From the NCBI RefSeq assembly GCF_002443295.1, contig NZ_BAOS01000013.1, positions 1-64,000 on the forward strand: DNA of 64,000 bases, in the 5' to 3' direction. Below the pieces are notes generated by a model that saw only the letters and a list, made by a program, of their open reading frames with translations, was not told the origin of the DNA and ran no database searches. Position 1 is the stretch's first letter; each line of letters starts with the position of its first letter. The position numbers were made by a program, and so were the translations under genes. Of the stretch, positions 1 to 64,000 are shown in pieces. This stretch comes from Candidatus Scalindua japonica (GTDB lineage Bacteria > Planctomycetota > Brocadiia > Brocadiales > Scalinduaceae).

Positions 1-152
1 CTGGTGAGCTTGCGTACTACCACTCTGCTTTGATCCTTAGAAACCTTTTCGGCTAAGCTCTAGCTAAAGCAATATTCTTGTTGTCTGTTTTGGTATTTCT
101 CATCCTGCGCCTAAACGTCTGAGGTGAGGTGCGCCGTTTGGCGTGTAAAATA
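1..152. other. Left edge, no confident gene
   Basis: Frame 3 of the first 56 bases is open (about 17 codons ending TTC GGC TAA) and could be the tail of a gene that starts outside the window, but this is too short to call. The rest is noncoding and contains the hairpin listed at 108-143. Confidence 0.3.
108..143. repeat. Short imperfect hairpin (10/9 bp arms)
   Basis: CGCCTAAACG (108-117) pairs with CGTTTGGCG (135-143) with one bulged base. It lies 10 bp upstream of the small broken ORF and about 95 bp beyond the end of the DUF4238 gene. It has no T-tract. It superficially resembles the simple-site arms of an integron attC but lacks the GTTRRRY/RYYYAAC consensus, so I call it only a hairpin. 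Confidence 0.45.
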
Positions 153-254
153 ATGGAAAAAAATAAAATAAGCAAAGAATCTGAAATCTTAAAAATCGCA
201 AGAGATAAAGGCGTCACCTCCAGTGACTGGTTAGCAATTATTGTACTGAAATAA
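153..254 (+). pseudogene. Truncated N-terminal fragment resembling an AbiEi-type antitoxin
   Basis: A 33-codon ORF starts at ATG 153. Its middle, ILKIARDKGVTSSDWL, looks like the N-terminal winged-helix opening of AbiEi-type antitoxins and related regulators (ILxLAxxKGxxRxxDL). The reading stops at TAA 252-254, where family members would run on for 150 residues or more, and it overlaps the 3' end of the opposite-strand DUF4238 gene by 17 bp. I infer a decapitated remnant left by insertion or deletion. The similarity is by eye over about 16 residues, so a chance short ORF is quite possible. Confidence 0.3.
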
Positions 255-1158
255 ACCTTGATATTTGCACACTACCGTCGCCATAGTATAGATTATCATA
301 AGTAAATCCAGCGAAAATATTTTTTAACTTGCTTATGTATTTATGCAGATCGACACTAAATTTGTTTGAAAATATGTAGTTTTCTCCCATGATTATTGTT
401 CTTCGGTTGTATTCATTTACTTGATCGCGCTTAGCCAAATACGAGCCGGGTTCAAGATGATGCCCTGCAACGACTAAAGTATCAGAGCTAAGAGGAAATG
501 TTAGTTCAACCCCCTTGATTGCCAAACCAACCCCATAGGGTTTTAAATCATCATAGTTTGGATGAAATAACGCTACAGGGTTATCGGAGGTAACAAATGA
601 ATCTGGCTCACTAGCATAGTAGATTTGATAGCTAAGTTGCGATAGTAGACTAATACTCTCAGGTGAAAAACCAACCTCTATCATTTTTTCTATAATTTTC
701 CAGTTCGATATTTTGATGTTTAAAGTTTCGTCAATTCTCTTGGACTCAAACAACTGCTGAAGAACCTCAGGAGGAGAGCCAAACTTTCCAGATCGATACA
801 TAATCTTGAAAGTGTCCAAAATCATTTTTCTGTGGCTGTTTTCAATATACGTTGCAAATACAGGAATTCGATATCTCATTAAAGAAATTAATTCTGATAG
901 TTCTCTTATTTGAGAACACGGAATGTCCTTTGAATCAACAATCGATTGAACTAATTTTGCTTGCTTTGATTCAATTGTTGAAAATAGCGATTCGATTGTT
1001 TTATGATCATGCTCCTGATCGTGATCCAAAGAATGATAATCGCGAATACAACCCGTATTTGTTATTGCCGGGCTGTAGTGTTTCTGGGATCCTTTTTTTT
1101 CAATCTGCCAGATATGAGGCTTCTTACCTTTTTGAGGTAATATTTTAAAACCCTCCAA
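238..1158 (-). CDS. DUF4238 domain protein, start codon damaged or lost
   Basis: This 306-residue reading has the hallmarks of DUF4238 (PF14022), a family of unknown function common in accessory islands: the central FVTSDNPV motif (about residues 187-194) and the following ELTFPLS. The first start available in the frame is TTG 1158. Upstream of it the same frame still encodes HHYLPQFYL (about 1182-1156), the conserved N-terminal signature of the family. The frame is open back to a TGA at about 1213-1215 but has no ATG, GTG or TTG before that motif; only ATA codons are present (for example 1192-1194). The gene has therefore lost its start, uses a non-canonical one, or was truncated. No ribosome-binding site is visible. 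The family call is fairly sure, expression is not. Confidence 0.7.
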   Translation of the reverse strand: MEGFKILPQKGKKPHIWQIEKKGSQKHYSPAITNTGCIRDYHSLDHDQEHDHKTIESLFSTIESKQAKLVQSIVDSKDIPCSQIRELSELISLMRYRIPVFATYIENSHRKMILDTFKIMYRSGKFGSPPEVLQQLFESKRIDETLNIKISNWKIIEKMIEVGFSPESISLLSQLSYQIYYASEPDSFVTSDNPVALFHPNYDDLKPYGVGLAIKGVELTFPLSSDTLVVAGHHLEPGSYLAKRDQVNEYNRRTIIMGENYIFSNKFSVDLHKYISKLKNIFAGFTYDNLYYGDGSVQISRFISVQ

Positions 1159-1323
1159 ATAAAACTGTGGCAGATAATGATGTTTTCCGTTTATTGCGAT
1201 ATATTGGGCAAATCATGGAAAACAAGCCAGGGTTCCACCACAAACTATCTTTGCCGTTTTATTTTCTGCACTTCAACTTACTCCAAATATCTATCCAATC
1301 AGATTTGTTTTTTTCTTGCTGGC

Positions 1324-1767
1324 TTAAAATCTGTTCAGTAATGGCCTGATGAACCGGCCCTTTGGCATCACTTCAATAATCCCGATTGCGGCCCTTACAA
1401 TGTTTGTCAGTTTACGAGAAAGCCTCATTGTTATCAGTCCTTTTTCAAATGACAGTTTATCCATTGAGATCATATCCCAGTATCTTAGATTCATCAGATT
1501 TTTTAAAAATATTTCTCTTAATTCAGGTATCTTATTAAGGTCGATAGTATGTGTGCCATCAGGATTAACCGTGAGCGAATCCTGACTGAAAATACTATCT
1601 TTTAAACCATCTCCTTTATTGTAAAAAATGCTGATGACTGACAAACTAAACCAGAAGAGAATCTTTGAATAGTAATTATTTGCTTTTTCTATTTTCTTTT
1701 CACCAAATTTAAACGTAACACTTCTTTTGTTCTTGTTGAAGATAAAATGCTCAACCGTAAATGGCAT
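1324..1767 (-). CDS. Hypothetical protein, 147 aa
   Basis: I do not recognise this protein. It starts at ATG 1767, 5 bp after the stop of the 112-residue gene upstream, so the two are probably co-transcribed. The sequence is basic at both ends. A hydrophobic stretch (KILFWFSLSVISIFY, about residues 35-49) could be a single membrane-associated helix. The centre (about 66-115) is predicted mixed alpha/beta and ends in MRLSRKLTNIVRAAIG, which looks amphipathic. No catalytic motif is evident. Codon use and the tight junction favour a real gene. Confidence 0.55.
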   Translation of the reverse strand: MPFTVEHFIFNKNKRSVTFKFGEKKIEKANNYYSKILFWFSLSVISIFYNKGDGLKDSIFSQDSLTVNPDGTHTIDLNKIPELREIFLKNLMNLRYWDMISMDKLSFEKGLITMRLSRKLTNIVRAAIGIIEVMPKGRFIRPLLNRF

Positions 1768-1772
1768 CTTTA

Positions 1773-2111
1773 TTACACCATCAAAAAGGTTTTTTTTAAC
1801 TCTATTAAAAAAGAAGCCTTTCCATCTTCACAGAAAACACTGATCGACCGTAAGCCCCTGTCTTCAATAGAGACTTCACGAAGGTAATCATTGACAAAAT
1901 CTTCCCTGACTTTAAGGACGCCATTGTCGACATCGAGTGATATATTTTTGCCAAGTCTGGCAAGTGTTTTCAAAAGTTCAATATAAGCAGGCAATTTTTC
2001 CCTGATCTCTTCAGAAACACCCTTCGCTCCCCTGCCTAATTTGCCCGCTATATCTTTAATAGACAACCTGCTGTCTTTCATTTTTATCAGCATACTCAAA
2101 AGACTCGGCAT
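1773..2111 (-). CDS. Hypothetical protein, 112 aa
   Basis: This is an unrecognised small soluble protein starting at ATG 2111. The N-terminal half is helical and basic (KDIAGKLGRGAKGVSEEIRE), and the C-terminal half looks beta-rich (ISLDVDNGVLKVREDF, then RSISVFCEDGKASFLIEL). It is followed after 5 bp by the 147-residue hypothetical gene. It lies downstream of purD on the same strand, separated by about 60 bp containing a GC-rich repeat. No function can be assigned. Confidence 0.55.
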   Translation of the reverse strand: MPSLLSMLIKMKDSRLSIKDIAGKLGRGAKGVSEEIREKLPAYIELLKTLARLGKNISLDVDNGVLKVREDFVNDYLREVSIEDRGLRSISVFCEDGKASFLIELKKTFLMV

Positions 2112-2126
2112 TTCATCTCATTCGAT

Positions 2127-2146
2127 CCGCCCGGCCCAGCCGTTCG
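2127..2146 (-). repeat. GC-rich 20-mer, second copy near 58783
   Basis: Read on the minus strand this is CGAACGGCTGGGCCGGGCGG. A copy matching 18 of 20 bases is at 58783-58802 (+). Both sit in short, strongly GC-rich islands within AT-rich intergenic DNA. Here it lies between purD and the small hypothetical gene and could also fold into a small hairpin. Confidence 0.5.
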
Positions 2147-2171
2147 GACGGGAAGAATTCCAGTACTATTA

Positions 2172-3440
2172 TCAGGTGATAGCCTTATTCGCAATGTCCC
2201 TGCGATAGTGAGCGCCGCCAAATGATATCTTACTTACCGCTTCATATACCTTTCTCTGCGCATCCTCTATACCGTCACCACAGGCAACAACGTTTAATAC
2301 GCGTCCTCCATTTGTTATGATGTCCCCGCCTTCTGATTTCGTACCGGCATGAAAAACAGATATATCTTTCTGGTCCTTTAATAAATCCAATCCGATTATT
2401 TGTTTGCCACTTTCGTAACTACCGGGATAGCCGCCGGAAGCCATTACGACACAAACCGATGCCTGTGAATACCAATCCAAATCTACCTTGTCCAGCTCTC
2501 CTGTAATTGTAGCCAGCATAATCGGGATGATATCGCTTTTCATTCGGGAAAGTATTACCTGTGCCTCCGGGTCTCCAAAACGAACATTAAATTCCAGCAC
2601 CATTGGGCCGGATGCTGTTATCATCAGACCAATATAAATGACACCTTTATAAGGTCTTCCTTCTCTATTCATTGCATGGACTGTCGGTACAAGTATATCT
2701 CTCTCTATCCGGAGATACAACTCATCCGTCATTATTGGAACAGGCGAGTACGCTCCCATACCCCCTGTATTTGGACCTTTATCTCCGTCAAAAACAGTCT
2801 TATGGTCCTGGGAACTCTCCATGGCAACGATATTTCTCCCATCAGTAAATGCAAGCAGAGAAACCTCTTCTCCCCTCAGACACTCTTCTATTACTACCTG
2901 ATTTCCCGCGTTACCAAACACTTTATCCTTCATAATAGAGTCTATTGCCTGTAGCGCTTCATCATTCGTTTTGCATACAAACACTCCTTTGCCCTTACTT
3001 AACCCATCTGCCTTTACTACTATTGGCGCCTCTTTAGATGAGAGGTAACGCCTGGCCTGTTGATAGTCATCAAAACACTGAAAGTCTGCGGTTGGTATGT
3101 TATGTTTTTTCAAAAGACACTTTGAGAACACCTTACTATCCTCTAAGATTGCGGCTTTTTTATCAGGGCCAAAAACCTTCAATTCGTATTTACTGAAAAA
3201 ATCCACAATTCCCTCTACTAAAGGAGCTTCAGGTCCCACAACCGTAAGGTCTATCTTCTCTTTAACAGCAAATTCACAAAGAAGGGCCGTCTGTTCTGCA
3301 GATATATTGATACATTCGGCAAGCTCTGAAATACCCGGATTCCCAGGCGCACAATATATCTTACTTACAAGTGGTGACTGTGCAATTTTCCAGACAATAC
3401 TATGTTCTCTTCCGCCACTTCCAATTACCAACACCTTCAT
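2172..3440 (-). CDS. purD: Phosphoribosylamine-glycine ligase (GARS)
   Basis: This enzyme catalyses the second step of de novo purine synthesis, joining glycine to 5-phosphoribosylamine with ATP. The 422-residue product has the expected family length. It shows the N-terminal MKVLVIGSGGREH nucleotide-fold motif, VVGPEAPLVEGI, the ATP-grasp segment IVVKADGLSKGKGV, and the metal/ATP motif EFNVRFGDPEAQ. I chose ATG 3440 because GSGGREH begins seven residues later and AGGAG lies 11 bases upstream; the longer frame to 3503 adds 21 residues foreign to the family. A divergent Cache-sensor gene starts 240 bp upstream. Confidence 0.96.
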   Translation of the reverse strand: MKVLVIGSGGREHSIVWKIAQSPLVSKIYCAPGNPGISELAECINISAEQTALLCEFAVKEKIDLTVVGPEAPLVEGIVDFFSKYELKVFGPDKKAAILEDSKVFSKCLLKKHNIPTADFQCFDDYQQARRYLSSKEAPIVVKADGLSKGKGVFVCKTNDEALQAIDSIMKDKVFGNAGNQVVIEECLRGEEVSLLAFTDGRNIVAMESSQDHKTVFDGDKGPNTGGMGAYSPVPIMTDELYLRIERDILVPTVHAMNREGRPYKGVIYIGLMITASGPMVLEFNVRFGDPEAQVILSRMKSDIIPIMLATITGELDKVDLDWYSQASVCVVMASGGYPGSYESGKQIIGLDLLKDQKDISVFHAGTKSEGGDIITNGGRVLNVVACGDGIEDAQRKVYEAVSKISFGGAHYRRDIANKAIT

Positions 3441-3679
3441 TATAAATTCAGCTCCTATTGGCCCATAAGGGCAGGTTGTAAAATTTTTCTTAGTACCTGA
3501 CAAACGCTATTCTATTAATGTTAAATAATTTGAGCAAGTAAATTGTTAGAAGTATTAAATATCAGTAAATTTTTTATTGGAGAAATTCTATTGTCAATGT
3601 TATATTCAATGCGGGCTTGTCTATGTTCAGGTAAGAAACCAATCATAATAGTTTTTACGATCTAATAAATAATATTTAA

Positions 3680-4708
3680 ATGAGTATTAAAAAGATTTTT
3701 CTTACAATTGGTATAGCTTTTTCTATATTCTTAATAACCCTTCCACTGATAAGTTACAAGTACCTTAAAACCGCAGTAAAGTCTGCTGCTTTTAATCATT
3801 TACTCACCGTCAGAGGGTTGTTAAAACATGAGATAGAAAATTATTTTCAGGAGAGATTTGGAGACATAAATGTCCTCTCCAGGAATCCGGTAATCGGACA
3901 AGCATTTTCCAGACTATCAAAGGCGTTTCACGCTTCAGGACTGGAAGGTGAACAATATGTGAAGATTTCTGAGCTTTATCATCCTTTGATGGAGTATTAT
4001 TTAACCGACTATGGCTATGTAAACTTATATTTTGTTGATACCGATGGGGATGTGATGTATTCCATAATTAGAGAGGAATTTACGGGGACAAATTTATTAA
4101 CCGGAAGATATAAACAATTCAGTATAGGTCAGATATACGCGAATGGTTTAGACGGAGTAGCGTTTGAGGACTATACATGGCATGAAGCCCTGGAAGAATT
4201 TACTTCATACTTTGCTGCCCCTGTATACGACGGACAAATGCTGTTGGGCGTTTTAATAATCGAAATCCCGTTTTCTCATTTGGATGCTATTATGACCAGG
4301 AGAGAAGGTTTGGGGGAAACCGGAGAAATGTACCTTGTAGGTGACGATAGCTATATGAGGTCAAATTCCAGGTTCTCTGAAGAACCTACCGTGCTTCAGA
4401 AAGAGGTGGATACTATAGCAACAAGAGAAGCATTAGACGGGATAGAAGGAAAAAGGATAATAGAAGATTATCGAAGAATCCGGGTATTGAGTGTGTATAC
4501 ACCGTTGGATCTTAAATTTGTCAATTGGGCATTACTGGTTGAGATAGATGAAGAAGAGGCGTTTGCAGCGGTTAATACTGTTGAAAAAAGAGTGACAATA
4601 CTTGGCTCACTGATCGCAAGTATAACCTTCCTGTATATTTATCTGGTAACCAGAAGGAAGAAAATAGATATGATTGCTGAATCTTTAGAAGAAGAAGCCA
4701 ACGCTTGA
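3680..4708 (+). CDS. Cache-domain membrane sensor without output domain
   Basis: The 342-residue protein has an N-terminal membrane helix (about residues 5-26), a periplasmic region of about 270 residues and a second helix (about 306-324), followed by a 17-residue cytoplasmic tail. The extracellular part reads like a double Cache ligand-binding domain: an early helix with RGLLKHEIENYFQERFGDI, then VNLYFVDTDGDVMYS and SYFAAPVYDGQMLLGVLIIE. Chemoreceptors and kinases normally follow this with HAMP and effector domains, but here the gene simply ends. It may be a stand-alone sensor partnering another protein, or a truncated receptor. It lies alone between divergent purD and convergent mlaA. Confidence 0.7.
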   Translation: MSIKKIFLTIGIAFSIFLITLPLISYKYLKTAVKSAAFNHLLTVRGLLKHEIENYFQERFGDINVLSRNPVIGQAFSRLSKAFHASGLEGEQYVKISELYHPLMEYYLTDYGYVNLYFVDTDGDVMYSIIREEFTGTNLLTGRYKQFSIGQIYANGLDGVAFEDYTWHEALEEFTSYFAAPVYDGQMLLGVLIIEIPFSHLDAIMTRREGLGETGEMYLVGDDSYMRSNSRFSEEPTVLQKEVDTIATREALDGIEGKRIIEDYRRIRVLSVYTPLDLKFVNWALLVEIDEEEAFAAVNTVEKRVTILGSLIASITFLYIYLVTRRKKIDMIAESLEEEANA

Positions 4709-4760
4709 ACACATACTGCTCAATCCATTATAGAATACGTAAAGCGAAATAGAATATGTT

Positions 4761-4807
4761 CCACTGTTTCAAGAGGATTCCAGGCTGGACTCCTCTTGAA
4801 ACAGTGG
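4761..4807. terminator. 17-bp perfect inverted repeat between convergent genes
   Basis: The arms CCACTGTTTCAAGAGGA (4761-4777) and its exact complement (4791-4807) flank a 13-base loop. The hairpin lies between the 3' ends of the Cache-sensor gene (+) and mlaA (-). It lacks a T-tract on either side, so it may act as a bidirectional 3'-end structure rather than a textbook intrinsic terminator. Confidence 0.6.
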
Positions 4808-4946
4808 TGTGTTGAACAAACCGAAATTAACAGTACGAATTATTCATCGAACGAGCAAACATTTTCTCTCTCTACTCAGCATAGCCTTATTTAATCGCTA
4901 TATAACAGGCAATAAACCTAATCAGAACTTTTGTGAGTTTTATTTA

Positions 4947-5786
4947 TTACTCTTTTATCTTCTTTGTTCGATTCTGTGTATATGCATCCTGAATCGCTAT
5001 ATAAGGGTCTATTTGATTCTCTACCAGACCCTCATAAGTATCTCCTTTATCTATGGAAATATCATTAACAGCAATATAGCCCTTGGCCCCTATAGTTGCA
5101 TAAGGGCTGACGAAAGAGAGGAGCGTTACCGGATCAAGAACAGTATCTACTATAAGCCCAAAGGCATCACGGATGTTAGATGGGCCAATAAAAGGTAATT
5201 CAAGAAATGATCCTGGTCCCAGATCATAATTTCCAAGAGTCTGTCCAAAATCTTCATCCTTTAGATCAAGATGAAAGTATTTCTTTGCCGGGTCAGTAAA
5301 CCCTGCTCCACCTATGGTGGAATTAATTAGAAAGCGTGAAAATTCTGTACCGGCACCCTTAAATTTCCCCTGAAAGATGCAGTTGAAAAAACGCCCTGGC
5401 ATTCTGACATTTGTAAAAAAATTCCTGACACCTAATCGAGCGACTTCAGGTATGACTGTCTTGTAACCTTTTGATAAAGGCCTGAAAAAGTAATAGTATA
5501 ATTTATCATTAAAAGTGAACATTGCCCTGTTATAAGTTTGAAATGAATCTTTAACTTTAACAAAAGTTGTTGCTTCCATTGATATGTCTACATAATCTAT
5601 ATCCCCATCGATATCACTAGTATTTGTAGCGTCACTACTCTTATCGGCTGCAACAGCATTAACACCACTACTCTTGTTTACAGCAGGTTGTGCCCTTGAT
5701 GCAGTAACATCTTCTGCGAACAGTGAAATATTAAACGTGTACATTGTTAAAACAAAAAAACACATCAATAAAACCAATTTCCTCAT
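4947..5786 (-). CDS. mlaA: MlaA/VacJ-family outer-membrane lipid protein, non-lipoprotein form
   Basis: MlaA removes phospholipids from the outer leaflet of the outer membrane and passes them to periplasmic MlaC. The family core is clear: YNRAMFTFNDKLYYYFFRPL, the RVGxxNFFTNVRMP-type block (here LGVRNFFTNVRMPGRFFN), FLINSTIGGAGFTDPA, and DFGQTLGNYDLGPGSFLELP. The N-terminus is a signal peptide (to about residue 24, SLFA-ED) but has no proper lipobox cysteine, unlike E. coli MlaA. A low-complexity Ser/Asp/Val linker (about 25-70) precedes the core. It lies downstream of the MMPL permease and mlaC on the same strand, separated by 415 bp, so it may have its own promoter. Confidence 0.9.
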   Translation of the reverse strand: MRKLVLLMCFFVLTMYTFNISLFAEDVTASRAQPAVNKSSGVNAVAADKSSDATNTSDIDGDIDYVDISMEATTFVKVKDSFQTYNRAMFTFNDKLYYYFFRPLSKGYKTVIPEVARLGVRNFFTNVRMPGRFFNCIFQGKFKGAGTEFSRFLINSTIGGAGFTDPAKKYFHLDLKDEDFGQTLGNYDLGPGSFLELPFIGPSNIRDAFGLIVDTVLDPVTLLSFVSPYATIGAKGYIAVNDISIDKGDTYEGLVENQIDPYIAIQDAYTQNRTKKIKE

Positions 5787-6201
5787 CTGTAAACTCCTGT
5801 ATTTATAGCGATCATTAAAAAAAATAATGTATTAAGAATATATTGTAAAATTTGCAAATATTTAATTCTATTATAATTACTACAACTTTAGTTCTCAAAT
5901 TCTAGCAAAATACTTTCAAATTGGCTACGATAATTTTTGCCAGAATTACTCAAAGTATTTCTATACTATAGCAATAATAATACCAATATTTTACTTTCGC
6001 GTACAAAAGTGCACTGCAACACATAACACATTGTAATATAAGCTGTTACACCATAAAGAAAATCATATAGAAACAATGGCCTTGAATACTTGTTGCGAAA
6101 AAAGCGTAAAAACTGCGGCCCTACACACAACTATTTACCACCTAAAGCGAAATAAATGCATGTATCGAAAAAAAAGAGTAGCCAAGCTTTACGGCACATA
6201 T
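5787..6201. other. 415-bp AT-rich intergenic region
   Basis: No ORF, hairpin or RNA gene is convincing here. It follows the 3' end of the permease gene and presumably contains the mlaA promoter. The DNA is strongly AT-rich near mlaA. Confidence 0.5.
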
Positions 6202-8769
6202 CTATTTTCCAAAAGGCTTAAATGCTATTATCAATCGTGGCAGTAATGTCAATGCAGTGATTAGCGCAATAAACATGGCAAGACTGGTAAGAAGCCCAAA
6301 AAGAATCGTCGGAATAAAATATGATAAAACAAGGATAGAAAAACCGGCAATAATTGTGAGGGATGTATAGTACATCGCATTTCCTATACTTCCGTGACAA
6401 CGATGCATTGAATTCATATAATCTCTGTCAACTTGATACTCTTCCTTGAACCTGTGAATGTAATGAATAGTATCATCAACTGCAATACCAATACTTATTG
6501 CTGCGATAGTGATCGTTATAAAGTCAAGCGGTAATCCAGCCAGTCCCATCACACCAAGAACCGCTATGGCAGAAATTATATTAGGTATAATTGCAATCAG
6601 CGCTATCTTTATTGAGCGAAATAATAATGTAAACATCACCATTAAAGCAAGCACAACAAACCCAATCGTTAATATCTGAGAACTGAAAAGGCTTTGAAGC
6701 ATGTTATTATAGAGGACCATCATACCTGCCAGGTGATACTGACGCTTCTGTAAACCAAGTTTATTCTCCATATCAGACGTAATCTTTTTGAGCAGATTGT
6801 CCCTTTTTAAACCCTTCAAGGAATCTTTTATCCGCACAGTCAAACGAGCCTGGTTATCAGGAATGGATATATAAGGGGTAAGAGCCATATCTTTAAAATT
6901 GTCAGGTAATTGAGTATAAAGTAGTGCAAGCTGGAAATCGTCAAGAGGTTCTCCTTTAGTAAATTGCTCCGCAACCTTTAACATTGTCCCCAAAGATAAA
7001 ACTTTTCCAATCTCAGGTAAACTATCAAGATAATCATGGACTTTCATAATTTTAGCCATTTTATCAGACGTGAACCAGTATTTGTCTGAATTATCCTCCT
7101 CATATAACTCATCAAATTCATCAAATTCACCAAATCCGTCATTCCCTTCAAACTCATCAAGCTCGTCAACTTCACCAGGTTCTTTGCCTGGTTCAGCAAT
7201 TACATCGCTATTTGCAAAAGAAATATCGTTTGCGTTCTGGTCTGTTTGCTGGTCAGTTTCATTAAAATTCACAAGAATATCCAGGGGAGTCGTCCCACCA
7301 AGGTTCTGATCAATAACCTTTAAACCCTGATAAATCTCAGTTGACTCTCGAAAATAATCGATAAAACTATTTTCTACCGTCAGTCTTGAAACACCGGCAA
7401 CTATCATCACTACCAGCAAACCGGTTACAATAAATACCGTTTTTGCATAATTCTGGGTTACGTTTGCCAGGAAACGAGTAAACCCACCACAAAACTGTCT
7501 GTCCTCTCTTGTTTTACCTTTAGGAAGTAAACAGAGGATAGCAGGAAAGAGAAAAAAAGTAACTACAAGAGATACTACAAGCCCGACACTCATCATAAGG
7601 CCGAAGTTAATAACGGGTAAAATATCACAAATCAGTAGAGAACCAAAACCGGCAACTGTCGTTAACGTTGTATACAGGCAGGGAATAAATTTCGAAAAGA
7701 CAGTCTCCTTAACTAATTCCATTTGAGACCACTCCGGATTGTCTACCTGCAATTCTCTAAACCTGACAATCAGGTGAATAGTCAATGCCATGGTAATAAT
7801 AAGCTGCAGAGAGATAAAGTTTGATGATATGACTGTCACCTCCCAACCAAAAATACCGAGAATCCCAATCATTGCAAGTACGGAGAGAGTACAACAGAGT
7901 ACTGGTAAGACTATCCAGCAGATTTTTCTGAAAATAATTCCAAGAGCTACAATCAAAAAGATGATAATGCCGATTCCGAATACTTCAAGGTCATTTTTGA
8001 CGAATGTGATCAGATCATCAGTAATCATTGAAATTCCGCCAAGAAACAACTCAGCATCCTCTCTATAACCATCCATTATTCTACGAACCGAGGCAATATC
8101 ACTGTGCCTCTCTTTATCCATGCGGATTTTACACGCTCTATATTCACGATTAAGCGCCTCAAGTTCAGAATGCTCTGCCGGAGTGATTGTATTGGTGGCC
8201 AGTTTCTGCCGCAGGCCACCTCTCCTGGAGAGAATCCTGTCATACTCATCATCCTCAGCAAAATGGACCATCAGAGCAGTCATCTTCATATCAGTACTAA
8301 CTAAAAGTTCCTGATAAATCGGACTATTAGCTATCTCTTCCCGTGCAAGCTGTAAATCAACGTTCGGACTTTCCAGACTCTTAATATTTGATATCAACTC
8401 CTTGATGGGAACAGGAGGATTTCTTAAAAGTGGTACGTCAAGGAGAGTAAGAACAGAAGATACACGCTTAATCTCTTTTAATTTATCTCGTAATGACGCA
8501 AGTTTAGCAAGGGTCTCAGGAGCAAAAATCCCTCCATCTGGCTTATATGTTATAAACATATAACTGTGTGAACCGTATGTTTTGCTTATTTTACGGTAAT
8601 ATTTGAAATCTTTGTCATTCTCCAGTATCAAAGAATCTGCTGAGGCATCTATCCTGAAGTGCCTCGCGTTATATCCGAGATATGAAAACACACCAACCAA
8701 CACAATAATGACAATAATTGGTTTAGTCAAAATGTACCTGGTGTAGAAGTTAAGAAGAGATGATCGCAT
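6202..8769 (-). CDS. MMPL/RND-superfamily permease, likely lipid exporter
   Basis: This 855-residue inner-membrane protein has the duplicated RND layout: one helix (about residues 16-32), a large periplasmic loop, five helices (about 255-410), a second single helix (about 445-462), a second loop, and five C-terminal helices (about 690-850). The motif FRIDASADSLILENDKDF after the first helix and AVDDTIHYIHRFKEE in the second half are typical of the MMPL/HpnN-like branch that moves lipids rather than drugs. It is 31 bp downstream of mlaC and upstream of mlaA. I infer that it takes the place of the MlaFEDB ABC transporter in lipid traffic. The second loop carries an unusual run of D, E, F, G and N residues (about 525-563). 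The substrate is unknown. Confidence 0.85.
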   Translation of the reverse strand: MRSSLLNFYTRYILTKPIIVIIVLVGVFSYLGYNARHFRIDASADSLILENDKDFKYYRKISKTYGSHSYMFITYKPDGGIFAPETLAKLASLRDKLKEIKRVSSVLTLLDVPLLRNPPVPIKELISNIKSLESPNVDLQLAREEIANSPIYQELLVSTDMKMTALMVHFAEDDEYDRILSRRGGLRQKLATNTITPAEHSELEALNREYRACKIRMDKERHSDIASVRRIMDGYREDAELFLGGISMITDDLITFVKNDLEVFGIGIIIFLIVALGIIFRKICWIVLPVLCCTLSVLAMIGILGIFGWEVTVISSNFISLQLIITMALTIHLIVRFRELQVDNPEWSQMELVKETVFSKFIPCLYTTLTTVAGFGSLLICDILPVINFGLMMSVGLVVSLVVTFFLFPAILCLLPKGKTREDRQFCGGFTRFLANVTQNYAKTVFIVTGLLVVMIVAGVSRLTVENSFIDYFRESTEIYQGLKVIDQNLGGTTPLDILVNFNETDQQTDQNANDISFANSDVIAEPGKEPGEVDELDEFEGNDGFGEFDEFDELYEEDNSDKYWFTSDKMAKIMKVHDYLDSLPEIGKVLSLGTMLKVAEQFTKGEPLDDFQLALLYTQLPDNFKDMALTPYISIPDNQARLTVRIKDSLKGLKRDNLLKKITSDMENKLGLQKRQYHLAGMMVLYNNMLQSLFSSQILTIGFVVLALMVMFTLLFRSIKIALIAIIPNIISAIAVLGVMGLAGLPLDFITITIAAISIGIAVDDTIHYIHRFKEEYQVDRDYMNSMHRCHGSIGNAMYYTSLTIIAGFSILVLSYFIPTILFGLLTSLAMFIALITALTLLPRLIIAFKPFGK

Positions 8770-8800
8770 AACAGTTAAGTAGCTAAAGTAAGGTGAGAAA

Positions 8801-9421
8801 CTATAAACGAGGATTGCTGTTACAACTCTTTATTTTCTTTTTTTTATTTTTCTCTCTCATTTTTGCCAGTAAATCTTCAACATCACCGCTATTGAGAATG
8901 TGGGTATACTGAGACCGGTATGTATGAACCAGACTGACACCTTCAATGGTAATATCGTAAACCTTCCACCCTTCTTTAGTATTGGACATTTTGTATAACA
9001 TCGAATACTTCTTACCCTTTGACAGCAGGGTTGTTGGTATCTGGATCTTCTTTTTTTTCACCATAGTCGCAGGCTCAAAGACTACCTCTTCGTCGCTGAA
9101 AAGATCTAACTTGTCAACATAAAAACCCTGAAACAGTTCAGTGAACAGGTTTATAAACTCACCCTTCTGCTTGTCATTAAATGCAGACCAATGTGCTTTA
9201 CCTATAGATAATTTTGCCATCAATGGAAAACTAAAGACTGTGTTGGTAATCTTAATGACTTTGGTTTTTTTCTGGTCCATTGTCATCTCTTTATCTAACA
9301 TTATCGCAAACACTTTATCAACAGACGACTTTAATGTTTTTTCCGCATCAGTTTCAACTTCCGCAACTACAACTTTAGATAACAAGAGAAATAACAACAT
9401 AAAACAAGAGATCATTTTCAT
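8801..9421 (-). CDS. mlaC: MlaC-family periplasmic phospholipid-binding protein
   Basis: This 206-residue protein has a signal peptide (about residues 1-20, ending VVVA-EV) and the MlaC/Ttg2D fold signatures: helical N-terminal half, KMSNTKEGWKVYDITIEG, and VSLVHTYRSQYTHIL. MlaC ferries phospholipid between the outer-membrane MlaA complex and the inner membrane. AAGGTG lies 8 bases upstream of ATG 9421. The gene is first in the set mlaC, permease, mlaA. The basic tail (REKNKKKKIK) is unusual. No mlaD, mlaE or mlaF is nearby. Confidence 0.88.
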   Translation of the reverse strand: MKMISCFMLLFLLLSKVVVAEVETDAEKTLKSSVDKVFAIMLDKEMTMDQKKTKVIKITNTVFSFPLMAKLSIGKAHWSAFNDKQKGEFINLFTELFQGFYVDKLDLFSDEEVVFEPATMVKKKKIQIPTTLLSKGKKYSMLYKMSNTKEGWKVYDITIEGVSLVHTYRSQYTHILNSGDVEDLLAKMREKNKKKKIKSCNSNPRL

Positions 9422-9729
9422 AGTTTACACCTTTACCTTTAATTAGTTTTCACATTAGTTTCACGTATACGGTATATATCCTTATATCGCATGATTGTTC
9501 TTGAATACTACTGATTAAATTCTCAACCATCTTAACACATTCAAACGAGAAAAAGATACTCACAATTCTGTTTTTTATAATACATTTTAAACAATCCAAT
9601 TAAATCATCAATAACTATTGTTGTCAAGAAAGGAAAAAAAGGATATCCAGACAAGCATTTAAAAATCATATAAAAAACAATAATGCTGCCCGTAAAACGT
9701 CAAAATCAGTAGAGAGAAAAACCTGATTC
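9422..9729. other. 308-bp intergenic region upstream of mlaC
   Basis: AT-rich, with no ORF or stable hairpin that I can support. It must hold the mlaC promoter and the 3' untranslated region of the next minus-strand gene. Confidence 0.4.
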
Positions 9730-10407
9730 TTAACGCCACCATATTTTTGACCGCAGATATTCGATCCATTTGAGTATTTCATGCTCAACATTTACTGCGT
9801 CATTTATCATTTTATTAATGTCACTATCAGGAAATGTTGATTTTGTTCTTACTATTTCAAGCGAATAGATGCAAATCCTGACATTCTTTAATGAACGTTT
9901 GCAATTTGCTATATTTCCACATAGCGTATCTCTTTCGTATCCCATACCATGCCCTCCTGCTATTTTTGCAGGGACCATAGAAGACGCGGAAATGGCCTCT
10001 AAAACATCCTCATCAATATCAATTTCTTTACGGTTAGTAAAATACTTGCTTAGTTTAACATAAAGATCATAACTCTTTTTATAAGCAAAAATACTTTTTA
10101 TGTTTTCAACATCTTCTTCTGTTGTTTCCTCATATTCTACAGCATTATCAAAAATTTGATTTATCTCATAAACAATGCATTCATCTATATCCTCACAATT
10201 TTCACATGATTCATCTTTATGGCCGCAATCTTCGTACTTATGGCCCCACCCCATCTCTTTCGCTATAAGGTTGTCACAATCAGGATCGTTATGTAACGTC
10301 TCAAACAACTCAAAGTATTTTGCGGTGCGAACATCAGCCTTCTGCAAGAACCTCTCCCAGTCTGCTTCATCCCAATCCTTGTTTTCGTAAAATTCTTCTT
10401 CTTTCAT
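9730..10407 (-). CDS. Hypothetical acidic helical protein with Cys/His cluster
   Basis: I do not recognise a family for this 225-residue protein. ATG 10407 gives MKEEEFYENKDWDEADWERF; the frame stays open to a TTG at 10467, which adds 20 unlikely residues. The protein is very acidic and looks helical throughout. A cluster around residues 60-78 (CDNLIAKEMGWGHKYEDCGH, then CENC and ECI) could bind a metal, and the C-terminal helices contain single cysteines. There is no signal peptide. It lies 111 bp upstream of nothing obvious and about 110 bp after the mqnC start side, with no operon partner. Confidence 0.6.
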   Translation of the reverse strand: MKEEEFYENKDWDEADWERFLQKADVRTAKYFELFETLHNDPDCDNLIAKEMGWGHKYEDCGHKDESCENCEDIDECIVYEINQIFDNAVEYEETTEEDVENIKSIFAYKKSYDLYVKLSKYFTNRKEIDIDEDVLEAISASSMVPAKIAGGHGMGYERDTLCGNIANCKRSLKNVRICIYSLEIVRTKSTFPDSDINKMINDAVNVEHEILKWIEYLRSKIWWR

Positions 10408-10518
10408 ATGGAAGTATTTCCAAATTGTTATAATACTACTAAACAAAATATGGTGCCAGTTTCCCAAATAGGCCTTTAATAAATAAGCCAGTCTGGAAAA
10501 TTGACACTACTGTTTAGA

Positions 10519-11625
10519 TCAGGGAGTGAGCTTCCCATTTCTGCTTATAATGTTGTAGTAACAATCTCTCTGCATCGCCTCAAAACCCAGATCTTCTATT
10601 AATGAAATCATTTCCTCTTTACTCATACGATAATCCACCCCGGCAGCCCTTACCACATTCTCTTCAATCATTGTACTTCCCAAATCATTTGCCCCAAACT
10701 TCAATGCAAGTTGAGCAATCTTTGATCCTTGTGTTACCCATGACGCCTGAATATTTGGAATATTGTCCAGAAACAGACGGGAAACAGCAACTGTTCTGAG
10801 GTAATCAAATCCACCAATTTTAAAGCCTGTCATCTTCTCAGCAGATAAGAACAAGGCTGTATTCATTGGCTGGAATGTCCAAGGGATAAATGCCGTAAAG
10901 CCTCCGGTATCATCCTGTAATTGTCTGATCTTTTCAAGATGTACAATTCTCTCCTCCAGAGTTTCAATATGTCCGAACATCATTGTTGCCGTACTTTTTA
11001 TTCCTGACAGGTGAGCTTCTCTCATTACACGCAACCATTCATCGGCAGAACACTTATACGGGCTTAATATACCTCTGCATCTGTCAGTAAGTATTTCAGC
11101 TCCACCACCGGGAATAGTATCAAGTCCCGCGTTCTTTAATAAGGCCAGGATTTCTTTTGAAGACAGATCATTCAGCTCCGAAAGATGCATTATTTCCGGA
11201 GGGGAAAAAGAGTGAATGTGAATATCAAACTTCTCTTTAATTGACGTTAAAAGATCGATATAAAATTCTATCTTCAAATCCGGATGCAAACCTCCCTGCA
11301 TTAATATTTGTGTACCGCCAAACGAAATCGTCTCTTCAATTTTCTTAAAGATTTCATCTTTAGACAGTACGTAACCATCACTGTGATCATTATCTCTGTA
11401 AAAAGCACAAAACGTACAACCGGAAGTACAGACGTTCGTATAATTTATGTTACGGTCTACTACATATGTCCTGTATTGCTCGGGGTGGAGTTTCTGGCAC
11501 AATCTGTCTGCTGCTGTTCCCAAACCTATCAAATCGTGTGAACCTATGAGGTTTACTCCGTCTTCGAAAGACAATCTTTTTTGAGAACAGATATTTTCAA
11601 TCACCCTATTGATTGTAGAATTCAA
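10519..11625 (-). CDS. mqnC: Cyclic dehypoxanthinyl futalosine synthase (radical SAM)
   Basis: MqnC is the radical-SAM enzyme that cyclises dehypoxanthine futalosine in the futalosine route to menaquinone. The 368-residue product has the SAM cluster motif CTSGCTFC (C66, C70, C73), the QILMQGGLHPDL block, GLDTIPGGGAEIL and TAFIPWTFQPMNT, all typical of MqnC; MqnE and CofH/CofG differ in these blocks. The start at ATG 11625 lies 20 bp inside the end of mqnA, so the two genes are translationally coupled. Menaquinone would serve the respiratory chain of this presumed anaerobe. Confidence 0.93.
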   Translation of the reverse strand: MNSTINRVIENICSQKRLSFEDGVNLIGSHDLIGLGTAADRLCQKLHPEQYRTYVVDRNINYTNVCTSGCTFCAFYRDNDHSDGYVLSKDEIFKKIEETISFGGTQILMQGGLHPDLKIEFYIDLLTSIKEKFDIHIHSFSPPEIMHLSELNDLSSKEILALLKNAGLDTIPGGGAEILTDRCRGILSPYKCSADEWLRVMREAHLSGIKSTATMMFGHIETLEERIVHLEKIRQLQDDTGGFTAFIPWTFQPMNTALFLSAEKMTGFKIGGFDYLRTVAVSRLFLDNIPNIQASWVTQGSKIAQLALKFGANDLGSTMIEENVVRAAGVDYRMSKEEMISLIEDLGFEAMQRDCYYNIISRNGKLTP

Positions 11626-12400
11626 TCTTTACCCCATCCTTAACTTCTCCCATTTCGAGGGCGTAATTATAAAATGACTTAAGGCCACGAATTTCCTGCT
11701 CATCCAGATTATATTTAATCGACTCCTTGAGATACCAGAGACAACGCTCTTTTTTCATTCCCAGCCTGGCCGCTTCAACATCTGCGATTTCGTCTAAAGA
11801 CTTAATTCCACACTCTTTTGCATCAATAATAAGTTTGCTGAGTCCTTGTAATCCGGATCCGGATTTTGCTACCCATACTGCGTAAACAAAAGGTAGCCCC
11901 GTTAACTCCTTCCACTCCTGTCCCAAATCCAAGACAATAAAACCCTCTTCCCGTACATTCATAGCATCGTCTCCAATGACAAGAAAGGCATCCGCGTATT
12001 CATTATAAATTTTCTGTTTGTCTTCCAGTACAATGTATTCCGGCTTCAAAGAGTACTTCTTGCCGAGAATAACTTTTGTAAGAACACACGATGTCATAGA
12101 ATCTCTGTCCAGAGCAACAGTTCTGATTTTTTCAATTGAAGGCACTTTAATAAATAACTTCACACTTTCTACCAAACCATTTGAAGCGATGGCACTTCCC
12201 GGAATGATTTCATAACCGGTACTTCTAAAATATCCCACAGATGGCATTGAGATCAGGTCCAATTCATCATTTACAAGCATTTCCGGTAAAACCGACGGAA
12301 CACCATACACGATATCTATCTGGTCTGCTTTTTTTAGAAAACCATATATAAATGGTTTCGCATTCATATATGGGACAACACCAATCTTCAATTTGTCCAT
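11606..12400 (-). CDS. mqnA: Chorismate dehydratase
   Basis: MqnA removes water from chorismate to give 3-enolpyruvyl-benzoate, the first step of futalosine menaquinone synthesis. The 264-residue protein has the family opening KIGVVPYMNAKPFIYGF, the ELDLISMPSVGYF substrate-pocket motif and YADAFLVIGDDAM. It has a periplasmic-binding-protein-like fold but no signal peptide, as expected for a cytosolic enzyme. It overlaps mqnC by 20 bp. mqnB, mqnE and mqnD are not in this window. Confidence 0.92.
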   Translation of the reverse strand: MDKLKIGVVPYMNAKPFIYGFLKKADQIDIVYGVPSVLPEMLVNDELDLISMPSVGYFRSTGYEIIPGSAIASNGLVESVKLFIKVPSIEKIRTVALDRDSMTSCVLTKVILGKKYSLKPEYIVLEDKQKIYNEYADAFLVIGDDAMNVREEGFIVLDLGQEWKELTGLPFVYAVWVAKSGSGLQGLSKLIIDAKECGIKSLDEIADVEAARLGMKKERCLWYLKESIKYNLDEQEIRGLKSFYNYALEMGEVKDGVKIEFYNQ

Positions 12401-12482
12401 TTTATTGAGTTTCTGTAATCCAAGTTAAAACCAAGTATTATATCTGTAAAGAGATAAGGAAGCAATGAGAAAGAGCAAATAT

Positions 12483-13997
12483 TTATGGATTACAATAATT
12501 ACAGGGCAAACCACCTGCTTTACCTGCATCCTGAGGTGATTCATATTCTACCAGATTTCCTGTATTATAGAGAACGGAACAATTCATTTTGTGATACACA
12601 TTAGAGTCTTTTTGAGTAAATACATTATATGTTTTTCTTTCCAAAACAACTCCTTTATTTATGCCAGTGGAAGATGTTCTGTTTTCTCCTTTAGATTTGT
12701 CAGTCTTCAATACCTTCCGACGTTTCACCGTACGTACCGGACGTACAACATAGTAGTTGATATCATCGCTAATGTTACTCCAGTGCACGCTTCCGTTACC
12801 GAATTCTACGTCCCAGGCACCATCCGGCCCACAACTGTCGCCTGTCCAAATCCAACTTTGATTTATATCAAAAGCAGTATCTATATGCAGGCCATTAATC
12901 CTCTCACCCGGTTCTATTAAGGTTGCCGCTTCTTCTAAAGTCGGTAACCTCCAGTCATAATGGCCGGCATATCCTTTATTATTCAGTCTCTTTACCCATT
13001 TCTTCGCTTCTGACCATCCCATATATTTATCAGAGCCAGACTGGTGCCACATTAAGCCGGTTGCATTATCTATTACAACATTATCACCATTTAAATAACT
13101 TTTTTCATACTTATGTTTAATTGTACTGTAACCATAAAATCCCCATTTTTCATCACTACGAATTGAAATATATGGCATCGATTGTACTTCCGACACCGAT
13201 AAATCAGAATAAAAAGAACGAAGCTCTACGTTTGATTCCTTAGCACCAATAACATCAACTATTTTACGTTTCTGGAGATCTGTTACAGGAGGCATTTCTG
13301 TATCTTCAACAATAAGCCATAGTTTTTCATTTTGCAGCATTGCCGAGGAGACTTCATCGCCTTTGAGCCTCTGTAAAATACCTGAACGCAACGGGCGCAC
13401 AAAGCGAAAATTGAGGGTCGTATTCATCCATCCTACGCTACCTTTATGAAGCCGAACTTCCCACACACCTCTATTGATACCTATTGACCACACATCACTA
13501 TCACCAGATTTGAAACTGTCGCCCGTCCATATCAATTTTTGTTTTTTATCAAATACAGAGTCAATGTATAGACCATCGTTATTCTTTGTCGATTCTAATA
13601 ACGTTAAAGCCTCTTCTACGGTAGGCAATCTCCAGTCACTATATCCGGCATAACCTTTCTCGTTCAAATCAGTTAACCACGCACTTACTTTTTTCCAACC
13701 CAAATGTTTTTCAGAACCAGACTGGTGCCATGTTAAACCAGTAGAATGGTCCACTACAACCTGATCTCCATTTATAGTTTTTTCTTCGTAATTATGATTA
13801 ACCGTACTGTGACCAAAAAAACCCCATTTTTTCACTTTTCGTATCGATTTATGAGGTAATTGTTGCACTTGAAAAGCCGTTAATTCAGTATAAGTCGAAC
13901 GCAAGTGTATACCTGCTCCCTCTGTTGTCTGAATAATAGAAGAAGCAATAAAAATGAATATTTCTGCTAACGCAAATACTATTATTTTCTTTTTCAT
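12483..13997 (-). CDS. Exported DUF1566 (Lcl-like) protein with internal duplication
   Basis: This 504-residue secreted protein has a signal peptide (about residues 1-26) and two copies of one module. Each copy has a stretch ending KWGFFGHST or KWGFYGYST, then TGLTWHQSGS or TGLMWHQSGS, then YSDWRLPTVEEA or YDWRLPTLEEA, WTGDS, and a closing RFVRPLRS or VVRPVRT. This is the DUF1566/Lcl C-terminal-type fold. The C-terminal 45 residues are different: VYHKMNCSVL and GGLPCNYCNP resemble the small cysteine motif seen at the ends of some secreted nucleases and Ada-like metal-binding tails. The function is unknown; surface or periplasmic placement is likely. Confidence 0.8.
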   Translation of the reverse strand: MKKKIIVFALAEIFIFIASSIIQTTEGAGIHLRSTYTELTAFQVQQLPHKSIRKVKKWGFFGHSTVNHNYEEKTINGDQVVVDHSTGLTWHQSGSEKHLGWKKVSAWLTDLNEKGYAGYSDWRLPTVEEALTLLESTKNNDGLYIDSVFDKKQKLIWTGDSFKSGDSDVWSIGINRGVWEVRLHKGSVGWMNTTLNFRFVRPLRSGILQRLKGDEVSSAMLQNEKLWLIVEDTEMPPVTDLQKRKIVDVIGAKESNVELRSFYSDLSVSEVQSMPYISIRSDEKWGFYGYSTIKHKYEKSYLNGDNVVIDNATGLMWHQSGSDKYMGWSEAKKWVKRLNNKGYAGHYDWRLPTLEEAATLIEPGERINGLHIDTAFDINQSWIWTGDSCGPDGAWDVEFGNGSVHWSNISDDINYYVVRPVRTVKRRKVLKTDKSKGENRTSSTGINKGVVLERKTYNVFTQKDSNVYHKMNCSVLYNTGNLVEYESPQDAGKAGGLPCNYCNP

Positions 13998-14234
13998 GCT
14001 ATTTATTCATAATTAATAGGGAGGGTTATCATTTTTCTTCACAAAGAATGACAGGAAGGAGAGATGGATTAAATTCAGTAAAGCAGACATAGACCATCAC
14101 ATAAAGAAAACCAGAGAAGCTGTATACGATTGAAGGTTCTTCGCTTTGTTATAGAATAACAGAAACCCCGGCAGATTAACAAAATATCTTACAACATAAC
14201 AGGAAGTTAAAGTACTATCCAATATATATCCAAA

Positions 14235-14819
14235 TTAATTCTCAATCAAAATGATTTTTTTTGAGGTCAATCGAGAGATAGTTTCAGCGTAAGAGAGAAT
14301 CACCTCTTTTTTAGGGTTTCTATCAAAATATAATTTGCCCAGCTCTTTACTGTTCAAACTCATCAGCCAATACCCTGCTCGAATTCCTTTACCCGTACCC
14401 CTTGCCGCTTCCCTCTGCATGGCAATAGTCTTACTATTACATACATTTTCCACTATAATTTCGTCTATTTTATCAAATTTAATTTTTTTTACCCAGATCT
14501 GGAAGAAGAATTTAAACCTGATGCAAATCTCCCCTAATTCTTTATCTACGACTATCTTTTTATCATAAAAGAGCAAAAAGAAACCAAGAAGAGGAAAAAG
14601 TATCAGTGTCCCAATAATAGCGAAAAAGAGGGCCTTATCTATAAATGAATTCGAATAGTAGAGAAGCCACAAATATATTGAAGCGGCTTTGTACATAATA
14701 AAAAAAACCACGCTTAGACCCAACATCATCACTCCCATTGCTTTGGGAAACCTGGAACGAGCCATAAGAACTTTGTTTTCATCTGTTTTCGTAATTTGTA
14801 ATGTTACGACTAATCCCAT
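14235..14819 (-). CDS. Small membrane protein with PH-like cytoplasmic domain
   Basis: The 194-residue protein has two hydrophobic helices (about residues 27-55 and 62-85) joined by a short loop. The rest (KKIVVDKELGEICIRFKFFF, KIKFDKIDEIIVEN, and so on) alternates strands like the bacterial PH-type domains of YdbS/DUF304-style membrane proteins. The stretch AMQREAARGTGKGIRAGYWL is distinctive but I cannot place it. The gene is monocistronic on the minus strand. Function is unknown. Confidence 0.6.
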   Translation of the reverse strand: MGLVVTLQITKTDENKVLMARSRFPKAMGVMMLGLSVVFFIMYKAASIYLWLLYYSNSFIDKALFFAIIGTLILFPLLGFFLLFYDKKIVVDKELGEICIRFKFFFQIWVKKIKFDKIDEIIVENVCNSKTIAMQREAARGTGKGIRAGYWLMSLNSKELGKLYFDRNPKKEVILSYAETISRLTSKKIILIEN

Positions 14820-14999
14820 AGACAGTTACCTTTCTTTGCGTGTTTTAACCGTGTAGATTTTAGCCGGTATCTAAAATGCGTCAACTAATTTTTAAAAAAC
14901 ATTGTTTTTTTATTTAAGAGGATTAGAATTATCACGTATCAGGAACACAGAAGCTGCGTATGGGGGTATCTGCGACACTCCCATTGCAAAAGGAGCCAC

Positions 15000-15032
15000 A
15001 ACTCCCTTTGTTTAAGGGGGATTAAGGGAGTT
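15000..15032. repeat. Short inverted repeat upstream of alr
   Basis: AACTCCCTT (15000-15008) and AAGGGAGTT (15024-15032) form a 9-bp stem around a G-rich loop (tgtttaagggggatt). It lies 86 bp upstream of the alr start, between divergent genes, and could be a repetitive palindrome or a leader hairpin. Confidence 0.4.
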
Positions 15033-15117
15033 CTAATGAGCTGGCAAATATTTCTTTTGTGCCTGATACCACATGATATTTTTTCACGGACCCTAAATCG
15101 TGAGGAACTTAAAATCA

Positions 15118-16233
15118 ATGAGTGAAATTACGTGGATTGAAGTAGATCTCAATGCGATTGAGCACAATCTTAAGAAAATTAAGAATAGAGTTGGATCGGA
15201 AACAAAAATCCTCGCCATTGTCAAAGCTGATGCATATGGACACGGTGCTGTCAAGGTCTGTCAGACTCTGGAACAAAATGGCACAGATATGCTTGGCGTG
15301 GCATATCCGGGGGAGGGGATAGAACTAAGAAAAAATAGCATTAATACACCCATACTTATACTGAACCCTGTTTTATCAGAACAGATAGAAGATGTTATAC
15401 AACACTCACTTACAGCAACAGTAAGCAGTCTTGATATGGCTCATGAAATATCAATAACTGCAAAAAAATCTCAACGTAACGTAAAGGTTCACGTTGAGAT
15501 AGATACTGGCATGGGAGGTGCGGGTCTTTGTCCCGACAAAGCTTTACATTTAATTAAAGCACTATTATTAATCGATAACCTGGAGATTGAAGGAGTGTTT
15601 ACTCACTTCAACTCATCTGATGAAAGAGATAAATCTTTTACCTATGAACAAAATAGAAAATTTAAAGAAGTCATTAATCAGCTTGAAAATAATAAGATCA
15701 TCATCCCATTAATACATGCCGCTAACAGTGCTGCAATACTAGATATACCTGATTCTCGATTTAATATGGTAAGGCCAGGGTTATTACTTTACGGTATATT
15801 CCCATCAAAACATGTATCAAGAAATATTGATTTGAAACAAGCCATGAGCTTCAAGACAAGGATAATTAACCTTAAGCAGCTCAACCCGGGAAGTGTGATT
15901 GGTTACGGCAGGACATATGAGATACAACGGCAGACAACCGTGGGGACAATACCAGTTGGCTACAAGGATGGATTCAACAGATGTTTTTCAAGCATTGCTA
16001 ATGTGCTTATTAGTGGAAAGCGCGTCCCAATCATTGGCCGTGTCTGTATGGACAGGTGTTTCATAGATGTAACTAATCTTTCTGATGTAAAGATTGGAAG
16101 CGAAGTTTTACTACTGGGGACTCAGGACACCGAAACAATTTCAATAGAATCAGCAGCGAACTTAATAGGAACTATTCCATACGAAATTGCATGCAACATA
16201 GGAACAAAAACTCAAAAAAAGATGTATACATAA
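15118..16233 (+). CDS. alr: Alanine racemase
   Basis: Alr interconverts L- and D-alanine with PLP, supplying D-alanine for peptidoglycan. The 371-residue product carries the PLP lysine motif AIVKADAYGHG (K36), VEIDTGMGGAG, VRPGLLLYG, VGYKDGFNR (position of the second catalytic base tyrosine) and GRVCMDRCFIDV. ATG 15118 is preferred: GAGGA lies about 12 bases upstream, and the family starts close to TWIEVDLNAIEHN. A GTG at 15100 would add six residues. A peptidoglycan gene fits the dapL found later in the window. Confidence 0.94.
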   Translation: MSEITWIEVDLNAIEHNLKKIKNRVGSETKILAIVKADAYGHGAVKVCQTLEQNGTDMLGVAYPGEGIELRKNSINTPILILNPVLSEQIEDVIQHSLTATVSSLDMAHEISITAKKSQRNVKVHVEIDTGMGGAGLCPDKALHLIKALLLIDNLEIEGVFTHFNSSDERDKSFTYEQNRKFKEVINQLENNKIIIPLIHAANSAAILDIPDSRFNMVRPGLLLYGIFPSKHVSRNIDLKQAMSFKTRIINLKQLNPGSVIGYGRTYEIQRQTTVGTIPVGYKDGFNRCFSSIANVLISGKRVPIIGRVCMDRCFIDVTNLSDVKIGSEVLLLGTQDTETISIESAANLIGTIPYEIACNIGTKTQKKMYT

Positions 16234-16321
16234 ATACTTTCTACTGATATACTTAAGAAAGTCTTGACTTTTATTAATATTATGGTAATTTTAATGAATT
16301 TTGATAAATTCGTAATAGATT

Positions 16322-18163
16322 ATGGCTCCTTTTATTGCACAGGAAAAAATATCTGAGATCCAGAGGTCTATAAATATAATAGATATAGTTTCTGACTATA
16401 TTGCGCTTAAGCAAGCGGGAAAGAACCATCTGGGATTATGCCCGTTTCATCATGAGAAGACTCCATCATTCACCGTTAATGAAGAGAAACAGATATATAA
16501 GTGCTTTGGTTGCGGAGAAGGTGGGACCATCTTTAACTTTCTGATGAAACAAGAGTCTTTGACTTTTCCGGAGGCAGTTAATGTACTTGCAGAAAAAGCT
16601 AATATCAGAATTGATATAATTGGTAAAAAGGAGAAACATCAGGGTCCGAACATTTTATTTAAAGCTAATGAGCATGCAACACGCTTGTTTGTTGATATGT
16701 TATTAAAAACTAAGGAAGGTAAACGACCAAGAGATTATATTTCAAGCAGATCAATAAACGACAATTCAATCAGGAAGTTCAAGCTGGGATATTCTCCTAA
16801 CCGTTGGGATTCGATATTAAACCTGTCAAAGAGATGGGGTATAGAAACAGAGTTACTTGAAAAAGCCGGGCTGATTATAAGAAAGCAGGATAAGTGTTAC
16901 GACCGTTTTCGAAACAGATTAATGTTTCCTATTTTTGATTCTCAAAACAGACCTGTAGGCTTTGGAGCAAGGGCACTGGACAACTCATTACCAAAATATC
17001 TTAACTCTCCGGAAACACCAATTTTTAGTAAAAGTAAAACACTTTACGGGATTAATCTGGCTAAAGAGCCTATGAGAAAGAACCGGAAAGTCTTACTAAT
17101 GGAGGGTTATACTGATGTTATAATAGCTCACCAGCATGGGATTGATTGGTCAATTGCAGTTCTCGGCACTGCGCTAACACGAGAACACGTGAGGATGTTA
17201 AAGCGTTATTGTGATAAGGCTATTCTTGTCTTTGATGCAGATACAGCAGGACAAAAATCTTCTGAAAAAAATTTGGATGTCTTTATAGAAGAGGATTTTG
17301 ATGTAAATATTGTTCTTTTACCTGAAGGCTATGACCCATATGACTACATTGTTAAAAATGGTAAGCAGAAGTTCCTGGAACAAGTTGAAAAAGCATATGA
17401 TTTTTTCAGCTTTAAAACAAAACTTTCAGAGAAAAAGTGGGACATGTCTTCAATTTCAGGAAGGACTTCTGCAATAGACGACATCCTATCAACCGTTATT
17501 AAAATCCCAGATATTTTGAAGCGTGATTTGACCATTAAGAGAGTCGCGGAAGAGATGTTTATTGATGAACTGCTTATTCGCAACCGTTTAAATACACTTA
17601 ATGGTTCAACTAAGTTTAATGGTATAAAAAGAAGACAAACTGAGGCAAAACAGTCCCAGGATCAAATAGCAGGCAAATTAAATAAGACTAAATCAGCTGA
17701 CTATCAGGTTGAAATGTCCATTCTTTGCTTAATGATCAACAGAAATGATTTAATAGAAAAGGTGGAGACGGAAATAGGCTTTGATAGTTTCAGAAACAAC
17801 GAAATCCTGAGTATTGCGAAAAACATATCTGAAATATATTCTAATAAAGGGAAAGTTATATTAAGTGATATTTTCCCGATGCTAGATTCACCTGAGATGA
17901 GCAGAGAAATGGTTGATACAATCTCAAAACAGGAATCTTTGGAAGGGTGTCTTATCTCAGGAAATGCTGATACAGGGGAAAAAATGCTTAAAGAATGTAT
18001 TCAGTATATCAGGAAGAAGAAAAACAGGAAGAGCCAGGAGCAGGCCAAAAAGAAAATGTCAGACTTGTACAGGTCACAAGGAAATAAACAAGAAGTTGAC
18101 CAAATACTTGCCGGATTCCACAAAAAAAGTATTACTTTTCACTCTTTCAAAAAATCCGGATAA
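16322..18163 (+). CDS. dnaG: DNA primase
   Basis: DnaG makes RNA primers at replication forks. The 613-residue product has the N-terminal zinc-binding domain (C40 PFHH43, then C61FGC64), the RNA-polymerase core and a TOPRIM domain with LLMEGYTDVIIAHQHG (about residue 258) and ILVFDADTAGQKS (about 302). The C-terminal 200 residues are the helical, helicase-interacting part and are poorly conserved, as usual. It is followed 38 bp later by rpoD, the classical dnaG-rpoD order. Confidence 0.95.
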   Translation: MAPFIAQEKISEIQRSINIIDIVSDYIALKQAGKNHLGLCPFHHEKTPSFTVNEEKQIYKCFGCGEGGTIFNFLMKQESLTFPEAVNVLAEKANIRIDIIGKKEKHQGPNILFKANEHATRLFVDMLLKTKEGKRPRDYISSRSINDNSIRKFKLGYSPNRWDSILNLSKRWGIETELLEKAGLIIRKQDKCYDRFRNRLMFPIFDSQNRPVGFGARALDNSLPKYLNSPETPIFSKSKTLYGINLAKEPMRKNRKVLLMEGYTDVIIAHQHGIDWSIAVLGTALTREHVRMLKRYCDKAILVFDADTAGQKSSEKNLDVFIEEDFDVNIVLLPEGYDPYDYIVKNGKQKFLEQVEKAYDFFSFKTKLSEKKWDMSSISGRTSAIDDILSTVIKIPDILKRDLTIKRVAEEMFIDELLIRNRLNTLNGSTKFNGIKRRQTEAKQSQDQIAGKLNKTKSADYQVEMSILCLMINRNDLIEKVETEIGFDSFRNNEILSIAKNISEIYSNKGKVILSDIFPMLDSPEMSREMVDTISKQESLEGCLISGNADTGEKMLKECIQYIRKKKNRKSQEQAKKKMSDLYRSQGNKQEVDQILAGFHKKSITFHSFKKSG

Positions 18164-18201
18164 AATAACTTTCAGTACTTATTAAATAGGAGACTCTTTA
18201 A

Positions 18202-19854
18202 ATGGACAAAACGAGTCAAAAGATTAAAGCACTTGTAATAAAAGGTAAGGAAAAGGGATTTTTAACTTACGAAGAATTAAATGACATTCTGCCGGATGAC
18301 ACTTTAACCCAGCCTGGAAAGATCGATGAAACATTGATAATGCTGGATGAGTTGGGTATAGATCTTATTGAAGAGTCTGAAATAGAGGCGCGTGATGCTG
18401 AAGATGACGATGATGATTCAAAAGATGATGCAAAATCTAAAATAAGTATAGTTGCAGGCGCTTCAGAAAAAATTGATGACCCAATAAGGATGTATTTAAC
18501 ACAAATGGGAGTCATTCCTCTATTATCACGGGACGAAGAGATAGCACTAGCCAAAAAAATAGAGATGACAAGAAAGAATTTTCATAGAAAAATACTTAAA
18601 TCTGATTATTCACAAGAAGTATGTCTAAAGATACTGGATGATATCACTAATGGAGAGTTGCCTTTTGATCGTACCCTCGCAATTAATATCGAATTTGATA
18701 ATCAGAAAGAAAAACTTCTTAAACAATTCCCAATACACTCAAAAGCATTGAGAACGCTTTTAAAGAAAAATAGAGAAGATTATGGTCAATTAAGACTTAA
18801 GAGGACTTCTGCAAAAGACAGGTACAGGCTTCTTAAAAATGTTAGAAATCGCCAGAGAAAAGGTTCTGCAATTATCGAAGAATTGTGCATACGCACTAAG
18901 AAACTACAGCCAATAATGAAGCGTTTGCAGGAAACTTCTTCCGGAATGAATAGTGCAAAGAAACAGATTTTATTGTGTGAAAAACGTGACAAGATGAAGG
19001 GTAAGTTAAAAGACCTGAAAGCCAAACTGAATGAATATGAAGATTTGATGCTTGAATCTCCTGAACGCTTAAGCCAACGAGTTGAATCCATCGAAAGAAT
19101 TTATAGAGAGCATGAAATTGCTAAGAGGAAACTATCAAGTGCAAATCTGAGGCTGGTAGTAAGCATTGCGAAAAAATACAGAAATCGCGGACTCAGTTTT
19201 CTGGATCTCATACAGGAAGGAAACACTGGACTGATGAGGGCAGTTGACAAATATGAGTACAGAAGAGGTTATAAATTCAGCACTTATGCTACCTGGTGGA
19301 TAAGACAGGCCATAACCCGCTCGATAGCCGATCAAGCAAGGACTATCCGAATACCTGTACATATGATTGAGACAATGAGTAAAATCAGAAACGTTTCTAA
19401 GAAACTATTACAAGAGAATGGTAGAGAACCTAGTATTGAAGAGATGGCAAAGGAAATAAAGATATCTGTGTCCGAAGCCAGAAGGGTGTTAAAAATTTCA
19501 AGACATCAAATTTCTCTAGACAGGACTGTGGGAGAAAGCGCTGATAGCGCTTTTGGTGATTTTATTGAAGATGATAAAGCAGAATCTCCTGTTTCTGCCG
19601 CCGCCCAGGAAATGCTTAAAGAGAAGATAGAAAGCGTACTGGACACACTTACTTATCGTGAACGGGAAATAATTAAACTCCGCTATGGAATTGGAGATGG
19701 ATATACATATACTCTTGAAGAAGTTGGTAAAAGATTTATGGTAACTCGCGAAAGAGTAAGGCAAATTGAAGCAAAGGCAGTTAGAAAATTGCAGCATCCT
19801 ATCAGAAGCAGAAAGCTGGAAGGGTTTTTAGATAGTGTCGGAGAAGGTAAGTAA
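18202..19854 (+). CDS. rpoD: Primary RNA polymerase sigma factor
   Basis: This is the housekeeping sigma-70 subunit. The 550 residues read as region 1.1 (first 60), an acidic linker rich in D (about 68-78), region 1.2 ([20 protein letters not shown]), a non-conserved basic helical insert (about 130-300), regions 2.1-2.4 ([51 protein letters not shown]), region 3, and region 4.2 ([17 protein letters not shown]). TAGGAG lies upstream of ATG 18202. It is probably co-transcribed with dnaG. Confidence 0.96.
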
Positions 19855-19885
19855 ATAACATATTTCACGGATACGGGAAGAGGTA

Positions 19886-20599
19886 ATGATTGAAAAATTT
19901 GAAGTATTAAAAAGATTACAGTCGCTGAAAAATAAAATAAATGAATTAGAGGCATCTCAAGAACGCATGAAACAGGATGTCCAGAAAAAGAAAGACCAGA
20001 TAGAGAACGAAAAAGCTGTTGCTGAAAAGAAACATGAAGAGAAAAAATCAGTGCAGAAGGAAATTGACAGAAAAGAACTGGACCTAAAAACTAATGAAGG
20101 GGAATTAACCAAGTATAATGTTCAGTTAAATTCTATCAAAACAAATAAAGAGTATTCTGCTTTAGTTTCTGAAATAGGTAGCAAAAAAGCAGATATGTCG
20201 ATATTAGAGGATGAAATCCTGAACACGATGTCAAGATTGGAAACAACAAATCAAGAGTATGAGAAAGCAACAGAGCATCTAAGGAATGAAGAAGAAAGCC
20301 TGAAAAATCTTATAAAAAGTGTGGATGCTGAGATAAAGGAGGCGGATGAAGAGATTGAAAAGGTTAAGAAGGAACAGGAAAAGTACATAGACTTATTAGA
20401 TGAACACTCACTAAAGCATTATAACCGGTTATCAAGTATAAAAGGTGGTAAAGCTATAGTGCCGGTAATTGGCAATGTGTGTGGTGGCTGCTTTATGAAT
20501 ATCAGAACACAAACATTAAACGCTCTTATGAGCAGTAAAGATCTTGTTTTCTGTCAAAGCTGCAGTCGAATACTCTATCTTGATGAAAATAACGATTAA
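19886..20599 (+). CDS. Coiled-coil protein with C4 zinc ribbon (CdsZ-like)
   Basis: The 237-residue protein is about 180 residues of charged coiled coil starting MIEKFEVLKRLQSLKNKI. It then has the conserved block LKHYNRLSSIKGGKAIVPV and a C-terminal zinc ribbon with CGGC and CQSC about 24 residues apart (PF02591 family). Members of this family are widespread; some were linked to ribosome quality control or RNA surveillance, but the role is not settled. It is downstream of rpoD by 31 bp, and its stop codon lies one base before the first helix of RNase P RNA. Confidence 0.85.
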   Translation: MIEKFEVLKRLQSLKNKINELEASQERMKQDVQKKKDQIENEKAVAEKKHEEKKSVQKEIDRKELDLKTNEGELTKYNVQLNSIKTNKEYSALVSEIGSKKADMSILEDEILNTMSRLETTNQEYEKATEHLRNEEESLKNLIKSVDAEIKEADEEIEKVKKEQEKYIDLLDEHSLKHYNRLSSIKGGKAIVPVIGNVCGGCFMNIRTQTLNALMSSKDLVFCQSCSRILYLDENND

Positions 20600-20600
20600 G

Positions 20601-20990
20601 AAGCAGGCAGGATGACCGCTTCAATTATTATTCATATGTCTAATCGTTGAAGAGGAAAGTCCGAGCTCCATAGGATACAGCGCTCTGTAACGCAGAGTGG
20701 GAGTGATCCCAAGGAAAGTGCCACAGAAAATATACCGCCCTGCGTGAGAGGCTGAAAGACCATCCACAGGGTAAGGGTGAAAAGGTGGGGTTCAATATAG
20801 GACTTAATGTAAGAGCCCACCGCTCTCTGAGTGATTGGAGAGGCATGGTAAACCCCGCTGGGAGAAAGGCTAAATAGAGAGGAATAAAGTAATCCGCTTT
20901 TAAACCTCCGGGTAAGCCGCTTGATTCCGATGGTAACATCGGAACTAGATTAATGGTCATCGAAAACAGAACTCGGCTTATGGCCTGCTT
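20601..20990 (+). ncRNA. rnpB: RNase P RNA, bacterial type A
   Basis: This is the catalytic RNA that matures tRNA 5' ends. The terminal helix P1 is formed by AAGCAGGC (20601-20608) and GCCTGCTT (20983-20990). The universally conserved CR-I sequence GAGGAAAGTCCGAGCTCC begins near 20650, GGTAAACCCCGC lies near 20848, and ACAGAACTCGGCTTATGG precedes the 3' strand of P1. The length of about 390 nt is normal. Several open frames on both strands inside it are artefacts. It begins one base after the preceding stop codon, so it is likely processed from the dnaG-rpoD-zinc-ribbon transcript or driven by a promoter inside that gene. Confidence 0.96.
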
Positions 20991-21002
20991 CAGTTCTTAT
21001 AT

Positions 21003-21047
21003 AATGCTAAATCATAGATAAGACATTATCATTTAGCATTTTTTTTA
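21003..21047 (+). terminator. Intrinsic terminator after rnpB
   Basis: AATGCTAAAT (21003-21012) and ATTTAGCATT (21031-21040) form a perfect 10-bp stem immediately followed by a T-rich run. It ends the RNase P RNA transcript, 12 bases after the P1 helix. Confidence 0.85.
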
Positions 21048-21079
21048 TTTTCTAACTTTTTTTAAAAGGACCAAGTGTT

Positions 21080-22003
21080 ATGAAGAACATAGCTTTTATA
21101 TTTGGTACAGTACTTGTTACTCTCAGTATGATTAGTAACAATGCAGTCTTTGGTTCAGGTGCTAAGTTGAATAAAAAGGTGGTGGCAGTGGTAAATGGTA
21201 GCAAAATAAGCCGTGATACACTTGCCAACGTACTGATAAATATATACGGAAGCGAAGGTCTGGAGCGTATAATAAGAAGAACTCTTGTAAAACAGGAAGC
21301 AAAGAAACGTAATGTTACGGTAACGGAAAAGGAAATTGCCGAAAGGATTGAATTACATATTAATGGCCAAATTCAACAACAAATGAAACAAGGCGGCTTG
21401 AAGGACGAGCAAGACCTTAAACGTGAACTTGAAAAAGCTGGTATGACCCTGGAGCAGTATAGAAAAAACATATCCAAGATGTTTAAACTTACGCATGGCC
21501 AGGTCGAAGCTGAGTTATTAGCTGAGAAAATTATAGAGCAAACAGTGAAAATTACAGACGATGAACTGCATGAAGTTTTTGAAGAACAACTTGGAGAAAA
21601 AATTCTTGCCAGGCAGATTGTGTTTCGTACTATGAGAGATGCGGAAAGCAACCTGGAAAGGCTTAAATCAGGAGCAAATTTTGAGTCACTGGCAAAGAAG
21701 GAATCTATTGATAGAAATTCCGCTTCTCGTGGCGGTAAAATGCGTCCCTTTGGTCCGCAAGGGGTTATGGGAAAAGCAGTAGCAAATTTAAAAAATGGAG
21801 AAATCAGTGATATCGTAAAGACTGATAGTGGATACCATATCATTAAGCTTGAAAAACGAATACCGAGAAGCACTAAAAAATTCAGTGAAGTAAAAGACGA
21901 TCTCGTAAAGCTTGTCACTGTGCAAAAAGTACAAACCAGATTAAATCCATGGCTTATAAATCTTGCTGAAAGTGCAGAGATTACAAGGAATCTACCCGAA
22001 TAA
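21080..22003 (+). CDS. PpiC/SurA-type periplasmic peptidyl-prolyl isomerase
   Basis: This is a foldase for exported proteins. The 307-residue product has a signal peptide (about residues 1-25), a SurA N-terminal-type helical domain (VVAVVNGSKISRDTLANVLI onward) and one parvulin domain (about 165-265) with ILARQIVFRTM, GGKMRPFGPQGVM and TDSGYHIIKLEKR. AAGGA lies upstream of ATG 21080. It follows the rnpB terminator, so it has its own promoter. Distinguishing SurA from PrsA is not possible by eye. Confidence 0.88.
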   Translation: MKNIAFIFGTVLVTLSMISNNAVFGSGAKLNKKVVAVVNGSKISRDTLANVLINIYGSEGLERIIRRTLVKQEAKKRNVTVTEKEIAERIELHINGQIQQQMKQGGLKDEQDLKRELEKAGMTLEQYRKNISKMFKLTHGQVEAELLAEKIIEQTVKITDDELHEVFEEQLGEKILARQIVFRTMRDAESNLERLKSGANFESLAKKESIDRNSASRGGKMRPFGPQGVMGKAVANLKNGEISDIVKTDSGYHIIKLEKRIPRSTKKFSEVKDDLVKLVTVQKVQTRLNPWLINLAESAEITRNLPE

Positions 22004-22032
22004 AAATCAGAATCCTTGATTACATCCAATTA

Positions 22033-22293
22033 TTATGTAGAGATTTTTACATTATTTACATGGTCTTGTACATAATCATTCAGTGCTTCCATTGCAATTA
22101 AATTTGCTATACGTTTGTTTGCACAAACCTTATCTGCTTCATCCGTAAAAATGGTGACTAAATCCATTATCGTAAAATGCGTACCATCATGGATATTTAC
22201 TATATTTGTATTTAGTCTGTTGGTTCTAATCGTATTTGTCATCCTGGCATCATCTGTATCATCGCTTAAGCTGTAGTATAAATTTTCTAACAT
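22033..22293 (-). CDS. Hypothetical protein, 86 aa
   Basis: This is an unrecognised small soluble protein. ATG 22293 is preferred over the longer frame (to 22353) because AAGGAGAG lies about 10 bases upstream and the extra 20 residues look untranslated. It contains a Thr/Asn-rich middle (RTNRLNTNIVNIHDGTHF) and a helical C-terminal part (NKRIANLIAMEALNDYVQDH). The good Shine-Dalgarno supports a real gene. Convergent with the PpiC-type gene. Confidence 0.6.
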   Translation of the reverse strand: MLENLYYSLSDDTDDARMTNTIRTNRLNTNIVNIHDGTHFTIMDLVTIFTDEADKVCANKRIANLIAMEALNDYVQDHVNNVKIST

Positions 22294-22738
22294 AGTCTGT
22301 TCTCTCCTTTTTAGATAGATTATAACAATCTCTTTGACGCATATACACAGCAACAGAGATGCCGTTACACACTAATATTATTGTACTATTTTTTTGTTTT
22401 TTTAAGTGCTGAATTTTTAATAGTTTATGGATTGTAAAAAACCATAAACTTGATTTTATCGATTATATATTGATATGTCTTTGTTTAAAATTTATACTCT
22501 TTCTGCCTGATCAGTCTCGATATAGATATGCCTTACAACCCTTACACAAATAAAATCAGAAATTTGATTATATAAATAACGATATTTTAAGTCTTTGAAA
22601 ATTAAGGATTTAGCCTGTTATTTTAGTTGACTGCATACTTGTTATCGTTATAATGTGCTTTTTAGAAATGAATATAATAAATAATTTTTTTTCAATAGAG
22701 TAAGTAATCTAATTAATAATGCTCTATTATAAATAAAT
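22294..22738. other. 445-bp AT-rich divergent intergenic region
   Basis: It lies between the divergent 86-residue gene and kdsB. It is strongly AT-rich with poly-T and poly-A runs; I see no ORF, RNA gene or strong hairpin. It must contain both promoters. Confidence 0.45.
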
Positions 22739-23551
22739 ATGTCAAAGACGGCGGCAATTATTCCTGCACGATATGCATCGACCAGGCTTCCAGGTAAATT
22801 AATTAAAAGCGAAGCCAGTGAACAAACAGGCAAGTATCTTATTGAACATGTATACAATAAAGTAATGGAAGCGGAAAAAGTTAATGAGGTTGTTATAGCG
22901 ACAGATGACGAACGCATAGCTGAAGTGGTAAGGAGCTTTGGTGGATGTGTCAAAATGACGTCTATAAATCACTCTTCAGGAACAGACAGAGTTGCAGAAA
23001 TAGCATCAACTCTTGATGTTGATTATGTCGTGAATATACAGGGAGATGAGCCGGATATTAAAGGGAGTATGATAGACGATTTGATTGACGCAATGTCTGG
23101 GGAAAAGGAAGCGGTTGTTTGCACATTTGCAAACACGATAAAAACAGTTGATGAGTTCGTTGACCCAAATGTGGTAAAAGTTGTAATAGATAAAGATAAT
23201 TATGCATTGTATTTTTCCAGGGCGCCAATACCTTTTATCAGAGATGGAAATATTCATTCAAACTTTTCCATTGCAGAAGAACAAACCCTGGATGAAGTTT
23301 ATTACGGAAGCAAAACATCATTTCATTTTTTAAAACATCTTGGTATATACATGTACCGTAAGGAATTTTTAATGGCATTTTCCAGCTTACCAATACCAGA
23401 GGAAGAAGAACTGGAAAAGTTGGAACAACTCAGAATTCTCTTTAATGGATATAAAATTAAAGTTGTCGTTACACCCTTCAACTGTGAGGGTGTAGACACA
23501 CCAGAAGATTTCGAACGGTTTCTGGAGAAATATCGTAATGATTCTGTGTAA
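22739..23551 (+). CDS. kdsB: 3-deoxy-manno-octulosonate cytidylyltransferase
   Basis: KdsB activates Kdo to CMP-Kdo for lipopolysaccharide inner core, which implies an outer membrane with Kdo-type LPS. The 270-residue protein has IIPARYASTRLPGKLI (CTP-binding loop), VVIATDDERI, SGTDRVAEIA, VVNIQGDEPDI and HLGIYMYRKEFL, in that order. It is slightly longer than the usual 250 residues because of an insert around 160-180. It is followed 28 bp later by pyrG, which makes the CTP it consumes. Confidence 0.95.
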   Translation: MSKTAAIIPARYASTRLPGKLIKSEASEQTGKYLIEHVYNKVMEAEKVNEVVIATDDERIAEVVRSFGGCVKMTSINHSSGTDRVAEIASTLDVDYVVNIQGDEPDIKGSMIDDLIDAMSGEKEAVVCTFANTIKTVDEFVDPNVVKVVIDKDNYALYFSRAPIPFIRDGNIHSNFSIAEEQTLDEVYYGSKTSFHFLKHLGIYMYRKEFLMAFSSLPIPEEEELEKLEQLRILFNGYKIKVVVTPFNCEGVDTPEDFERFLEKYRNDSV

Positions 23552-23579
23552 TCTGTGGTTAATTTAATAGAGGTTTTTT

Positions 23580-25190
23580 ATGACAAAGCATATATTTGTT
23601 ACAGGTGGTGTTGTTTCCTCTCTTGGGAAAGGCTTAAATGCCGCGTCGATTGGCATGCTTTTAGAAAGTCATGGCCACAATATCAGTTTGCAAAAATTTG
23701 ACCCCTATGTAAATGTAGACCCTGGTACGATGGGCCCCTTTGAGCATGGAGAGATTTATGTTACCGAAGACGGGGCAGAAACCGATCTTGATCTGGGCCA
23801 TTATGAACGATTTACAAATGCAGTAACAAATAGGGATTGTAATTGTACTACAGGTTCAATTTATTACTCAGTGATAACAAAGGAACGTCAGGGAAAGTAT
23901 CTGGGAAAAACCGTACAGGTAATTCCACACATAACGAATGAGATAAAAAATTGTATCAGTAAGCTGGCGACAACCGACACGGATATAGTAATCTCTGAGA
24001 TAGGAGGTATTGTAGGGGATATTGAGAGTCAACCATTTGTAGAAGCAATTAGACAATTCGGTCGTGAAATAGGCAGAGAAAATGTTCTGTATATACACCT
24101 GACGTTGATACCTTATCTGCGTGCGGCAGATGAGATAAAGACAAAACCAACACAGCATAGCGTTGGCATGTTGCGACAAGCTGGAATTGAACCGGACATT
24201 CTGATATGCAGGACCGAAAAAGCTCTTTCCGATGAAATAAAAGAAAAACTTTCTCTTTTCTGTAATGTAGACAAAGAATCAATTATTGAGGAGCAAGATG
24301 TAAAACCATATCTCTATGAAATACCTCTGCTCCTCGTTAGAGAAGGGCTTGACAAAATAATATTAAAGAAACTCCATTTACATTCAAACGGAGACCACCT
24401 TGACAGATGGCTTAATATGTTGAATATACTGAAGAATGCACAGACTACTATTGAAATAGCTCTCGTTGGTAAGTATATCGCACATCAATCTGCTTACGAA
24501 TCTATTTATGAGGCATTAACACACGGAGGTATCAGCAATGCGGTAAGGGTAAAAGTGAGAAGAATAGAATCCGGAGACATTGAAAAGGAAGGTGCTGAAA
24601 AACATATTCAAGGATGTAACGGAATTTTAATACCGGGTGGATTTGGAGAAAGGGGAATTGAGGGAAAAATAGAAGCGGTAAGATATGCGAGAGAAAATAA
24701 AATACCATATTTTGGGTTATGTTTAGGTATGCACTGTGCGTCTATAGAGTTTGCACGAAACGTTTGCGGCTTGAAGGATGCGAACAGTACAGAAGTCAAT
24801 GCCAACACACCGGAACCAGTCATATGCCTATTAGAAGAGCAGAAAAATATTGAAAAAATGGGAGGTACCATGAGATTGGGCGCACAAAAGTGTAAACTTG
24901 AGCCAGACACCATTGCCCAAAAATGTTACGGTCAGGAAATTATTTCAGAAAGACACAGGCACAGGTATGAATTCAACAATAAATATAGAGATATTTTTGA
25001 AACTAAAGGAATGGTTTGCAGTGGTCGTACTATAGACAACGAATTGGTAGAGATAATAGAACTGAAAGACCATCCATGGTTTGTAGCCGTACAATTTCAC
25101 CCTGAATTTAAATCTAAACCAACAAATCCTCACCCACTATTTAGCGAATTTATTAAAGCTTCGATAGATAATGGAAATAACAAATTTTAA
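23580..25190 (+). CDS. pyrG: CTP synthase
   Basis: PyrG aminates UTP to CTP using glutamine. The 536-residue protein has the N-terminal synthetase domain ([42 protein letters not shown]) and a C-terminal class-I glutaminase domain with the nucleophile in [27 protein letters not shown], and the catalytic His-Glu in VQFHPEFKS. Length and motifs are fully normal. The kdsB-pyrG order is common in Gram-negative bacteria. Confidence 0.97.
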
Positions 25191-25223
25191 AAAAACTTAA
25201 AATAATTAAATGGAGACAGAATA

Positions 25224-25568
25224 ATGGATGATGACGGAAAATTGAAACAGTCGGGTTCCGATATAGATAATGAAGTATACGATACAGAACAATCAACAAC
25301 TACAGAAAAAAACTTACCGAAAATCCCTGAGGCGAGTTTTTCCCTATTTATATCAAGCCTTGTTACTCAAGCATTAATAAGCATGGGAGAAGTGGACAAT
25401 CCTTTTAGTAAAACAAAAAACCAGAATCTTGATCAGGCGAAGTTTACGATTGATACATTACAGATAATTAAAGACAAGACTTGCGGAAACCTTGCTGATG
25501 AAGAAGAAAAGTTGTTGGATACAGCTCTCTATGATTTAAGAATGAGGTATGTTGAAAAGTCCAAGTAA
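25224..25568 (+). CDS. DUF1844 protein
   Basis: This 114-residue soluble protein has a disordered acidic N-terminus (about 1-35) and the DUF1844 core: FSLFISSLVTQALISMG, NLDQAKFTIDTLQIIKDKT and LADEEEKLLDTALYDLRM. The family is frequent in planctomycetes and deltaproteobacteria and has no established role. GGAGAC precedes ATG 25224. It follows pyrG by 33 bp and is probably in its operon. Confidence 0.85.
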   Translation: MDDDGKLKQSGSDIDNEVYDTEQSTTTEKNLPKIPEASFSLFISSLVTQALISMGEVDNPFSKTKNQNLDQAKFTIDTLQIIKDKTCGNLADEEEKLLDTALYDLRMRYVEKSK

Positions 25569-25572
25569 TTTA

Positions 25573-25788
25573 TTATTCCTGGATTAATTCAATAAGGCGT
25601 TTTGCCAGCTCTATATGACCCTTTTCTTCATTTCTTATCGATTGCAGAATATTGATTGCAGTTTCGTCTTCCAGTTTCTCAATACAGTCGTCATATACTG
25701 TTTTGGCATCTTTTTCAAATTGTAAAATTCTCTCGAAAATATCAAAGAGTGCTTCTCTAGAATACACTTTTATCACTCTCCTGGACAT
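25573..25788 (-). CDS. Small ferritin-like half-bundle protein
   Basis: The 71-residue, almost entirely helical protein has one helix with FEKDAKTVYDDCI and one with RNEEKGHIELAKRLIEL. The EEKGHIELA segment carries an ExxH metal-ligand motif of rubrerythrin/ferritin-like proteins, but only one half of a four-helix bundle is present, so a dimer would be needed to build a di-iron site. It overlaps the upstream small helical gene by 32 bp, which indicates translational coupling. The function (iron or redox stress) is inference. Confidence 0.65.
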   Translation of the reverse strand: MSRRVIKVYSREALFDIFERILQFEKDAKTVYDDCIEKLEDETAINILQSIRNEEKGHIELAKRLIELIQE

Positions 25789-25999
25789 GTTGTATTAAAT
25801 TCTCTACCATGGTCTTATGTCTTTGACAATCGCCGCTTAATTTATTCGTTATGTCACTTAACATCTCTCTTTTATCATCATCCAACCATTTGTAATATTT
25901 AAGTGAGTTAGCCGTATAAGTGTAAAAATGCTGAGCAATATCATCCTCGGTATCCAGAATATTATTTAAAATTTCTATAAATTGTTTCTTTTTAATCAT
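25757..25999 (-). CDS. Small helical protein paired with the ferritin-like gene
   Basis: The 80-residue reading starts at ATG 25999 (MIKKKQFIEILNNIL). The frame is open for 55 further codons upstream, but these overlap the divergent permease gene and are unlike the rest. It looks like two long helices with HFYTYTANSLKYYKWL and DCQRHKTMVENLIQHV, a histidine/acid pattern reminiscent of half-ferritin bundles. It shares 32 bp with the downstream partner. No clear ribosome-binding site is visible. No family can be named with confidence. Confidence 0.55.
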   Translation of the reverse strand: MIKKKQFIEILNNILDTEDDIAQHFYTYTANSLKYYKWLDDDKREMLSDITNKLSGDCQRHKTMVENLIQHVQESDKSVF

Positions 26000-26092
26000 A
26001 AGACAACTATAAACATTTGAAATAAGTACCTTTGTTAAATAAAATAGACTATAACAAACTGCCTTAATATAAAGCAAGCTTAAAAAAGCCCT

Positions 26093-27631
26093 ATGACTTA
26101 TCCATTTTTTGCCAGAAAAGATATAGACGGATTTTTTGGTCTCGCCATTGACAATCTTGTACAACTTATACTCATAGTAAGTCTCTGCAAGATGTTATGT
26201 GGTATGCCGGATGAACTCATCTTTGGAGTAATACTCCCCGGTGCTGCTATTTCAATATTATCAGGAAACTTTTATTATTCGTGGCAGGCCAGAAGACTGG
26301 CAATCAGTTTACAGAGGGATGATGTAACTGCATTACCTTACGGGATCAATACGGTCAGTCTTTTTGCCTTTATCTTTTTTATTATGGCTCCGGTTTATGA
26401 TGACACCAGAGACCCATACATGGCGTGGAAGATTGGTATGATTGCCTGTTTCCTGAGCGGAATAGTAGAGATGCTGGGGGCACTGATCGGAAGTTGGTTG
26501 AGACGCGTTACACCAAGGGCTGCTCTCCTCTCTACACTGGCAGGAATTGCTATTACCTTTATCTCAATGGATTTTGCATTTAAGATATTTGATAAACCGA
26601 TAATAGCCTTATTTCCACTTGCGTTCATACTTGTCCAGTATTTTTCGAAAGTAAGATTCCCTCTGGGTCTACCGGGAGGACTGATTGCTATTGGGATTGG
26701 TACAGGATTGGCGTGGATAATGGGTTATATGGATAATACAAGTATTGTGAACAAAGATGATTTTTTCCACTTTACACCACCTCTTTTTTGTGGTGGAAGC
26801 ATGATAAACCTGATTCAAAGCAAATACTTACTGCAATATATTTCTATTATTATTCCGATGGGAGTCTTTAATGTAGTAGGATCTTTACAAAACCTTGAAA
26901 GCGCGGAAGCAGCAGGAGACAAATACGATACATTTCCATCTCTCCTGACCAATGGGATTGGTTCTGTTATTGCCTCGCTATTTGGCAGTTGTTTTCCTAC
27001 AACAATATATATTGGTCATCCAGGCTGGAAAGCTATTGGCGCCAGAACAGGATATTCTATCTTAAACGGCCTCTTCGTTACCATCATTTGCTTAAGCGGA
27101 TTTATAACCGTTATTCTGAAAATAGTTCCCCTTGAAGCTGGTATAGGAATCCTGCTGTGGATTGGGGTCGTAATAGTCGCTCAGGCATTTCAAGAGACGC
27201 CAAAGCATCATGCCATGGCAGTTGCCATGGGGCTCTTCCCCGCTATTGCCGCATGGGGGTTATTAATGGTTGAAAGCACTCTTAGATCAGCAGAGACTAC
27301 ACTTTTCATGATCGGTAAGGATGCGTTTACCAATAATCTGGCAATTCACGGAATGATATCACTTGAAAGAGGATTTATATTTACATCTATGATACTGGCT
27401 TCCATCTCTGTCTTTCTAATCGAAAAAAACTTCTTAATGGCATGTATCTGGTCGCTGGGAGCAGCGTTCCTCTCCTTCGTAGGTGTTATACACGCATATG
27501 AACTCACACCCAAAGGCGTTGTCAGTGTATTCGGATGTGGAGCAGCAAGCGATTTTGCTATAGGCTATTGTTCGTTTGCCATATTGTTCATAGCCATGCA
27601 TTTCTATATTCATGGTAATGAACAAAATTAA
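26093..27631 (+). CDS. NCS2-family (xanthine/uracil-type) permease
   Basis: This 512-residue inner-membrane transporter has 12-14 hydrophobic helices. Diagnostic segments are YYSWQARRLAISLQRDDVTA followed by LPYGINTVSLFAF, FPLGLPGGLIAIGIGTGLAW, VVGSLQNLESAEAAGD, and PTTIYIGHPGWKAIGARTGY. These mark the AzgA/uracil-permease-like superfamily (PF00860), in the atypical branch found in many environmental bacteria. The substrate cannot be deduced; nucleobase uptake is the family default. It is transcribed divergently from the half-ferritin pair (93 bp between starts) and has no purine gene beside it. Confidence 0.82.
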   Translation: MTYPFFARKDIDGFFGLAIDNLVQLILIVSLCKMLCGMPDELIFGVILPGAAISILSGNFYYSWQARRLAISLQRDDVTALPYGINTVSLFAFIFFIMAPVYDDTRDPYMAWKIGMIACFLSGIVEMLGALIGSWLRRVTPRAALLSTLAGIAITFISMDFAFKIFDKPIIALFPLAFILVQYFSKVRFPLGLPGGLIAIGIGTGLAWIMGYMDNTSIVNKDDFFHFTPPLFCGGSMINLIQSKYLLQYISIIIPMGVFNVVGSLQNLESAEAAGDKYDTFPSLLTNGIGSVIASLFGSCFPTTIYIGHPGWKAIGARTGYSILNGLFVTIICLSGFITVILKIVPLEAGIGILLWIGVVIVAQAFQETPKHHAMAVAMGLFPAIAAWGLLMVESTLRSAETTLFMIGKDAFTNNLAIHGMISLERGFIFTSMILASISVFLIEKNFLMACIWSLGAAFLSFVGVIHAYELTPKGVVSVFGCGAASDFAIGYCSFAILFIAMHFYIHGNEQN

Positions 27632-27859
27632 TTACTTAATTGGTATTATCTCAGCCCTTCGGTTTAATGCACGCCCTTCCGGAGTATCATTATCCGCAAT
27701 TGGCTGTGTATACCCAAGACCTATTGTCGTAATTCGAGACGGATCTATACCCTTACCAACCAGATAGTCCTTTATTGCCTGAGCCCTTTTGCTGGAAAGG
27801 TCCATATTGTATTTCATTGAACCGATATCGTCAGTATGCCCCTCGATTCTTACCTTCAA
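27632..27859 (-). CDS. OmpA-like C-terminal domain, piece 3 of a split gene
   Basis: The 75-residue fragment reads VRIEGHTDDIGSMKYNMDLS, RAQAIKDYLVGKGID and ALNRRAEI, the peptidoglycan-binding half of an OmpA domain. Its natural N-terminal half (VQFDYKKW and the helix after it) is in the preceding frame, which stops 13 bases after a run of seven A (27867-27873 on the + strand). Adding one A restores a continuous domain (ILKKNLGLKVRIEGHTDD). This is therefore not an independent gene. Confidence 0.75.
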   Translation of the reverse strand: MKVRIEGHTDDIGSMKYNMDLSSKRAQAIKDYLVGKGIDPSRITTIGLGYTQPIADNDTPEGRALNRRAEIIPIK

Positions 27860-28620
27860 CCCGAGATTTTTTTCAAAATATTTTCTATATTATCCAGGTT
27901 TGAATTAAACTGTTGTTTTACACCCCATTTTTTATAATCAAATTGCACCCCCTTGACCACCCAGCAACCTCTATCATCAACGATAGCACCTATCGGAGTA
28001 TTTTTACATTCATCACTATTATCATTAACCCCATCTCCATCACTGTCTATCTGACTAACTTTCTGGCATCCATATTGATCTACCACTACACCACTTGGCG
28101 TGCCTGGGCACTTATCAAATTCATCATACACTCCATCCCTGTCACTATCTTTCCGAATAATTTCAGGACATCCAGATTTATTAACCACCATGCCAACCGG
28201 CGTACCGGGACATTTATCAAACTCATCATACACCCCATCTCTGTCGCTATCTTTACGAATAATTTCAGGACATCCAGATTTATTAACCACCATGCCAACC
28301 GGCGTACCGGGACATTTATCAAACTCATCATACACCCCATCTCTGTCACTATCTTTCCGAGTAATTTCAGGACATCCAGATTTATCAACCACTACCCCAA
28401 CCGGCGTACCGGGGCATTTATCAAACTCATCAAACACCCCATCTCTGTCACTATCTGACCTTCTAACATTTCTGACTTTAGGACAACCATGCTTATCCAC
28501 CTCAATTCCGGCAGAAGTACCTGGACAGTTATCAATACTATCAAAAACACCATCTCCATCACTATCTAAATTACGGCCTTCGCCAGTTGTAAGAAATACC
28601 TGTTTTACAATATCAATCAT
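27856..28620 (-). CDS. Thrombospondin type-3 repeat segment, piece 2 of a split gene
   Basis: The 254 residues contain six calcium-binding TSP3-type repeats of about 34 residues, each like DSDRDGVYDEFDKCPGTPVG. The start of an OmpA domain (VQFDYKKW) follows, then an abrupt stop. The first residues continue, in frame, from an open stretch (ELASEIKCGFSASI) upstream of ATG 28620 that belongs to the VWA piece, so this ATG is not a real start. Middle repeats are nearly identical at DNA level. The repeats likely form a rigid, calcium-loaded spacer between VWA and peptidoglycan-binding domains in the periplasm. Confidence 0.75.
   Translation of the reverse strand: MIDIVKQVFLTTGEGRNLDSDGDGVFDSIDNCPGTSAGIEVDKHGCPKVRNVRRSDSDRDGVFDEFDKCPGTPVGVVVDKSGCPEITRKDSDRDGVYDEFDKCPGTPVGMVVNKSGCPEIIRKDSDRDGVYDEFDKCPGTPVGMVVNKSGCPEIIRKDSDRDGVYDEFDKCPGTPSGVVVDQYGCQKVSQIDSDGDGVNDNSDECKNTPIGAIVDDRGCWVVKGVQFDYKKWGVKQQFNSNLDNIENILKKISG
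28092..28500. repeat. 102-bp in-gene tandem repeats
   Basis: About four consecutive 102-bp units encode TSP3 repeats; the two central units differ at only a few bases. Each repeats the phrase ggacatccagatttattaac, with accggcgtaccgggacattt about 30 bases later. Such repeats can expand or contract by recombination. Confidence 0.8.
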
Positions 28621-28719
28621 ATCTTCTCTGGTTTCAGTACCATCAATAGATGCAGAAAAACCACATTTGATCTCACTGGCAAGTTCTTTCCATAAAAACC
28701 TTGCCCTCAGGGTTGTTTC

Positions 28720-29310
28720 CTACCCAAACCGTATAAAACATGTCCCTTTCCCATAACGGTTTTCCAAGGCCCTTGCCTTTCCACGAGGATCACCTTCCAG
28801 ATTCATACCATCACTTATAAAAATTACAGCACTATCACCTTGAACAGACCCCAGGGCAGCACTGACAGCTTTAATAGCGCGTCCTGCAGGGCTGTTACCT
28901 TCAGCAGAAAAACTCAGGCTATTCAAGCTTTGTTCCAAGCCGGATCTGGAGTAAGTAGTCGGCCCATATACAATCTCTGTCTGCCTCTTCAACTGATTGA
29001 TTCCACGACCAAATGTCATGAGAGACCCGTTGATATCCATTTCAGGCATAGTATTATTCATACGCTTTAGAAAGTCTATAGCTACTTTAAACTTTGGAAC
29101 TTCTCCTTCGTTGTTATACGGCATACTCATAGATGTTGAAGCATCAAGTATGATAAAAAAGTTGTCAATTTTCGGTACATATTCCCCCATTTGAAACGCT
29201 TCATCAAGATTATCACGGCGTGTTAAAAAATTTGGCTGAAATTGAAAACAACCTGTCAGTAACGAAACTAAAACTGTTAAAGAAAAGACAAATAAACGTT
29301 TTCTATTCAT
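28720..29310 (-). CDS. VWA-domain lipoprotein, piece 1 of a split gene
   Basis: From ATG 29310 (GAGG 6-7 bases upstream) the product begins with a lipoprotein signal ending LLTGC. It continues into a von Willebrand A domain: NFFIILDASTSMSMPY (MIDAS DxSxS), a central GSLMTFGRGI, and AVIFISDGMNLEG. The frame stops at TAG 28720-28722. In a shifted frame the expected continuation CFYTVWVGNNPEGKV is present between a T4 run (28735-28738) and a T5 run (28694-28698), after which the original frame resumes. The full protein would be about 559 residues: lipoprotein, VWA, TSP3, OmpA. Confidence 0.75.
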   Translation of the reverse strand: MNRKRLFVFSLTVLVSLLTGCFQFQPNFLTRRDNLDEAFQMGEYVPKIDNFFIILDASTSMSMPYNNEGEVPKFKVAIDFLKRMNNTMPEMDINGSLMTFGRGINQLKRQTEIVYGPTTYSRSGLEQSLNSLSFSAEGNSPAGRAIKAVSAALGSVQGDSAVIFISDGMNLEGDPRGKARALENRYGKGTCFIRFG

Positions 29311-29545
29311 AATTAACCTCAAAAAAATAATCCCTGACACTTCCGGATATTCAGATAAAGATAAAATATAAAGGGTGATTAATTATTGTGGCTTTTCCTT
29401 TATGTTAAAAAGTGTACCATCGAACATGTTTTAGAGGAACAAGCCAAAAGATTAAAGTGAAAGATAACTCATGCAATGTGAAAAATCAAGTTTAAAGAGA
29501 AACAACTGATGTTTCATACAAGCACAAGTATGTTTTACAGGTCTT

Positions 29546-30802
29546 TTACTTACGAATCTGGCCTGTACCGTGGATAATATATTTGTATGATGTGAGTTCT
29601 TTCAGACCCATTGGGCCACGGGCGTGAAGTTTATCTGTACTGATGCCAATCTCTGCACCCATTCCGAATTCAAAGCCATCAGTAAAGCGTGTAGAGGCGT
29701 TAACATATACCGCTGCGGAGTCTACCTCATCGACAAATTTCTTAGCATTGGTTTTGTCTTCCGTTATTATGACATCAGAATGTGAAGACCCGTAGGCAGA
29801 AATATGTTCGATTGCATCATCGATAGAAGAGACAACTTTTATGGAAAGTATCTTTTCTAAGTACTCTGTTGACCAATCTTCATCAATAGCCAGTTGTATT
29901 CCAGGTACAATCTTACAACTCTTTTCACATCCCCGCAACTCTACAGCGGCATCTGACATACCTTTACAAACATCAGGAAGAAATGTCCCGGCTAATTTCT
30001 CGTGTACCAGCATAGTCTCCATAGCATTACAGGTACCCGGCCTCTGGAGCTTTGAGTTCAAACAGATTTCTCTTGCCATGTCCGGATCAGCGAACTCATC
30101 CACGTAAACATGACACACGCCTTTATAATGTTTTATAACCGGAATGGTAGAATTTTCAACAACGTTTCGTATCAGGCCCTCACCCCCTCGTGGAATGACA
30201 AGATCCGCAAATTCATCTGCCTTTAGAAGATACCCGACAGCATCCCGATCAACAGTTTCAATGACTTGAATAGCATTTTTATCCAGACCAACCTTTTCCA
30301 GGGCAGAGCTTATTTGCCTGTATATGGCAATATTCGAATGTATTGACTCCTTACCGCCACGAAGTATTGTTGCGTTTCCTGTCTTTAAACAAAGTGACGC
30401 TGCATCTGCTGTAACATTTGGCCGGGATTCATAAATAATGATAATAACACCGATGGGAACTCTGATCTTTTGAATCTCAAGGCCATTCGGGCGTACAACC
30501 TTTTCTATTATTTCACTAACAGGATCAGAGAGATTTATCACCTCTTTTATACCTTCAGCCATAGCTTCTATACGCAGCTCAGTCAGTTTCAATCTGTCTA
30601 TCATAGCAGAAGTCAAACCATTTTCCTCCGCCGCCCTTAAGTCTTTTTCATTCTCGGCCATCAATATCTCTTTATTGTCAATGAGATTGAGCGCCATCTG
30701 CTCCAATGCGGCATTTTTTATAGAAGTATCAGCAATTGCTGTCTTTCGTGAGGCAGCCTTTGCATCTCTAACAATTTTATCTATATAAGCTTTAACGTTC
30801 AT
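29546..30802 (-). CDS. proA: Gamma-glutamyl phosphate reductase
   Basis: ProA reduces gamma-glutamyl phosphate to the semialdehyde in proline synthesis. The 418-residue protein has the NAD(P)-dependent aldehyde dehydrogenase-like motifs VPIGVIIIIYESRPNVT, LKTGNATILRGGKES, and the catalytic cysteine in QRPGTCNAMETMLVH. C-terminal FGMGAEIGIST and ARGPMGLKELTSYKYI are ProA-specific. The start overlaps the end of ftsB by 11 bp. proB is not in the window. Confidence 0.95.
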   Translation of the reverse strand: MNVKAYIDKIVRDAKAASRKTAIADTSIKNAALEQMALNLIDNKEILMAENEKDLRAAEENGLTSAMIDRLKLTELRIEAMAEGIKEVINLSDPVSEIIEKVVRPNGLEIQKIRVPIGVIIIIYESRPNVTADAASLCLKTGNATILRGGKESIHSNIAIYRQISSALEKVGLDKNAIQVIETVDRDAVGYLLKADEFADLVIPRGGEGLIRNVVENSTIPVIKHYKGVCHVYVDEFADPDMAREICLNSKLQRPGTCNAMETMLVHEKLAGTFLPDVCKGMSDAAVELRGCEKSCKIVPGIQLAIDEDWSTEYLEKILSIKVVSSIDDAIEHISAYGSSHSDVIITEDKTNAKKFVDEVDSAAVYVNASTRFTDGFEFGMGAEIGISTDKLHARGPMGLKELTSYKYIIHGTGQIRK

Positions 30803-31223
30803 ATTTATAAGAAAACAGTAAAAAAAGTGTGGCTATCACTATCATACCTAAAGGTACTTGCCACGGAAACGGTCCGTCAAATAAAAATGCTTCCAAACCA
30901 CGAGTTTCAGTTGACCTCTCAGCATTGTCATTATCAGGATCTGAAATATTAAATTTATATTTTTTATACGTCACTTCCCCTTCTCTAGTATATCCATATT
31001 TATCCCTGGCTTCTCTCTCGACCTGTACAGGATCATCAACAAGTGCCTTATTTTCCTTTTTAAGCCTGTCGTTTTTTTCTCTTAAATACTCGACCTTTTG
31101 TGTAAGAATTTTTTGCGTTGTTTCAAGTTCCCTCCTCTCCTCTCTTTTCTGTGTGATGATAACAGAAAAAACAATTATTATTGAGGTTACTATAGAAAAG
31201 GTTAGAAGGAAGCGCTTTAGCAT
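30792..31223 (-). CDS. ftsB: FtsB/DivIC-type septum protein with extra C-terminal helix
   Basis: The 143-residue protein has an N-terminal membrane helix (about residues 5-24), a coiled coil (about 25-65) and the DivIC signature region DPVQVEREARDKYGYTREGE. FtsB normally ends soon after this; here there is an acidic linker and a second hydrophobic helix (VPLGMIVIATLFLLFSY, about 122-139). That would place the linker in the periplasm and the C-terminus back in the cytoplasm. It lies between eno and proA, matching the widespread eno-ftsB order, and overlaps proA by 11 bp. Role in cell division is inferred from family and context. Confidence 0.75.
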   Translation of the reverse strand: MLKRFLLTFSIVTSIIIVFSVIITQKREERRELETTQKILTQKVEYLREKNDRLKKENKALVDDPVQVEREARDKYGYTREGEVTYKKYKFNISDPDNDNAERSTETRGLEAFLFDGPFPWQVPLGMIVIATLFLLFSYKYER

Positions 31224-31458
31224 GTATTGGGGTTACTAAAGATTATTGCTAAAAAAATAGTTTTACTTTCAGTTTAGTTTCTTACTATAGAATAATTACC
31301 CGGTCTTTTTATCTGGGCGACCATCTTCACACACCCCGAATTTTTGAGATCTAAGGCCCGTTCATGAGTTTTTAATAACCTTAATGCCCATCTCTTCTCA
31401 CTTTTGCGAATACCAACCATACTGTAAAAAGAATCCACAACGTAAGTCTCACATCAAT

Positions 31459-33239
<1,781 letters not shown>

Positions 33240-33449
33240 ATGCTCATACTAACCAGAAGATTAGGCGAAAGCATCTTAATTGAAAATAATATCAAGATAA
33301 CCGTTATAGATATTAATAAACAGCAGATAAAATTAGGGATTGATGCGCCAAAGCACATCACTATCAACAGGGAAGAAGTCGCCAAAAAAGTCAAAGATGA
33401 AAACAAATTATCATCTGCATCAACGACAATTAATATTCCAAAAAAGTAG
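33240..33449 (+). CDS. csrA: Carbon storage regulator (RNA-binding)
   Basis: CsrA binds GGA-containing leaders of mRNAs and controls their translation; in enterobacteria glycogen genes are the classic targets. The 69-residue protein reads MLILTRRLGESILIENNIKI onward with IKLGIDAPKHITINREEV, a full family match. The C-terminal 15 residues are a variable tail. It is monocistronic here and 5 kb from a glycogen cluster, so a similar role is possible but not shown. Confidence 0.95.
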   Translation: MLILTRRLGESILIENNIKITVIDINKQQIKLGIDAPKHITINREEVAKKVKDENKLSSASTTINIPKK

Positions 33450-33502
33450 TTTTAAAATTTAGCGCACAAACATATCCTGAAAATTAGAAGGTAATCTTGT
33501 AT

Positions 33503-34693
33503 CTACTGCAGTCTCTCTACACCTAAAAACACTGCCATTTTCAAAAAAGCCCTGCCAAGAAATGATCGCTTCATCTCAATCGCCTTGTAATTGCAGACCT
33601 CATCACAGCAAAAACAGCCAATACATTTATCTTCATCTACTATTACTTTACCTTCAGGCGCTGACATTGCTTTCGCCGGACAGTTTCTAATACACTCATA
33701 ACATCTTGTACAATTTGGTTCATATACTGTAGAGACGCATGAGCAGCTATTATCAAACATTTTTGCAAGCAGAAAATCAGGAATATAGTTGGATGCAAAA
33801 TCCTGTGCGGAACTGGACGGTTTTTTAAAATCATCAACTTTAACCTTGCTTATTTCCTCACCTGAAACATCTATCTCGTTCAAATCTGCAGTACCAAGCT
33901 TTCTGTCATGCGCGTACTTGATTATAGGCACTTTTACAGGATCAAAGCCAACTACCGTGCTAGCCACGGCATCCAATGCGACACCATCATAACCGGCAAT
34001 TATTAACCCTACCTTTCTCGGATCTCCTGCATTAGGTCCGTTGCCCTCCATCCCGATTACCGCATCCATAATCGTGATATGTGGTTGGACCATCTCAAAA
34101 ACATCAACCAATGCCTGGGCCATTGATCTATTTTTTGGCGCCAGAAGATGTACATTTTTTTTTCCGTTAGCAGGTATAGAACCAAACATATTCTTGATAG
34201 CGCCTGTGTATCTTGTAAGGCCGTGTGTTTTCAGTTTAGGGACATTCACTACAACATCTACGGATTTGACTGTCTTTGCAATCTTAAAATCTTTTAAGAT
34301 CACAGCATTTTTATTTGTTATGTTAATAGCATCATCCTTATCAAAGTTTACGATAACAGCGCCAGTCTCTTCTGCAATCTTGTCTATCTGCGTAACTCTA
34401 AAAGCCTTATCTGTAGAACCGGTCCTTAGGCTGCCACAAGAATCTCCAATATATACCTTACACCCATAATCTCCCATAAATATATCAACAAGCGCCCTGA
34501 TAACCGCAGGATGTGTATTAACCGCCCTCTCCGGCCCTAAAGAGGCAGACAGGAGGTTTGCTTTAAGCAGCACCTTCATTCCAGGTTTTACAATGGTTTC
34601 AATATTATCTATTAAATTTAAACATCTTTTCACCGCCGTGCTTACTTCTTCCAATTCATAATTATCACAACGTGAAATTGCGACTGTTGTCAT
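33503..34693 (-). CDS. DUF362 protein with two [4Fe-4S] ferredoxin motifs
   Basis: The 396-residue protein joins a DUF362 domain (about residues 30-240; VLLKANLLSA, NVPKLKTHGLTRYTGAIKNM, GNGPNAGDPR) to a C-terminal bacterial-type ferredoxin. The latter has CTRCYECIRNCP (about 326) and CIGCFCCDEVC (about 357), each with four cysteine ligands, followed by a short amphipathic tail. DUF362 proteins are putative iron-sulfur oxidoreductases of unknown substrate. It is convergent with csrA and downstream of a nitroreductase on the same strand. Confidence 0.85.
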   Translation of the reverse strand: MTTVAISRCDNYELEEVSTAVKRCLNLIDNIETIVKPGMKVLLKANLLSASLGPERAVNTHPAVIRALVDIFMGDYGCKVYIGDSCGSLRTGSTDKAFRVTQIDKIAEETGAVIVNFDKDDAINITNKNAVILKDFKIAKTVKSVDVVVNVPKLKTHGLTRYTGAIKNMFGSIPANGKKNVHLLAPKNRSMAQALVDVFEMVQPHITIMDAVIGMEGNGPNAGDPRKVGLIIAGYDGVALDAVASTVVGFDPVKVPIIKYAHDRKLGTADLNEIDVSGEEISKVKVDDFKKPSSSAQDFASNYIPDFLLAKMFDNSCSCVSTVYEPNCTRCYECIRNCPAKAMSAPEGKVIVDEDKCIGCFCCDEVCNYKAIEMKRSFLGRAFLKMAVFLGVERLQ

Positions 34694-34815
34694 CTTTTAA
34701 TACCTTTAAAAGTTATTAATGTTTAATAATAAATGCCAGTAGTGTCCGGATGGTTTGTACATTTCTCCACTGAAGTGTATAGCATTATCAGGAATGAATA
34801 ACAGCAACACATCAA

Positions 34816-35319
34816 CTAAATTTCTCTTACCATTTCATCTAGTGGTTTTCGAAAAGTTGGTTCCGGAATGACCTTCGGGTAACCCAGGGGGGTTAAGATC
34901 AAGGGTTCTAAATTATCAGGTATGCTTAATACATCTTTTACCACATCAGGTTTAAAGGCGGCTATCCAACAGGTGCCAAGGCCTTCTGCATGAGCAGCAA
35001 GTATCAAATGATCCATTGCTATCGCCACATCAACATCAACGTAAACCTTGCCATCATTTCGTTTCCATGCAGTGCCCGGAGAAGCACACGCACAGATAAT
35101 TACCGGTGCTGTAAAAAACCACTCCTGTGAGTAAGCATCTATTAATTTGTTTTTAACCTCTTCAGCTTTGACTACGACAAGTGAGAATGGCTGTCTGTTG
35201 GCAGCAGTTGGTGCAAGCCGAGCGGCATTAAGAATTCTCTTCAGTTTATCGTCTTCCACCGGACCCTCTTTATATGCCCTTATGCTTCTTCTTGTCTTTA
35301 TGGTTTCATAGAAGTCCAT
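34816..35319 (-). CDS. Nitroreductase-family FMN oxidoreductase
   Basis: The 167-residue protein begins with the family signature TRRSIRAYKEGPVE and LNAARLAPTAANRQPFSLVV (FMN phosphate and ring contacts) and has GLGTCWIAAFKPD and LTPLGYPK toward the end. It is short, single-domain, and probably a homodimer. AAGGAA precedes ATG 35319. Substrates cannot be predicted from sequence. It is followed 122 bp later by the DUF362 gene on the same strand. Confidence 0.88.
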   Translation of the reverse strand: MDFYETIKTRRSIRAYKEGPVEDDKLKRILNAARLAPTAANRQPFSLVVVKAEEVKNKLIDAYSQEWFFTAPVIICACASPGTAWKRNDGKVYVDVDVAIAMDHLILAAHAEGLGTCWIAAFKPDVVKDVLSIPDNLEPLILTPLGYPKVIPEPTFRKPLDEMVREI

Positions 35320-35604
35320 TGAACATTCCTTTTATTATTTGGTTAATTTCACGGAAACGTCAGCTTTGCTATTCATCATTGTATACATGATCACCTCCGT
35401 TCTCACCGTTACAAGTTCCTTTTTCTCTGAGAAACAGGTAATTTTATCAAATCTGAATTTCTTTGACAAGAAAATTGCATATTGATAGAATCGCTCTTCA
35501 TAGTATTTCAGCAAAGAAATACGTGCGAAAATCTGCCGTATCATACAGTTCAGTACGAACCGGCAGAAAATTCCACATTTCATTTTATACAAAAAAAGAC
35601 AAAC

Positions 35605-37350
35605 ATGCGAGTTATAGTAGCAAAAACAGCAGGATTTTGTATGGGTGTACGTAAGGCAATGGACAGAGTATTGGATGCCTCTAATGAAAAGGGAGGCGAT
35701 GATGGCTCCGTCTATACGGAAGGGCCATTGATACATAATCCCCAGGTACTTGAAAAACTGGAGGAGAAAGGTATCAAAGCGCTTAACGAAAATACGGATT
35801 TATCAAAAAGTACTGTAGTTATCAGGGCCCATGGTATAACGCCCAGGAGAAGAGAGGAACTTGAAGCATCAGGCGCCAAGATCTGTGATGCAACCTGCCC
35901 TCGCGTACAACGGGTGCAATCAATCATTGAGGAGAATACGAAGCTGGGATATTCCACTATTATCGTGGGTGATGAAGGGCATGCCGAAGTGGTGGGGTTA
36001 CTTGGATATGCTGATGGAAACGGTTATGTTATCTCTTCTATTGAGGAAATTTCAGACCTGCCTGATTTAGAAAAAATTTGTATCGTTGCCCAGACTACTC
36101 AGGACATGAATACTTTTGCATTAATAGCGGAAAAGTTGAAACTTAGATACGGAAATAACAAAGTATTTGACACAATATGCAGCTCTACATCAAAACGCCA
36201 GGAAGAGGTAATCAACCTGAGCGAAGAAGTTGACGCAATGATTGTAGTTGGTGGAAGAGGTAGCGCAAATACAAATAGGTTGGTCCAAATTTCTGAAAAT
36301 AAAGGCACACCTACATTCCTTGTTGAGACTGAAAATGAATTGAATTTCAAGAAGCTTGAAAATTATGGAGTTATTGGCGTTACAGCCGGCGCTTCAACAC
36401 CTAACTGGCTACTCCAGAGAGTTGTTGATAAAGTACAGAATTATCAAGGCAAAAAAAACAGAAAAATACAATCAGTCAAGGAAAAAGCAATTACAATCTT
36501 AGTCGGCAGTTTCATGTATATCGGAATTGGAGCAACAAGTATCAGTTACTCAAGCTCCGTGCTGCTTGGTATAAACCCCAAGGTTAAATGCTGTACAATT
36601 GCAACTCTGTTTTTGTTTTCAATGTATGTTTTAAACTATTTTACTAACAAAGAGGCAGCCGCCCTGAGTGAGCCATCCAGATTCAAATTATACGAGAAAT
36701 ATCAAAGCATTTTCATGGTCCTCGGATTTATCGCAGCCATTTTATCTTTAGCTCTGGCATTTACGGTTAACATAGAGGCGTTCTTCTGTATCTTTTTTCT
36801 ATCTCTGTTTGGAATAGCGTACAGAGCTTCTATAATTCCCAATAAGCTTTCCAGCATTTTCAGATACCGAAGCCTGGCACAGATTCCCGGTTCGAAAGAA
36901 ATGTTTATAAGCATAGCATGGGCTGTGAGTACCGGTTTAATTCCTTTTCTGGAATCACCAGTTTCATCTGTGTCATCACTACCTGTTGTATTAGCATTTG
37001 TTTTCAGTATGGTTTTTATGAGAACAGTATTGCTTGATGTTAAGGACGTTCAAGGTGACAGAATAATTGGTAAGGAAACAATACCAATTGCAATAGGCAA
37101 GAATAAAACTAAGGCAATTTTAGTCATTTTATCAATATTGCTTACTATACTATTAATTATCAGCCCAATGATTGGTTGGACTTCAGAATTTTCCTATTAC
37201 CTCATACCATGTGTTGCGTATGCATGTGGATATTTGTATCTCTATCACAAGCGCATTGTAACCAGTGGGCTAGCCTGTGAAATTATTACCGATTTTAATT
37301 TTATCCTTGCGGGTATAATGGTAGTAATCTGGCGCCTTGTTGTAATTTAA
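35605..37350 (+). CDS. ispH: IspH (HMBPP reductase) fused to a UbiA-like membrane domain
   Basis: Residues 1-290 are IspH, the [4Fe-4S] enzyme that makes IPP and DMAPP at the end of the MEP pathway. All three cluster cysteines are present (C12 in FCMGVRKAM, C98 in DATCP, C192 in CSSTSKRQ), along with H76 (RAHG) and H126/E128 (GHAEV). Residues about 300-581 are eight or so hydrophobic helices ending in DVKDVQGDRIIGKETIPIAI, the second Asp-rich motif of UbiA prenyltransferases. The first motif appears degraded (NYFTNKEAAALSE). ATG 35605 is chosen because IspH begins MRVIVAKTAGFC; the frame upstream adds 41 unrelated residues. DUF502 follows after 29 bp. Confidence 0.9.
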   Translation: MRVIVAKTAGFCMGVRKAMDRVLDASNEKGGDDGSVYTEGPLIHNPQVLEKLEEKGIKALNENTDLSKSTVVIRAHGITPRRREELEASGAKICDATCPRVQRVQSIIEENTKLGYSTIIVGDEGHAEVVGLLGYADGNGYVISSIEEISDLPDLEKICIVAQTTQDMNTFALIAEKLKLRYGNNKVFDTICSSTSKRQEEVINLSEEVDAMIVVGGRGSANTNRLVQISENKGTPTFLVETENELNFKKLENYGVIGVTAGASTPNWLLQRVVDKVQNYQGKKNRKIQSVKEKAITILVGSFMYIGIGATSISYSSSVLLGINPKVKCCTIATLFLFSMYVLNYFTNKEAAALSEPSRFKLYEKYQSIFMVLGFIAAILSLALAFTVNIEAFFCIFFLSLFGIAYRASIIPNKLSSIFRYRSLAQIPGSKEMFISIAWAVSTGLIPFLESPVSSVSSLPVVLAFVFSMVFMRTVLLDVKDVQGDRIIGKETIPIAIGKNKTKAILVILSILLTILLIISPMIGWTSEFSYYLIPCVAYACGYLYLYHKRIVTSGLACEIITDFNFILAGIMVVIWRLVVI

Positions 37351-37379
37351 TTGATTAGACTATTAAAGGCTATATATTT

Positions 37380-38066
37380 ATGACATCAAAAATGAAGTCA
37401 GGAAAACTTTACTCTGTCGGCTTTAAGAAAAACACCAGAAGGAAAATGATTGCAGGACTTCTTGTTGTTTTTCCTGTTTTTATTACATTTTATGTAATAA
37501 AGTTTTTATTTACCATGATCGGTGGAATCCTGTCCCCGGTAGTAGTGAAAGCTATCGGTGTTTTTGGATTCTCTCCAAATAGTAAAATTGATGAGTTTAT
37601 AATTATGTCAGTCGCGTTCGTACTCACATTTGTTTCACTTTATTTTATTGGTGTGGTAGCAACAAACTTTCTCGGAAAATTTATAATAAACTTTTTTGAA
37701 GCGATATTGAATAATGTACCCATTATTAAAAATGTATATACTTCATCAAAAAAACTGATCGAAATTATAAGCCTGCCAACAACAAAATCTTTTAAACGTG
37801 TAGTTATAGTTGAATATCCAAGGGTTGGAATGAAGGCATTTGCATTTGTTACCGGCAACTTGAAGACACAGGATGGATCAGAATTATCCAGTATATTTGT
37901 CCCAACAACACCAAACCCGACTTCGGGCTTTTTGATTTATCTTCCTGAACAAGATATAGAAGAAACTGACCTGAGCATTGAAGAGGGGATGAAATTGATT
38001 GTTTCGGGAGGGATATTAGTACCGAATCGAATGGAGACAAATACAGACAGACATACAAAGAAGTGA
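37380..38066 (+). CDS. DUF502 membrane protein
   Basis: The 228-residue protein has two membrane helices (about residues 22-46 and 72-98) and a cytoplasmic or periplasmic C-terminal domain. The DUF502 hallmarks are present: PIIKNVYTSSKKLIE, VVIVEYPRVGMKAFAFVTG, FVPTTPNPTSGFLIYLPEQD. The role in bacteria is unknown. It follows ispH by 29 bp, so it is likely co-transcribed, and converges with glgC (20 bp apart). Confidence 0.88.
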   Translation: MTSKMKSGKLYSVGFKKNTRRKMIAGLLVVFPVFITFYVIKFLFTMIGGILSPVVVKAIGVFGFSPNSKIDEFIIMSVAFVLTFVSLYFIGVVATNFLGKFIINFFEAILNNVPIIKNVYTSSKKLIEIISLPTTKSFKRVVIVEYPRVGMKAFAFVTGNLKTQDGSELSSIFVPTTPNPTSGFLIYLPEQDIEETDLSIEEGMKLIVSGGILVPNRMETNTDRHTKK

Positions 38067-38086
38067 AGTATAACATCTGATACAGG

Positions 38087-39310
38087 CTAAATGAGAGGCA
38101 TTTCTTTGCGCACAACCACTATACCACTTTCAGTTACCGTAAAACTGTTAGAATCATTCTCTTTATCATAACCAATGCTCATATAGTCAGGTATGTCTAC
38201 AGACTTATCAATTATGGCTTTTCGTATCTTAACATGCTGCCCTATCCTGACACTCTCCATTATAATTGAATCGTAAATTTCAGAATTGGAACCGACTCTG
38301 ATATCAGGGGACAAAACACATCCTTCCACCTTTGCACCGCTTATTATGCATCCTCCGGAAACAATAGAATTTAGAATCATATTTTTAGGTTCATTTGGTA
38401 AATCTTTCTGATATACTGTTTTGACTGGTGGGTATTGTGCCTTATAAGTGCGAATTGGCCAATTTTTATCATAAATATTAAATTCCGGTGATACCTGAAC
38501 AAGGTCCATATTCGCCTTCCAGTAAGCGTCCAAGGTACCGATATCACGCCAGTAGCTTAAGCCACTGTTATTTTCGTCTGTAAATGGATATGCGTATACC
38601 CTTTTAGAATGTATCATTTCAGGTATAATGTTCTTCCCGAAATCATGATTTGTGTTTTGTTTGGCATCACCTATTATCGCTTTAACCAGGGTTCTGGTAT
38701 TAAATAAATAAATTCCCATAGAAGCAAATGTGACCTCCGGATTGTTTGGCGAAGGAATTGGTACTGAAGGTTTTTCATGAAATCCAACGATCCGGTTCTC
38801 TTCATTTGTCTGTATTATACCAAATCTTTTCCCTTCATCCAGAGGGACATCCATGCATGCTATAGTAAGATCTGCTCTCTTTTCATGGTGGAAGCGTACC
38901 ATATTTCTGTAATCCATTTTGTAAATATGATCACCGGAAAGTATCAAAACCAATTCCGGTTGCTCCTTTTCAAGTGTATATATGTTCTGGTAGACAGCGT
39001 CTGCAGTACCCTGATACCATTGATCACTGATCCTTTGTTGAGGAGGTATCTGTTCTATATATTCATCTAATTCATTATTAAAAATATTCCACCCAAGCCG
39101 CAAGTGCCTATCCAGTGAGAAGGATTTGTATTGTGTCAGAACTACTATTTTGCGCAATCCTGAATTGAGACAATTACTTAATGTAAAGTCTATTATTCTG
39201 TAAATACCTCCAAAAGGCACAGCCGGTTTTGCTCTGTCTTTTGTCAGTGGATAAAGCCTCTCCCCCTGTCCTCCTGCCAGAATAATAGTAAGCACATTAT
39301 TTAAAGACAT
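38087..39310 (-). CDS. glgC: Glucose-1-phosphate adenylyltransferase
   Basis: GlgC makes ADP-glucose, the committed step of bacterial glycogen synthesis. The 407-residue protein shows TIILAGGQGERLYPLT, AKPAVPFGGIYRIIDF, GTADAVYQNIYTLE, ILSGDHIYKMDY, FGIIQ, the FHEKP motif, GLSYWRDIGTLDAYWKANMD and a left-handed beta-helix C-terminal domain. It is last on a minus-strand run galT, kinase, regulator, glgC, 78 bp after the regulator. The other glycogen genes lie in the divergent cluster starting at 42902. Confidence 0.96.
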   Translation of the reverse strand: MSLNNVLTIILAGGQGERLYPLTKDRAKPAVPFGGIYRIIDFTLSNCLNSGLRKIVVLTQYKSFSLDRHLRLGWNIFNNELDEYIEQIPPQQRISDQWYQGTADAVYQNIYTLEKEQPELVLILSGDHIYKMDYRNMVRFHHEKRADLTIACMDVPLDEGKRFGIIQTNEENRIVGFHEKPSVPIPSPNNPEVTFASMGIYLFNTRTLVKAIIGDAKQNTNHDFGKNIIPEMIHSKRVYAYPFTDENNSGLSYWRDIGTLDAYWKANMDLVQVSPEFNIYDKNWPIRTYKAQYPPVKTVYQKDLPNEPKNMILNSIVSGGCIISGAKVEGCVLSPDIRVGSNSEIYDSIIMESVRIGQHVKIRKAIIDKSVDIPDYMSIGYDKENDSNSFTVTESGIVVVRKEMPLI

Positions 39311-39388
39311 ATTTTCACTCTTAAAAGTAATTAATTTGAAATAACTGATATTAAAGTTCGATACACCAGGAGCATCTGTTTATTATTT

Positions 39389-39757
39389 TCAAGAACCCTT
39401 TGCTTTCTTTGCCAAAACTTCTTTAACAGTTTTCTTTAGTTCTAAAAGATCTGAGGACTTAACTATATAAGCATCTGCAGCCCATGACATGAAATTATCT
39501 TTATAATTACTATAAGCAGTATTAATGACAACTGGAATTTCTCGATTTTTACTTAGGATCTTCCCCATTGTCTCAATGCCATCCATCTTAGGCATGTTAA
39601 TATCCATTATAATAATATCAGGCTGCTGCTCATGAACTTTCTCCATAGCTTCTTTACCATCAGAGGCGGTTACAACTTCATAACCTTCCAACATTAATTC
39701 CTGTTCATAAAGTAAGCGTTGGTTCTTATCATCTTCTACAACCAGGATAGTTGTCAT
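39389..39757 (-). CDS. Single-domain response regulator
   Basis: This is a 122-residue CheY-like receiver with no output domain. The acidic pocket E8-D9-D10 (VVEDD), the phospho-acceptor D52 (IIIMDINMPKMDG), T79 (INTAYS) and the conserved lysine in YIVKSSDL are present. AGGAG lies 9 bases upstream of ATG 39757. It starts 19 bp after the end of the histidine kinase and is surely its partner. The output must be by protein contact or onward phosphotransfer. It sits between the kinase and glgC. Confidence 0.9.
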   Translation of the reverse strand: MTTILVVEDDKNQRLLYEQELMLEGYEVVTASDGKEAMEKVHEQQPDIIIMDINMPKMDGIETMGKILSKNREIPVVINTAYSNYKDNFMSWAADAYIVKSSDLLELKKTVKEVLAKKAKGS

Positions 39758-39776
39758 CGTTATGAACTCCTTTCTG

Positions 39777-41687
39777 CTATTTTTTTGGCAACGTTAGTAC
39801 CATGGTTGTTCCTTTTCCGTGTTTGCTTATGGCATCTATTGTTCCACCATGGTCCTCAATAATTTTAAGGCTTACAGACAAACCCACACCGGTACCACTC
39901 TCTTTTGTCGTAAAGAATGGATCATAAATATTCTGTAATACACCCGATTGTATGCCTTTGCCGGTATCTCTAATATATATTTTTATTGATTTTTTTTCTG
40001 ATTCTATATTCACATCAAGTGCTCCACCATCAGGCATTGATTCTACCGCGTTCATGAGTATATTAAGAAAGACCTGTTTTATTTGCGCAGGATCAACAGG
40101 TATTTCAGGTATACCTGTTTCATATCTCTTCTGCAGCTTTATATGCTTTTCCTGGAAATAGTTCTCCAGTAGCATACACGTATTTTCCATTATTACGCAT
40201 ACTTGAGTATCAACCTTTTCCGGCTTAGATGGCTTGCTAAAATCTGTAATATTATTTAGTATTTTTTCTAAACGCTTTACTTCCTCTATGATAATGTCAA
40301 TGTTAGCTTTGATTTTAGAATTTGTAAAGGTAAAACGAGATAGCGTTTTTGCAAAACCTCCGATAGTAACCAGCGGATTTCTTATCTCATGAGCAACATA
40401 AGATGACATTGAACCAATAGCGGCAAGTTTTTCCGAGCGAATAAGTCTCTGCTGTGTTTCAGTAAGCTGATTAATTTTATCTTCCAGGCTTTTGTAGGTT
40501 TCAGCATTTTCAATTGCCAGTGATGCCTGATTGACAAACATTGTCAATGTATTAATACGATCCTCAGATATTGGCTCTGCAGTATAGGCATTATCTGCAA
40601 CTATAACGCCTATGGGCTCATTCTTTGCTATCAGAGGAACACAGACAAATTCATTTACTCCAAGGGCCTTTCTGAATTCATCTGAAACACGCGTATCTTT
40701 AGCGGCATCTTTAACTATTACAGGCTTCTTCTCTTTTGTACAGATTGTAACAACTTCATCTGCATCTGCAAGTGAGTACACCATTAGTTTTGTCATAGTA
40801 TTTAGAGGTGTGTCAATATTATGACTATAATCCAGGTTGTCAACTATATCTAATAGGGAATTATGACGACTTGACATCTCTTTCCAAATACGTGTAGCCT
40901 CTTCTGTGGAAGATGGCCCAATAGCTAATTTCCCATTCAAGACATTAAGTTCTTTATTAATCAAAAACAACATTGCTCTATTAAACCCAAATGAGTAATC
41001 TGCAGTTATGCATGTTAAGATCAAGTGAAGTAATTTATCGAGATGAAGTGTTCCCTGGGTTACTTCACCAAACTGTTGTAAGAGTAAAAGCCTATGTACC
41101 AATTTCTCGCTTTCAGTCACATCTACGGTTAAGAGCAGGATATTTTCAACTTCGCCGTCCTTACCTGCTATAGGGATGGCAATATGTTGAATGCACATCC
41201 TCTTTTTGGTTTTTGTTGTTATCCATGATTCAATTATATGACTCTCTTTCCCCTTCCTCACCTGTGTTGCGGGACACTTATCCGTTCCGACAACATTACA
41301 ATGATAAATACCTGAACAATGACTACCAACAGGTGACTCTTCCAGGTTCAACCAATCATTTAACGTGTCATTTGCCCAAATTATTTTTGAATCCTTATCA
41401 ATAAGACATAATCCTGCCCCTATGACTTCCATTATGTTATTGAATATTTCTCTCTCCTCCTGTATCTGCTTCTCCAGTATCTTTGATTCTTTATTCTCTT
41501 TATTTTTTACAGAGAGGTTTGCCGTCTCAACCTTTGCGTTCTTTAGTTGAGACTCAAGATTTTCACACATCTCTTCAAAGGACCCTAATAAATCGTTATC
41601 AAGTACCATGTCCTTAGACTCATTGAGTAACTTTTTGATCTTATTTACCGTCTCTCCAGGTCCAGAGAATAATAGTTTCTTTTTCAT
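39777..41687 (-). CDS. Cytosolic PAS-GAF histidine kinase
   Basis: The 636-residue kinase has no membrane helix. Order: N-terminal coiled coil (1-85), PAS domain (about 85-195) containing a cysteine cluster (HCSGIYHCNVVGTDKCPATQ), GAF domain (about 215-390), HisKA with the phospho-acceptor in YVAHEIRNPLVTIGG (about 428), and HATPase with FLNILMNAVESM, DTGKGI, FFTTKESGTGVGLSV. The PAS cysteines suggest redox, metal or Fe-S sensing (inference). Its start overlaps the galT stop by 4 bp, and the regulator gene follows by 19 bp, placing the pair inside a sugar-nucleotide operon. The ligand is unknown. Confidence 0.88.
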   Translation of the reverse strand: MKKKLLFSGPGETVNKIKKLLNESKDMVLDNDLLGSFEEMCENLESQLKNAKVETANLSVKNKENKESKILEKQIQEEREIFNNIMEVIGAGLCLIDKDSKIIWANDTLNDWLNLEESPVGSHCSGIYHCNVVGTDKCPATQVRKGKESHIIESWITTKTKKRMCIQHIAIPIAGKDGEVENILLLTVDVTESEKLVHRLLLLQQFGEVTQGTLHLDKLLHLILTCITADYSFGFNRAMLFLINKELNVLNGKLAIGPSSTEEATRIWKEMSSRHNSLLDIVDNLDYSHNIDTPLNTMTKLMVYSLADADEVVTICTKEKKPVIVKDAAKDTRVSDEFRKALGVNEFVCVPLIAKNEPIGVIVADNAYTAEPISEDRINTLTMFVNQASLAIENAETYKSLEDKINQLTETQQRLIRSEKLAAIGSMSSYVAHEIRNPLVTIGGFAKTLSRFTFTNSKIKANIDIIIEEVKRLEKILNNITDFSKPSKPEKVDTQVCVIMENTCMLLENYFQEKHIKLQKRYETGIPEIPVDPAQIKQVFLNILMNAVESMPDGGALDVNIESEKKSIKIYIRDTGKGIQSGVLQNIYDPFFTTKESGTGVGLSVSLKIIEDHGGTIDAISKHGKGTTMVLTLPKK

Positions 41688-42676
41688 TGTTTTCTCAACA
41701 ATTCAGCAGCTTCCTCAGGAAGCGTTGGATTAATATAAAACCCTGTTCCCCATTCAAACCCAGCAATGTTTGTAAGTCTTGGTATTATCTCTATATGCCA
41801 ATGAAAAAATTCTGATTCGGTTACATTGAATGGTGCTGAATGAATTATATAATTATATGGCGGAAGGTCTAAAGCTGTCTCTAGCCTGCCAAGCACACCC
41901 TTTAAGACATTTGCAAGTTCATCTAATTCAAATTCCTGCAAGTTTTCAAAATGGCTTTTGTGATTTTTAGGAAGTATCCATATCTCAAAAGGAAATCTGG
42001 AAGCAAAAGGAGCAAAGGCTACAAAATTATCTGTCAAAAAGACGATTCTCCTGTCTGTATCTATTTCCTGGTCTATCATGTCGCAGAAGAGACATCTTTC
42101 TCTCTGTTGGTAAAATATTCTGGCATTTTCCATCTCATTTGCTACCAACTGTGGGACAATCGGTGTAACAATCAGTTGTGAATGAGTATGCTCAAGCGAA
42201 GCGCCTGCAGAAGCTCCGACATTTTTGAATAAAAGTCCGTAAACAAATCTTTTGTCGTTTTTTAAATCAACAAGACGATCTCTATAACACAATAAAACCT
42301 CTTTTACATTTCCATTTTCAAGCGATGTCAAAGACTGAATATGCCTTGGACTTTCTATAATAACTTCATGAGCACCGATACCACTCATCATATCATAGAT
42401 ACCTTCTACACACTTATTTTCTTCTCCTTCTATCTGAAGAGCGGGAAACTTATTTGGAACAACCCTTACCCTCCAACCACCGGTGTCTGGCATTGCTCCG
42501 TTATCTCGATACGCCAGTATCTCCGGTGGAGTCTTGTCCTCATTGCCTTCACAAAATGGGCAGAAACTGCTTTTAATTATTTGTTGGTTAGTCTTAAAAT
42601 CTGATGGCCGTGTAGCTCTTTCAGTCGCCACGATTATCCAACATCCGGAAACAGGCTCCCTTCTTAATTCAGGCAT
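41684..42676 (-). CDS. galT: Galactose-1-phosphate uridylyltransferase
   Basis: GalT exchanges UMP between UDP-glucose and galactose-1-phosphate. The 330-residue protein has the zinc cysteines CPFCEGN and CLFCDMI and the HIT-type active motif as LEHTHSQLIVTP (HxHxQ with the covalent His in the middle), plus FHWHIEIIPRL near the end. It belongs to the ADP-sugar/GalT-like clade found next to glycogen genes, so another sugar nucleotide may be the true substrate. AGGAG lies 8 bases upstream of ATG 42676. It is the first gene of the minus-strand run to glgC and overlaps the kinase by 4 bp. Confidence 0.9.
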   Translation of the reverse strand: MPELRREPVSGCWIIVATERATRPSDFKTNQQIIKSSFCPFCEGNEDKTPPEILAYRDNGAMPDTGGWRVRVVPNKFPALQIEGEENKCVEGIYDMMSGIGAHEVIIESPRHIQSLTSLENGNVKEVLLCYRDRLVDLKNDKRFVYGLLFKNVGASAGASLEHTHSQLIVTPIVPQLVANEMENARIFYQQRERCLFCDMIDQEIDTDRRIVFLTDNFVAFAPFASRFPFEIWILPKNHKSHFENLQEFELDELANVLKGVLGRLETALDLPPYNYIIHSAPFNVTESEFFHWHIEIIPRLTNIAGFEWGTGFYINPTLPEEAAELLRKQ

Positions 42677-42901
42677 TTATTACTCCTAAACTAATTGAAA
42701 TTCTATTCTATTTTGAACCAGTATATTTTGCCAGAAAGCATCTATTTTGTTAATTTAATAGCAGTTTGTAACATACGCATTGTTGCCTTACATATTTTAT
42801 TGTTAAGCCAAAAGATATCGACAAGTAGTATAATATATTTTAAGCGGATTTTAAAGAAACAATTGTTTTCCAGATTTTAATATTCAGGTCGTATACGATT
42901 T

Positions 42902-44890
42902 ATGTATAATGCTAATCTCAATGTATCCTACTTATTCGGGTTAAGCATAACAATGAAAGATGGAATCAACAGAATTACAGGCAATGTACACAATATAGAT
43001 CATATCACGGAACATGATATATATCTTCTAAAGGAAGGAAGCCATTACAGATTATATGACAAACTGGGCGCACATATCATTAACAACGGTAAAGATAACG
43101 GAGCAGCCTTTGCGGTATGGGCCCCTAACGCTGAACGTGTCTCAGTTACAGGTGATTTTAATGGATGGAACAGCGAGTCTCATGCACTGTATGCAAGGCA
43201 GGACGGTTCGGGAATATGGGAGGGTTTTATTTCTGGCATATCGGGAGGAGACATTTACAAATACCATATACATTCCAAATATAATAACTTCCGAGCAGAA
43301 AAAGGTGATCCGTTTGCGTTCTATTGGGAACAGCCGCCTAAAACAGCTTCAGTAGTTTGGAATCTGCATTATGAATGGAACGATAGTGAGTGGATAACAA
43401 ACAGGAACCAACACAATTCTCTTAATTCTCCTTTCTCTGTATATGAAGTACATCTGGGTTCATGGAGACGGGTAATGAAAAGAGAAAATGAATTTCTTAC
43501 CTATAGAGAAATAGCGCATGAACTTGCAGATTATGTAAAGGAGATGGAGTTTACCCATGTAGAGCTGTTACCTGTTACAGAGCATCCCTTCTACGGTTCG
43601 TGGGGTTATCAGACTACCGGATATTTTGCACCTACGAGCAGGTATGGGAGTCCTCAGGATTTTATGTACCTGGTTGATTATCTTCATCAAAATGGGATTG
43701 GTGTTATACTGGATTGGGTACCGTCACACTTCCCATCCGATGGGCATGGACTTGCCTATTTTGACGGCACACATCTCTATGAGCACGCTGACCCGAAAAT
43801 GGGCTTTCATCCTGAATGGAAAAGCTATATCTTTAACTATAGCAGAAATGAGGTACGCGCGTTCCTTATAAGCAGTGCCATATTCTGGATAGAAAAGTAT
43901 CATATTGATGCTCTGAGGGTAGATGCCGTTGCATCTATGCTCTACCTTGACTATGCACGTAAGGAAGGAGAGTGGATACCAAATAAATACGGAGGACATG
44001 AGAATCTGGATGCTATAAATTTAATAAAGAGATTAAACGAAGCTGTTTATATCTCTAATCCTGATGTTCAAATGATAGCAGAAGAATCAACTTCATGGCC
44101 AATGGTGTCAAGACCAACAAGTATCGGAGGCCTAGGCTTCGGGATGAAATGGAATATGGGATGGATGCACGATATTCTCAAATACTTTTCAAAAGATCCT
44201 GTTTATAGAAAGTCTCATCATAAAGAACTTACCTTCAGCATATGGTACGCATTTTCAGAAAACTTCCTGCTCCCTCTTTCCCATGACGAAGTAGTCCATG
44301 GAAAGGGATCACTTATAGGCAAGATGCCCGGTGATGAATGGCAGAGGCATGCAAATCTCAGGATTTTATTTGGATATATGTTTGCACACCCCGGAAAGAA
44401 ACTACTATTCATGGGAGGAGAATTCGCGCAATTGAAGGAGTGGGACCATGACGAAAGTCTTGAATGGTCTAACTTGCAGTACCCACTCCACAAAGGTATT
44501 CAAAACTGGGTTAAAGACTTGAATCGTTTTTACAAGAAGGAAACGGCGTTGTATGGGTCTGATTTTGCGGAAGACGGCTTTGAATGGATAGACTTTAATG
44601 ATTGTGAACATAGTATAATAAGTTTTATCAGAAAAGACAAGGATACTGACGACATAGTTCTCTTAGTTTGCAATGCCACCCCTGTGCCAAGGCATAACTA
44701 CAATGTAGGAGTACCAAGTGGGGGTTTCTGGAAGGAAACCCTAAATAGCGATGCGGAAATGTATGGAGGAAGTGGTTGTGGTAATTTTGGTGGAATTCAA
44801 GCGGTAAAAAAAGCTGCACACGGAAGGGCATATTCACTCTCCCTGACCTTACCACCTTTAGGCATTTTATTTTTTAAAAACTCGAACTGA
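42902..44890 (+). CDS. glgB: 1,4-alpha-glucan branching enzyme
   Basis: GlgB creates alpha-1,6 branches in glycogen. The 662-residue protein has a CBM48 domain ([20 protein letters not shown], about residues 67-145) and a GH13 barrel with [32 protein letters not shown], the nucleophile in [12 protein letters not shown] (about 339), the acid in [10 protein letters not shown] (about 392) and [14 protein letters not shown]. The start is uncertain: ATG 42902 has AGGT upstream, and ATG 42953 would trim 17 residues. The GH57 gene follows after 2 bp. Confidence 0.95.
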
Positions 44891-44892
44891 TT

Positions 44893-47310
44893 ATGAATAA
44901 ACATATCTGCATACACGGCCACTTCTATCAACCACCAAGGGAGAACCCATGGCTTGAAGAGATCGAGTTCCAGGATTCGGCCTATCCATACCATGACTGG
45001 AATGAAAAGATTACGGCTGAGTGCTATGCCCCTAATACTGCTGCACGTATTCTTGATTCAGAGAATAGAATAATAGAGATAACAAATATATACGCTAAAA
45101 TAAGTTTTAACTTTGGACCAACGTTATTATCATGGATGGAAAAATATAAGCCGGAGGTTTACCAGGCGATTCTCGATGCTGACAAGTTGAGTATGGTAAA
45201 TTTCTCCGGACACGGTTCCGCAATAGCGCAGGCATATAACCATATGATAATGCCACTTGCAAATAAAAGGGACAAATATACACAGGTAAAATGGGGAATA
45301 AAAGATTTTGAAAAGAGATTTAACAGGTACCCGGAAGGGATATGGCTTCCTGAAACTGCCGTCGATATAGATACACTTGAAGTACTGTCAAGTCTGGGAA
45401 TAAAATTTACGGTCCTTTCTCAGAGGCAGGCTGAAAGAGTAAAGAGAACTGGTGAAACAGAGAGTTGGATTGATGCCACCGAAGAAAAAATTGATTCCAC
45501 TTTGAATTACCTTTGCCATCTACCTTCAGGACAATCTATCAATATCTTTTTCTATAATGGCCAAATCGCCCAGGAAGTATCTTTCGGCAATTTATTGAAA
45601 GACGGAGAAGGGTTTGCTGAAAGATTGCTTTCAGCATTTGATCATGACAATGATCATCCACAAATTGTTCATATCGCAACTGATGGGGAAACGTTCGGGC
45701 ATCACCACAGATTTGGAGATATGGCGCTTTCCTATTGCCTGCATCATATTGAATCCGGCAATAGAGCACGGATCACTAACTATGGCGAGTATCTTGACAA
45801 GCATCCCCCGGCCCACATAGTTGAGATTATTAACAACTCATCCTGGAGCTGTGTACATGGTGTAGAACGGTGGAGAGACAATTGCGGCTGTAACTCTGGT
45901 GCAAATCCGGAGTGGGATCAAGAGTGGAGAAAACCATTAAGAGAGGCAATGGACTGGTTGAGGGACAGGATAGTACCTGTTTTTAGGAGTGAAGCGTCTA
46001 AATATTTTGAAGATCCATGGCATGTAAGAAATGAATATATTGAAATCATTCTTGACAGGTCCCAGAACAACATTGGATCCTTCCTGAAAAAATATGCGGT
46101 CAGAGAGCTTTCCAGGCATGAAATGATAAGGGCACTGAAGATCCTTGAGATGCAAAGGAACGCCATGTTAATGTATACCAGCTGTGGCTGGTTCTTCGAT
46201 GATCTCTCTGGCATTGAAACAATACAAATAATGCAATACGCATTAATAACAATGCAATACGCAGAAGATCTGCAGAAATTGTCACTTAATCCTGAATATT
46301 TGAAGTTTCTACAGAATGTGCAAAACAACACATCAGACAACACCCTTGAAATCTATAAAATGTTTGTAGAGTCAGCCAGAAGCGACCTGCTGAGAGTGGG
46401 AATTCACTATTGCATATCCTCTCTCTTCGAAGAATATTCAGAAGATACAAAAATATTCTGTTATACGTCAAAGGGTGAGAAGTATAATAAAATCGGGGTG
46501 GAAAAACTAAGACTGGCTACAGGTAAAGTAATAATCACATCAGATATCACTCTGGATGCAAAAAACCTCTGTTTTGCGGCATTATATCTTGGAGACCAGA
46601 ATATTAATGGAGGTGTGAAGGAATTTACAGGAGAGCATGAGTTTTCAATAATGCAGGATGAAATAAAAGATGCATTTGAAGATAGTATCACAGAAACTAT
46701 AAGGTGTATGGATAAATATTTTAAAGACAACATCTACTCAATATTGCATCTCTTTAAAGATGAACAGAGAAAAATTCTGGATCAGTTAACTGAACTGACA
46801 TATGATGAGATTGACAGCTCTTACCGCCGGATATATAAGAACAATTATGCAACAATGAATACCTTTCATGGTTTACAGATAAAGCTTCCAAAGCCTTTTT
46901 TTGTAGCAACAGAATATATACTGAACGAGGACATCAAACAACTGTTTAATGCAGAACCACTGGATGTCGATAGACTTGGAAAGCTAATAAACGAAGCAGA
47001 AAAGTGGAATATTACAATTGATACAACAACACTCAGTTATGTAGTGAGTTCATGGTTAAATAGAATAATGAATAAAATAAATAAGCAGCCAGCTGATTTA
47101 CAACTGTTTGATATGATTGACAAAACCTTAGAGATAGTAAAACCATTATCTTTATCACTTGATCTCTGGAAGGTCCAGAACAATTGCTTTTCTCTATGGA
47201 ATGACTGCTGCGGCATGATAAAGGACAAAGCGGAAAAAGGAGATAGTTTTGCCAATAGCTGGATAGAAAACTTTCTCAAACTGGGGTCTTATTTGAATGT
47301 AAAAGTATAG
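44893..47310 (+). CDS. GH57-family DUF3536 glucan enzyme
   Basis: This 805-residue protein begins with the GH57 signature HICIHGHFYQPPRENPW, then FSGHGSAIAQAYNHMIMP, GIWLPETAVDIDTLE (catalytic Glu region) and IATDGETFGHHHRFGD (catalytic Asp region). The C-terminal half (about 400-805) is the DUF3536 extension. GH57 members include alpha-amylases, amylopullulanases, 4-alpha-glucanotransferases and branching enzymes; the DUF3536 type is found beside glycogen genes but its activity is not certain. It starts 2 bp after glgB, so the pair is translated together. Confidence 0.88.
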   Translation: MNKHICIHGHFYQPPRENPWLEEIEFQDSAYPYHDWNEKITAECYAPNTAARILDSENRIIEITNIYAKISFNFGPTLLSWMEKYKPEVYQAILDADKLSMVNFSGHGSAIAQAYNHMIMPLANKRDKYTQVKWGIKDFEKRFNRYPEGIWLPETAVDIDTLEVLSSLGIKFTVLSQRQAERVKRTGETESWIDATEEKIDSTLNYLCHLPSGQSINIFFYNGQIAQEVSFGNLLKDGEGFAERLLSAFDHDNDHPQIVHIATDGETFGHHHRFGDMALSYCLHHIESGNRARITNYGEYLDKHPPAHIVEIINNSSWSCVHGVERWRDNCGCNSGANPEWDQEWRKPLREAMDWLRDRIVPVFRSEASKYFEDPWHVRNEYIEIILDRSQNNIGSFLKKYAVRELSRHEMIRALKILEMQRNAMLMYTSCGWFFDDLSGIETIQIMQYALITMQYAEDLQKLSLNPEYLKFLQNVQNNTSDNTLEIYKMFVESARSDLLRVGIHYCISSLFEEYSEDTKIFCYTSKGEKYNKIGVEKLRLATGKVIITSDITLDAKNLCFAALYLGDQNINGGVKEFTGEHEFSIMQDEIKDAFEDSITETIRCMDKYFKDNIYSILHLFKDEQRKILDQLTELTYDEIDSSYRRIYKNNYATMNTFHGLQIKLPKPFFVATEYILNEDIKQLFNAEPLDVDRLGKLINEAEKWNITIDTTTLSYVVSSWLNRIMNKINKQPADLQLFDMIDKTLEIVKPLSLSLDLWKVQNNCFSLWNDCCGMIKDKAEKGDSFANSWIENFLKLGSYLNVKV

Positions 47311-47398
47311 TATCTATTCACCTCAAAGCCGTAAAGAGCGCAAATTTACAGGAAATATTCTATATAACGTCTGAAATATACACAAGCAAGGATGACCC

Positions 47399-47453
47399 CT
47401 CTCTTTCGAGATGACTCCAAATGGAATCCTCTCAAAAGGGAGGTTGGTGATGC
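47399..47453. repeat. Imperfect inverted repeat between GH57 and malQ
   Basis: CCTCTCTTT (near 47399) and AAAGGGAGG (near 47445) pair with one mismatch around a 30-40 base spacer. It lies in a 163-bp gap between two same-strand genes and may be a repetitive palindrome or an attenuating hairpin. Confidence 0.35.
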
Positions 47454-47473
47454 TATAGGCTAAAGAGAAAAAC

Positions 47474-48973
47474 GTGAAAAAAAGAGGAAGTGGAATACTT
47501 CTCCATATTACATCACTACCATCACCTTACGGCATTGGAGATTTTGGAAGAGAGGCTTACCGGTTTGCAGACCTCCTTGCGGAGAGTAATCAAAGTTTCT
47601 GGCAGATACTTCCTTTAAACCAGACATCTGTTGTCTATGATAATTCTCCCTATAGTAGTGTTTCAGCATATGCCGGGAATACTATCCTGATAAGCCCTGA
47701 CATAATGGTTGATGATGGATTTCTTTTGAAATCAGACATAGAAAACCATCCATCATTTCCCATGGAAAGTGTTGATTATAGCGCTGTTTTAAAGTATAAA
47801 AAAGAAATTTTCAGTATTGCTTTTGAGAAAAATAGAAGTCGTTTAGCTGAACACCATGAATTTAATAAATTTTGCAATGAAAATCTCAGCTGGCTGAAAG
47901 ATTATAGTCTCTTTGTCTCCATAAAAAAACATTTTAACAGTATTGATTGGAGCAAATGGCCTGAAAATCTCAGGGATAGAAAAAAGAAAGAACTTAAGCA
48001 ATGGGAAGAAAAATTACAGGAAAATATATTGAGAGAACATTTTCTTCAATATTTATTTTTCAAGCAGTGGCACTCTCTTAAAGATTATTGCGAAAGTATG
48101 GGTTTACAAATAATTGGAGACCTCCCTATTTACGTCAATTATGACAGTGCAGATGTATGGGCAAACCCGGAAATTTTCAAATTGAATAATGAAAAAAAAC
48201 CTGTTTATGTTGCCGGTGTTCCACCGGATTACTTCAGCGAAACAGGACAACTGTGGGGACATCCTGTTTATGATTGGGCTGTTCTTAAGAAAACCGGATA
48301 CTCATGGTGGATTAATCGAATAAAACACAATCTCAGATCTTTCCATATGTTTCGGCTAGACCACTTTAGAGGGTTTGTCGGTTACTGGGAAATTCCCGAA
48401 GGTGAAGAGTTTGCGACTAACGGACAATGGCAGGAAGCACCTGCCGAGGACTTTTTCAATACTCTTCTCAAGCATTTTGATAGTCTTCCTATTATTGCTG
48501 AAGACCTTGGTGTTATTACACCGGATGTAAAGGATATTATAAGACAATTTGGATTCCCTGGAATGAAGGTGCTGCTTTTTGCCTTTGGAGAAGACCTTCC
48601 CTCTAATCCTTATGCACCGCACAATTATACAAAAAACTGTGTTGCTTACACAGGAACACACGATAACAACACTGTTAAGGGCTGGTTTAAAAGTGAAACC
48701 AGTGCTGAAGAGAAAAAAAGAATTATTGATTATATTGGTCATGAAGTTTCAGAAGATCAAATACACTGGGAACTTATAAAACTTGTTATGAGTTCCGTCG
48801 CAAATATGGTTATAATACCAATGCAGGATATTATAGGACTTGAAGAAGATTCCAGAACAAATCTTCCTGCAAGTTCCAACGGAAACTGGAGATGGAGGTT
48901 TGTACCTGAAAGCTTATCTCCTTTAATAACAAAAAAATTGTCAGAAATGACAATTATTTATGGAAGAGGATAA
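47474..48973 (+). CDS. malQ: 4-alpha-glucanotransferase (amylomaltase)
   Basis: MalQ transfers maltosyl units between glucans and processes short chains left by the phosphorylase. The 499-residue GH77 protein has RGSGILLHITSLPSPYGIGD, WQILPLNQTS, IIGDLPIYVNYDSADVW, FRLDHFRGFVGYWEIPEGE (catalytic Asp), IIAEDLGVITPDV (Glu) and YTGTHDNNTVKGW (Asp). It starts at GTG 47474, where the family-typical MKKRGSG begins. The glgP gene follows after 57 bp. Confidence 0.95.
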   Translation: MKKRGSGILLHITSLPSPYGIGDFGREAYRFADLLAESNQSFWQILPLNQTSVVYDNSPYSSVSAYAGNTILISPDIMVDDGFLLKSDIENHPSFPMESVDYSAVLKYKKEIFSIAFEKNRSRLAEHHEFNKFCNENLSWLKDYSLFVSIKKHFNSIDWSKWPENLRDRKKKELKQWEEKLQENILREHFLQYLFFKQWHSLKDYCESMGLQIIGDLPIYVNYDSADVWANPEIFKLNNEKKPVYVAGVPPDYFSETGQLWGHPVYDWAVLKKTGYSWWINRIKHNLRSFHMFRLDHFRGFVGYWEIPEGEEFATNGQWQEAPAEDFFNTLLKHFDSLPIIAEDLGVITPDVKDIIRQFGFPGMKVLLFAFGEDLPSNPYAPHNYTKNCVAYTGTHDNNTVKGWFKSETSAEEKKRIIDYIGHEVSEDQIHWELIKLVMSSVANMVIIPMQDIIGLEEDSRTNLPASSNGNWRWRFVPESLSPLITKKLSEMTIIYGRG

Positions 48974-49030
48974 TTTGATTGTAGATTTCTTGCGTCGAAA
49001 TCGCAAAAAATTAGTAACTGAAGGGAATAA

Positions 49031-50746
49031 ATGAAAATGTTAATAACAGAAGAACACACAAATGGATCTAAAATTGCCTATTTCTCTATGGAAATTGGAC
49101 TTAGAGATGAGATACCCACATTCAGTGGTGGTTTGGGAATACTTGCCGGTGACACTATTAAATCAGGTGCCGATTTAAATCTCCCTCTCGTTGCAGTTAC
49201 ATTAATATACCACAAAGGGTATTTTAAACAGGATATAGATGATCAGGGACGACAGATAGAGTTGCCTGCACAGTGGGAACCATCAGAAATCATGCACACT
49301 GTACCGGAAAAGACCACTGTCATAATTGAAGGCAGGACCGTTTATATACAGGCATGGGTCTATTTCGTTAAAAGCCCCAAAGGAGGTGAAGTCCCTGTTC
49401 TATTTCTTGATACTAATTTACAGGAAAATAGTGAAGAAGACAGATCATTAACCGATTATCTCTATGGAGGTGATGACAACTACAGGATTAAACAGGAAGT
49501 GGTACTTGGGATTGGCGGAGTCAAGATATTAAAGATTCTTGGATTTCAAATCAAAAAGTATCATATGAACGAAGGACACGCGGCATTCTTAACACTTGAA
49601 CTTCTGCATCAATTAAAAAATAATCTAAATGATGTCTGGGACGAGTCTTACATATGGGACTTTGAAGCGGTTAAAGAATTGTGTGTATTTACGACACACA
49701 CACCGGTCGAAGCAGGACATGATAAATTCTCTTACGATCTCTATAGAAACGTAATCGGTGACTATTTTCCGGAGAATGTCATACATGACCTTGCCGGAAA
49801 TGATCACCTCAATATGACACTTCTTGCTTTAAATCTGAGTAATGACGTAAACGGAGTTGCCAAAAAACACGGTGAAGTTTCACAGAACATGTTTCCGGGT
49901 TATAAAATTAACTCAATAACAAATGGTGTTCACTCTTACACATGGACATGCGACAGCTTTAAAAAACTGTTTGATAAACATATACCAGGCTGGGCAAACG
50001 AACCGGAGTTATTTGTAAGAACTGATTTGATCCCTCCGGATGAGATATGGAATGCGCATTCCGAAGCCAAGAAAATACTCATTGACTATGTAAACTCTAC
50101 CAATAATTTGAAAATGGATCATGAGACACTGACAATCGGGTTTGCAAGAAGATTTGCCACATACAAGAGGGCGTCCCTGTTATTTAATGACATTGAAAGA
50201 CTTGAGGGAATTGCGTCCGGTAAAATCCAGGTTATTTTCGCCGGAAAGGCACATCCAAAAGATGAAGGCGGCAAAAAACTTATAGAGGATATCTTTGCAT
50301 ATTCAGAAAATCTAAAAGGGAAGATAAAGATTGCCTTTGTCAATAACTATAATATGGAAACTGCCATGAAAATAGTTTCAGGTGTAGATGTCTGGTTGAA
50401 TAACCCAATCAGGCCCCTTGAGGCATCGGGAACAAGCGGTATGAAGGCTGCACATAATGGAGTCCTGAACTTCAGCGTTCTTGACGGATGGTGGATTGAA
50501 GGCCACATAGAAGGAGATACAGGTTGGTCTATCGGCCCTGAATCAACAGAAACTGTACCTGATGATAATGCGAACAAGATAGACACAGACGATCTTTATA
50601 ACAAACTTGAACAAATTATTATCCCAACTTTCTATCAGAACAGAGATAAATGGGTTAAAATGATGAAAAGCGCGATTGGTAAAAATGCCTACTTCTTCAA
50701 CACCCATAGGATGATGCTGAGATACGTCACAGAAGCATATATATAG
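49031..50746 (+). CDS. glgP: Alpha-glucan phosphorylase (short GT35 type)
   Basis: GlgP releases glucose-1-phosphate from glycogen with PLP and phosphate. The 571-residue protein is of the short alpha-glucan phosphorylase class and lacks the first 100-plus residues of E. coli-type enzymes. It shows AYFSMEIGLRDEIPTFSGGL, YHMNEGHAAFLTLE, FTTHTPVEAGHDKF, GFARRFATYKRASLLF, VIFAGKAHPKDEGGK, and the PLP-lysine motif ASGTSGMKAAHNGVLN. The absence of the N-terminal regulatory region suggests no allosteric AMP-type control. Confidence 0.93.
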   Translation: MKMLITEEHTNGSKIAYFSMEIGLRDEIPTFSGGLGILAGDTIKSGADLNLPLVAVTLIYHKGYFKQDIDDQGRQIELPAQWEPSEIMHTVPEKTTVIIEGRTVYIQAWVYFVKSPKGGEVPVLFLDTNLQENSEEDRSLTDYLYGGDDNYRIKQEVVLGIGGVKILKILGFQIKKYHMNEGHAAFLTLELLHQLKNNLNDVWDESYIWDFEAVKELCVFTTHTPVEAGHDKFSYDLYRNVIGDYFPENVIHDLAGNDHLNMTLLALNLSNDVNGVAKKHGEVSQNMFPGYKINSITNGVHSYTWTCDSFKKLFDKHIPGWANEPELFVRTDLIPPDEIWNAHSEAKKILIDYVNSTNNLKMDHETLTIGFARRFATYKRASLLFNDIERLEGIASGKIQVIFAGKAHPKDEGGKKLIEDIFAYSENLKGKIKIAFVNNYNMETAMKIVSGVDVWLNNPIRPLEASGTSGMKAAHNGVLNFSVLDGWWIEGHIEGDTGWSIGPESTETVPDDNANKIDTDDLYNKLEQIIIPTFYQNRDKWVKMMKSAIGKNAYFFNTHRMMLRYVTEAYI

Positions 50747-50816
50747 TAGTTAACTTTACCGCAACTCACTGTCCAAATGGCTTTTCGGGTAGATAATGAG
50801 GAACTAAACCTGTCAT

Positions 50817-50864
50817 GAGGTGAGGATATCTCACCTCTCGTTCCCAAGCTCCCAATTGGGAACG
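50817..50864. repeat. Two adjacent short palindromes upstream of glgA
   Basis: GAGGTGAG/CTCACCTC (50817-50824 and 50830-50837) is followed by CGTTCCCAA/TTGGGAACG (50839-50847 and 50856-50864). They lie in the 153-bp gap between glgP and glgA and look like repetitive extragenic palindromes or leader hairpins. Confidence 0.55.
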
Positions 50865-50899
50865 ACAATGAGACAAAACTTTGCTTTGATAGAAGAATA

Positions 50900-52357
50900 A
50901 TGAAAATTGCAGAAGTATCACCGGAAATAATTCCATACGCGAAAACAGGCGGCCTTGCAGACGTTGTGGGAACGTTGCCATTGTACCTTGAGAAAGCAGG
51001 GCACGAAGTTTCTATATTCATGCCGTTTTATAAGTCGGTAAAAAATTCCGGTATTGATATCAAGCTTCTGGATACCACTTTTGACATTCCAATTGGCGAC
51101 ACGGAACACACCGTCACTCTATGGAAAAGCATTCACCACAGTTCAAAAAACATTGTGATCTATTTCATACAACGTGATGAATATTTTGACAGGGACTCAC
51201 TATACGGAACAGAATTCGGTGATTATCAGGACAACGCGGAGCGCTTTATTTTTTTCTCCAGAGCCGTAATCGAGGCTATTAAAAGGCTGGTATTACCAAT
51301 AGATATTATTCATTGTCATGACTGGCAGACGGCATTAATACCGATTTATCTGAAGACTTTGTTTGCAGAAGATGAAAAGCTCTCCTCGATAAAAACAGTA
51401 CTGACAATTCATAACCTTGCATATCAGGGGATGTTCCGGCAGGAAGAGATGAAACTCACCGGTTTAGACATGTCGCTGTTTAACTGTAAAAACCTGGAAC
51501 ACTGGAACAACATAAACTTCCTGAAAGGTGGAATTGTTTTTGCGGATATTGTAACAACTGTTTCTAAAAAGTACGCTGAAGAGATAAGAACAATAGAGTT
51601 TGGATGCGGGCTGGAAGGTGTCATAGAAGAGCACGAAGAGAAGCTTTACGGAATAATTAATGGTGTTGATTACACTGAATGGTCACCGGACAAAGACGAT
51701 CTTATTTCTCATCAATTCAGTATTGAAGATATAAAAGGAAAGGCACAATGTAAAAAACACCTGCAAAATGAACTGGATCTTCCACAAACCGAAGCGCCTC
51801 TTCTTGGTATGATCAGCCGTCTTGCGGAGCAGAAAGGCGTAGATCTTCTGATTGTAATAATGGATGAGTTGATGAAGAGAGATCTTCAACTTGTAATTCT
51901 TGGCATAGGTGATGAAAAATACCATCAAATGCTTAAAGAATTTACTCCCAAATATAGTGAAAAACTTTCAGTGAACATAATGTTTGACAATAAAATGGCA
52001 CATCAAATAGAAGCAGGCGCTGACATTTTCCTGATGCCTTCAAAATATGAACCATGTGGTCTGAACCAGATGTACAGCTTAAAATATGGAACCATTCCAA
52101 TAGTGCGTGAAACCGGAGGTCTTGCAGATACAATAATCGACGCAAACGATGAGAACCTCAAAAACAGGACCGCTACCGGGTTCACCATGAAAGGCTATTT
52201 CGCCGCAGAACTCCTCCATGCAATAGACAGGGCGTTGGATTTGTATAAATTAGAAACACCATGGAAAGCCCTCAGAGAAAATGCCATGAAGCAGGATTGG
52301 TCGTGGGAGAAGAGTACAAATCAATATATTGAATTATTTAAATCAATATTGAAGTAA
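50900..52357 (+). CDS. glgA: Glycogen synthase (ADP-glucose)
   Basis: GlgA adds glucose from ADP-glucose to growing glycogen. The 485-residue GT5 protein has the ADP-glucose loop AKTGGLADVVGTLP, IIHCHDWQTALIPIYL, TIHNLAYQGMF, GMISRLAEQKGVDLL and KYEPCGLNQMYSLKYG followed by VRETGGLADTI. All key motifs are intact. It closes the forward glycogen run glgB, GH57, malQ, glgP, glgA. Confidence 0.96.
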   Translation: MKIAEVSPEIIPYAKTGGLADVVGTLPLYLEKAGHEVSIFMPFYKSVKNSGIDIKLLDTTFDIPIGDTEHTVTLWKSIHHSSKNIVIYFIQRDEYFDRDSLYGTEFGDYQDNAERFIFFSRAVIEAIKRLVLPIDIIHCHDWQTALIPIYLKTLFAEDEKLSSIKTVLTIHNLAYQGMFRQEEMKLTGLDMSLFNCKNLEHWNNINFLKGGIVFADIVTTVSKKYAEEIRTIEFGCGLEGVIEEHEEKLYGIINGVDYTEWSPDKDDLISHQFSIEDIKGKAQCKKHLQNELDLPQTEAPLLGMISRLAEQKGVDLLIVIMDELMKRDLQLVILGIGDEKYHQMLKEFTPKYSEKLSVNIMFDNKMAHQIEAGADIFLMPSKYEPCGLNQMYSLKYGTIPIVRETGGLADTIIDANDENLKNRTATGFTMKGYFAAELLHAIDRALDLYKLETPWKALRENAMKQDWSWEKSTNQYIELFKSILK

Positions 52358-52679
52358 ACCTGACGACTAAGAGTTCTCCAAATGCGGCCCTGCAGGCTGC
52401 AACCTTTGCGGGGCAATTGTATCCGAGTCGTTAACCAATACGCTTATCGGGGTTAATAGTGTCAATATCTCTGAAGATACAATTCAGAAGGGTATTGGTT
52501 CTATACCTTGCATACGAAGGCTGGAAATGTAATGACCAAGTACATCATGAAGAGCTGAAAATTGCAGCTATATTCAGAGTGGCAGGCCCTAAAGGGGAGA
52601 AGCTCTCAATGTCAGCAGTTTTGATAAATTCCTGCAAGAACGTTCTGTAAAGAAAGGCACAAAACAAAAGATAACCATT
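52358..52679. other. 322-bp intergenic region after glgA
   Basis: It lies between the convergent ends of glgA and the TPR gene. A near-palindromic GCGGCCCTGCAGGCTGC occurs near 52383. An open frame at 52459-52650 has no family-like sequence or ribosome-binding site, and I do not call it. Confidence 0.4.
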
Positions 52680-53699
52680 TTATTCTGACTGCTCTTGCCC
52701 GTTTGCAGTATCAACTTCTAACATACTATTTTTCTTAATAATCACGTTAAACAGTTTTTTTGCCAGTTGTCTATCAAGGATTCTTACTATTTTATATTGC
52801 TCCAGAGCAAGGCCTCTGTAATTTAAATGATGATAAATAATACCAAGAGTCTCATGTCCATCTGCATCATCAGGATTAATATTTATTGCCAGTCTGAGAG
52901 GATCAATTGCTTCTTCGTACATACCTAAACTGGCATAGGCATTACCAAGCGCCTTATACACCCTCACATCATCCGGACTAATCTTTATCGCCTGTTTGAG
53001 CGGACCAATTGCTTCTTCGTACATACCTAAACTGGCATAGGCATTGCCGAGGGCCGTTTGCACCCTTACATCATCAGGATTGACCTCTATCGCCCGCCTG
53101 CATGACACTATCGCTTCTTCATACATACCTGACTTGCTATAGGCCACACCGAGATTGTTATAAATGCCTATATATTCAGGATCAATTCTTTTAGCTTCAT
53201 TGTAAGACTCAATCTCTTCTTCATGCATGCCCAATCTGCTATACGCAAGGCCGAGATTAAAATGAATTTCTGCATTATCAGGGGTAAGGTTTACTGCTTG
53301 TATAAAAGATTGAATTGCATCCTTGAACATGTCCGAGTTGACGTAGACGAGGCCAAGATGATAATGAGCATCCGCAAAATCAGGACGAAGCTTTATTGAA
53401 TGTTTAAAAGATTTAATTGCATCCTCGTGCATATCTAATTTGCTATAGGCACAACCTAGATTATATTGGGCCTTGTAACCACGGTGAATCCCTATCACCT
53501 GCTTGAAGGTTTGTATCGCCTCTTTATGCATACCTGATCTATAACTGGTGCTACCAAATTTATTGAGTGACTCTAAAATACCAATATTTGCCTTGGAATT
53601 CCTGCCTGTTTCACCAAAGGAAACAGCAGGAATAAGGATTAGCAGCATTAGCGGAATTAATAAAAAATTGTAATATTTGAGTTTTGTGTAATTAGTCAT
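52680..53699 (-). CDS. Exported TPR-repeat protein
   Basis: The 339-residue protein (ATG 53699) has a signal peptide (to about residue 29, ending AVSFG) and about eight tetratricopeptide repeats of 34 residues, such as AIQSFIQAVNLTPDNAEIHF and LGNAYASLGMYEEAI. Two adjacent repeats share nearly identical DNA (near 52910 and 53012), showing recent duplication. A GTG at 53729 is an alternative start. Neither has a good ribosome-binding site. It lies downstream of the multihaem gene and is likely a periplasmic scaffold for a partner complex. Confidence 0.8.
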   Translation of the reverse strand: MTNYTKLKYYNFLLIPLMLLILIPAVSFGETGRNSKANIGILESLNKFGSTSYRSGMHKEAIQTFKQVIGIHRGYKAQYNLGCAYSKLDMHEDAIKSFKHSIKLRPDFADAHYHLGLVYVNSDMFKDAIQSFIQAVNLTPDNAEIHFNLGLAYSRLGMHEEEIESYNEAKRIDPEYIGIYNNLGVAYSKSGMYEEAIVSCRRAIEVNPDDVRVQTALGNAYASLGMYEEAIGPLKQAIKISPDDVRVYKALGNAYASLGMYEEAIDPLRLAININPDDADGHETLGIIYHHLNYRGLALEQYKIVRILDRQLAKKLFNVIIKKNSMLEVDTANGQEQSE

Positions 53700-53791
53700 T
53701 TTGTCACTGATCTTATAATAGTAAATCACATCTTATACTACTTAATCAATCATCAAAATCAAGAGGGAAAAGAGATGTATCATGTTACAAC

Positions 53792-55216
53792 TCAATCACC
53801 ACCCTGTTTCTCTTCCCGTGGGTGTTTGATCTTCTGCCAGTATTCCTTATATTCAAATTTCGGGCTGTGTTCAGGGTTATGGCAGATTTCACAGTTTTCA
53901 ACACTCACCATACCATAATCCTGAGATTGTGTATCTTTGTGGTCGCTTCCGGGTCCATGACAACTTTCACAGCCAACTCCCTTCATTTCTGGTGTTAATT
54001 CTGTTGTTTCAAAACCGCTGAAGTAATTAAGACCAATAACGTGGCACGCTACACATTCAGGATCATACTCGTGTTCAGCATTTACTAATGTCTCATAAGC
54101 AGAAGCATGACCAGTCTCTTCCCAGTGCTTAAATATACTGTTATGACAGAGAGCACAATCATCATTTCCAGTAAATGAGAGGTTTGAAGGATGATCACTC
54201 TTAAAAACCTGCGCCAGCAATTCCTCATCCTGAAGTCTCTGCTGATATATCCCCAATAACATTGCGATATCAGATGAATCTGCAAATTTTTCATCCAAAG
54301 CTATTGTCTCAATGGCAGTTGAAAAACTATTATTATCTTCACTTGTCTGTTTCGGTTGTAGTGAAATAGAAATATTTCCTACATACTTTCCTTTTTCACC
54401 TACAGATGCAATGTATGTATTATTCACTTTTTGGTGATAGAGGTCAGGCCTGTCAACCATGTGGCCAGAGATTATCAATTCAAGTTCAGGATATTCTTCC
54501 GCAATTTTAACCGATTCTGCCATCTCCGCATGGGAAAGTAAGATTAAGAGATCTGTTTTATCATTTAGATCACTAAGCAAAGGCTTCAGTGATAAAACAG
54601 GGTCCATAACCTCTAAATCCTGAATTTCATTTTCAATTAGCGCCGGTGAAACTATTCCTAATATACCAACCTTAAAAATAGTTTCATTAGTCTTTATCTC
54701 CTTAACAACATACGGTTTTATGTTAAGGGCCCGTGTAGCAAGGCCGGTAATATTACTTGATATAAACTCTATATTACTTATCTGGGAAAGGTATCCCAGG
54801 AAATCAATTCCCATATTAAGATCCTTCTCTCCTATATTATGCGCAACATAGTCCATCAGGCCTAACGCTTCAAGCGCTGTTTCCATCTTGATTTCTTCTT
54901 GTCGACCAACTTTACCGGGTAGGTCCCCCATACTCAGGAGTATTAAGTCCTGGTCTTTTTTTCTCAATTGATTAATTAACGTCTGCCGTTTTGCAAACCC
55001 GCCAAGCTGCCCTTCCGAACACCCACAAGGCTCCAGATAACCATTTTCTTCACCTGTGAAAACAATATGTATCACAGGCAGAGATAACGTTTTATCCGGA
55101 TCTTTACCGGTCTCATTTCCATAATGGTCATTGCATCCCTGATTAGACAAAGCCAGAAACATGAAAACAAAAACGATAATTATAAGAACGGGAATTTTAC
55201 TGAAATTTCTGATCAT
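53792..55216 (-). CDS. Periplasmic four-haem cytochrome with 5'-nucleotidase-like domain
   Basis: The 474-residue protein has an N-terminal signal/anchor (ending around SNQGC, possibly lipidated). A metallophosphoesterase/5'-nucleotidase-like domain follows (about 45-310; YLEPCGCSEGQLGGFAKR, ILLSMGDLPG, LIISGHMVDRP). The C-terminal part is a cytochrome c-554-like domain with four CXXCH haem sites: CALCH 354, CVACH 388, CESCH 416, CEICH 442. The usual metal ligands of the phosphatase part look incomplete (GHMV in place of GHxH), so it may be non-catalytic. Such fusions are frequent in planctomycetes. The gene is 16 bp after DUF1573. Confidence 0.87.
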   Translation of the reverse strand: MIRNFSKIPVLIIIVFVFMFLALSNQGCNDHYGNETGKDPDKTLSLPVIHIVFTGEENGYLEPCGCSEGQLGGFAKRQTLINQLRKKDQDLILLSMGDLPGKVGRQEEIKMETALEALGLMDYVAHNIGEKDLNMGIDFLGYLSQISNIEFISSNITGLATRALNIKPYVVKEIKTNETIFKVGILGIVSPALIENEIQDLEVMDPVLSLKPLLSDLNDKTDLLILLSHAEMAESVKIAEEYPELELIISGHMVDRPDLYHQKVNNTYIASVGEKGKYVGNISISLQPKQTSEDNNSFSTAIETIALDEKFADSSDIAMLLGIYQQRLQDEELLAQVFKSDHPSNLSFTGNDDCALCHNSIFKHWEETGHASAYETLVNAEHEYDPECVACHVIGLNYFSGFETTELTPEMKGVGCESCHGPGSDHKDTQSQDYGMVSVENCEICHNPEHSPKFEYKEYWQKIKHPREEKQGGD

Positions 55217-55232
55217 TGTGCTTACTCCAACC

Positions 55233-56282
55233 CTACTCTACTTCTCCAATTATACGTACTAATGTAACAGGCTGTGTTTCACTGTTGGTGTGAAGCTCCA
55301 ATACTCCGCCAATGTTTCCAATAGCCGCATCCGAATGTAATTTTACTTCGATTAAATAATGGGGATCCTTGCCCTCTTTTTTTTCAACGATTTCAGTGCT
55401 TATATAATCCGGAAAGGTTTTAATTTTTAATATTTCTATATTACTTTTATTAATCTTAACATATAGTTTGTGAGTCAACTCTTTTCCTTTAGTAACAGGG
55501 CCATAATAGATTTTTTTTGGATAAGTAGTGATATCCCCTGCTATCTCTCCAAAGAATGGAATATTAACCTTTTTTTGTATCTTGCTGTTAGTCTCCAGGT
55601 GTATTCCACCACTTATTCTCCCAATTTCAGGCCTGTATTTTAGCGTAACTTTGATCACATATTCCCCATTTTTTACCTCTGTTATTGAGGCATTAATAAA
55701 TGGTTTGGAAGGCGTAATTTTATTTATCTTAAAATCATGTTCTGTTTGTGATTTAATTGTAACGGTCTTTATAGCTTCTTCATCTTTTGAAACTGAGCCA
55801 AAATCTATGTGTTCCGGATTAATAATCAGGTCCTTAATAATCTCACCGGAAATCGTTAACCTGTATTTCGGAGTACCCGGATCATTACTTGAAACGGTTA
55901 TGCTTTTTGTAATATTCCCGATAAGAGAACCTGAAGAGAATGTCGTTTTGATCTCTCCGGTTCCTCCGGATGGAATAGTGTTATCAGATAGTACTACGGC
56001 AGTACACCCGCAAGAGGCTTTTACTTTTTTTATTTCCAGAATATCTTCTCCCCGGTTTTCAAATTTATAAATATGTTCAACCTTTTGACCCGTGTAAATC
56101 TGCCCAAAATTAAAATCAGGATTTCTGAAAAAGATTGTCGGACGTTGTATAATAGAAGTGGTAAAATCAGTATCGTTATCGTTACCGGAAACAGTGGCCG
56201 CATCCAATGATTTAACTCTTAAAGAAGAGTACCAGATGACGAGCAAAACAATTATGAATATTGTAAATGATGATTTTTTCAT
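55233..56282 (-). CDS. Exported DUF1573 protein
   Basis: The 349-residue protein (ATG 56282) has a signal peptide or anchor (about residues 1-22) and several Ig-like DUF1573 modules. The first carries the family signature FGQIYTGQKVEHIYKFENRG then KVKASCGCTAVVLSDNTIPS, and later modules are IDFGSVSKDEEAIKTVTIKS and KIYYGPVTKGKELTHKL. The CGC pair may be a ligand or disulfide site. The family is common in Bacteroidetes and planctomycetes and its role is unknown. It is first in the run DUF1573, cytochrome, TPR on the minus strand. Confidence 0.85.
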   Translation of the reverse strand: MKKSSFTIFIIVLLVIWYSSLRVKSLDAATVSGNDNDTDFTTSIIQRPTIFFRNPDFNFGQIYTGQKVEHIYKFENRGEDILEIKKVKASCGCTAVVLSDNTIPSGGTGEIKTTFSSGSLIGNITKSITVSSNDPGTPKYRLTISGEIIKDLIINPEHIDFGSVSKDEEAIKTVTIKSQTEHDFKINKITPSKPFINASITEVKNGEYVIKVTLKYRPEIGRISGGIHLETNSKIQKKVNIPFFGEIAGDITTYPKKIYYGPVTKGKELTHKLYVKINKSNIEILKIKTFPDYISTEIVEKKEGKDPHYLIEVKLHSDAAIGNIGGVLELHTNSETQPVTLVRIIGEVE

Positions 56283-56303
56283 TACCTTATTATATAGAAT
56301 GGT

Positions 56304-56540
56304 ATGAATCAAAACAACTTTGTTTTTAGAGCTTGTATTGTTGTAATTACCATAATGGTAATTACTTACTCCACAACTTTATTTATCTATACGCCTGGAA
56401 TGGAAAATTATTTGCTTCTGGTCAGGATGATAAACTTAAATCGATGGCAAACTGTATGCCTTCAACTCTGGTGGTATTTTACAATGGACTTTCAGAACTA
56501 ATGGAGTTATAACATCATCTCCGCCTATTCATTTTTTCAT
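56304..56540 (+). pseudogene. Degenerate PQQ-propeller relic
   Basis: Between the divergent DUF1573 gene and the intact propeller gene, the plus strand encodes a signal-like stretch (FRACIVVITIMVITYSTTL) and then, spread over different frames, pieces of PQQ-propeller blades: GKLFASGQDDKL, then DGKLYAFNSGG and ILQWTFRTNGVITSSPP. The frames are mutually out of phase and the segment is only about 150 bp, so it is a broken copy related to the gene at 56559. The 65-codon open frame at 56304-56501 covers it only partly and is not a gene. Confidence 0.6.
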
Positions 56541-56558
56541 TTTAAGAATTATATTATT

Positions 56559-57692
56559 ATGTTTAAAAAAACATTTAACGTTATAGGCATAACTTTTATT
56601 CTAGTTGTCGGTTTTAAAGTCCACCTTTCTCATGGAGGATCAGCTACCCCTCCGTGGCAGATGTTTCGGCACGATTTAAGACATACCGGCACAAGCCCTT
56701 TTAGGGGAGCACAAACAAACAATCTTAAATGGAAATTTGCGGCAGAGAAAAGAATTACCTCTTCACCGGCAATTGCAGCGGATGAAACAATATATTTTGG
56801 TTCGGTAGATGGCAAGCTTTACGCGGTAAGTCCTGAGGGAAAACTTGTCTGGGCTTATCAGACAGAAGGGGAAGTGACTTCATCTCCGGCTATCGGGCTT
56901 GATGGTACAATATATGTCGGTTCGAGAGACAAAAAACTCTACGCATTAAATTCAGATGGCAGTCTCAAGTGGGCCTATGAAACAGAAGGTGAAATCTACT
57001 CCTCACCTACTATTGGAAAGAACAATACTATCTATTTCGGATCTGCAGACGGTAATCTGTACGCGATGGATACCAATGGGAAGATGAAATGGAGTTTTAA
57101 GAATAAGACATACAGTTCTATAAGCTCTTCACCGTCAATCGGGCCTGATGGCAGCATCTACTTTCTTATAAGCAAAGGTATTGTTTATGCTTTAGATACC
57201 GATGGAAAATTTAAGTGGAGCATCAGGATTGGCAGTAATATTTATCAATCATTTTCTTCACCTGCTGTTGATGAGAACGGGATTGTTTATCTTGGATCAG
57301 AGAATGGCATTGTGTACGCGATAAATCCTGATGGTACGATAAAATGGAGAATTAATACCGGAAAAAGCGTCCAGTCATCACCGGCATTAAGTAGCGACGG
57401 AACACTCTATTTCGGTTCTTATAATAGAGTGATATACGCGATCAACTCCAACTGTACCCTTAAATGGCAATTCAAGACTAACGGCTGGATTGAGTCATCA
57501 CCTGCCGTAGATTCCGAAGGAACTACCTACATCGGTTCGACTGACGGCACTCTATATGCCATAGACACAAAGGGAAAACTGAAATGGAGTTATCAAACTG
57601 GTGGCTGGATTGAATCATCGCCATTAATAGGTTCGGACGGTACAATATATTTTGGCTCAAATGATAACCATTTGTATGCAATCGGAGATTAA
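56559..57692 (+). CDS. Exported PQQ-like beta-propeller protein
   Basis: The 377-residue protein has a signal peptide (about residues 1-26) and [15 protein letters not shown], the typical opening of PQQ-like propeller proteins. Eight or so blades follow, each reading [24 protein letters not shown] and ending in LKW. The repeats are close in sequence. There is no catalytic-site motif for PQQ dehydrogenases, so a scaffolding or binding role (as in BamB-like proteins) is more likely. The aroF start lies 2 bp after its stop. Confidence 0.85.
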
Positions 57693-57694
57693 TT

Positions 57695-58708
57695 ATGATA
57701 ATTGTAATGAAACCAACTGCTGGTCAGGCTGAAATAGATCATGTAGTAGAAAAGGTCGAGGCGGTTGGATGTAAAACAACACTATTGGAAGGTACCAACA
57801 GAAAAGTGATTGCCGTAATCGGTGATAAACGTGATATCCCTCCTGAATACTGGGACACTATACCGGGTGTAGAAAAAGCAGTTCCGATATTAACGCCTTA
57901 CAAACTAGCCAGTCGTGAAGTCAAAAAATCTGATACTGAAATAAAGATTAATGATCAGGTTTTAGGTGGTAAAAAGATTGGTGTAATCGCAGGGCCATGC
58001 GCGGTGGAGAGTCAGGACCAGATTAATTTTATAGCAGAAGGAGTGAAGAAAGCAGGCGCTATAGCACTCAGAGGAGGCGCTTTTAAACCAAGGACCAGCC
58101 CATACTCTTTCCAGGGACTTAAAGAAGAAGGCCTTGAGTACCTGGCGAGGGCAAGAGAGGCTACCGGACTGGCAATAGTTACAGAGATACTCAGCCCTGA
58201 ACACATAGACTTGGTAAGTAGCTATGTTGATGTATTACAGATAGGAACGAGAAATATGGCCAACTTTCTGTTACTTGAGGCAGTAGGTAAATGTAATAAA
58301 CCGGTAATTTTAAAACGCGGAATGTCAGCTACTTTAGATGAATTTTTACTTGCAGGCGAATATATACTTTCACATGGCAACCCGAATGTAATTTTGTGTG
58401 AAAGAGGGATAAGGACATTCGAAACACATACGAGATTTACCCTGTCATTAAGTATTGTCCCACATCTCAAACTATTGACACACCTACCCGTTATAGTCGA
58501 CCCAAGTCACGGTACTGGTGTGCGGGAACTTGTAGCACCTATGTCCAGGGGAGCTATTGCGGTCGGTGCAGACGGATTAATACTGGAAGTACACAAAGAC
58601 CCCGAGAAGTCTTTTGTTGACGGCCCTCAGGCTCTGACTATTGAAAGCTTTGAAAAGCTCATGAAAGAATCAGGTGCGGTTGCAGAATCCATAGGAAGAG
58701 AAATTTAA
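57695..58708 (+). CDS. aroF: 3-deoxy-D-arabino-heptulosonate 7-phosphate synthase
   Basis: This enzyme makes DAHP from PEP and erythrose-4-phosphate, the first step of aromatic synthesis, and so feeds chorismate to mqnA. The 337-residue protein is of the Thermotoga/Bacillus-like AroF subclass: an N-terminal ferredoxin-like regulatory domain (about 1-70; [19 protein letters not shown]) and a barrel with [44 protein letters not shown] and [11 protein letters not shown]. It starts 2 bp after the PQQ-propeller gene. No separate chorismate mutase is fused. Confidence 0.94.
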
Positions 58709-58782
58709 TCCTGAATAAAATTAAATAGTAGTTATGGGTGGCATGGACACCCGTCCCCGCCAGAACAGTCTTGTCGGGCTGG

Positions 58783-58802
58783 CGAACGGCAAGGCCGGGC
58801 GG
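58783..58802 (+). repeat. GC-rich 20-mer, second copy near 2127
   Basis: CGAACGGCAAGGCCGGGCGG matches the 2127-2146 copy in 18 of 20 positions on the opposite strand. Around it, CGCCAG/CTGGCG arms (58758-58784) suggest a folded repetitive element in otherwise AT-rich DNA. Confidence 0.5.
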
Positions 58803-58881
58803 GAACTTGTTTGTCCGTGTGGAACGTATATATAACGCTCATCATGAAGCTAACCCTACAAAACAATATTGGAAAAATAAC

Positions 58882-59343
58882 TTGAGGAGAAAAGATAAGG
58901 AGGTTGCAAACGATACTGAGGTAGAAGAGTTCCTGTCGAGTGCTTTAGTTGGAAGGTTGGGTACATGCTTCAATAATATACCGTACATTACACCTGTCAA
59001 TTTTGTATATATTAATAATAAAATATACTTTCACAGCGCCCATGAAGGCCGCAAGATTGAAAACATAAAACACAATCGACAAGTCTGCTTTGAGACAGAC
59101 GAAATGATATCAATTATTCCCGGAATGCGCATGCCATGTGGGTCCAGAACCAGGTATAAAAGCGTAATAGCATTTGGTGTCATAAGAGTAGTTATTGATA
59201 TAGATGAAAAAACGGACGCCTTAAACAAACTTATTGAGAAATACGCGCCCGAGGCACCGAGACTCCCCCACTCTTCAGACGCAGCAAGAAGAACAAATGT
59301 ACTCGTAGTTGATGTGGAAGAGATTACAGCAAAACAGGGCTGA
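58882..59343 (+). CDS. Pyridoxamine 5'-phosphate oxidase-like FMN protein
   Basis: The 153-residue reading from TTG 58882 (LRRKDKEVANDTEVEEFL) matches the family length and start. GGAAA lies about 9 bases upstream. The frame is open to GTG 58738, but those 48 codons lie in a GC-rich repeat and are unrelated. It has the split-barrel signatures LGRLGTC-type (here VGRLGTCFNNIPYITPVNFV) and GRKIENIKHNRQVCFETD. The NimA/heme-utilisation-like branch is possible. It is monocistronic downstream of aroF. Confidence 0.82.
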   Translation: MRRKDKEVANDTEVEEFLSSALVGRLGTCFNNIPYITPVNFVYINNKIYFHSAHEGRKIENIKHNRQVCFETDEMISIIPGMRMPCGSRTRYKSVIAFGVIRVVIDIDEKTDALNKLIEKYAPEAPRLPHSSDAARRTNVLVVDVEEITAKQG

Positions 59344-59346
59344 ATC

Positions 59347-59499
59347 CGTAATTACCCAACAAGTTGAGGAAAATCATAATTTTATGGTCACCCCTTTTCC
59401 CCTCCTTCCCCTTCGGACACGCACAGGGAGGGAATTAAAGTCCTCGGTATTTTTTGTCCGGGAAAGAGGAGGCTTTTCTTAATTTATTGGGTAATTACG
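59347..59499. mobile_element. MITE-like element with 13-bp perfect terminal inverted repeats
   Basis: CGTAATTACCCAA (59347-59359) and TTGGGTAATTACG (59487-59499) are exact inverted copies, and imperfect complementarity extends to about 26 bp. The 153-bp body contains CCCCTTTTCCCCTCCTTCCC and smaller internal inverted repeats such as CGGACA/TGTCCG, and has no ORF. No clear target-site duplication is seen. This is the structure of a miniature inverted-repeat element, inserted 3 bp after the stop of the FMN-protein gene. Confidence 0.65.
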
Positions 59500-59778
59500 C
59501 AAACTCTTTACATTTCACATAATTCCTCTATCTTAATTGCCACAATTCTACTATAATATAAAACTTTTATTCTCAGAAGCGTTATAATACGATGGTTGGT
59601 ATGGGCAAGCTGGTTTGTCTGTGTTAAAGTAATTTTCACGCTTGTTTGGAATGCCAGAATTATCACACAGGCAGTAAAACGAGTGTTACAAATTAAAATA
59701 TTAATAGTGATAATTCGTGAGAAGTTTAAACTATATTAGAAAACACGTGATTAACGTGAAAGAACAGGAGAAAATATA
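59500..59778. other. Intergenic region upstream of dapL
   Basis: AT-rich with no ORF. It should hold the dapL promoter. A phrase near 59600 (atgggcaagctggtttgtct) faintly resembles part of the GC-rich segment at 58740-58820. Confidence 0.4.
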
Positions 59779-61005
59779 ATGGTAAAAAGAAACGAAAATA
59801 TTGCAAAATTACAGGCGGGGTATCTGTTTCCTGAAATAGGAAGACGTAAAAAAGCACTTTTGGAAAAAGAGCCGGATGCGAAACTGATTAGCCTTGGAAT
59901 CGGCAACACTACTGAAGCGCTGAGCACACATATCGTTGAAGGACTTCATAAAGAAGTAACCAGGCTTGGTACATCTGAAGGTTATACAGGCTATGATGAC
60001 GATGCACAAGCCCAGGCTTTTTTAGACAAATTAAAGACAAGAATTTCAAACAATTGGTATAACGGCATTATAAGCCCTGAAGAGATCATTGTTTCAGATG
60101 GATCAAAACCTGATTGCGGAAGGCTGTTCTTCCTTTTTGGCAATAATGTATCAGTTGCTGTCCAGGACCCCGCGTATCCGGTATATGTAGATGGATCAGT
60201 AATGATTGGAGCAACCGGGAATTATAACTCTGACACAGAAGAGTTTGATGGTATAGAGTATATGAGGTGTACCGAAGAGAATGATTTCTTTCCTGATTTA
60301 TCAAAAGTCAAAAGAACTGATTTGATTTATATATGTTCACCTAACAACCCTACAGGCGCTGTTGCAACAAAAAAGGAACTTAAAGAGCTGGTTGATTTTG
60401 CGAGAAAAAACAGATCAATAATTATCTTTGATGCTGCATATTCCGAATTTATTAGAGAAAAAGGCCTGCCAAGATCAATCTTCGAAATTGAAGGTGCCAG
60501 GGAATGTGCTATTGAGGTCAGTTCCCTGTCAAAACCTGCGGGGTTTACAGGTGTAAGGCTTGGCTGGACAATTGTCCCAAAAGAGTTGAAATTTGATGAT
60601 GGACAGAGCGTAGGTAAAGACTGGCAGAGAGTAGTAGGTACGCTATTTAATGGTTCATCAAATATTGCTCAATGGGGAGCGATTGCAGCACTATCAGAAA
60701 CCGGGCTCTCTGAAATAAAGGAAACAGTAAATTATTATATGGAAAATGCTAAAATCATAAAAAATGGATTAGACGGGTTGGGTATAAAAACATTTGGAGG
60801 AGTCAATTCCCCTTACATCTGGGCAGCCTTTCCCGGTAAAAAGTCATGGGATGTTTTTGAAGATATCCTGACCAAAGCACATGTTGTAACAACACCTGGC
60901 GCAGGGTTTGGCAAGGCCGGCGAAGGATTTGTCAGATTTTCAGCATTTGGAAAAACCAGCGATATTAAAGAAGCGGTTAAGAGATTACAGGAAAATTTAA
61001 AATAA
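59779..61005 (+). CDS. dapL: LL-diaminopimelate aminotransferase
   Basis: DapL converts tetrahydrodipicolinate directly to LL-DAP, feeding lysine and peptidoglycan. The 408-residue PLP protein has YLFPEIGRRKKAL, LISLGIGNTTEAL, GYTGYDDDAQAQAF, SDGSKPDCGRL, YICSPNNPTGAVATKKEL, IIFDAAYSEFI and the PLP lysine in SLSKPAGFTGVRLGWT (about residue 250). These fit the DapL1-type family rather than generic aspartate aminotransferase. Together with alr this supports peptidoglycan synthesis. Confidence 0.93.
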   Translation: MVKRNENIAKLQAGYLFPEIGRRKKALLEKEPDAKLISLGIGNTTEALSTHIVEGLHKEVTRLGTSEGYTGYDDDAQAQAFLDKLKTRISNNWYNGIISPEEIIVSDGSKPDCGRLFFLFGNNVSVAVQDPAYPVYVDGSVMIGATGNYNSDTEEFDGIEYMRCTEENDFFPDLSKVKRTDLIYICSPNNPTGAVATKKELKELVDFARKNRSIIIFDAAYSEFIREKGLPRSIFEIEGARECAIEVSSLSKPAGFTGVRLGWTIVPKELKFDDGQSVGKDWQRVVGTLFNGSSNIAQWGAIAALSETGLSEIKETVNYYMENAKIIKNGLDGLGIKTFGGVNSPYIWAAFPGKKSWDVFEDILTKAHVVTTPGAGFGKAGEGFVRFSAFGKTSDIKEAVKRLQENLK

Positions 61006-61038
61006 TTTAGTATATGCATCTGATGTAATATTATTAAC

Positions 61039-61108
61039 CCTTCGACTCCGCTCAGGATGACATCATCCTGAGCGCTCTAAATATTGTCATCCTGAGCGGA
61101 GTCGAAGG
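61039..61108. repeat. 24-bp perfect palindrome pair (repetitive extragenic element)
   Basis: CCTTCGACTCCGCTCAGG begins one 24-base arm (61039-61062), and the exact complement ends at 61108 (61085-61108), with a 22-base spacer that repeats part of the arm. This motif is a well-known dispersed repeat in many environmental bacterial genomes. It lies between dapL and trpS and may act as a terminator-like hairpin; a short T-run follows. Confidence 0.85.
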
Positions 61109-61188
61109 ATTGTTTTTTGTCGTAAAGCGACCAAACTTACTCCCCCTTAAAAGGGATTCATGAAATTTGTGTCATATAATACTAAAAA

Positions 61189-62166
61189 ATGAAAAAACGA
61201 TTATTCAGTGGTATCCAACCAAGCGGTGAAGTCCACATTGGGAACTATCTGGGCGCAATTAAGAACTGGATAAGTCTACTTGATGACTACGACTGTATTT
61301 TTTCGATTGTAGACTATCATGCAATAACGGTAGAGTATAGTCCCGGCGTAATGCAGGAGAGGATCATAAATGCAGCCGCTACAAACATTGCTGCAGGCCT
61401 GGATACAGACCGTTGCATTATCTTTGTACAATCCCAGGTACCCGAACACACAGAGTTAACGTGGGTACTGAACACGCTGACACCAATGGGAATTCTTGAA
61501 AGAATGACTCAATTCAAGGATAAAGCACAACAGAACGAAAAGAATATCAATGTGGGACTGTTTGACTATCCTGTACTTCAGACCGCTGACATCCTGTTGT
61601 ATAAGGGTCAGGCAGTACCTGTTGGCGAAGACCAGGTCCAACACATTGAGTTGTCACGTGAAATAGCAAGAAAGTTTAATACAAGATATGGAGAACTGTT
61701 CCCCGAACCACAACACATCCTTTCAAACGCACCCAGAATCATGGGGCTGGACGGTAAGAATAAGATGAGTAAAAGCATGAACAACTACATATCTCTTATC
61801 GAAAAACCTGATGCCATCTGGAAAAAATTATCAAGGGCCGTAACCGATGAAAACAGGAAAAGAAGAGACGATCCGGGAAACCCTGATATCTGCAATGTCT
61901 ACACCCTGCACAAATATTTCTCAACAGATTCAGAACTGGACAGAATAAATAAACAATGCAGGTCTGCAGAGATAGGCTGTGTTGATTGTAAAAAAATACT
62001 ATCAGAGAACATGGTCAAGGAACTTGAACCAATCAGAGAAAAGAGCTTAGAACTGATCAACAACCCTGTCAGTGTAATGGATACCCTTAATGCTGGCGCC
62101 GAGAAATGCCGGAAAATTGCTAAAGAAACAATGAGCGAAGTAAGATCATTGATGGGCTTGAGATAA
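61189..62166 (+). CDS. trpS: Tryptophanyl-tRNA synthetase
   Basis: TrpRS charges tRNA-Trp. The 325-residue class-I synthetase has the HIGH-type motif in FSGIQPSGEVHIGNYLGAI, AADILLYKGQAVPVGEDQ-like tryptophan-binding sequence (here TADILLYKGQAVPVGEDQVQ), and the KMSKS motif in GKNKMSKSMNNYI. Length is normal. It is transcribed alone after the palindrome and converges with the coiled-coil gene 6 bp beyond its stop. Confidence 0.96.
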   Translation: MKKRLFSGIQPSGEVHIGNYLGAIKNWISLLDDYDCIFSIVDYHAITVEYSPGVMQERIINAAATNIAAGLDTDRCIIFVQSQVPEHTELTWVLNTLTPMGILERMTQFKDKAQQNEKNINVGLFDYPVLQTADILLYKGQAVPVGEDQVQHIELSREIARKFNTRYGELFPEPQHILSNAPRIMGLDGKNKMSKSMNNYISLIEKPDAIWKKLSRAVTDENRKRRDDPGNPDICNVYTLHKYFSTDSELDRINKQCRSAEIGCVDCKKILSENMVKELEPIREKSLELINNPVSVMDTLNAGAEKCRKIAKETMSEVRSLMGLR

Positions 62167-62172
62167 ATTCAT

Positions 62173-63792
62173 TCATAACTTATTTATATTGTAAATACGA
62201 TTTGCCAGTTGTTTTGCCCGCATACCATGAATTGAGATTAAATGCCATTCCTTGAGGTTACCAATGCGCAATATTTTATTCTTCTTATATGCTAACCCAA
62301 GAAAATTACCGCTCAGATCTACAATCTGGTCACCTTTTACAATATACTCGGCATAATTGCGTGTACCACGAAACCCCTCATTATCAAAAAACAATTCATC
62401 CTCAGTTATCATTAACAGTCTATCTCTTTTGAATACAAAATAATCTTCACTGACTCCACGAATTCTGTCCATAACACCTAATCGTTTATGATTACGTAAC
62501 GAAAACAGCACAGGCATATATGAAGTGAAAACAGATGCTTTGTCAATAGGCAAACAATGTTTAATCTCTTCACTGATTACCAACGCTGCTATCTTAACCT
62601 TGCCTGGTTTAACAAATAACTTTGTAACCGGTTTGTCATTGACCGATATTTTATAGGTGGCATTATTACTATACGATGTTGAAGGGTCCAGCCCTATCTG
62701 GTCTAATAGCGTGAATAGTACATATTCATCTCCCATCTTAACAGGTATCCCCTGCATGGTTATCACTTTATAACTCCCCTTAGAGCCGATTGTTATGGTA
62801 AATGTAACCAGTTTGTCTAATATGTTTTCACTGTACGCGCTATCAGCTGGTTGAATAATACTTTGGATTTTTGATTTTACTTTCGCGGTCTCTCCTTCAG
62901 CAATACTGGCGATTTTTAAAGCTTTTGCTTCGGCCTCCCTGGCTATACCGGCTTTTTTTAATGCAATCTCTTTCTGGTTATTGGCTTGTTCCGCTAAGTT
63001 GAGAGCGATCGTTTCATTTTCACTGGCTTTTGCAGCATTTAACCGCTCTTCCTCGGCAATTTTACGTGCAATCTCTTCGCTTTTTCTCGCCTCCTTCTCC
63101 TTTAATCTGGCCTCCTTTGCCAACTTAAGTGCATCCTCTTCCCTCTTCCTGGCCTCATCTGCTCTCTTTTTAGCCTCTTCCGCTTTCAATCGTAACATCT
63201 TAGCAACTGCGAGGGCTTTCTGTTTATCCTCTTTTGTCTTTTCTGCCTCAGTTTTTACATTTTTTACAATTTGCAATGCGTGCTGTTCTTGTTTCGTGGC
63301 TTTTTCCAGGGCTACTTGCAACTGGCCTAAAGATTTTAACGCCTGCTGCTCTCTCTCCCTGGCCTTTTCTGATTCTGCTTGTGACTCTTTTACGATTTTC
63401 TGTGTTTTCTCTTCATTCTCCCGAGACTTTAGCAATAACTTACTAAACTCTTCCTTTTCACTGATAACCTTTGACAATTTTGTTTCAACCTTTGCAACCT
63501 TTTCCTTCTCAACCTTTACCAATTGCCTGATTTTTTTGGCCTCAGCTTTGGCATACAACGTTGATTGAATGGCTTTCTCCCTTTCCTTATCCAATGCGGA
63601 AATTTCATTCTTTAGTTCCAGGACCTGTGCGTGAGATTTTTCCGATTCTTGTTCAGCCTGGATCTTCGACTCTTTTAGCTTGTTATAATCATCAACGGTT
63701 AAATAACTGTTATGAAACGGATTTACCTGGCTGAGGGTAGTCAGGTAAAGAATCAGAAAGATATCACACATACCAACAAGAAATATTCTCAT
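62173..63792 (-). CDS. Exported or anchored coiled-coil protein
   Basis: The 539-residue protein has an N-terminal hydrophobic segment (about residues 3-20), a very long charged coiled coil (about 35-310; Ala/Glu/Lys-rich, such as KLAKEARLKEKEARKSEEIA), and a C-terminal globular region of about 215 residues. The latter contains GIPVKMGDEYVLF, KPVTKLFVKPGKVKIA and VDLSGNFLGLAYKKNK; the last looks a little like the end of trypsin-like domains, but the catalytic residues are not evident. AGAGG lies 9 bases upstream of ATG 63792. It is 6 bp downstream of the partial membrane gene, so the two form one operon. Function is unknown. Confidence 0.75.
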   Translation of the reverse strand: MRIFLVGMCDIFLILYLTTLSQVNPFHNSYLTVDDYNKLKESKIQAEQESEKSHAQVLELKNEISALDKEREKAIQSTLYAKAEAKKIRQLVKVEKEKVAKVETKLSKVISEKEEFSKLLLKSRENEEKTQKIVKESQAESEKAREREQQALKSLGQLQVALEKATKQEQHALQIVKNVKTEAEKTKEDKQKALAVAKMLRLKAEEAKKRADEARKREEDALKLAKEARLKEKEARKSEEIARKIAEEERLNAAKASENETIALNLAEQANNQKEIALKKAGIAREAEAKALKIASIAEGETAKVKSKIQSIIQPADSAYSENILDKLVTFTITIGSKGSYKVITMQGIPVKMGDEYVLFTLLDQIGLDPSTSYSNNATYKISVNDKPVTKLFVKPGKVKIAALVISEEIKHCLPIDKASVFTSYMPVLFSLRNHKRLGVMDRIRGVSEDYFVFKRDRLLMITEDELFFDNEGFRGTRNYAEYIVKGDQIVDLSGNFLGLAYKKNKILRIGNLKEWHLISIHGMRAKQLANRIYNINKL

Positions 63793-63798
63793 AATAAT

Positions 63799-64000
63799 TT
63801 ATACCTCTTCAACAAAACCTGGAGTTGACGTATCCGGCAGAGGAACAATAATGGTAAATTTCGCGAATAAATGTAATAAAATACCGGATATAGTAGTAAT
63901 ATATGCCAATGGAGCAGATAGAGAACCTGTCATAAACTGAGTTAAGCAGACACCCAACAAAGACCCTAACAACCCAAGGTACATCGGCATCTCACAAAGA
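63799..64000 (-). CDS. Partial membrane protein at the window edge
   Basis: The C-terminal 66 codons visible run to the right edge without a stop upstream, so the ATG at 63990 need not be the start. Two hydrophobic helices are seen: YLGLLGSLLGVCLTQFM and PLAYITTISGILLHLFAKF. The GLLGSLLGV pattern recalls the conserved helix of MotA/TolQ/ExbB-type channel proteins, but too little is visible to decide. Its stop lies 6 bp before the coiled-coil gene, which is presumably its partner. Confidence 0.5.
   Translation of the reverse strand, partial: LCEMPMYLGLLGSLLGVCLTQFMTGSLSAPLAYITTISGILLHLFAKFTIIVPLPDTSTPGFVEEV

Follow-up and report, generated by a model that had tools for sequence, protein, structure and literature searches.

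The window, a stretch of 64,000 nucleotides of Candidatus Scalindua japonica DNA (contig NZ_BAOS01000013.1), carries on its forward strand a gene in which a complete IspH is joined to a membrane domain of the UbiA fold. The earlier note on this DNA had described an open frame passing from one into the other, and this is what is found: one uninterrupted reading frame of 581 residues, followed after 29 bp by a gene for a DUF502 membrane protein (PF04367, E 1.7e-29). The features at the locus are as follows.

35605..37350, plus strand: fusion gene, ATG at 35605, stop codon ending at 37350, 581 residues
35605..36447, plus strand: IspH (LytB) domain, 4-hydroxy-3-methylbut-2-enyl diphosphate reductase, residues 1–281 (PF02401, 3dnf, active-site residues)
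35638..35640, plus strand: codon of cluster cysteine Cys12, invariant in 54/54 fusions
35896..35898, plus strand: codon of cluster cysteine Cys98, invariant in 54/54 fusions
36178..36180, plus strand: codon of cluster cysteine Cys192, invariant in 54/54 fusions
36448..36474, plus strand: short basic linker, residues 282–290 (pLDDT below 50 at residues 286–292 of the full-length model)
36475..37347, plus strand: UbiA-fold membrane domain, residues 291–581, nine helices of membrane-spanning length (PF01040, AlphaFold2, Foldseek)
36634..36660, plus strand: first Asp-rich motif, degraded, residues 344–352, NYFTNKEAA where canonical UbiA proteins, by alignment, have NxxxDxxxD
37036..37059, plus strand: second Asp-rich motif, DVKDVQGD, residues 478–485 (Asp conserved across fusions)
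37380..38066, plus strand: DUF502 membrane protein

For the IspH half, Pfam PF02401 (LYTB) covers residues 3–277 with an E-value of 8e-91 (304 bits against a cut-off of 24.5), the TIGR00216 profile scores 280 bits against a curated cut-off of 187.85, and the domain matches Aquifex aeolicus IspH (3dnf) with an E-value of 1.8e-62. None of the 54 planctomycete fusions examined differs at C12, C98, C192, H44, H76, H126, E128, T165, S220, N222 or S264, and with the full set of cluster and active-site residues present alongside the Pfam match, the description of this half as a complete IspH stands. The fusion is the only ispH gene in the genome, where ispG is also found, so that the MEP route passes through the fusion protein. 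Its intact active site and single copy suggest that it is the only HMBPP reductase of the cell, making IPP and DMAPP.

The membrane half is likewise recognised by its Pfam family: PF01040 (UbiA) matches residues 371–547 with an E-value of 2e-13 and 50.4–52.7 bits, so that both domains lie above the curated cut-offs (34.2 bits for PF01040). An AlphaFold2 model of the C-terminal domain, built from 34 sequences, has nine long helices and a pTM of 0.80. In Foldseek its best matches are AfUbiA and ApUbiA, with E-values of about 2e-4 for AfUbiA (4tq3 and 4tq4) and TM scores of 0.68 (query) and 0.74 (target) against ApUbiA (4od4). A profile search of PDB sequences with the same domain did not recover UbiA; fold comparison alone did. 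The UbiA-like assignment of the earlier note is thereby confirmed, and the possibility that the C-terminal 290 or so residues lack a UbiA fold is ruled out. A full-length model forms both folds, connected by a short flexible linker, but with a pTM of only 0.62 it gives no reliable placement of the two domains relative to each other.

The architecture is general in the anammox order. In the Brocadiales, uninterrupted fusions with 53–83% identity occur in dozens of independent assemblies, among them Scalindua, Brocadia, Kuenenia, Jettenia, Loosdrechtia and Anammoxibacter, named close relatives that are anammox planctomycetes or their kin. A sample of the phylum included 33 Brocadiales genomes; a match was present in 31, in every case a full-length fusion, and absent from two. 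Among 39 close relatives, 35 gave a match, with one copy split within the UbiA domain and two cut by contig ends. The split copy is that of Ca. Scalindua rubra (L106; also L061), whose gene is divided into frames of 435 and 192 residues, likely by an assembly indel; an apparently unfused UbiA gene in genome G134 proved to be a fusion interrupted by contig ends. That the join in Ca. Scalindua japonica might be a frameshift, a misassembly or an artefact of annotation is therefore vanishingly improbable: nothing at 35605–37350 points that way, the split Ca. Scalindua rubra copy being the nearest to a hint of it, and the same uninterrupted gene recurs in dozens of independent assemblies, single-contig genomes included. 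A frameshift or misassembly at the junction itself is ruled out by these many intact relatives.

Beyond the Brocadiales, fusions are carried by nine other families of Planctomycetota (f6, f14, f16, f17, f28, f37, f61, f75 and f60, the last spread over two contigs), mostly with 33–39% identity. A scan of genome contigs returned fusions from Brocadiales and other Planctomycetota only, and none was found on plasmids, phages or viral contigs. The suggestion that the fusion may be characteristic of this lineage thus stands in that every Brocadiales copy found is fused, but not as a claim of exclusivity, given the nine further families and the sulfate reducers discussed below. In most other Planctomycetota IspH stands alone. 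A tree built from the IspH domain by a quick method groups the fused forms together and needs four changes of state; it may still fit a single origin of the fusion with later loss of the UbiA domain in some lineages. The lineages with stand-alone IspH inside the fused cluster have no UbiA domain of the fusion's family elsewhere in their genomes. Since the unfused form is the usual one in the phylum and the membrane domain is missing from several lineages nested among fused ones, it could be supposed that this domain is an inert anchor, merely keeping IspH at the membrane, close to an electron donor or to a complex that makes lipids. Loss of the first Asp motif would also fit, but we consider such an anchor unlikely in view of the conservation described below.

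The earlier note had observed that the second Asp-rich motif is kept and the first degraded, and both alignments and counts over the 54 fusions bear this out. When UbiA proteins from the same genome and from other Planctomycetota are aligned with the fusions, the canonical NRLVDAKYD falls opposite NYFTNKEAA; a comparison of one alignment with another gives this match a probability of 96% and an E-value of 4e-9, single-sequence hhalign being too weak. In the first motif the Asn is present in 51/54 fusions, the first Asp in 6/54 and the second, equivalent to AfUbiA D76, in none, so that no fusion has both; the first position is Asp in those six and Glu or Asn in others. The three other UbiA proteins of the genome all have Asp there. 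In the second motif the last Asp (D485) is found in 54/54 fusions and the preceding Asp in 50/54. In AfUbiA the diphosphate is held by a Mg whose ligands include N68 and D72, and N68A, D72A, R22A or K146A each abolish GPP binding, whereas D198A and D202A are milder, weakening it 45- and 21-fold (PMC4106721). Inspection by eye of helix 1 in the fusions, made on sequence and not on structure, revealed no evident arginine standing for R22. Taken with the AfUbiA mutants, the loss of the first motif indicates that the canonical Mg-diphosphate binding mode has probably been lost, and the UbiA domain of the planctomycete fusions probably does not work as a Mg-dependent prenyltransferase of the canonical kind.

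Other polar positions have been retained. R473, Y539 and D563 are each present in 53/54 fusions and K431 in 52/54, E491 is nearly invariant, and these residues persist in fusion domains that are only 22–29% identical to the UbiA domain of 35605–37350. Between close species dN/dS for the UbiA domain is about 0.01–0.18, mostly somewhat above that of the IspH domain and far below 1, although some species pairs are near saturation at synonymous sites. The near-invariant polar residues and the low dN/dS together argue that the domain is not in decay, nor obviously just a passive anchor. An inert anchor would need none of K431, R473, D485, E491, Y539 and D563, nor does it sit well with purifying selection on the membrane half; the earlier proposal of an anchor that has lost activity is accordingly incomplete.

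The same observations can be read in favour of an active bifunctional enzyme, in which IspH would raise the local concentration of IPP and DMAPP for a working UbiA transferase with a non-standard metal site. The second Asp motif and the basic residues are nearly invariant, the domain is under strong purifying selection, the UbiA fold is present and both domains are of isoprenoid-enzyme type, and a proposal of this kind was made for sulfate-reducer fusions (Rao et al., 2015; PMC4746011). Against it, the first motif is lost in 54/54 fusions and the equivalent D72A change in AfUbiA abolishes GPP binding (PMC4106721). In addition, IspH yields C5 units, whereas quinone-type UbiA enzymes use long chains from separate synthases, of which the genome has two, and the menaquinone side chain is covered by a separate MqnP-like enzyme. 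We know of no unassigned prenylated product in the anammox and other planctomycete carriers of the fusion. We regard a bifunctional enzyme as somewhat unlikely, and the channelling of IPP and DMAPP put forward in the earlier note as possible but not favoured.

The genome encodes two polyprenyl synthases and, besides the fusion, three UbiA genes, one of them MqnP-like; a role for the fusion's UbiA domain as the menaquinone prenyltransferase of the genome is ruled out by this separate gene. Within the window, at 10519–12400 on the minus strand, an mqnC-like gene (radical SAM, CofH/MqnC C-terminal region) adjoins an mqnA-like one, both belonging to the futalosine route to menaquinone. In the single-contig Brocadiales genome G026 the UbiA genes found are the fusion and one strong match only. 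Genome G028 (L023), rated 99% complete, has the fusion and one weak UbiA match (PF01040) only, with no strong MqnP-like match among its PF01040 matches.

Of 25 Brocadiales neighbourhoods, 24 have the DUF502 gene beside the fusion, as has none of those from other Planctomycetota; it is a probable operon partner. As the sole constant neighbour, and in Brocadiales alone, it is uninformative on the role of the fusion; a LarA-like gene (by eye) is also seen near the fusion in part of the Brocadiales. Elsewhere in the window, an apparent run of glycogen metabolism genes (glgC, glgB, 4-alpha-glucanotransferase, phosphorylase and glgA) occupies 38087–52357, and at 4947–9421 (minus strand) MlaA/VacJ-like, RND (HpnN-like) and MlaC-like genes are grouped in a manner that resembles a lipid or hopanoid transport set, both by eye. 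Two adjacent frames at 27856–29340 (minus strand) resemble pieces of one VWA/type-3-repeat lipoprotein, possibly through frameshift or truncation; a similar frame is intact elsewhere in the genome, adjoining a UbiA gene (L004:2272-3567).

The explanation that we put forward, with about even chances of being right, is an IspH docked to the membrane, with a UbiA domain that is probably no canonical transferase but keeps a putative ligand site under selection. The UbiA-fold domain would dock IspH to the membrane. The end of helix 2 bears the remnant of the first motif, and the second motif follows helix 6; each is an even number of crossings from the N-terminus, which would place IspH on the membrane face to which the UbiA cavity opens. 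The planctomycete fusion lineage has lost one half of the Mg/diphosphate site, and canonical catalysis probably with it, leaving a strongly selected half-site formed by N344, K431, R473, D481, D485, E491, Y539 and D563. This half-site may most plausibly bind a phosphate-bearing ligand and, likewise speculatively, membrane docking or the state of the ligand might position or regulate IspH. Several observations pull the other way: with Asp at the first position in six fusions and Glu or Asn in others, a degenerate site could bind Mg; conservation of the second motif is compatible with residual catalysis; and both DXXXD motifs are reported in the sulfate-reducer fusions (PMC4746011), so the class may be catalytic. 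A more specific proposal, that the domain is a converted prenyltransferase which no longer transfers but uses the surviving half-site to bind a prenyl diphosphate or another phosphorylated lipid and so controls the flux through the cell's sole IspH or its location, seems to us quite doubtful; if it were true, the state of the membrane lipids would feed back on the terminal MEP reaction. The generality of the fusion among anammox bacteria, and loss of the first motif with the rest of the domain under selection, sharpen the channelling idea into the question of whether the membrane domain acts as an enzyme, as a sensor or as an anchor.

The product of 35605–37350 belongs to a published class. 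Rao et al. (2015; Chem Sci 6:6813, PMC4746011) described 47 IspH-UbiA fusions, all in sulfate-reducing anaerobes, reported ‘two DXXXD repeats’ in their UbiA domain, and proposed a Rosetta stone protein in which the UbiA domain localises IspH to the membrane and uses its products; the full fusion protein could not be expressed. In the searchable open-access papers we found no later work on the class since 2015, bar a mention in a reference list. Two points look new: the general occurrence of the fusion among anammox bacteria, and the loss of the first Asp motif from all 54 planctomycete fusions examined. Like the protein described here, those of Rao et al. have a UbiA-type nine-helix domain C-terminal to a three-cysteine IspH, come from anaerobic hosts, and are accompanied by a separate UbiA/MenA-type enzyme in the same genome. 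They differ in belonging to sulfate reducers and, by the published description, in having both DXXXD motifs, whereas the fusions of the Planctomycetota, anammox bacteria included, keep the second only. Among characterised relatives of the two halves, Aquifex aeolicus IspH (3dnf) is 39% identical over the IspH domain by structural alignment and has the same cluster ligands, but is free-standing and soluble, whereas the IspH here is joined to a membrane domain. AfUbiA and ApUbiA (4tq3, 4tq4, 4od4 and 4od5) share the fold of the fusion domain, which keeps the equivalents of N68, D198 and D202; they are free-standing, however, and the fusion domain lacks the equivalents of D72 and D76 and has no convincing counterpart of R22 in helix 1. 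The MqnP-type menaquinone prenyltransferase of the same genome (L002) belongs to the same superfamily, with very remote sequence similarity, but is a free-standing protein that keeps the NxxxDxxxD motif which the fusion domain has lost.
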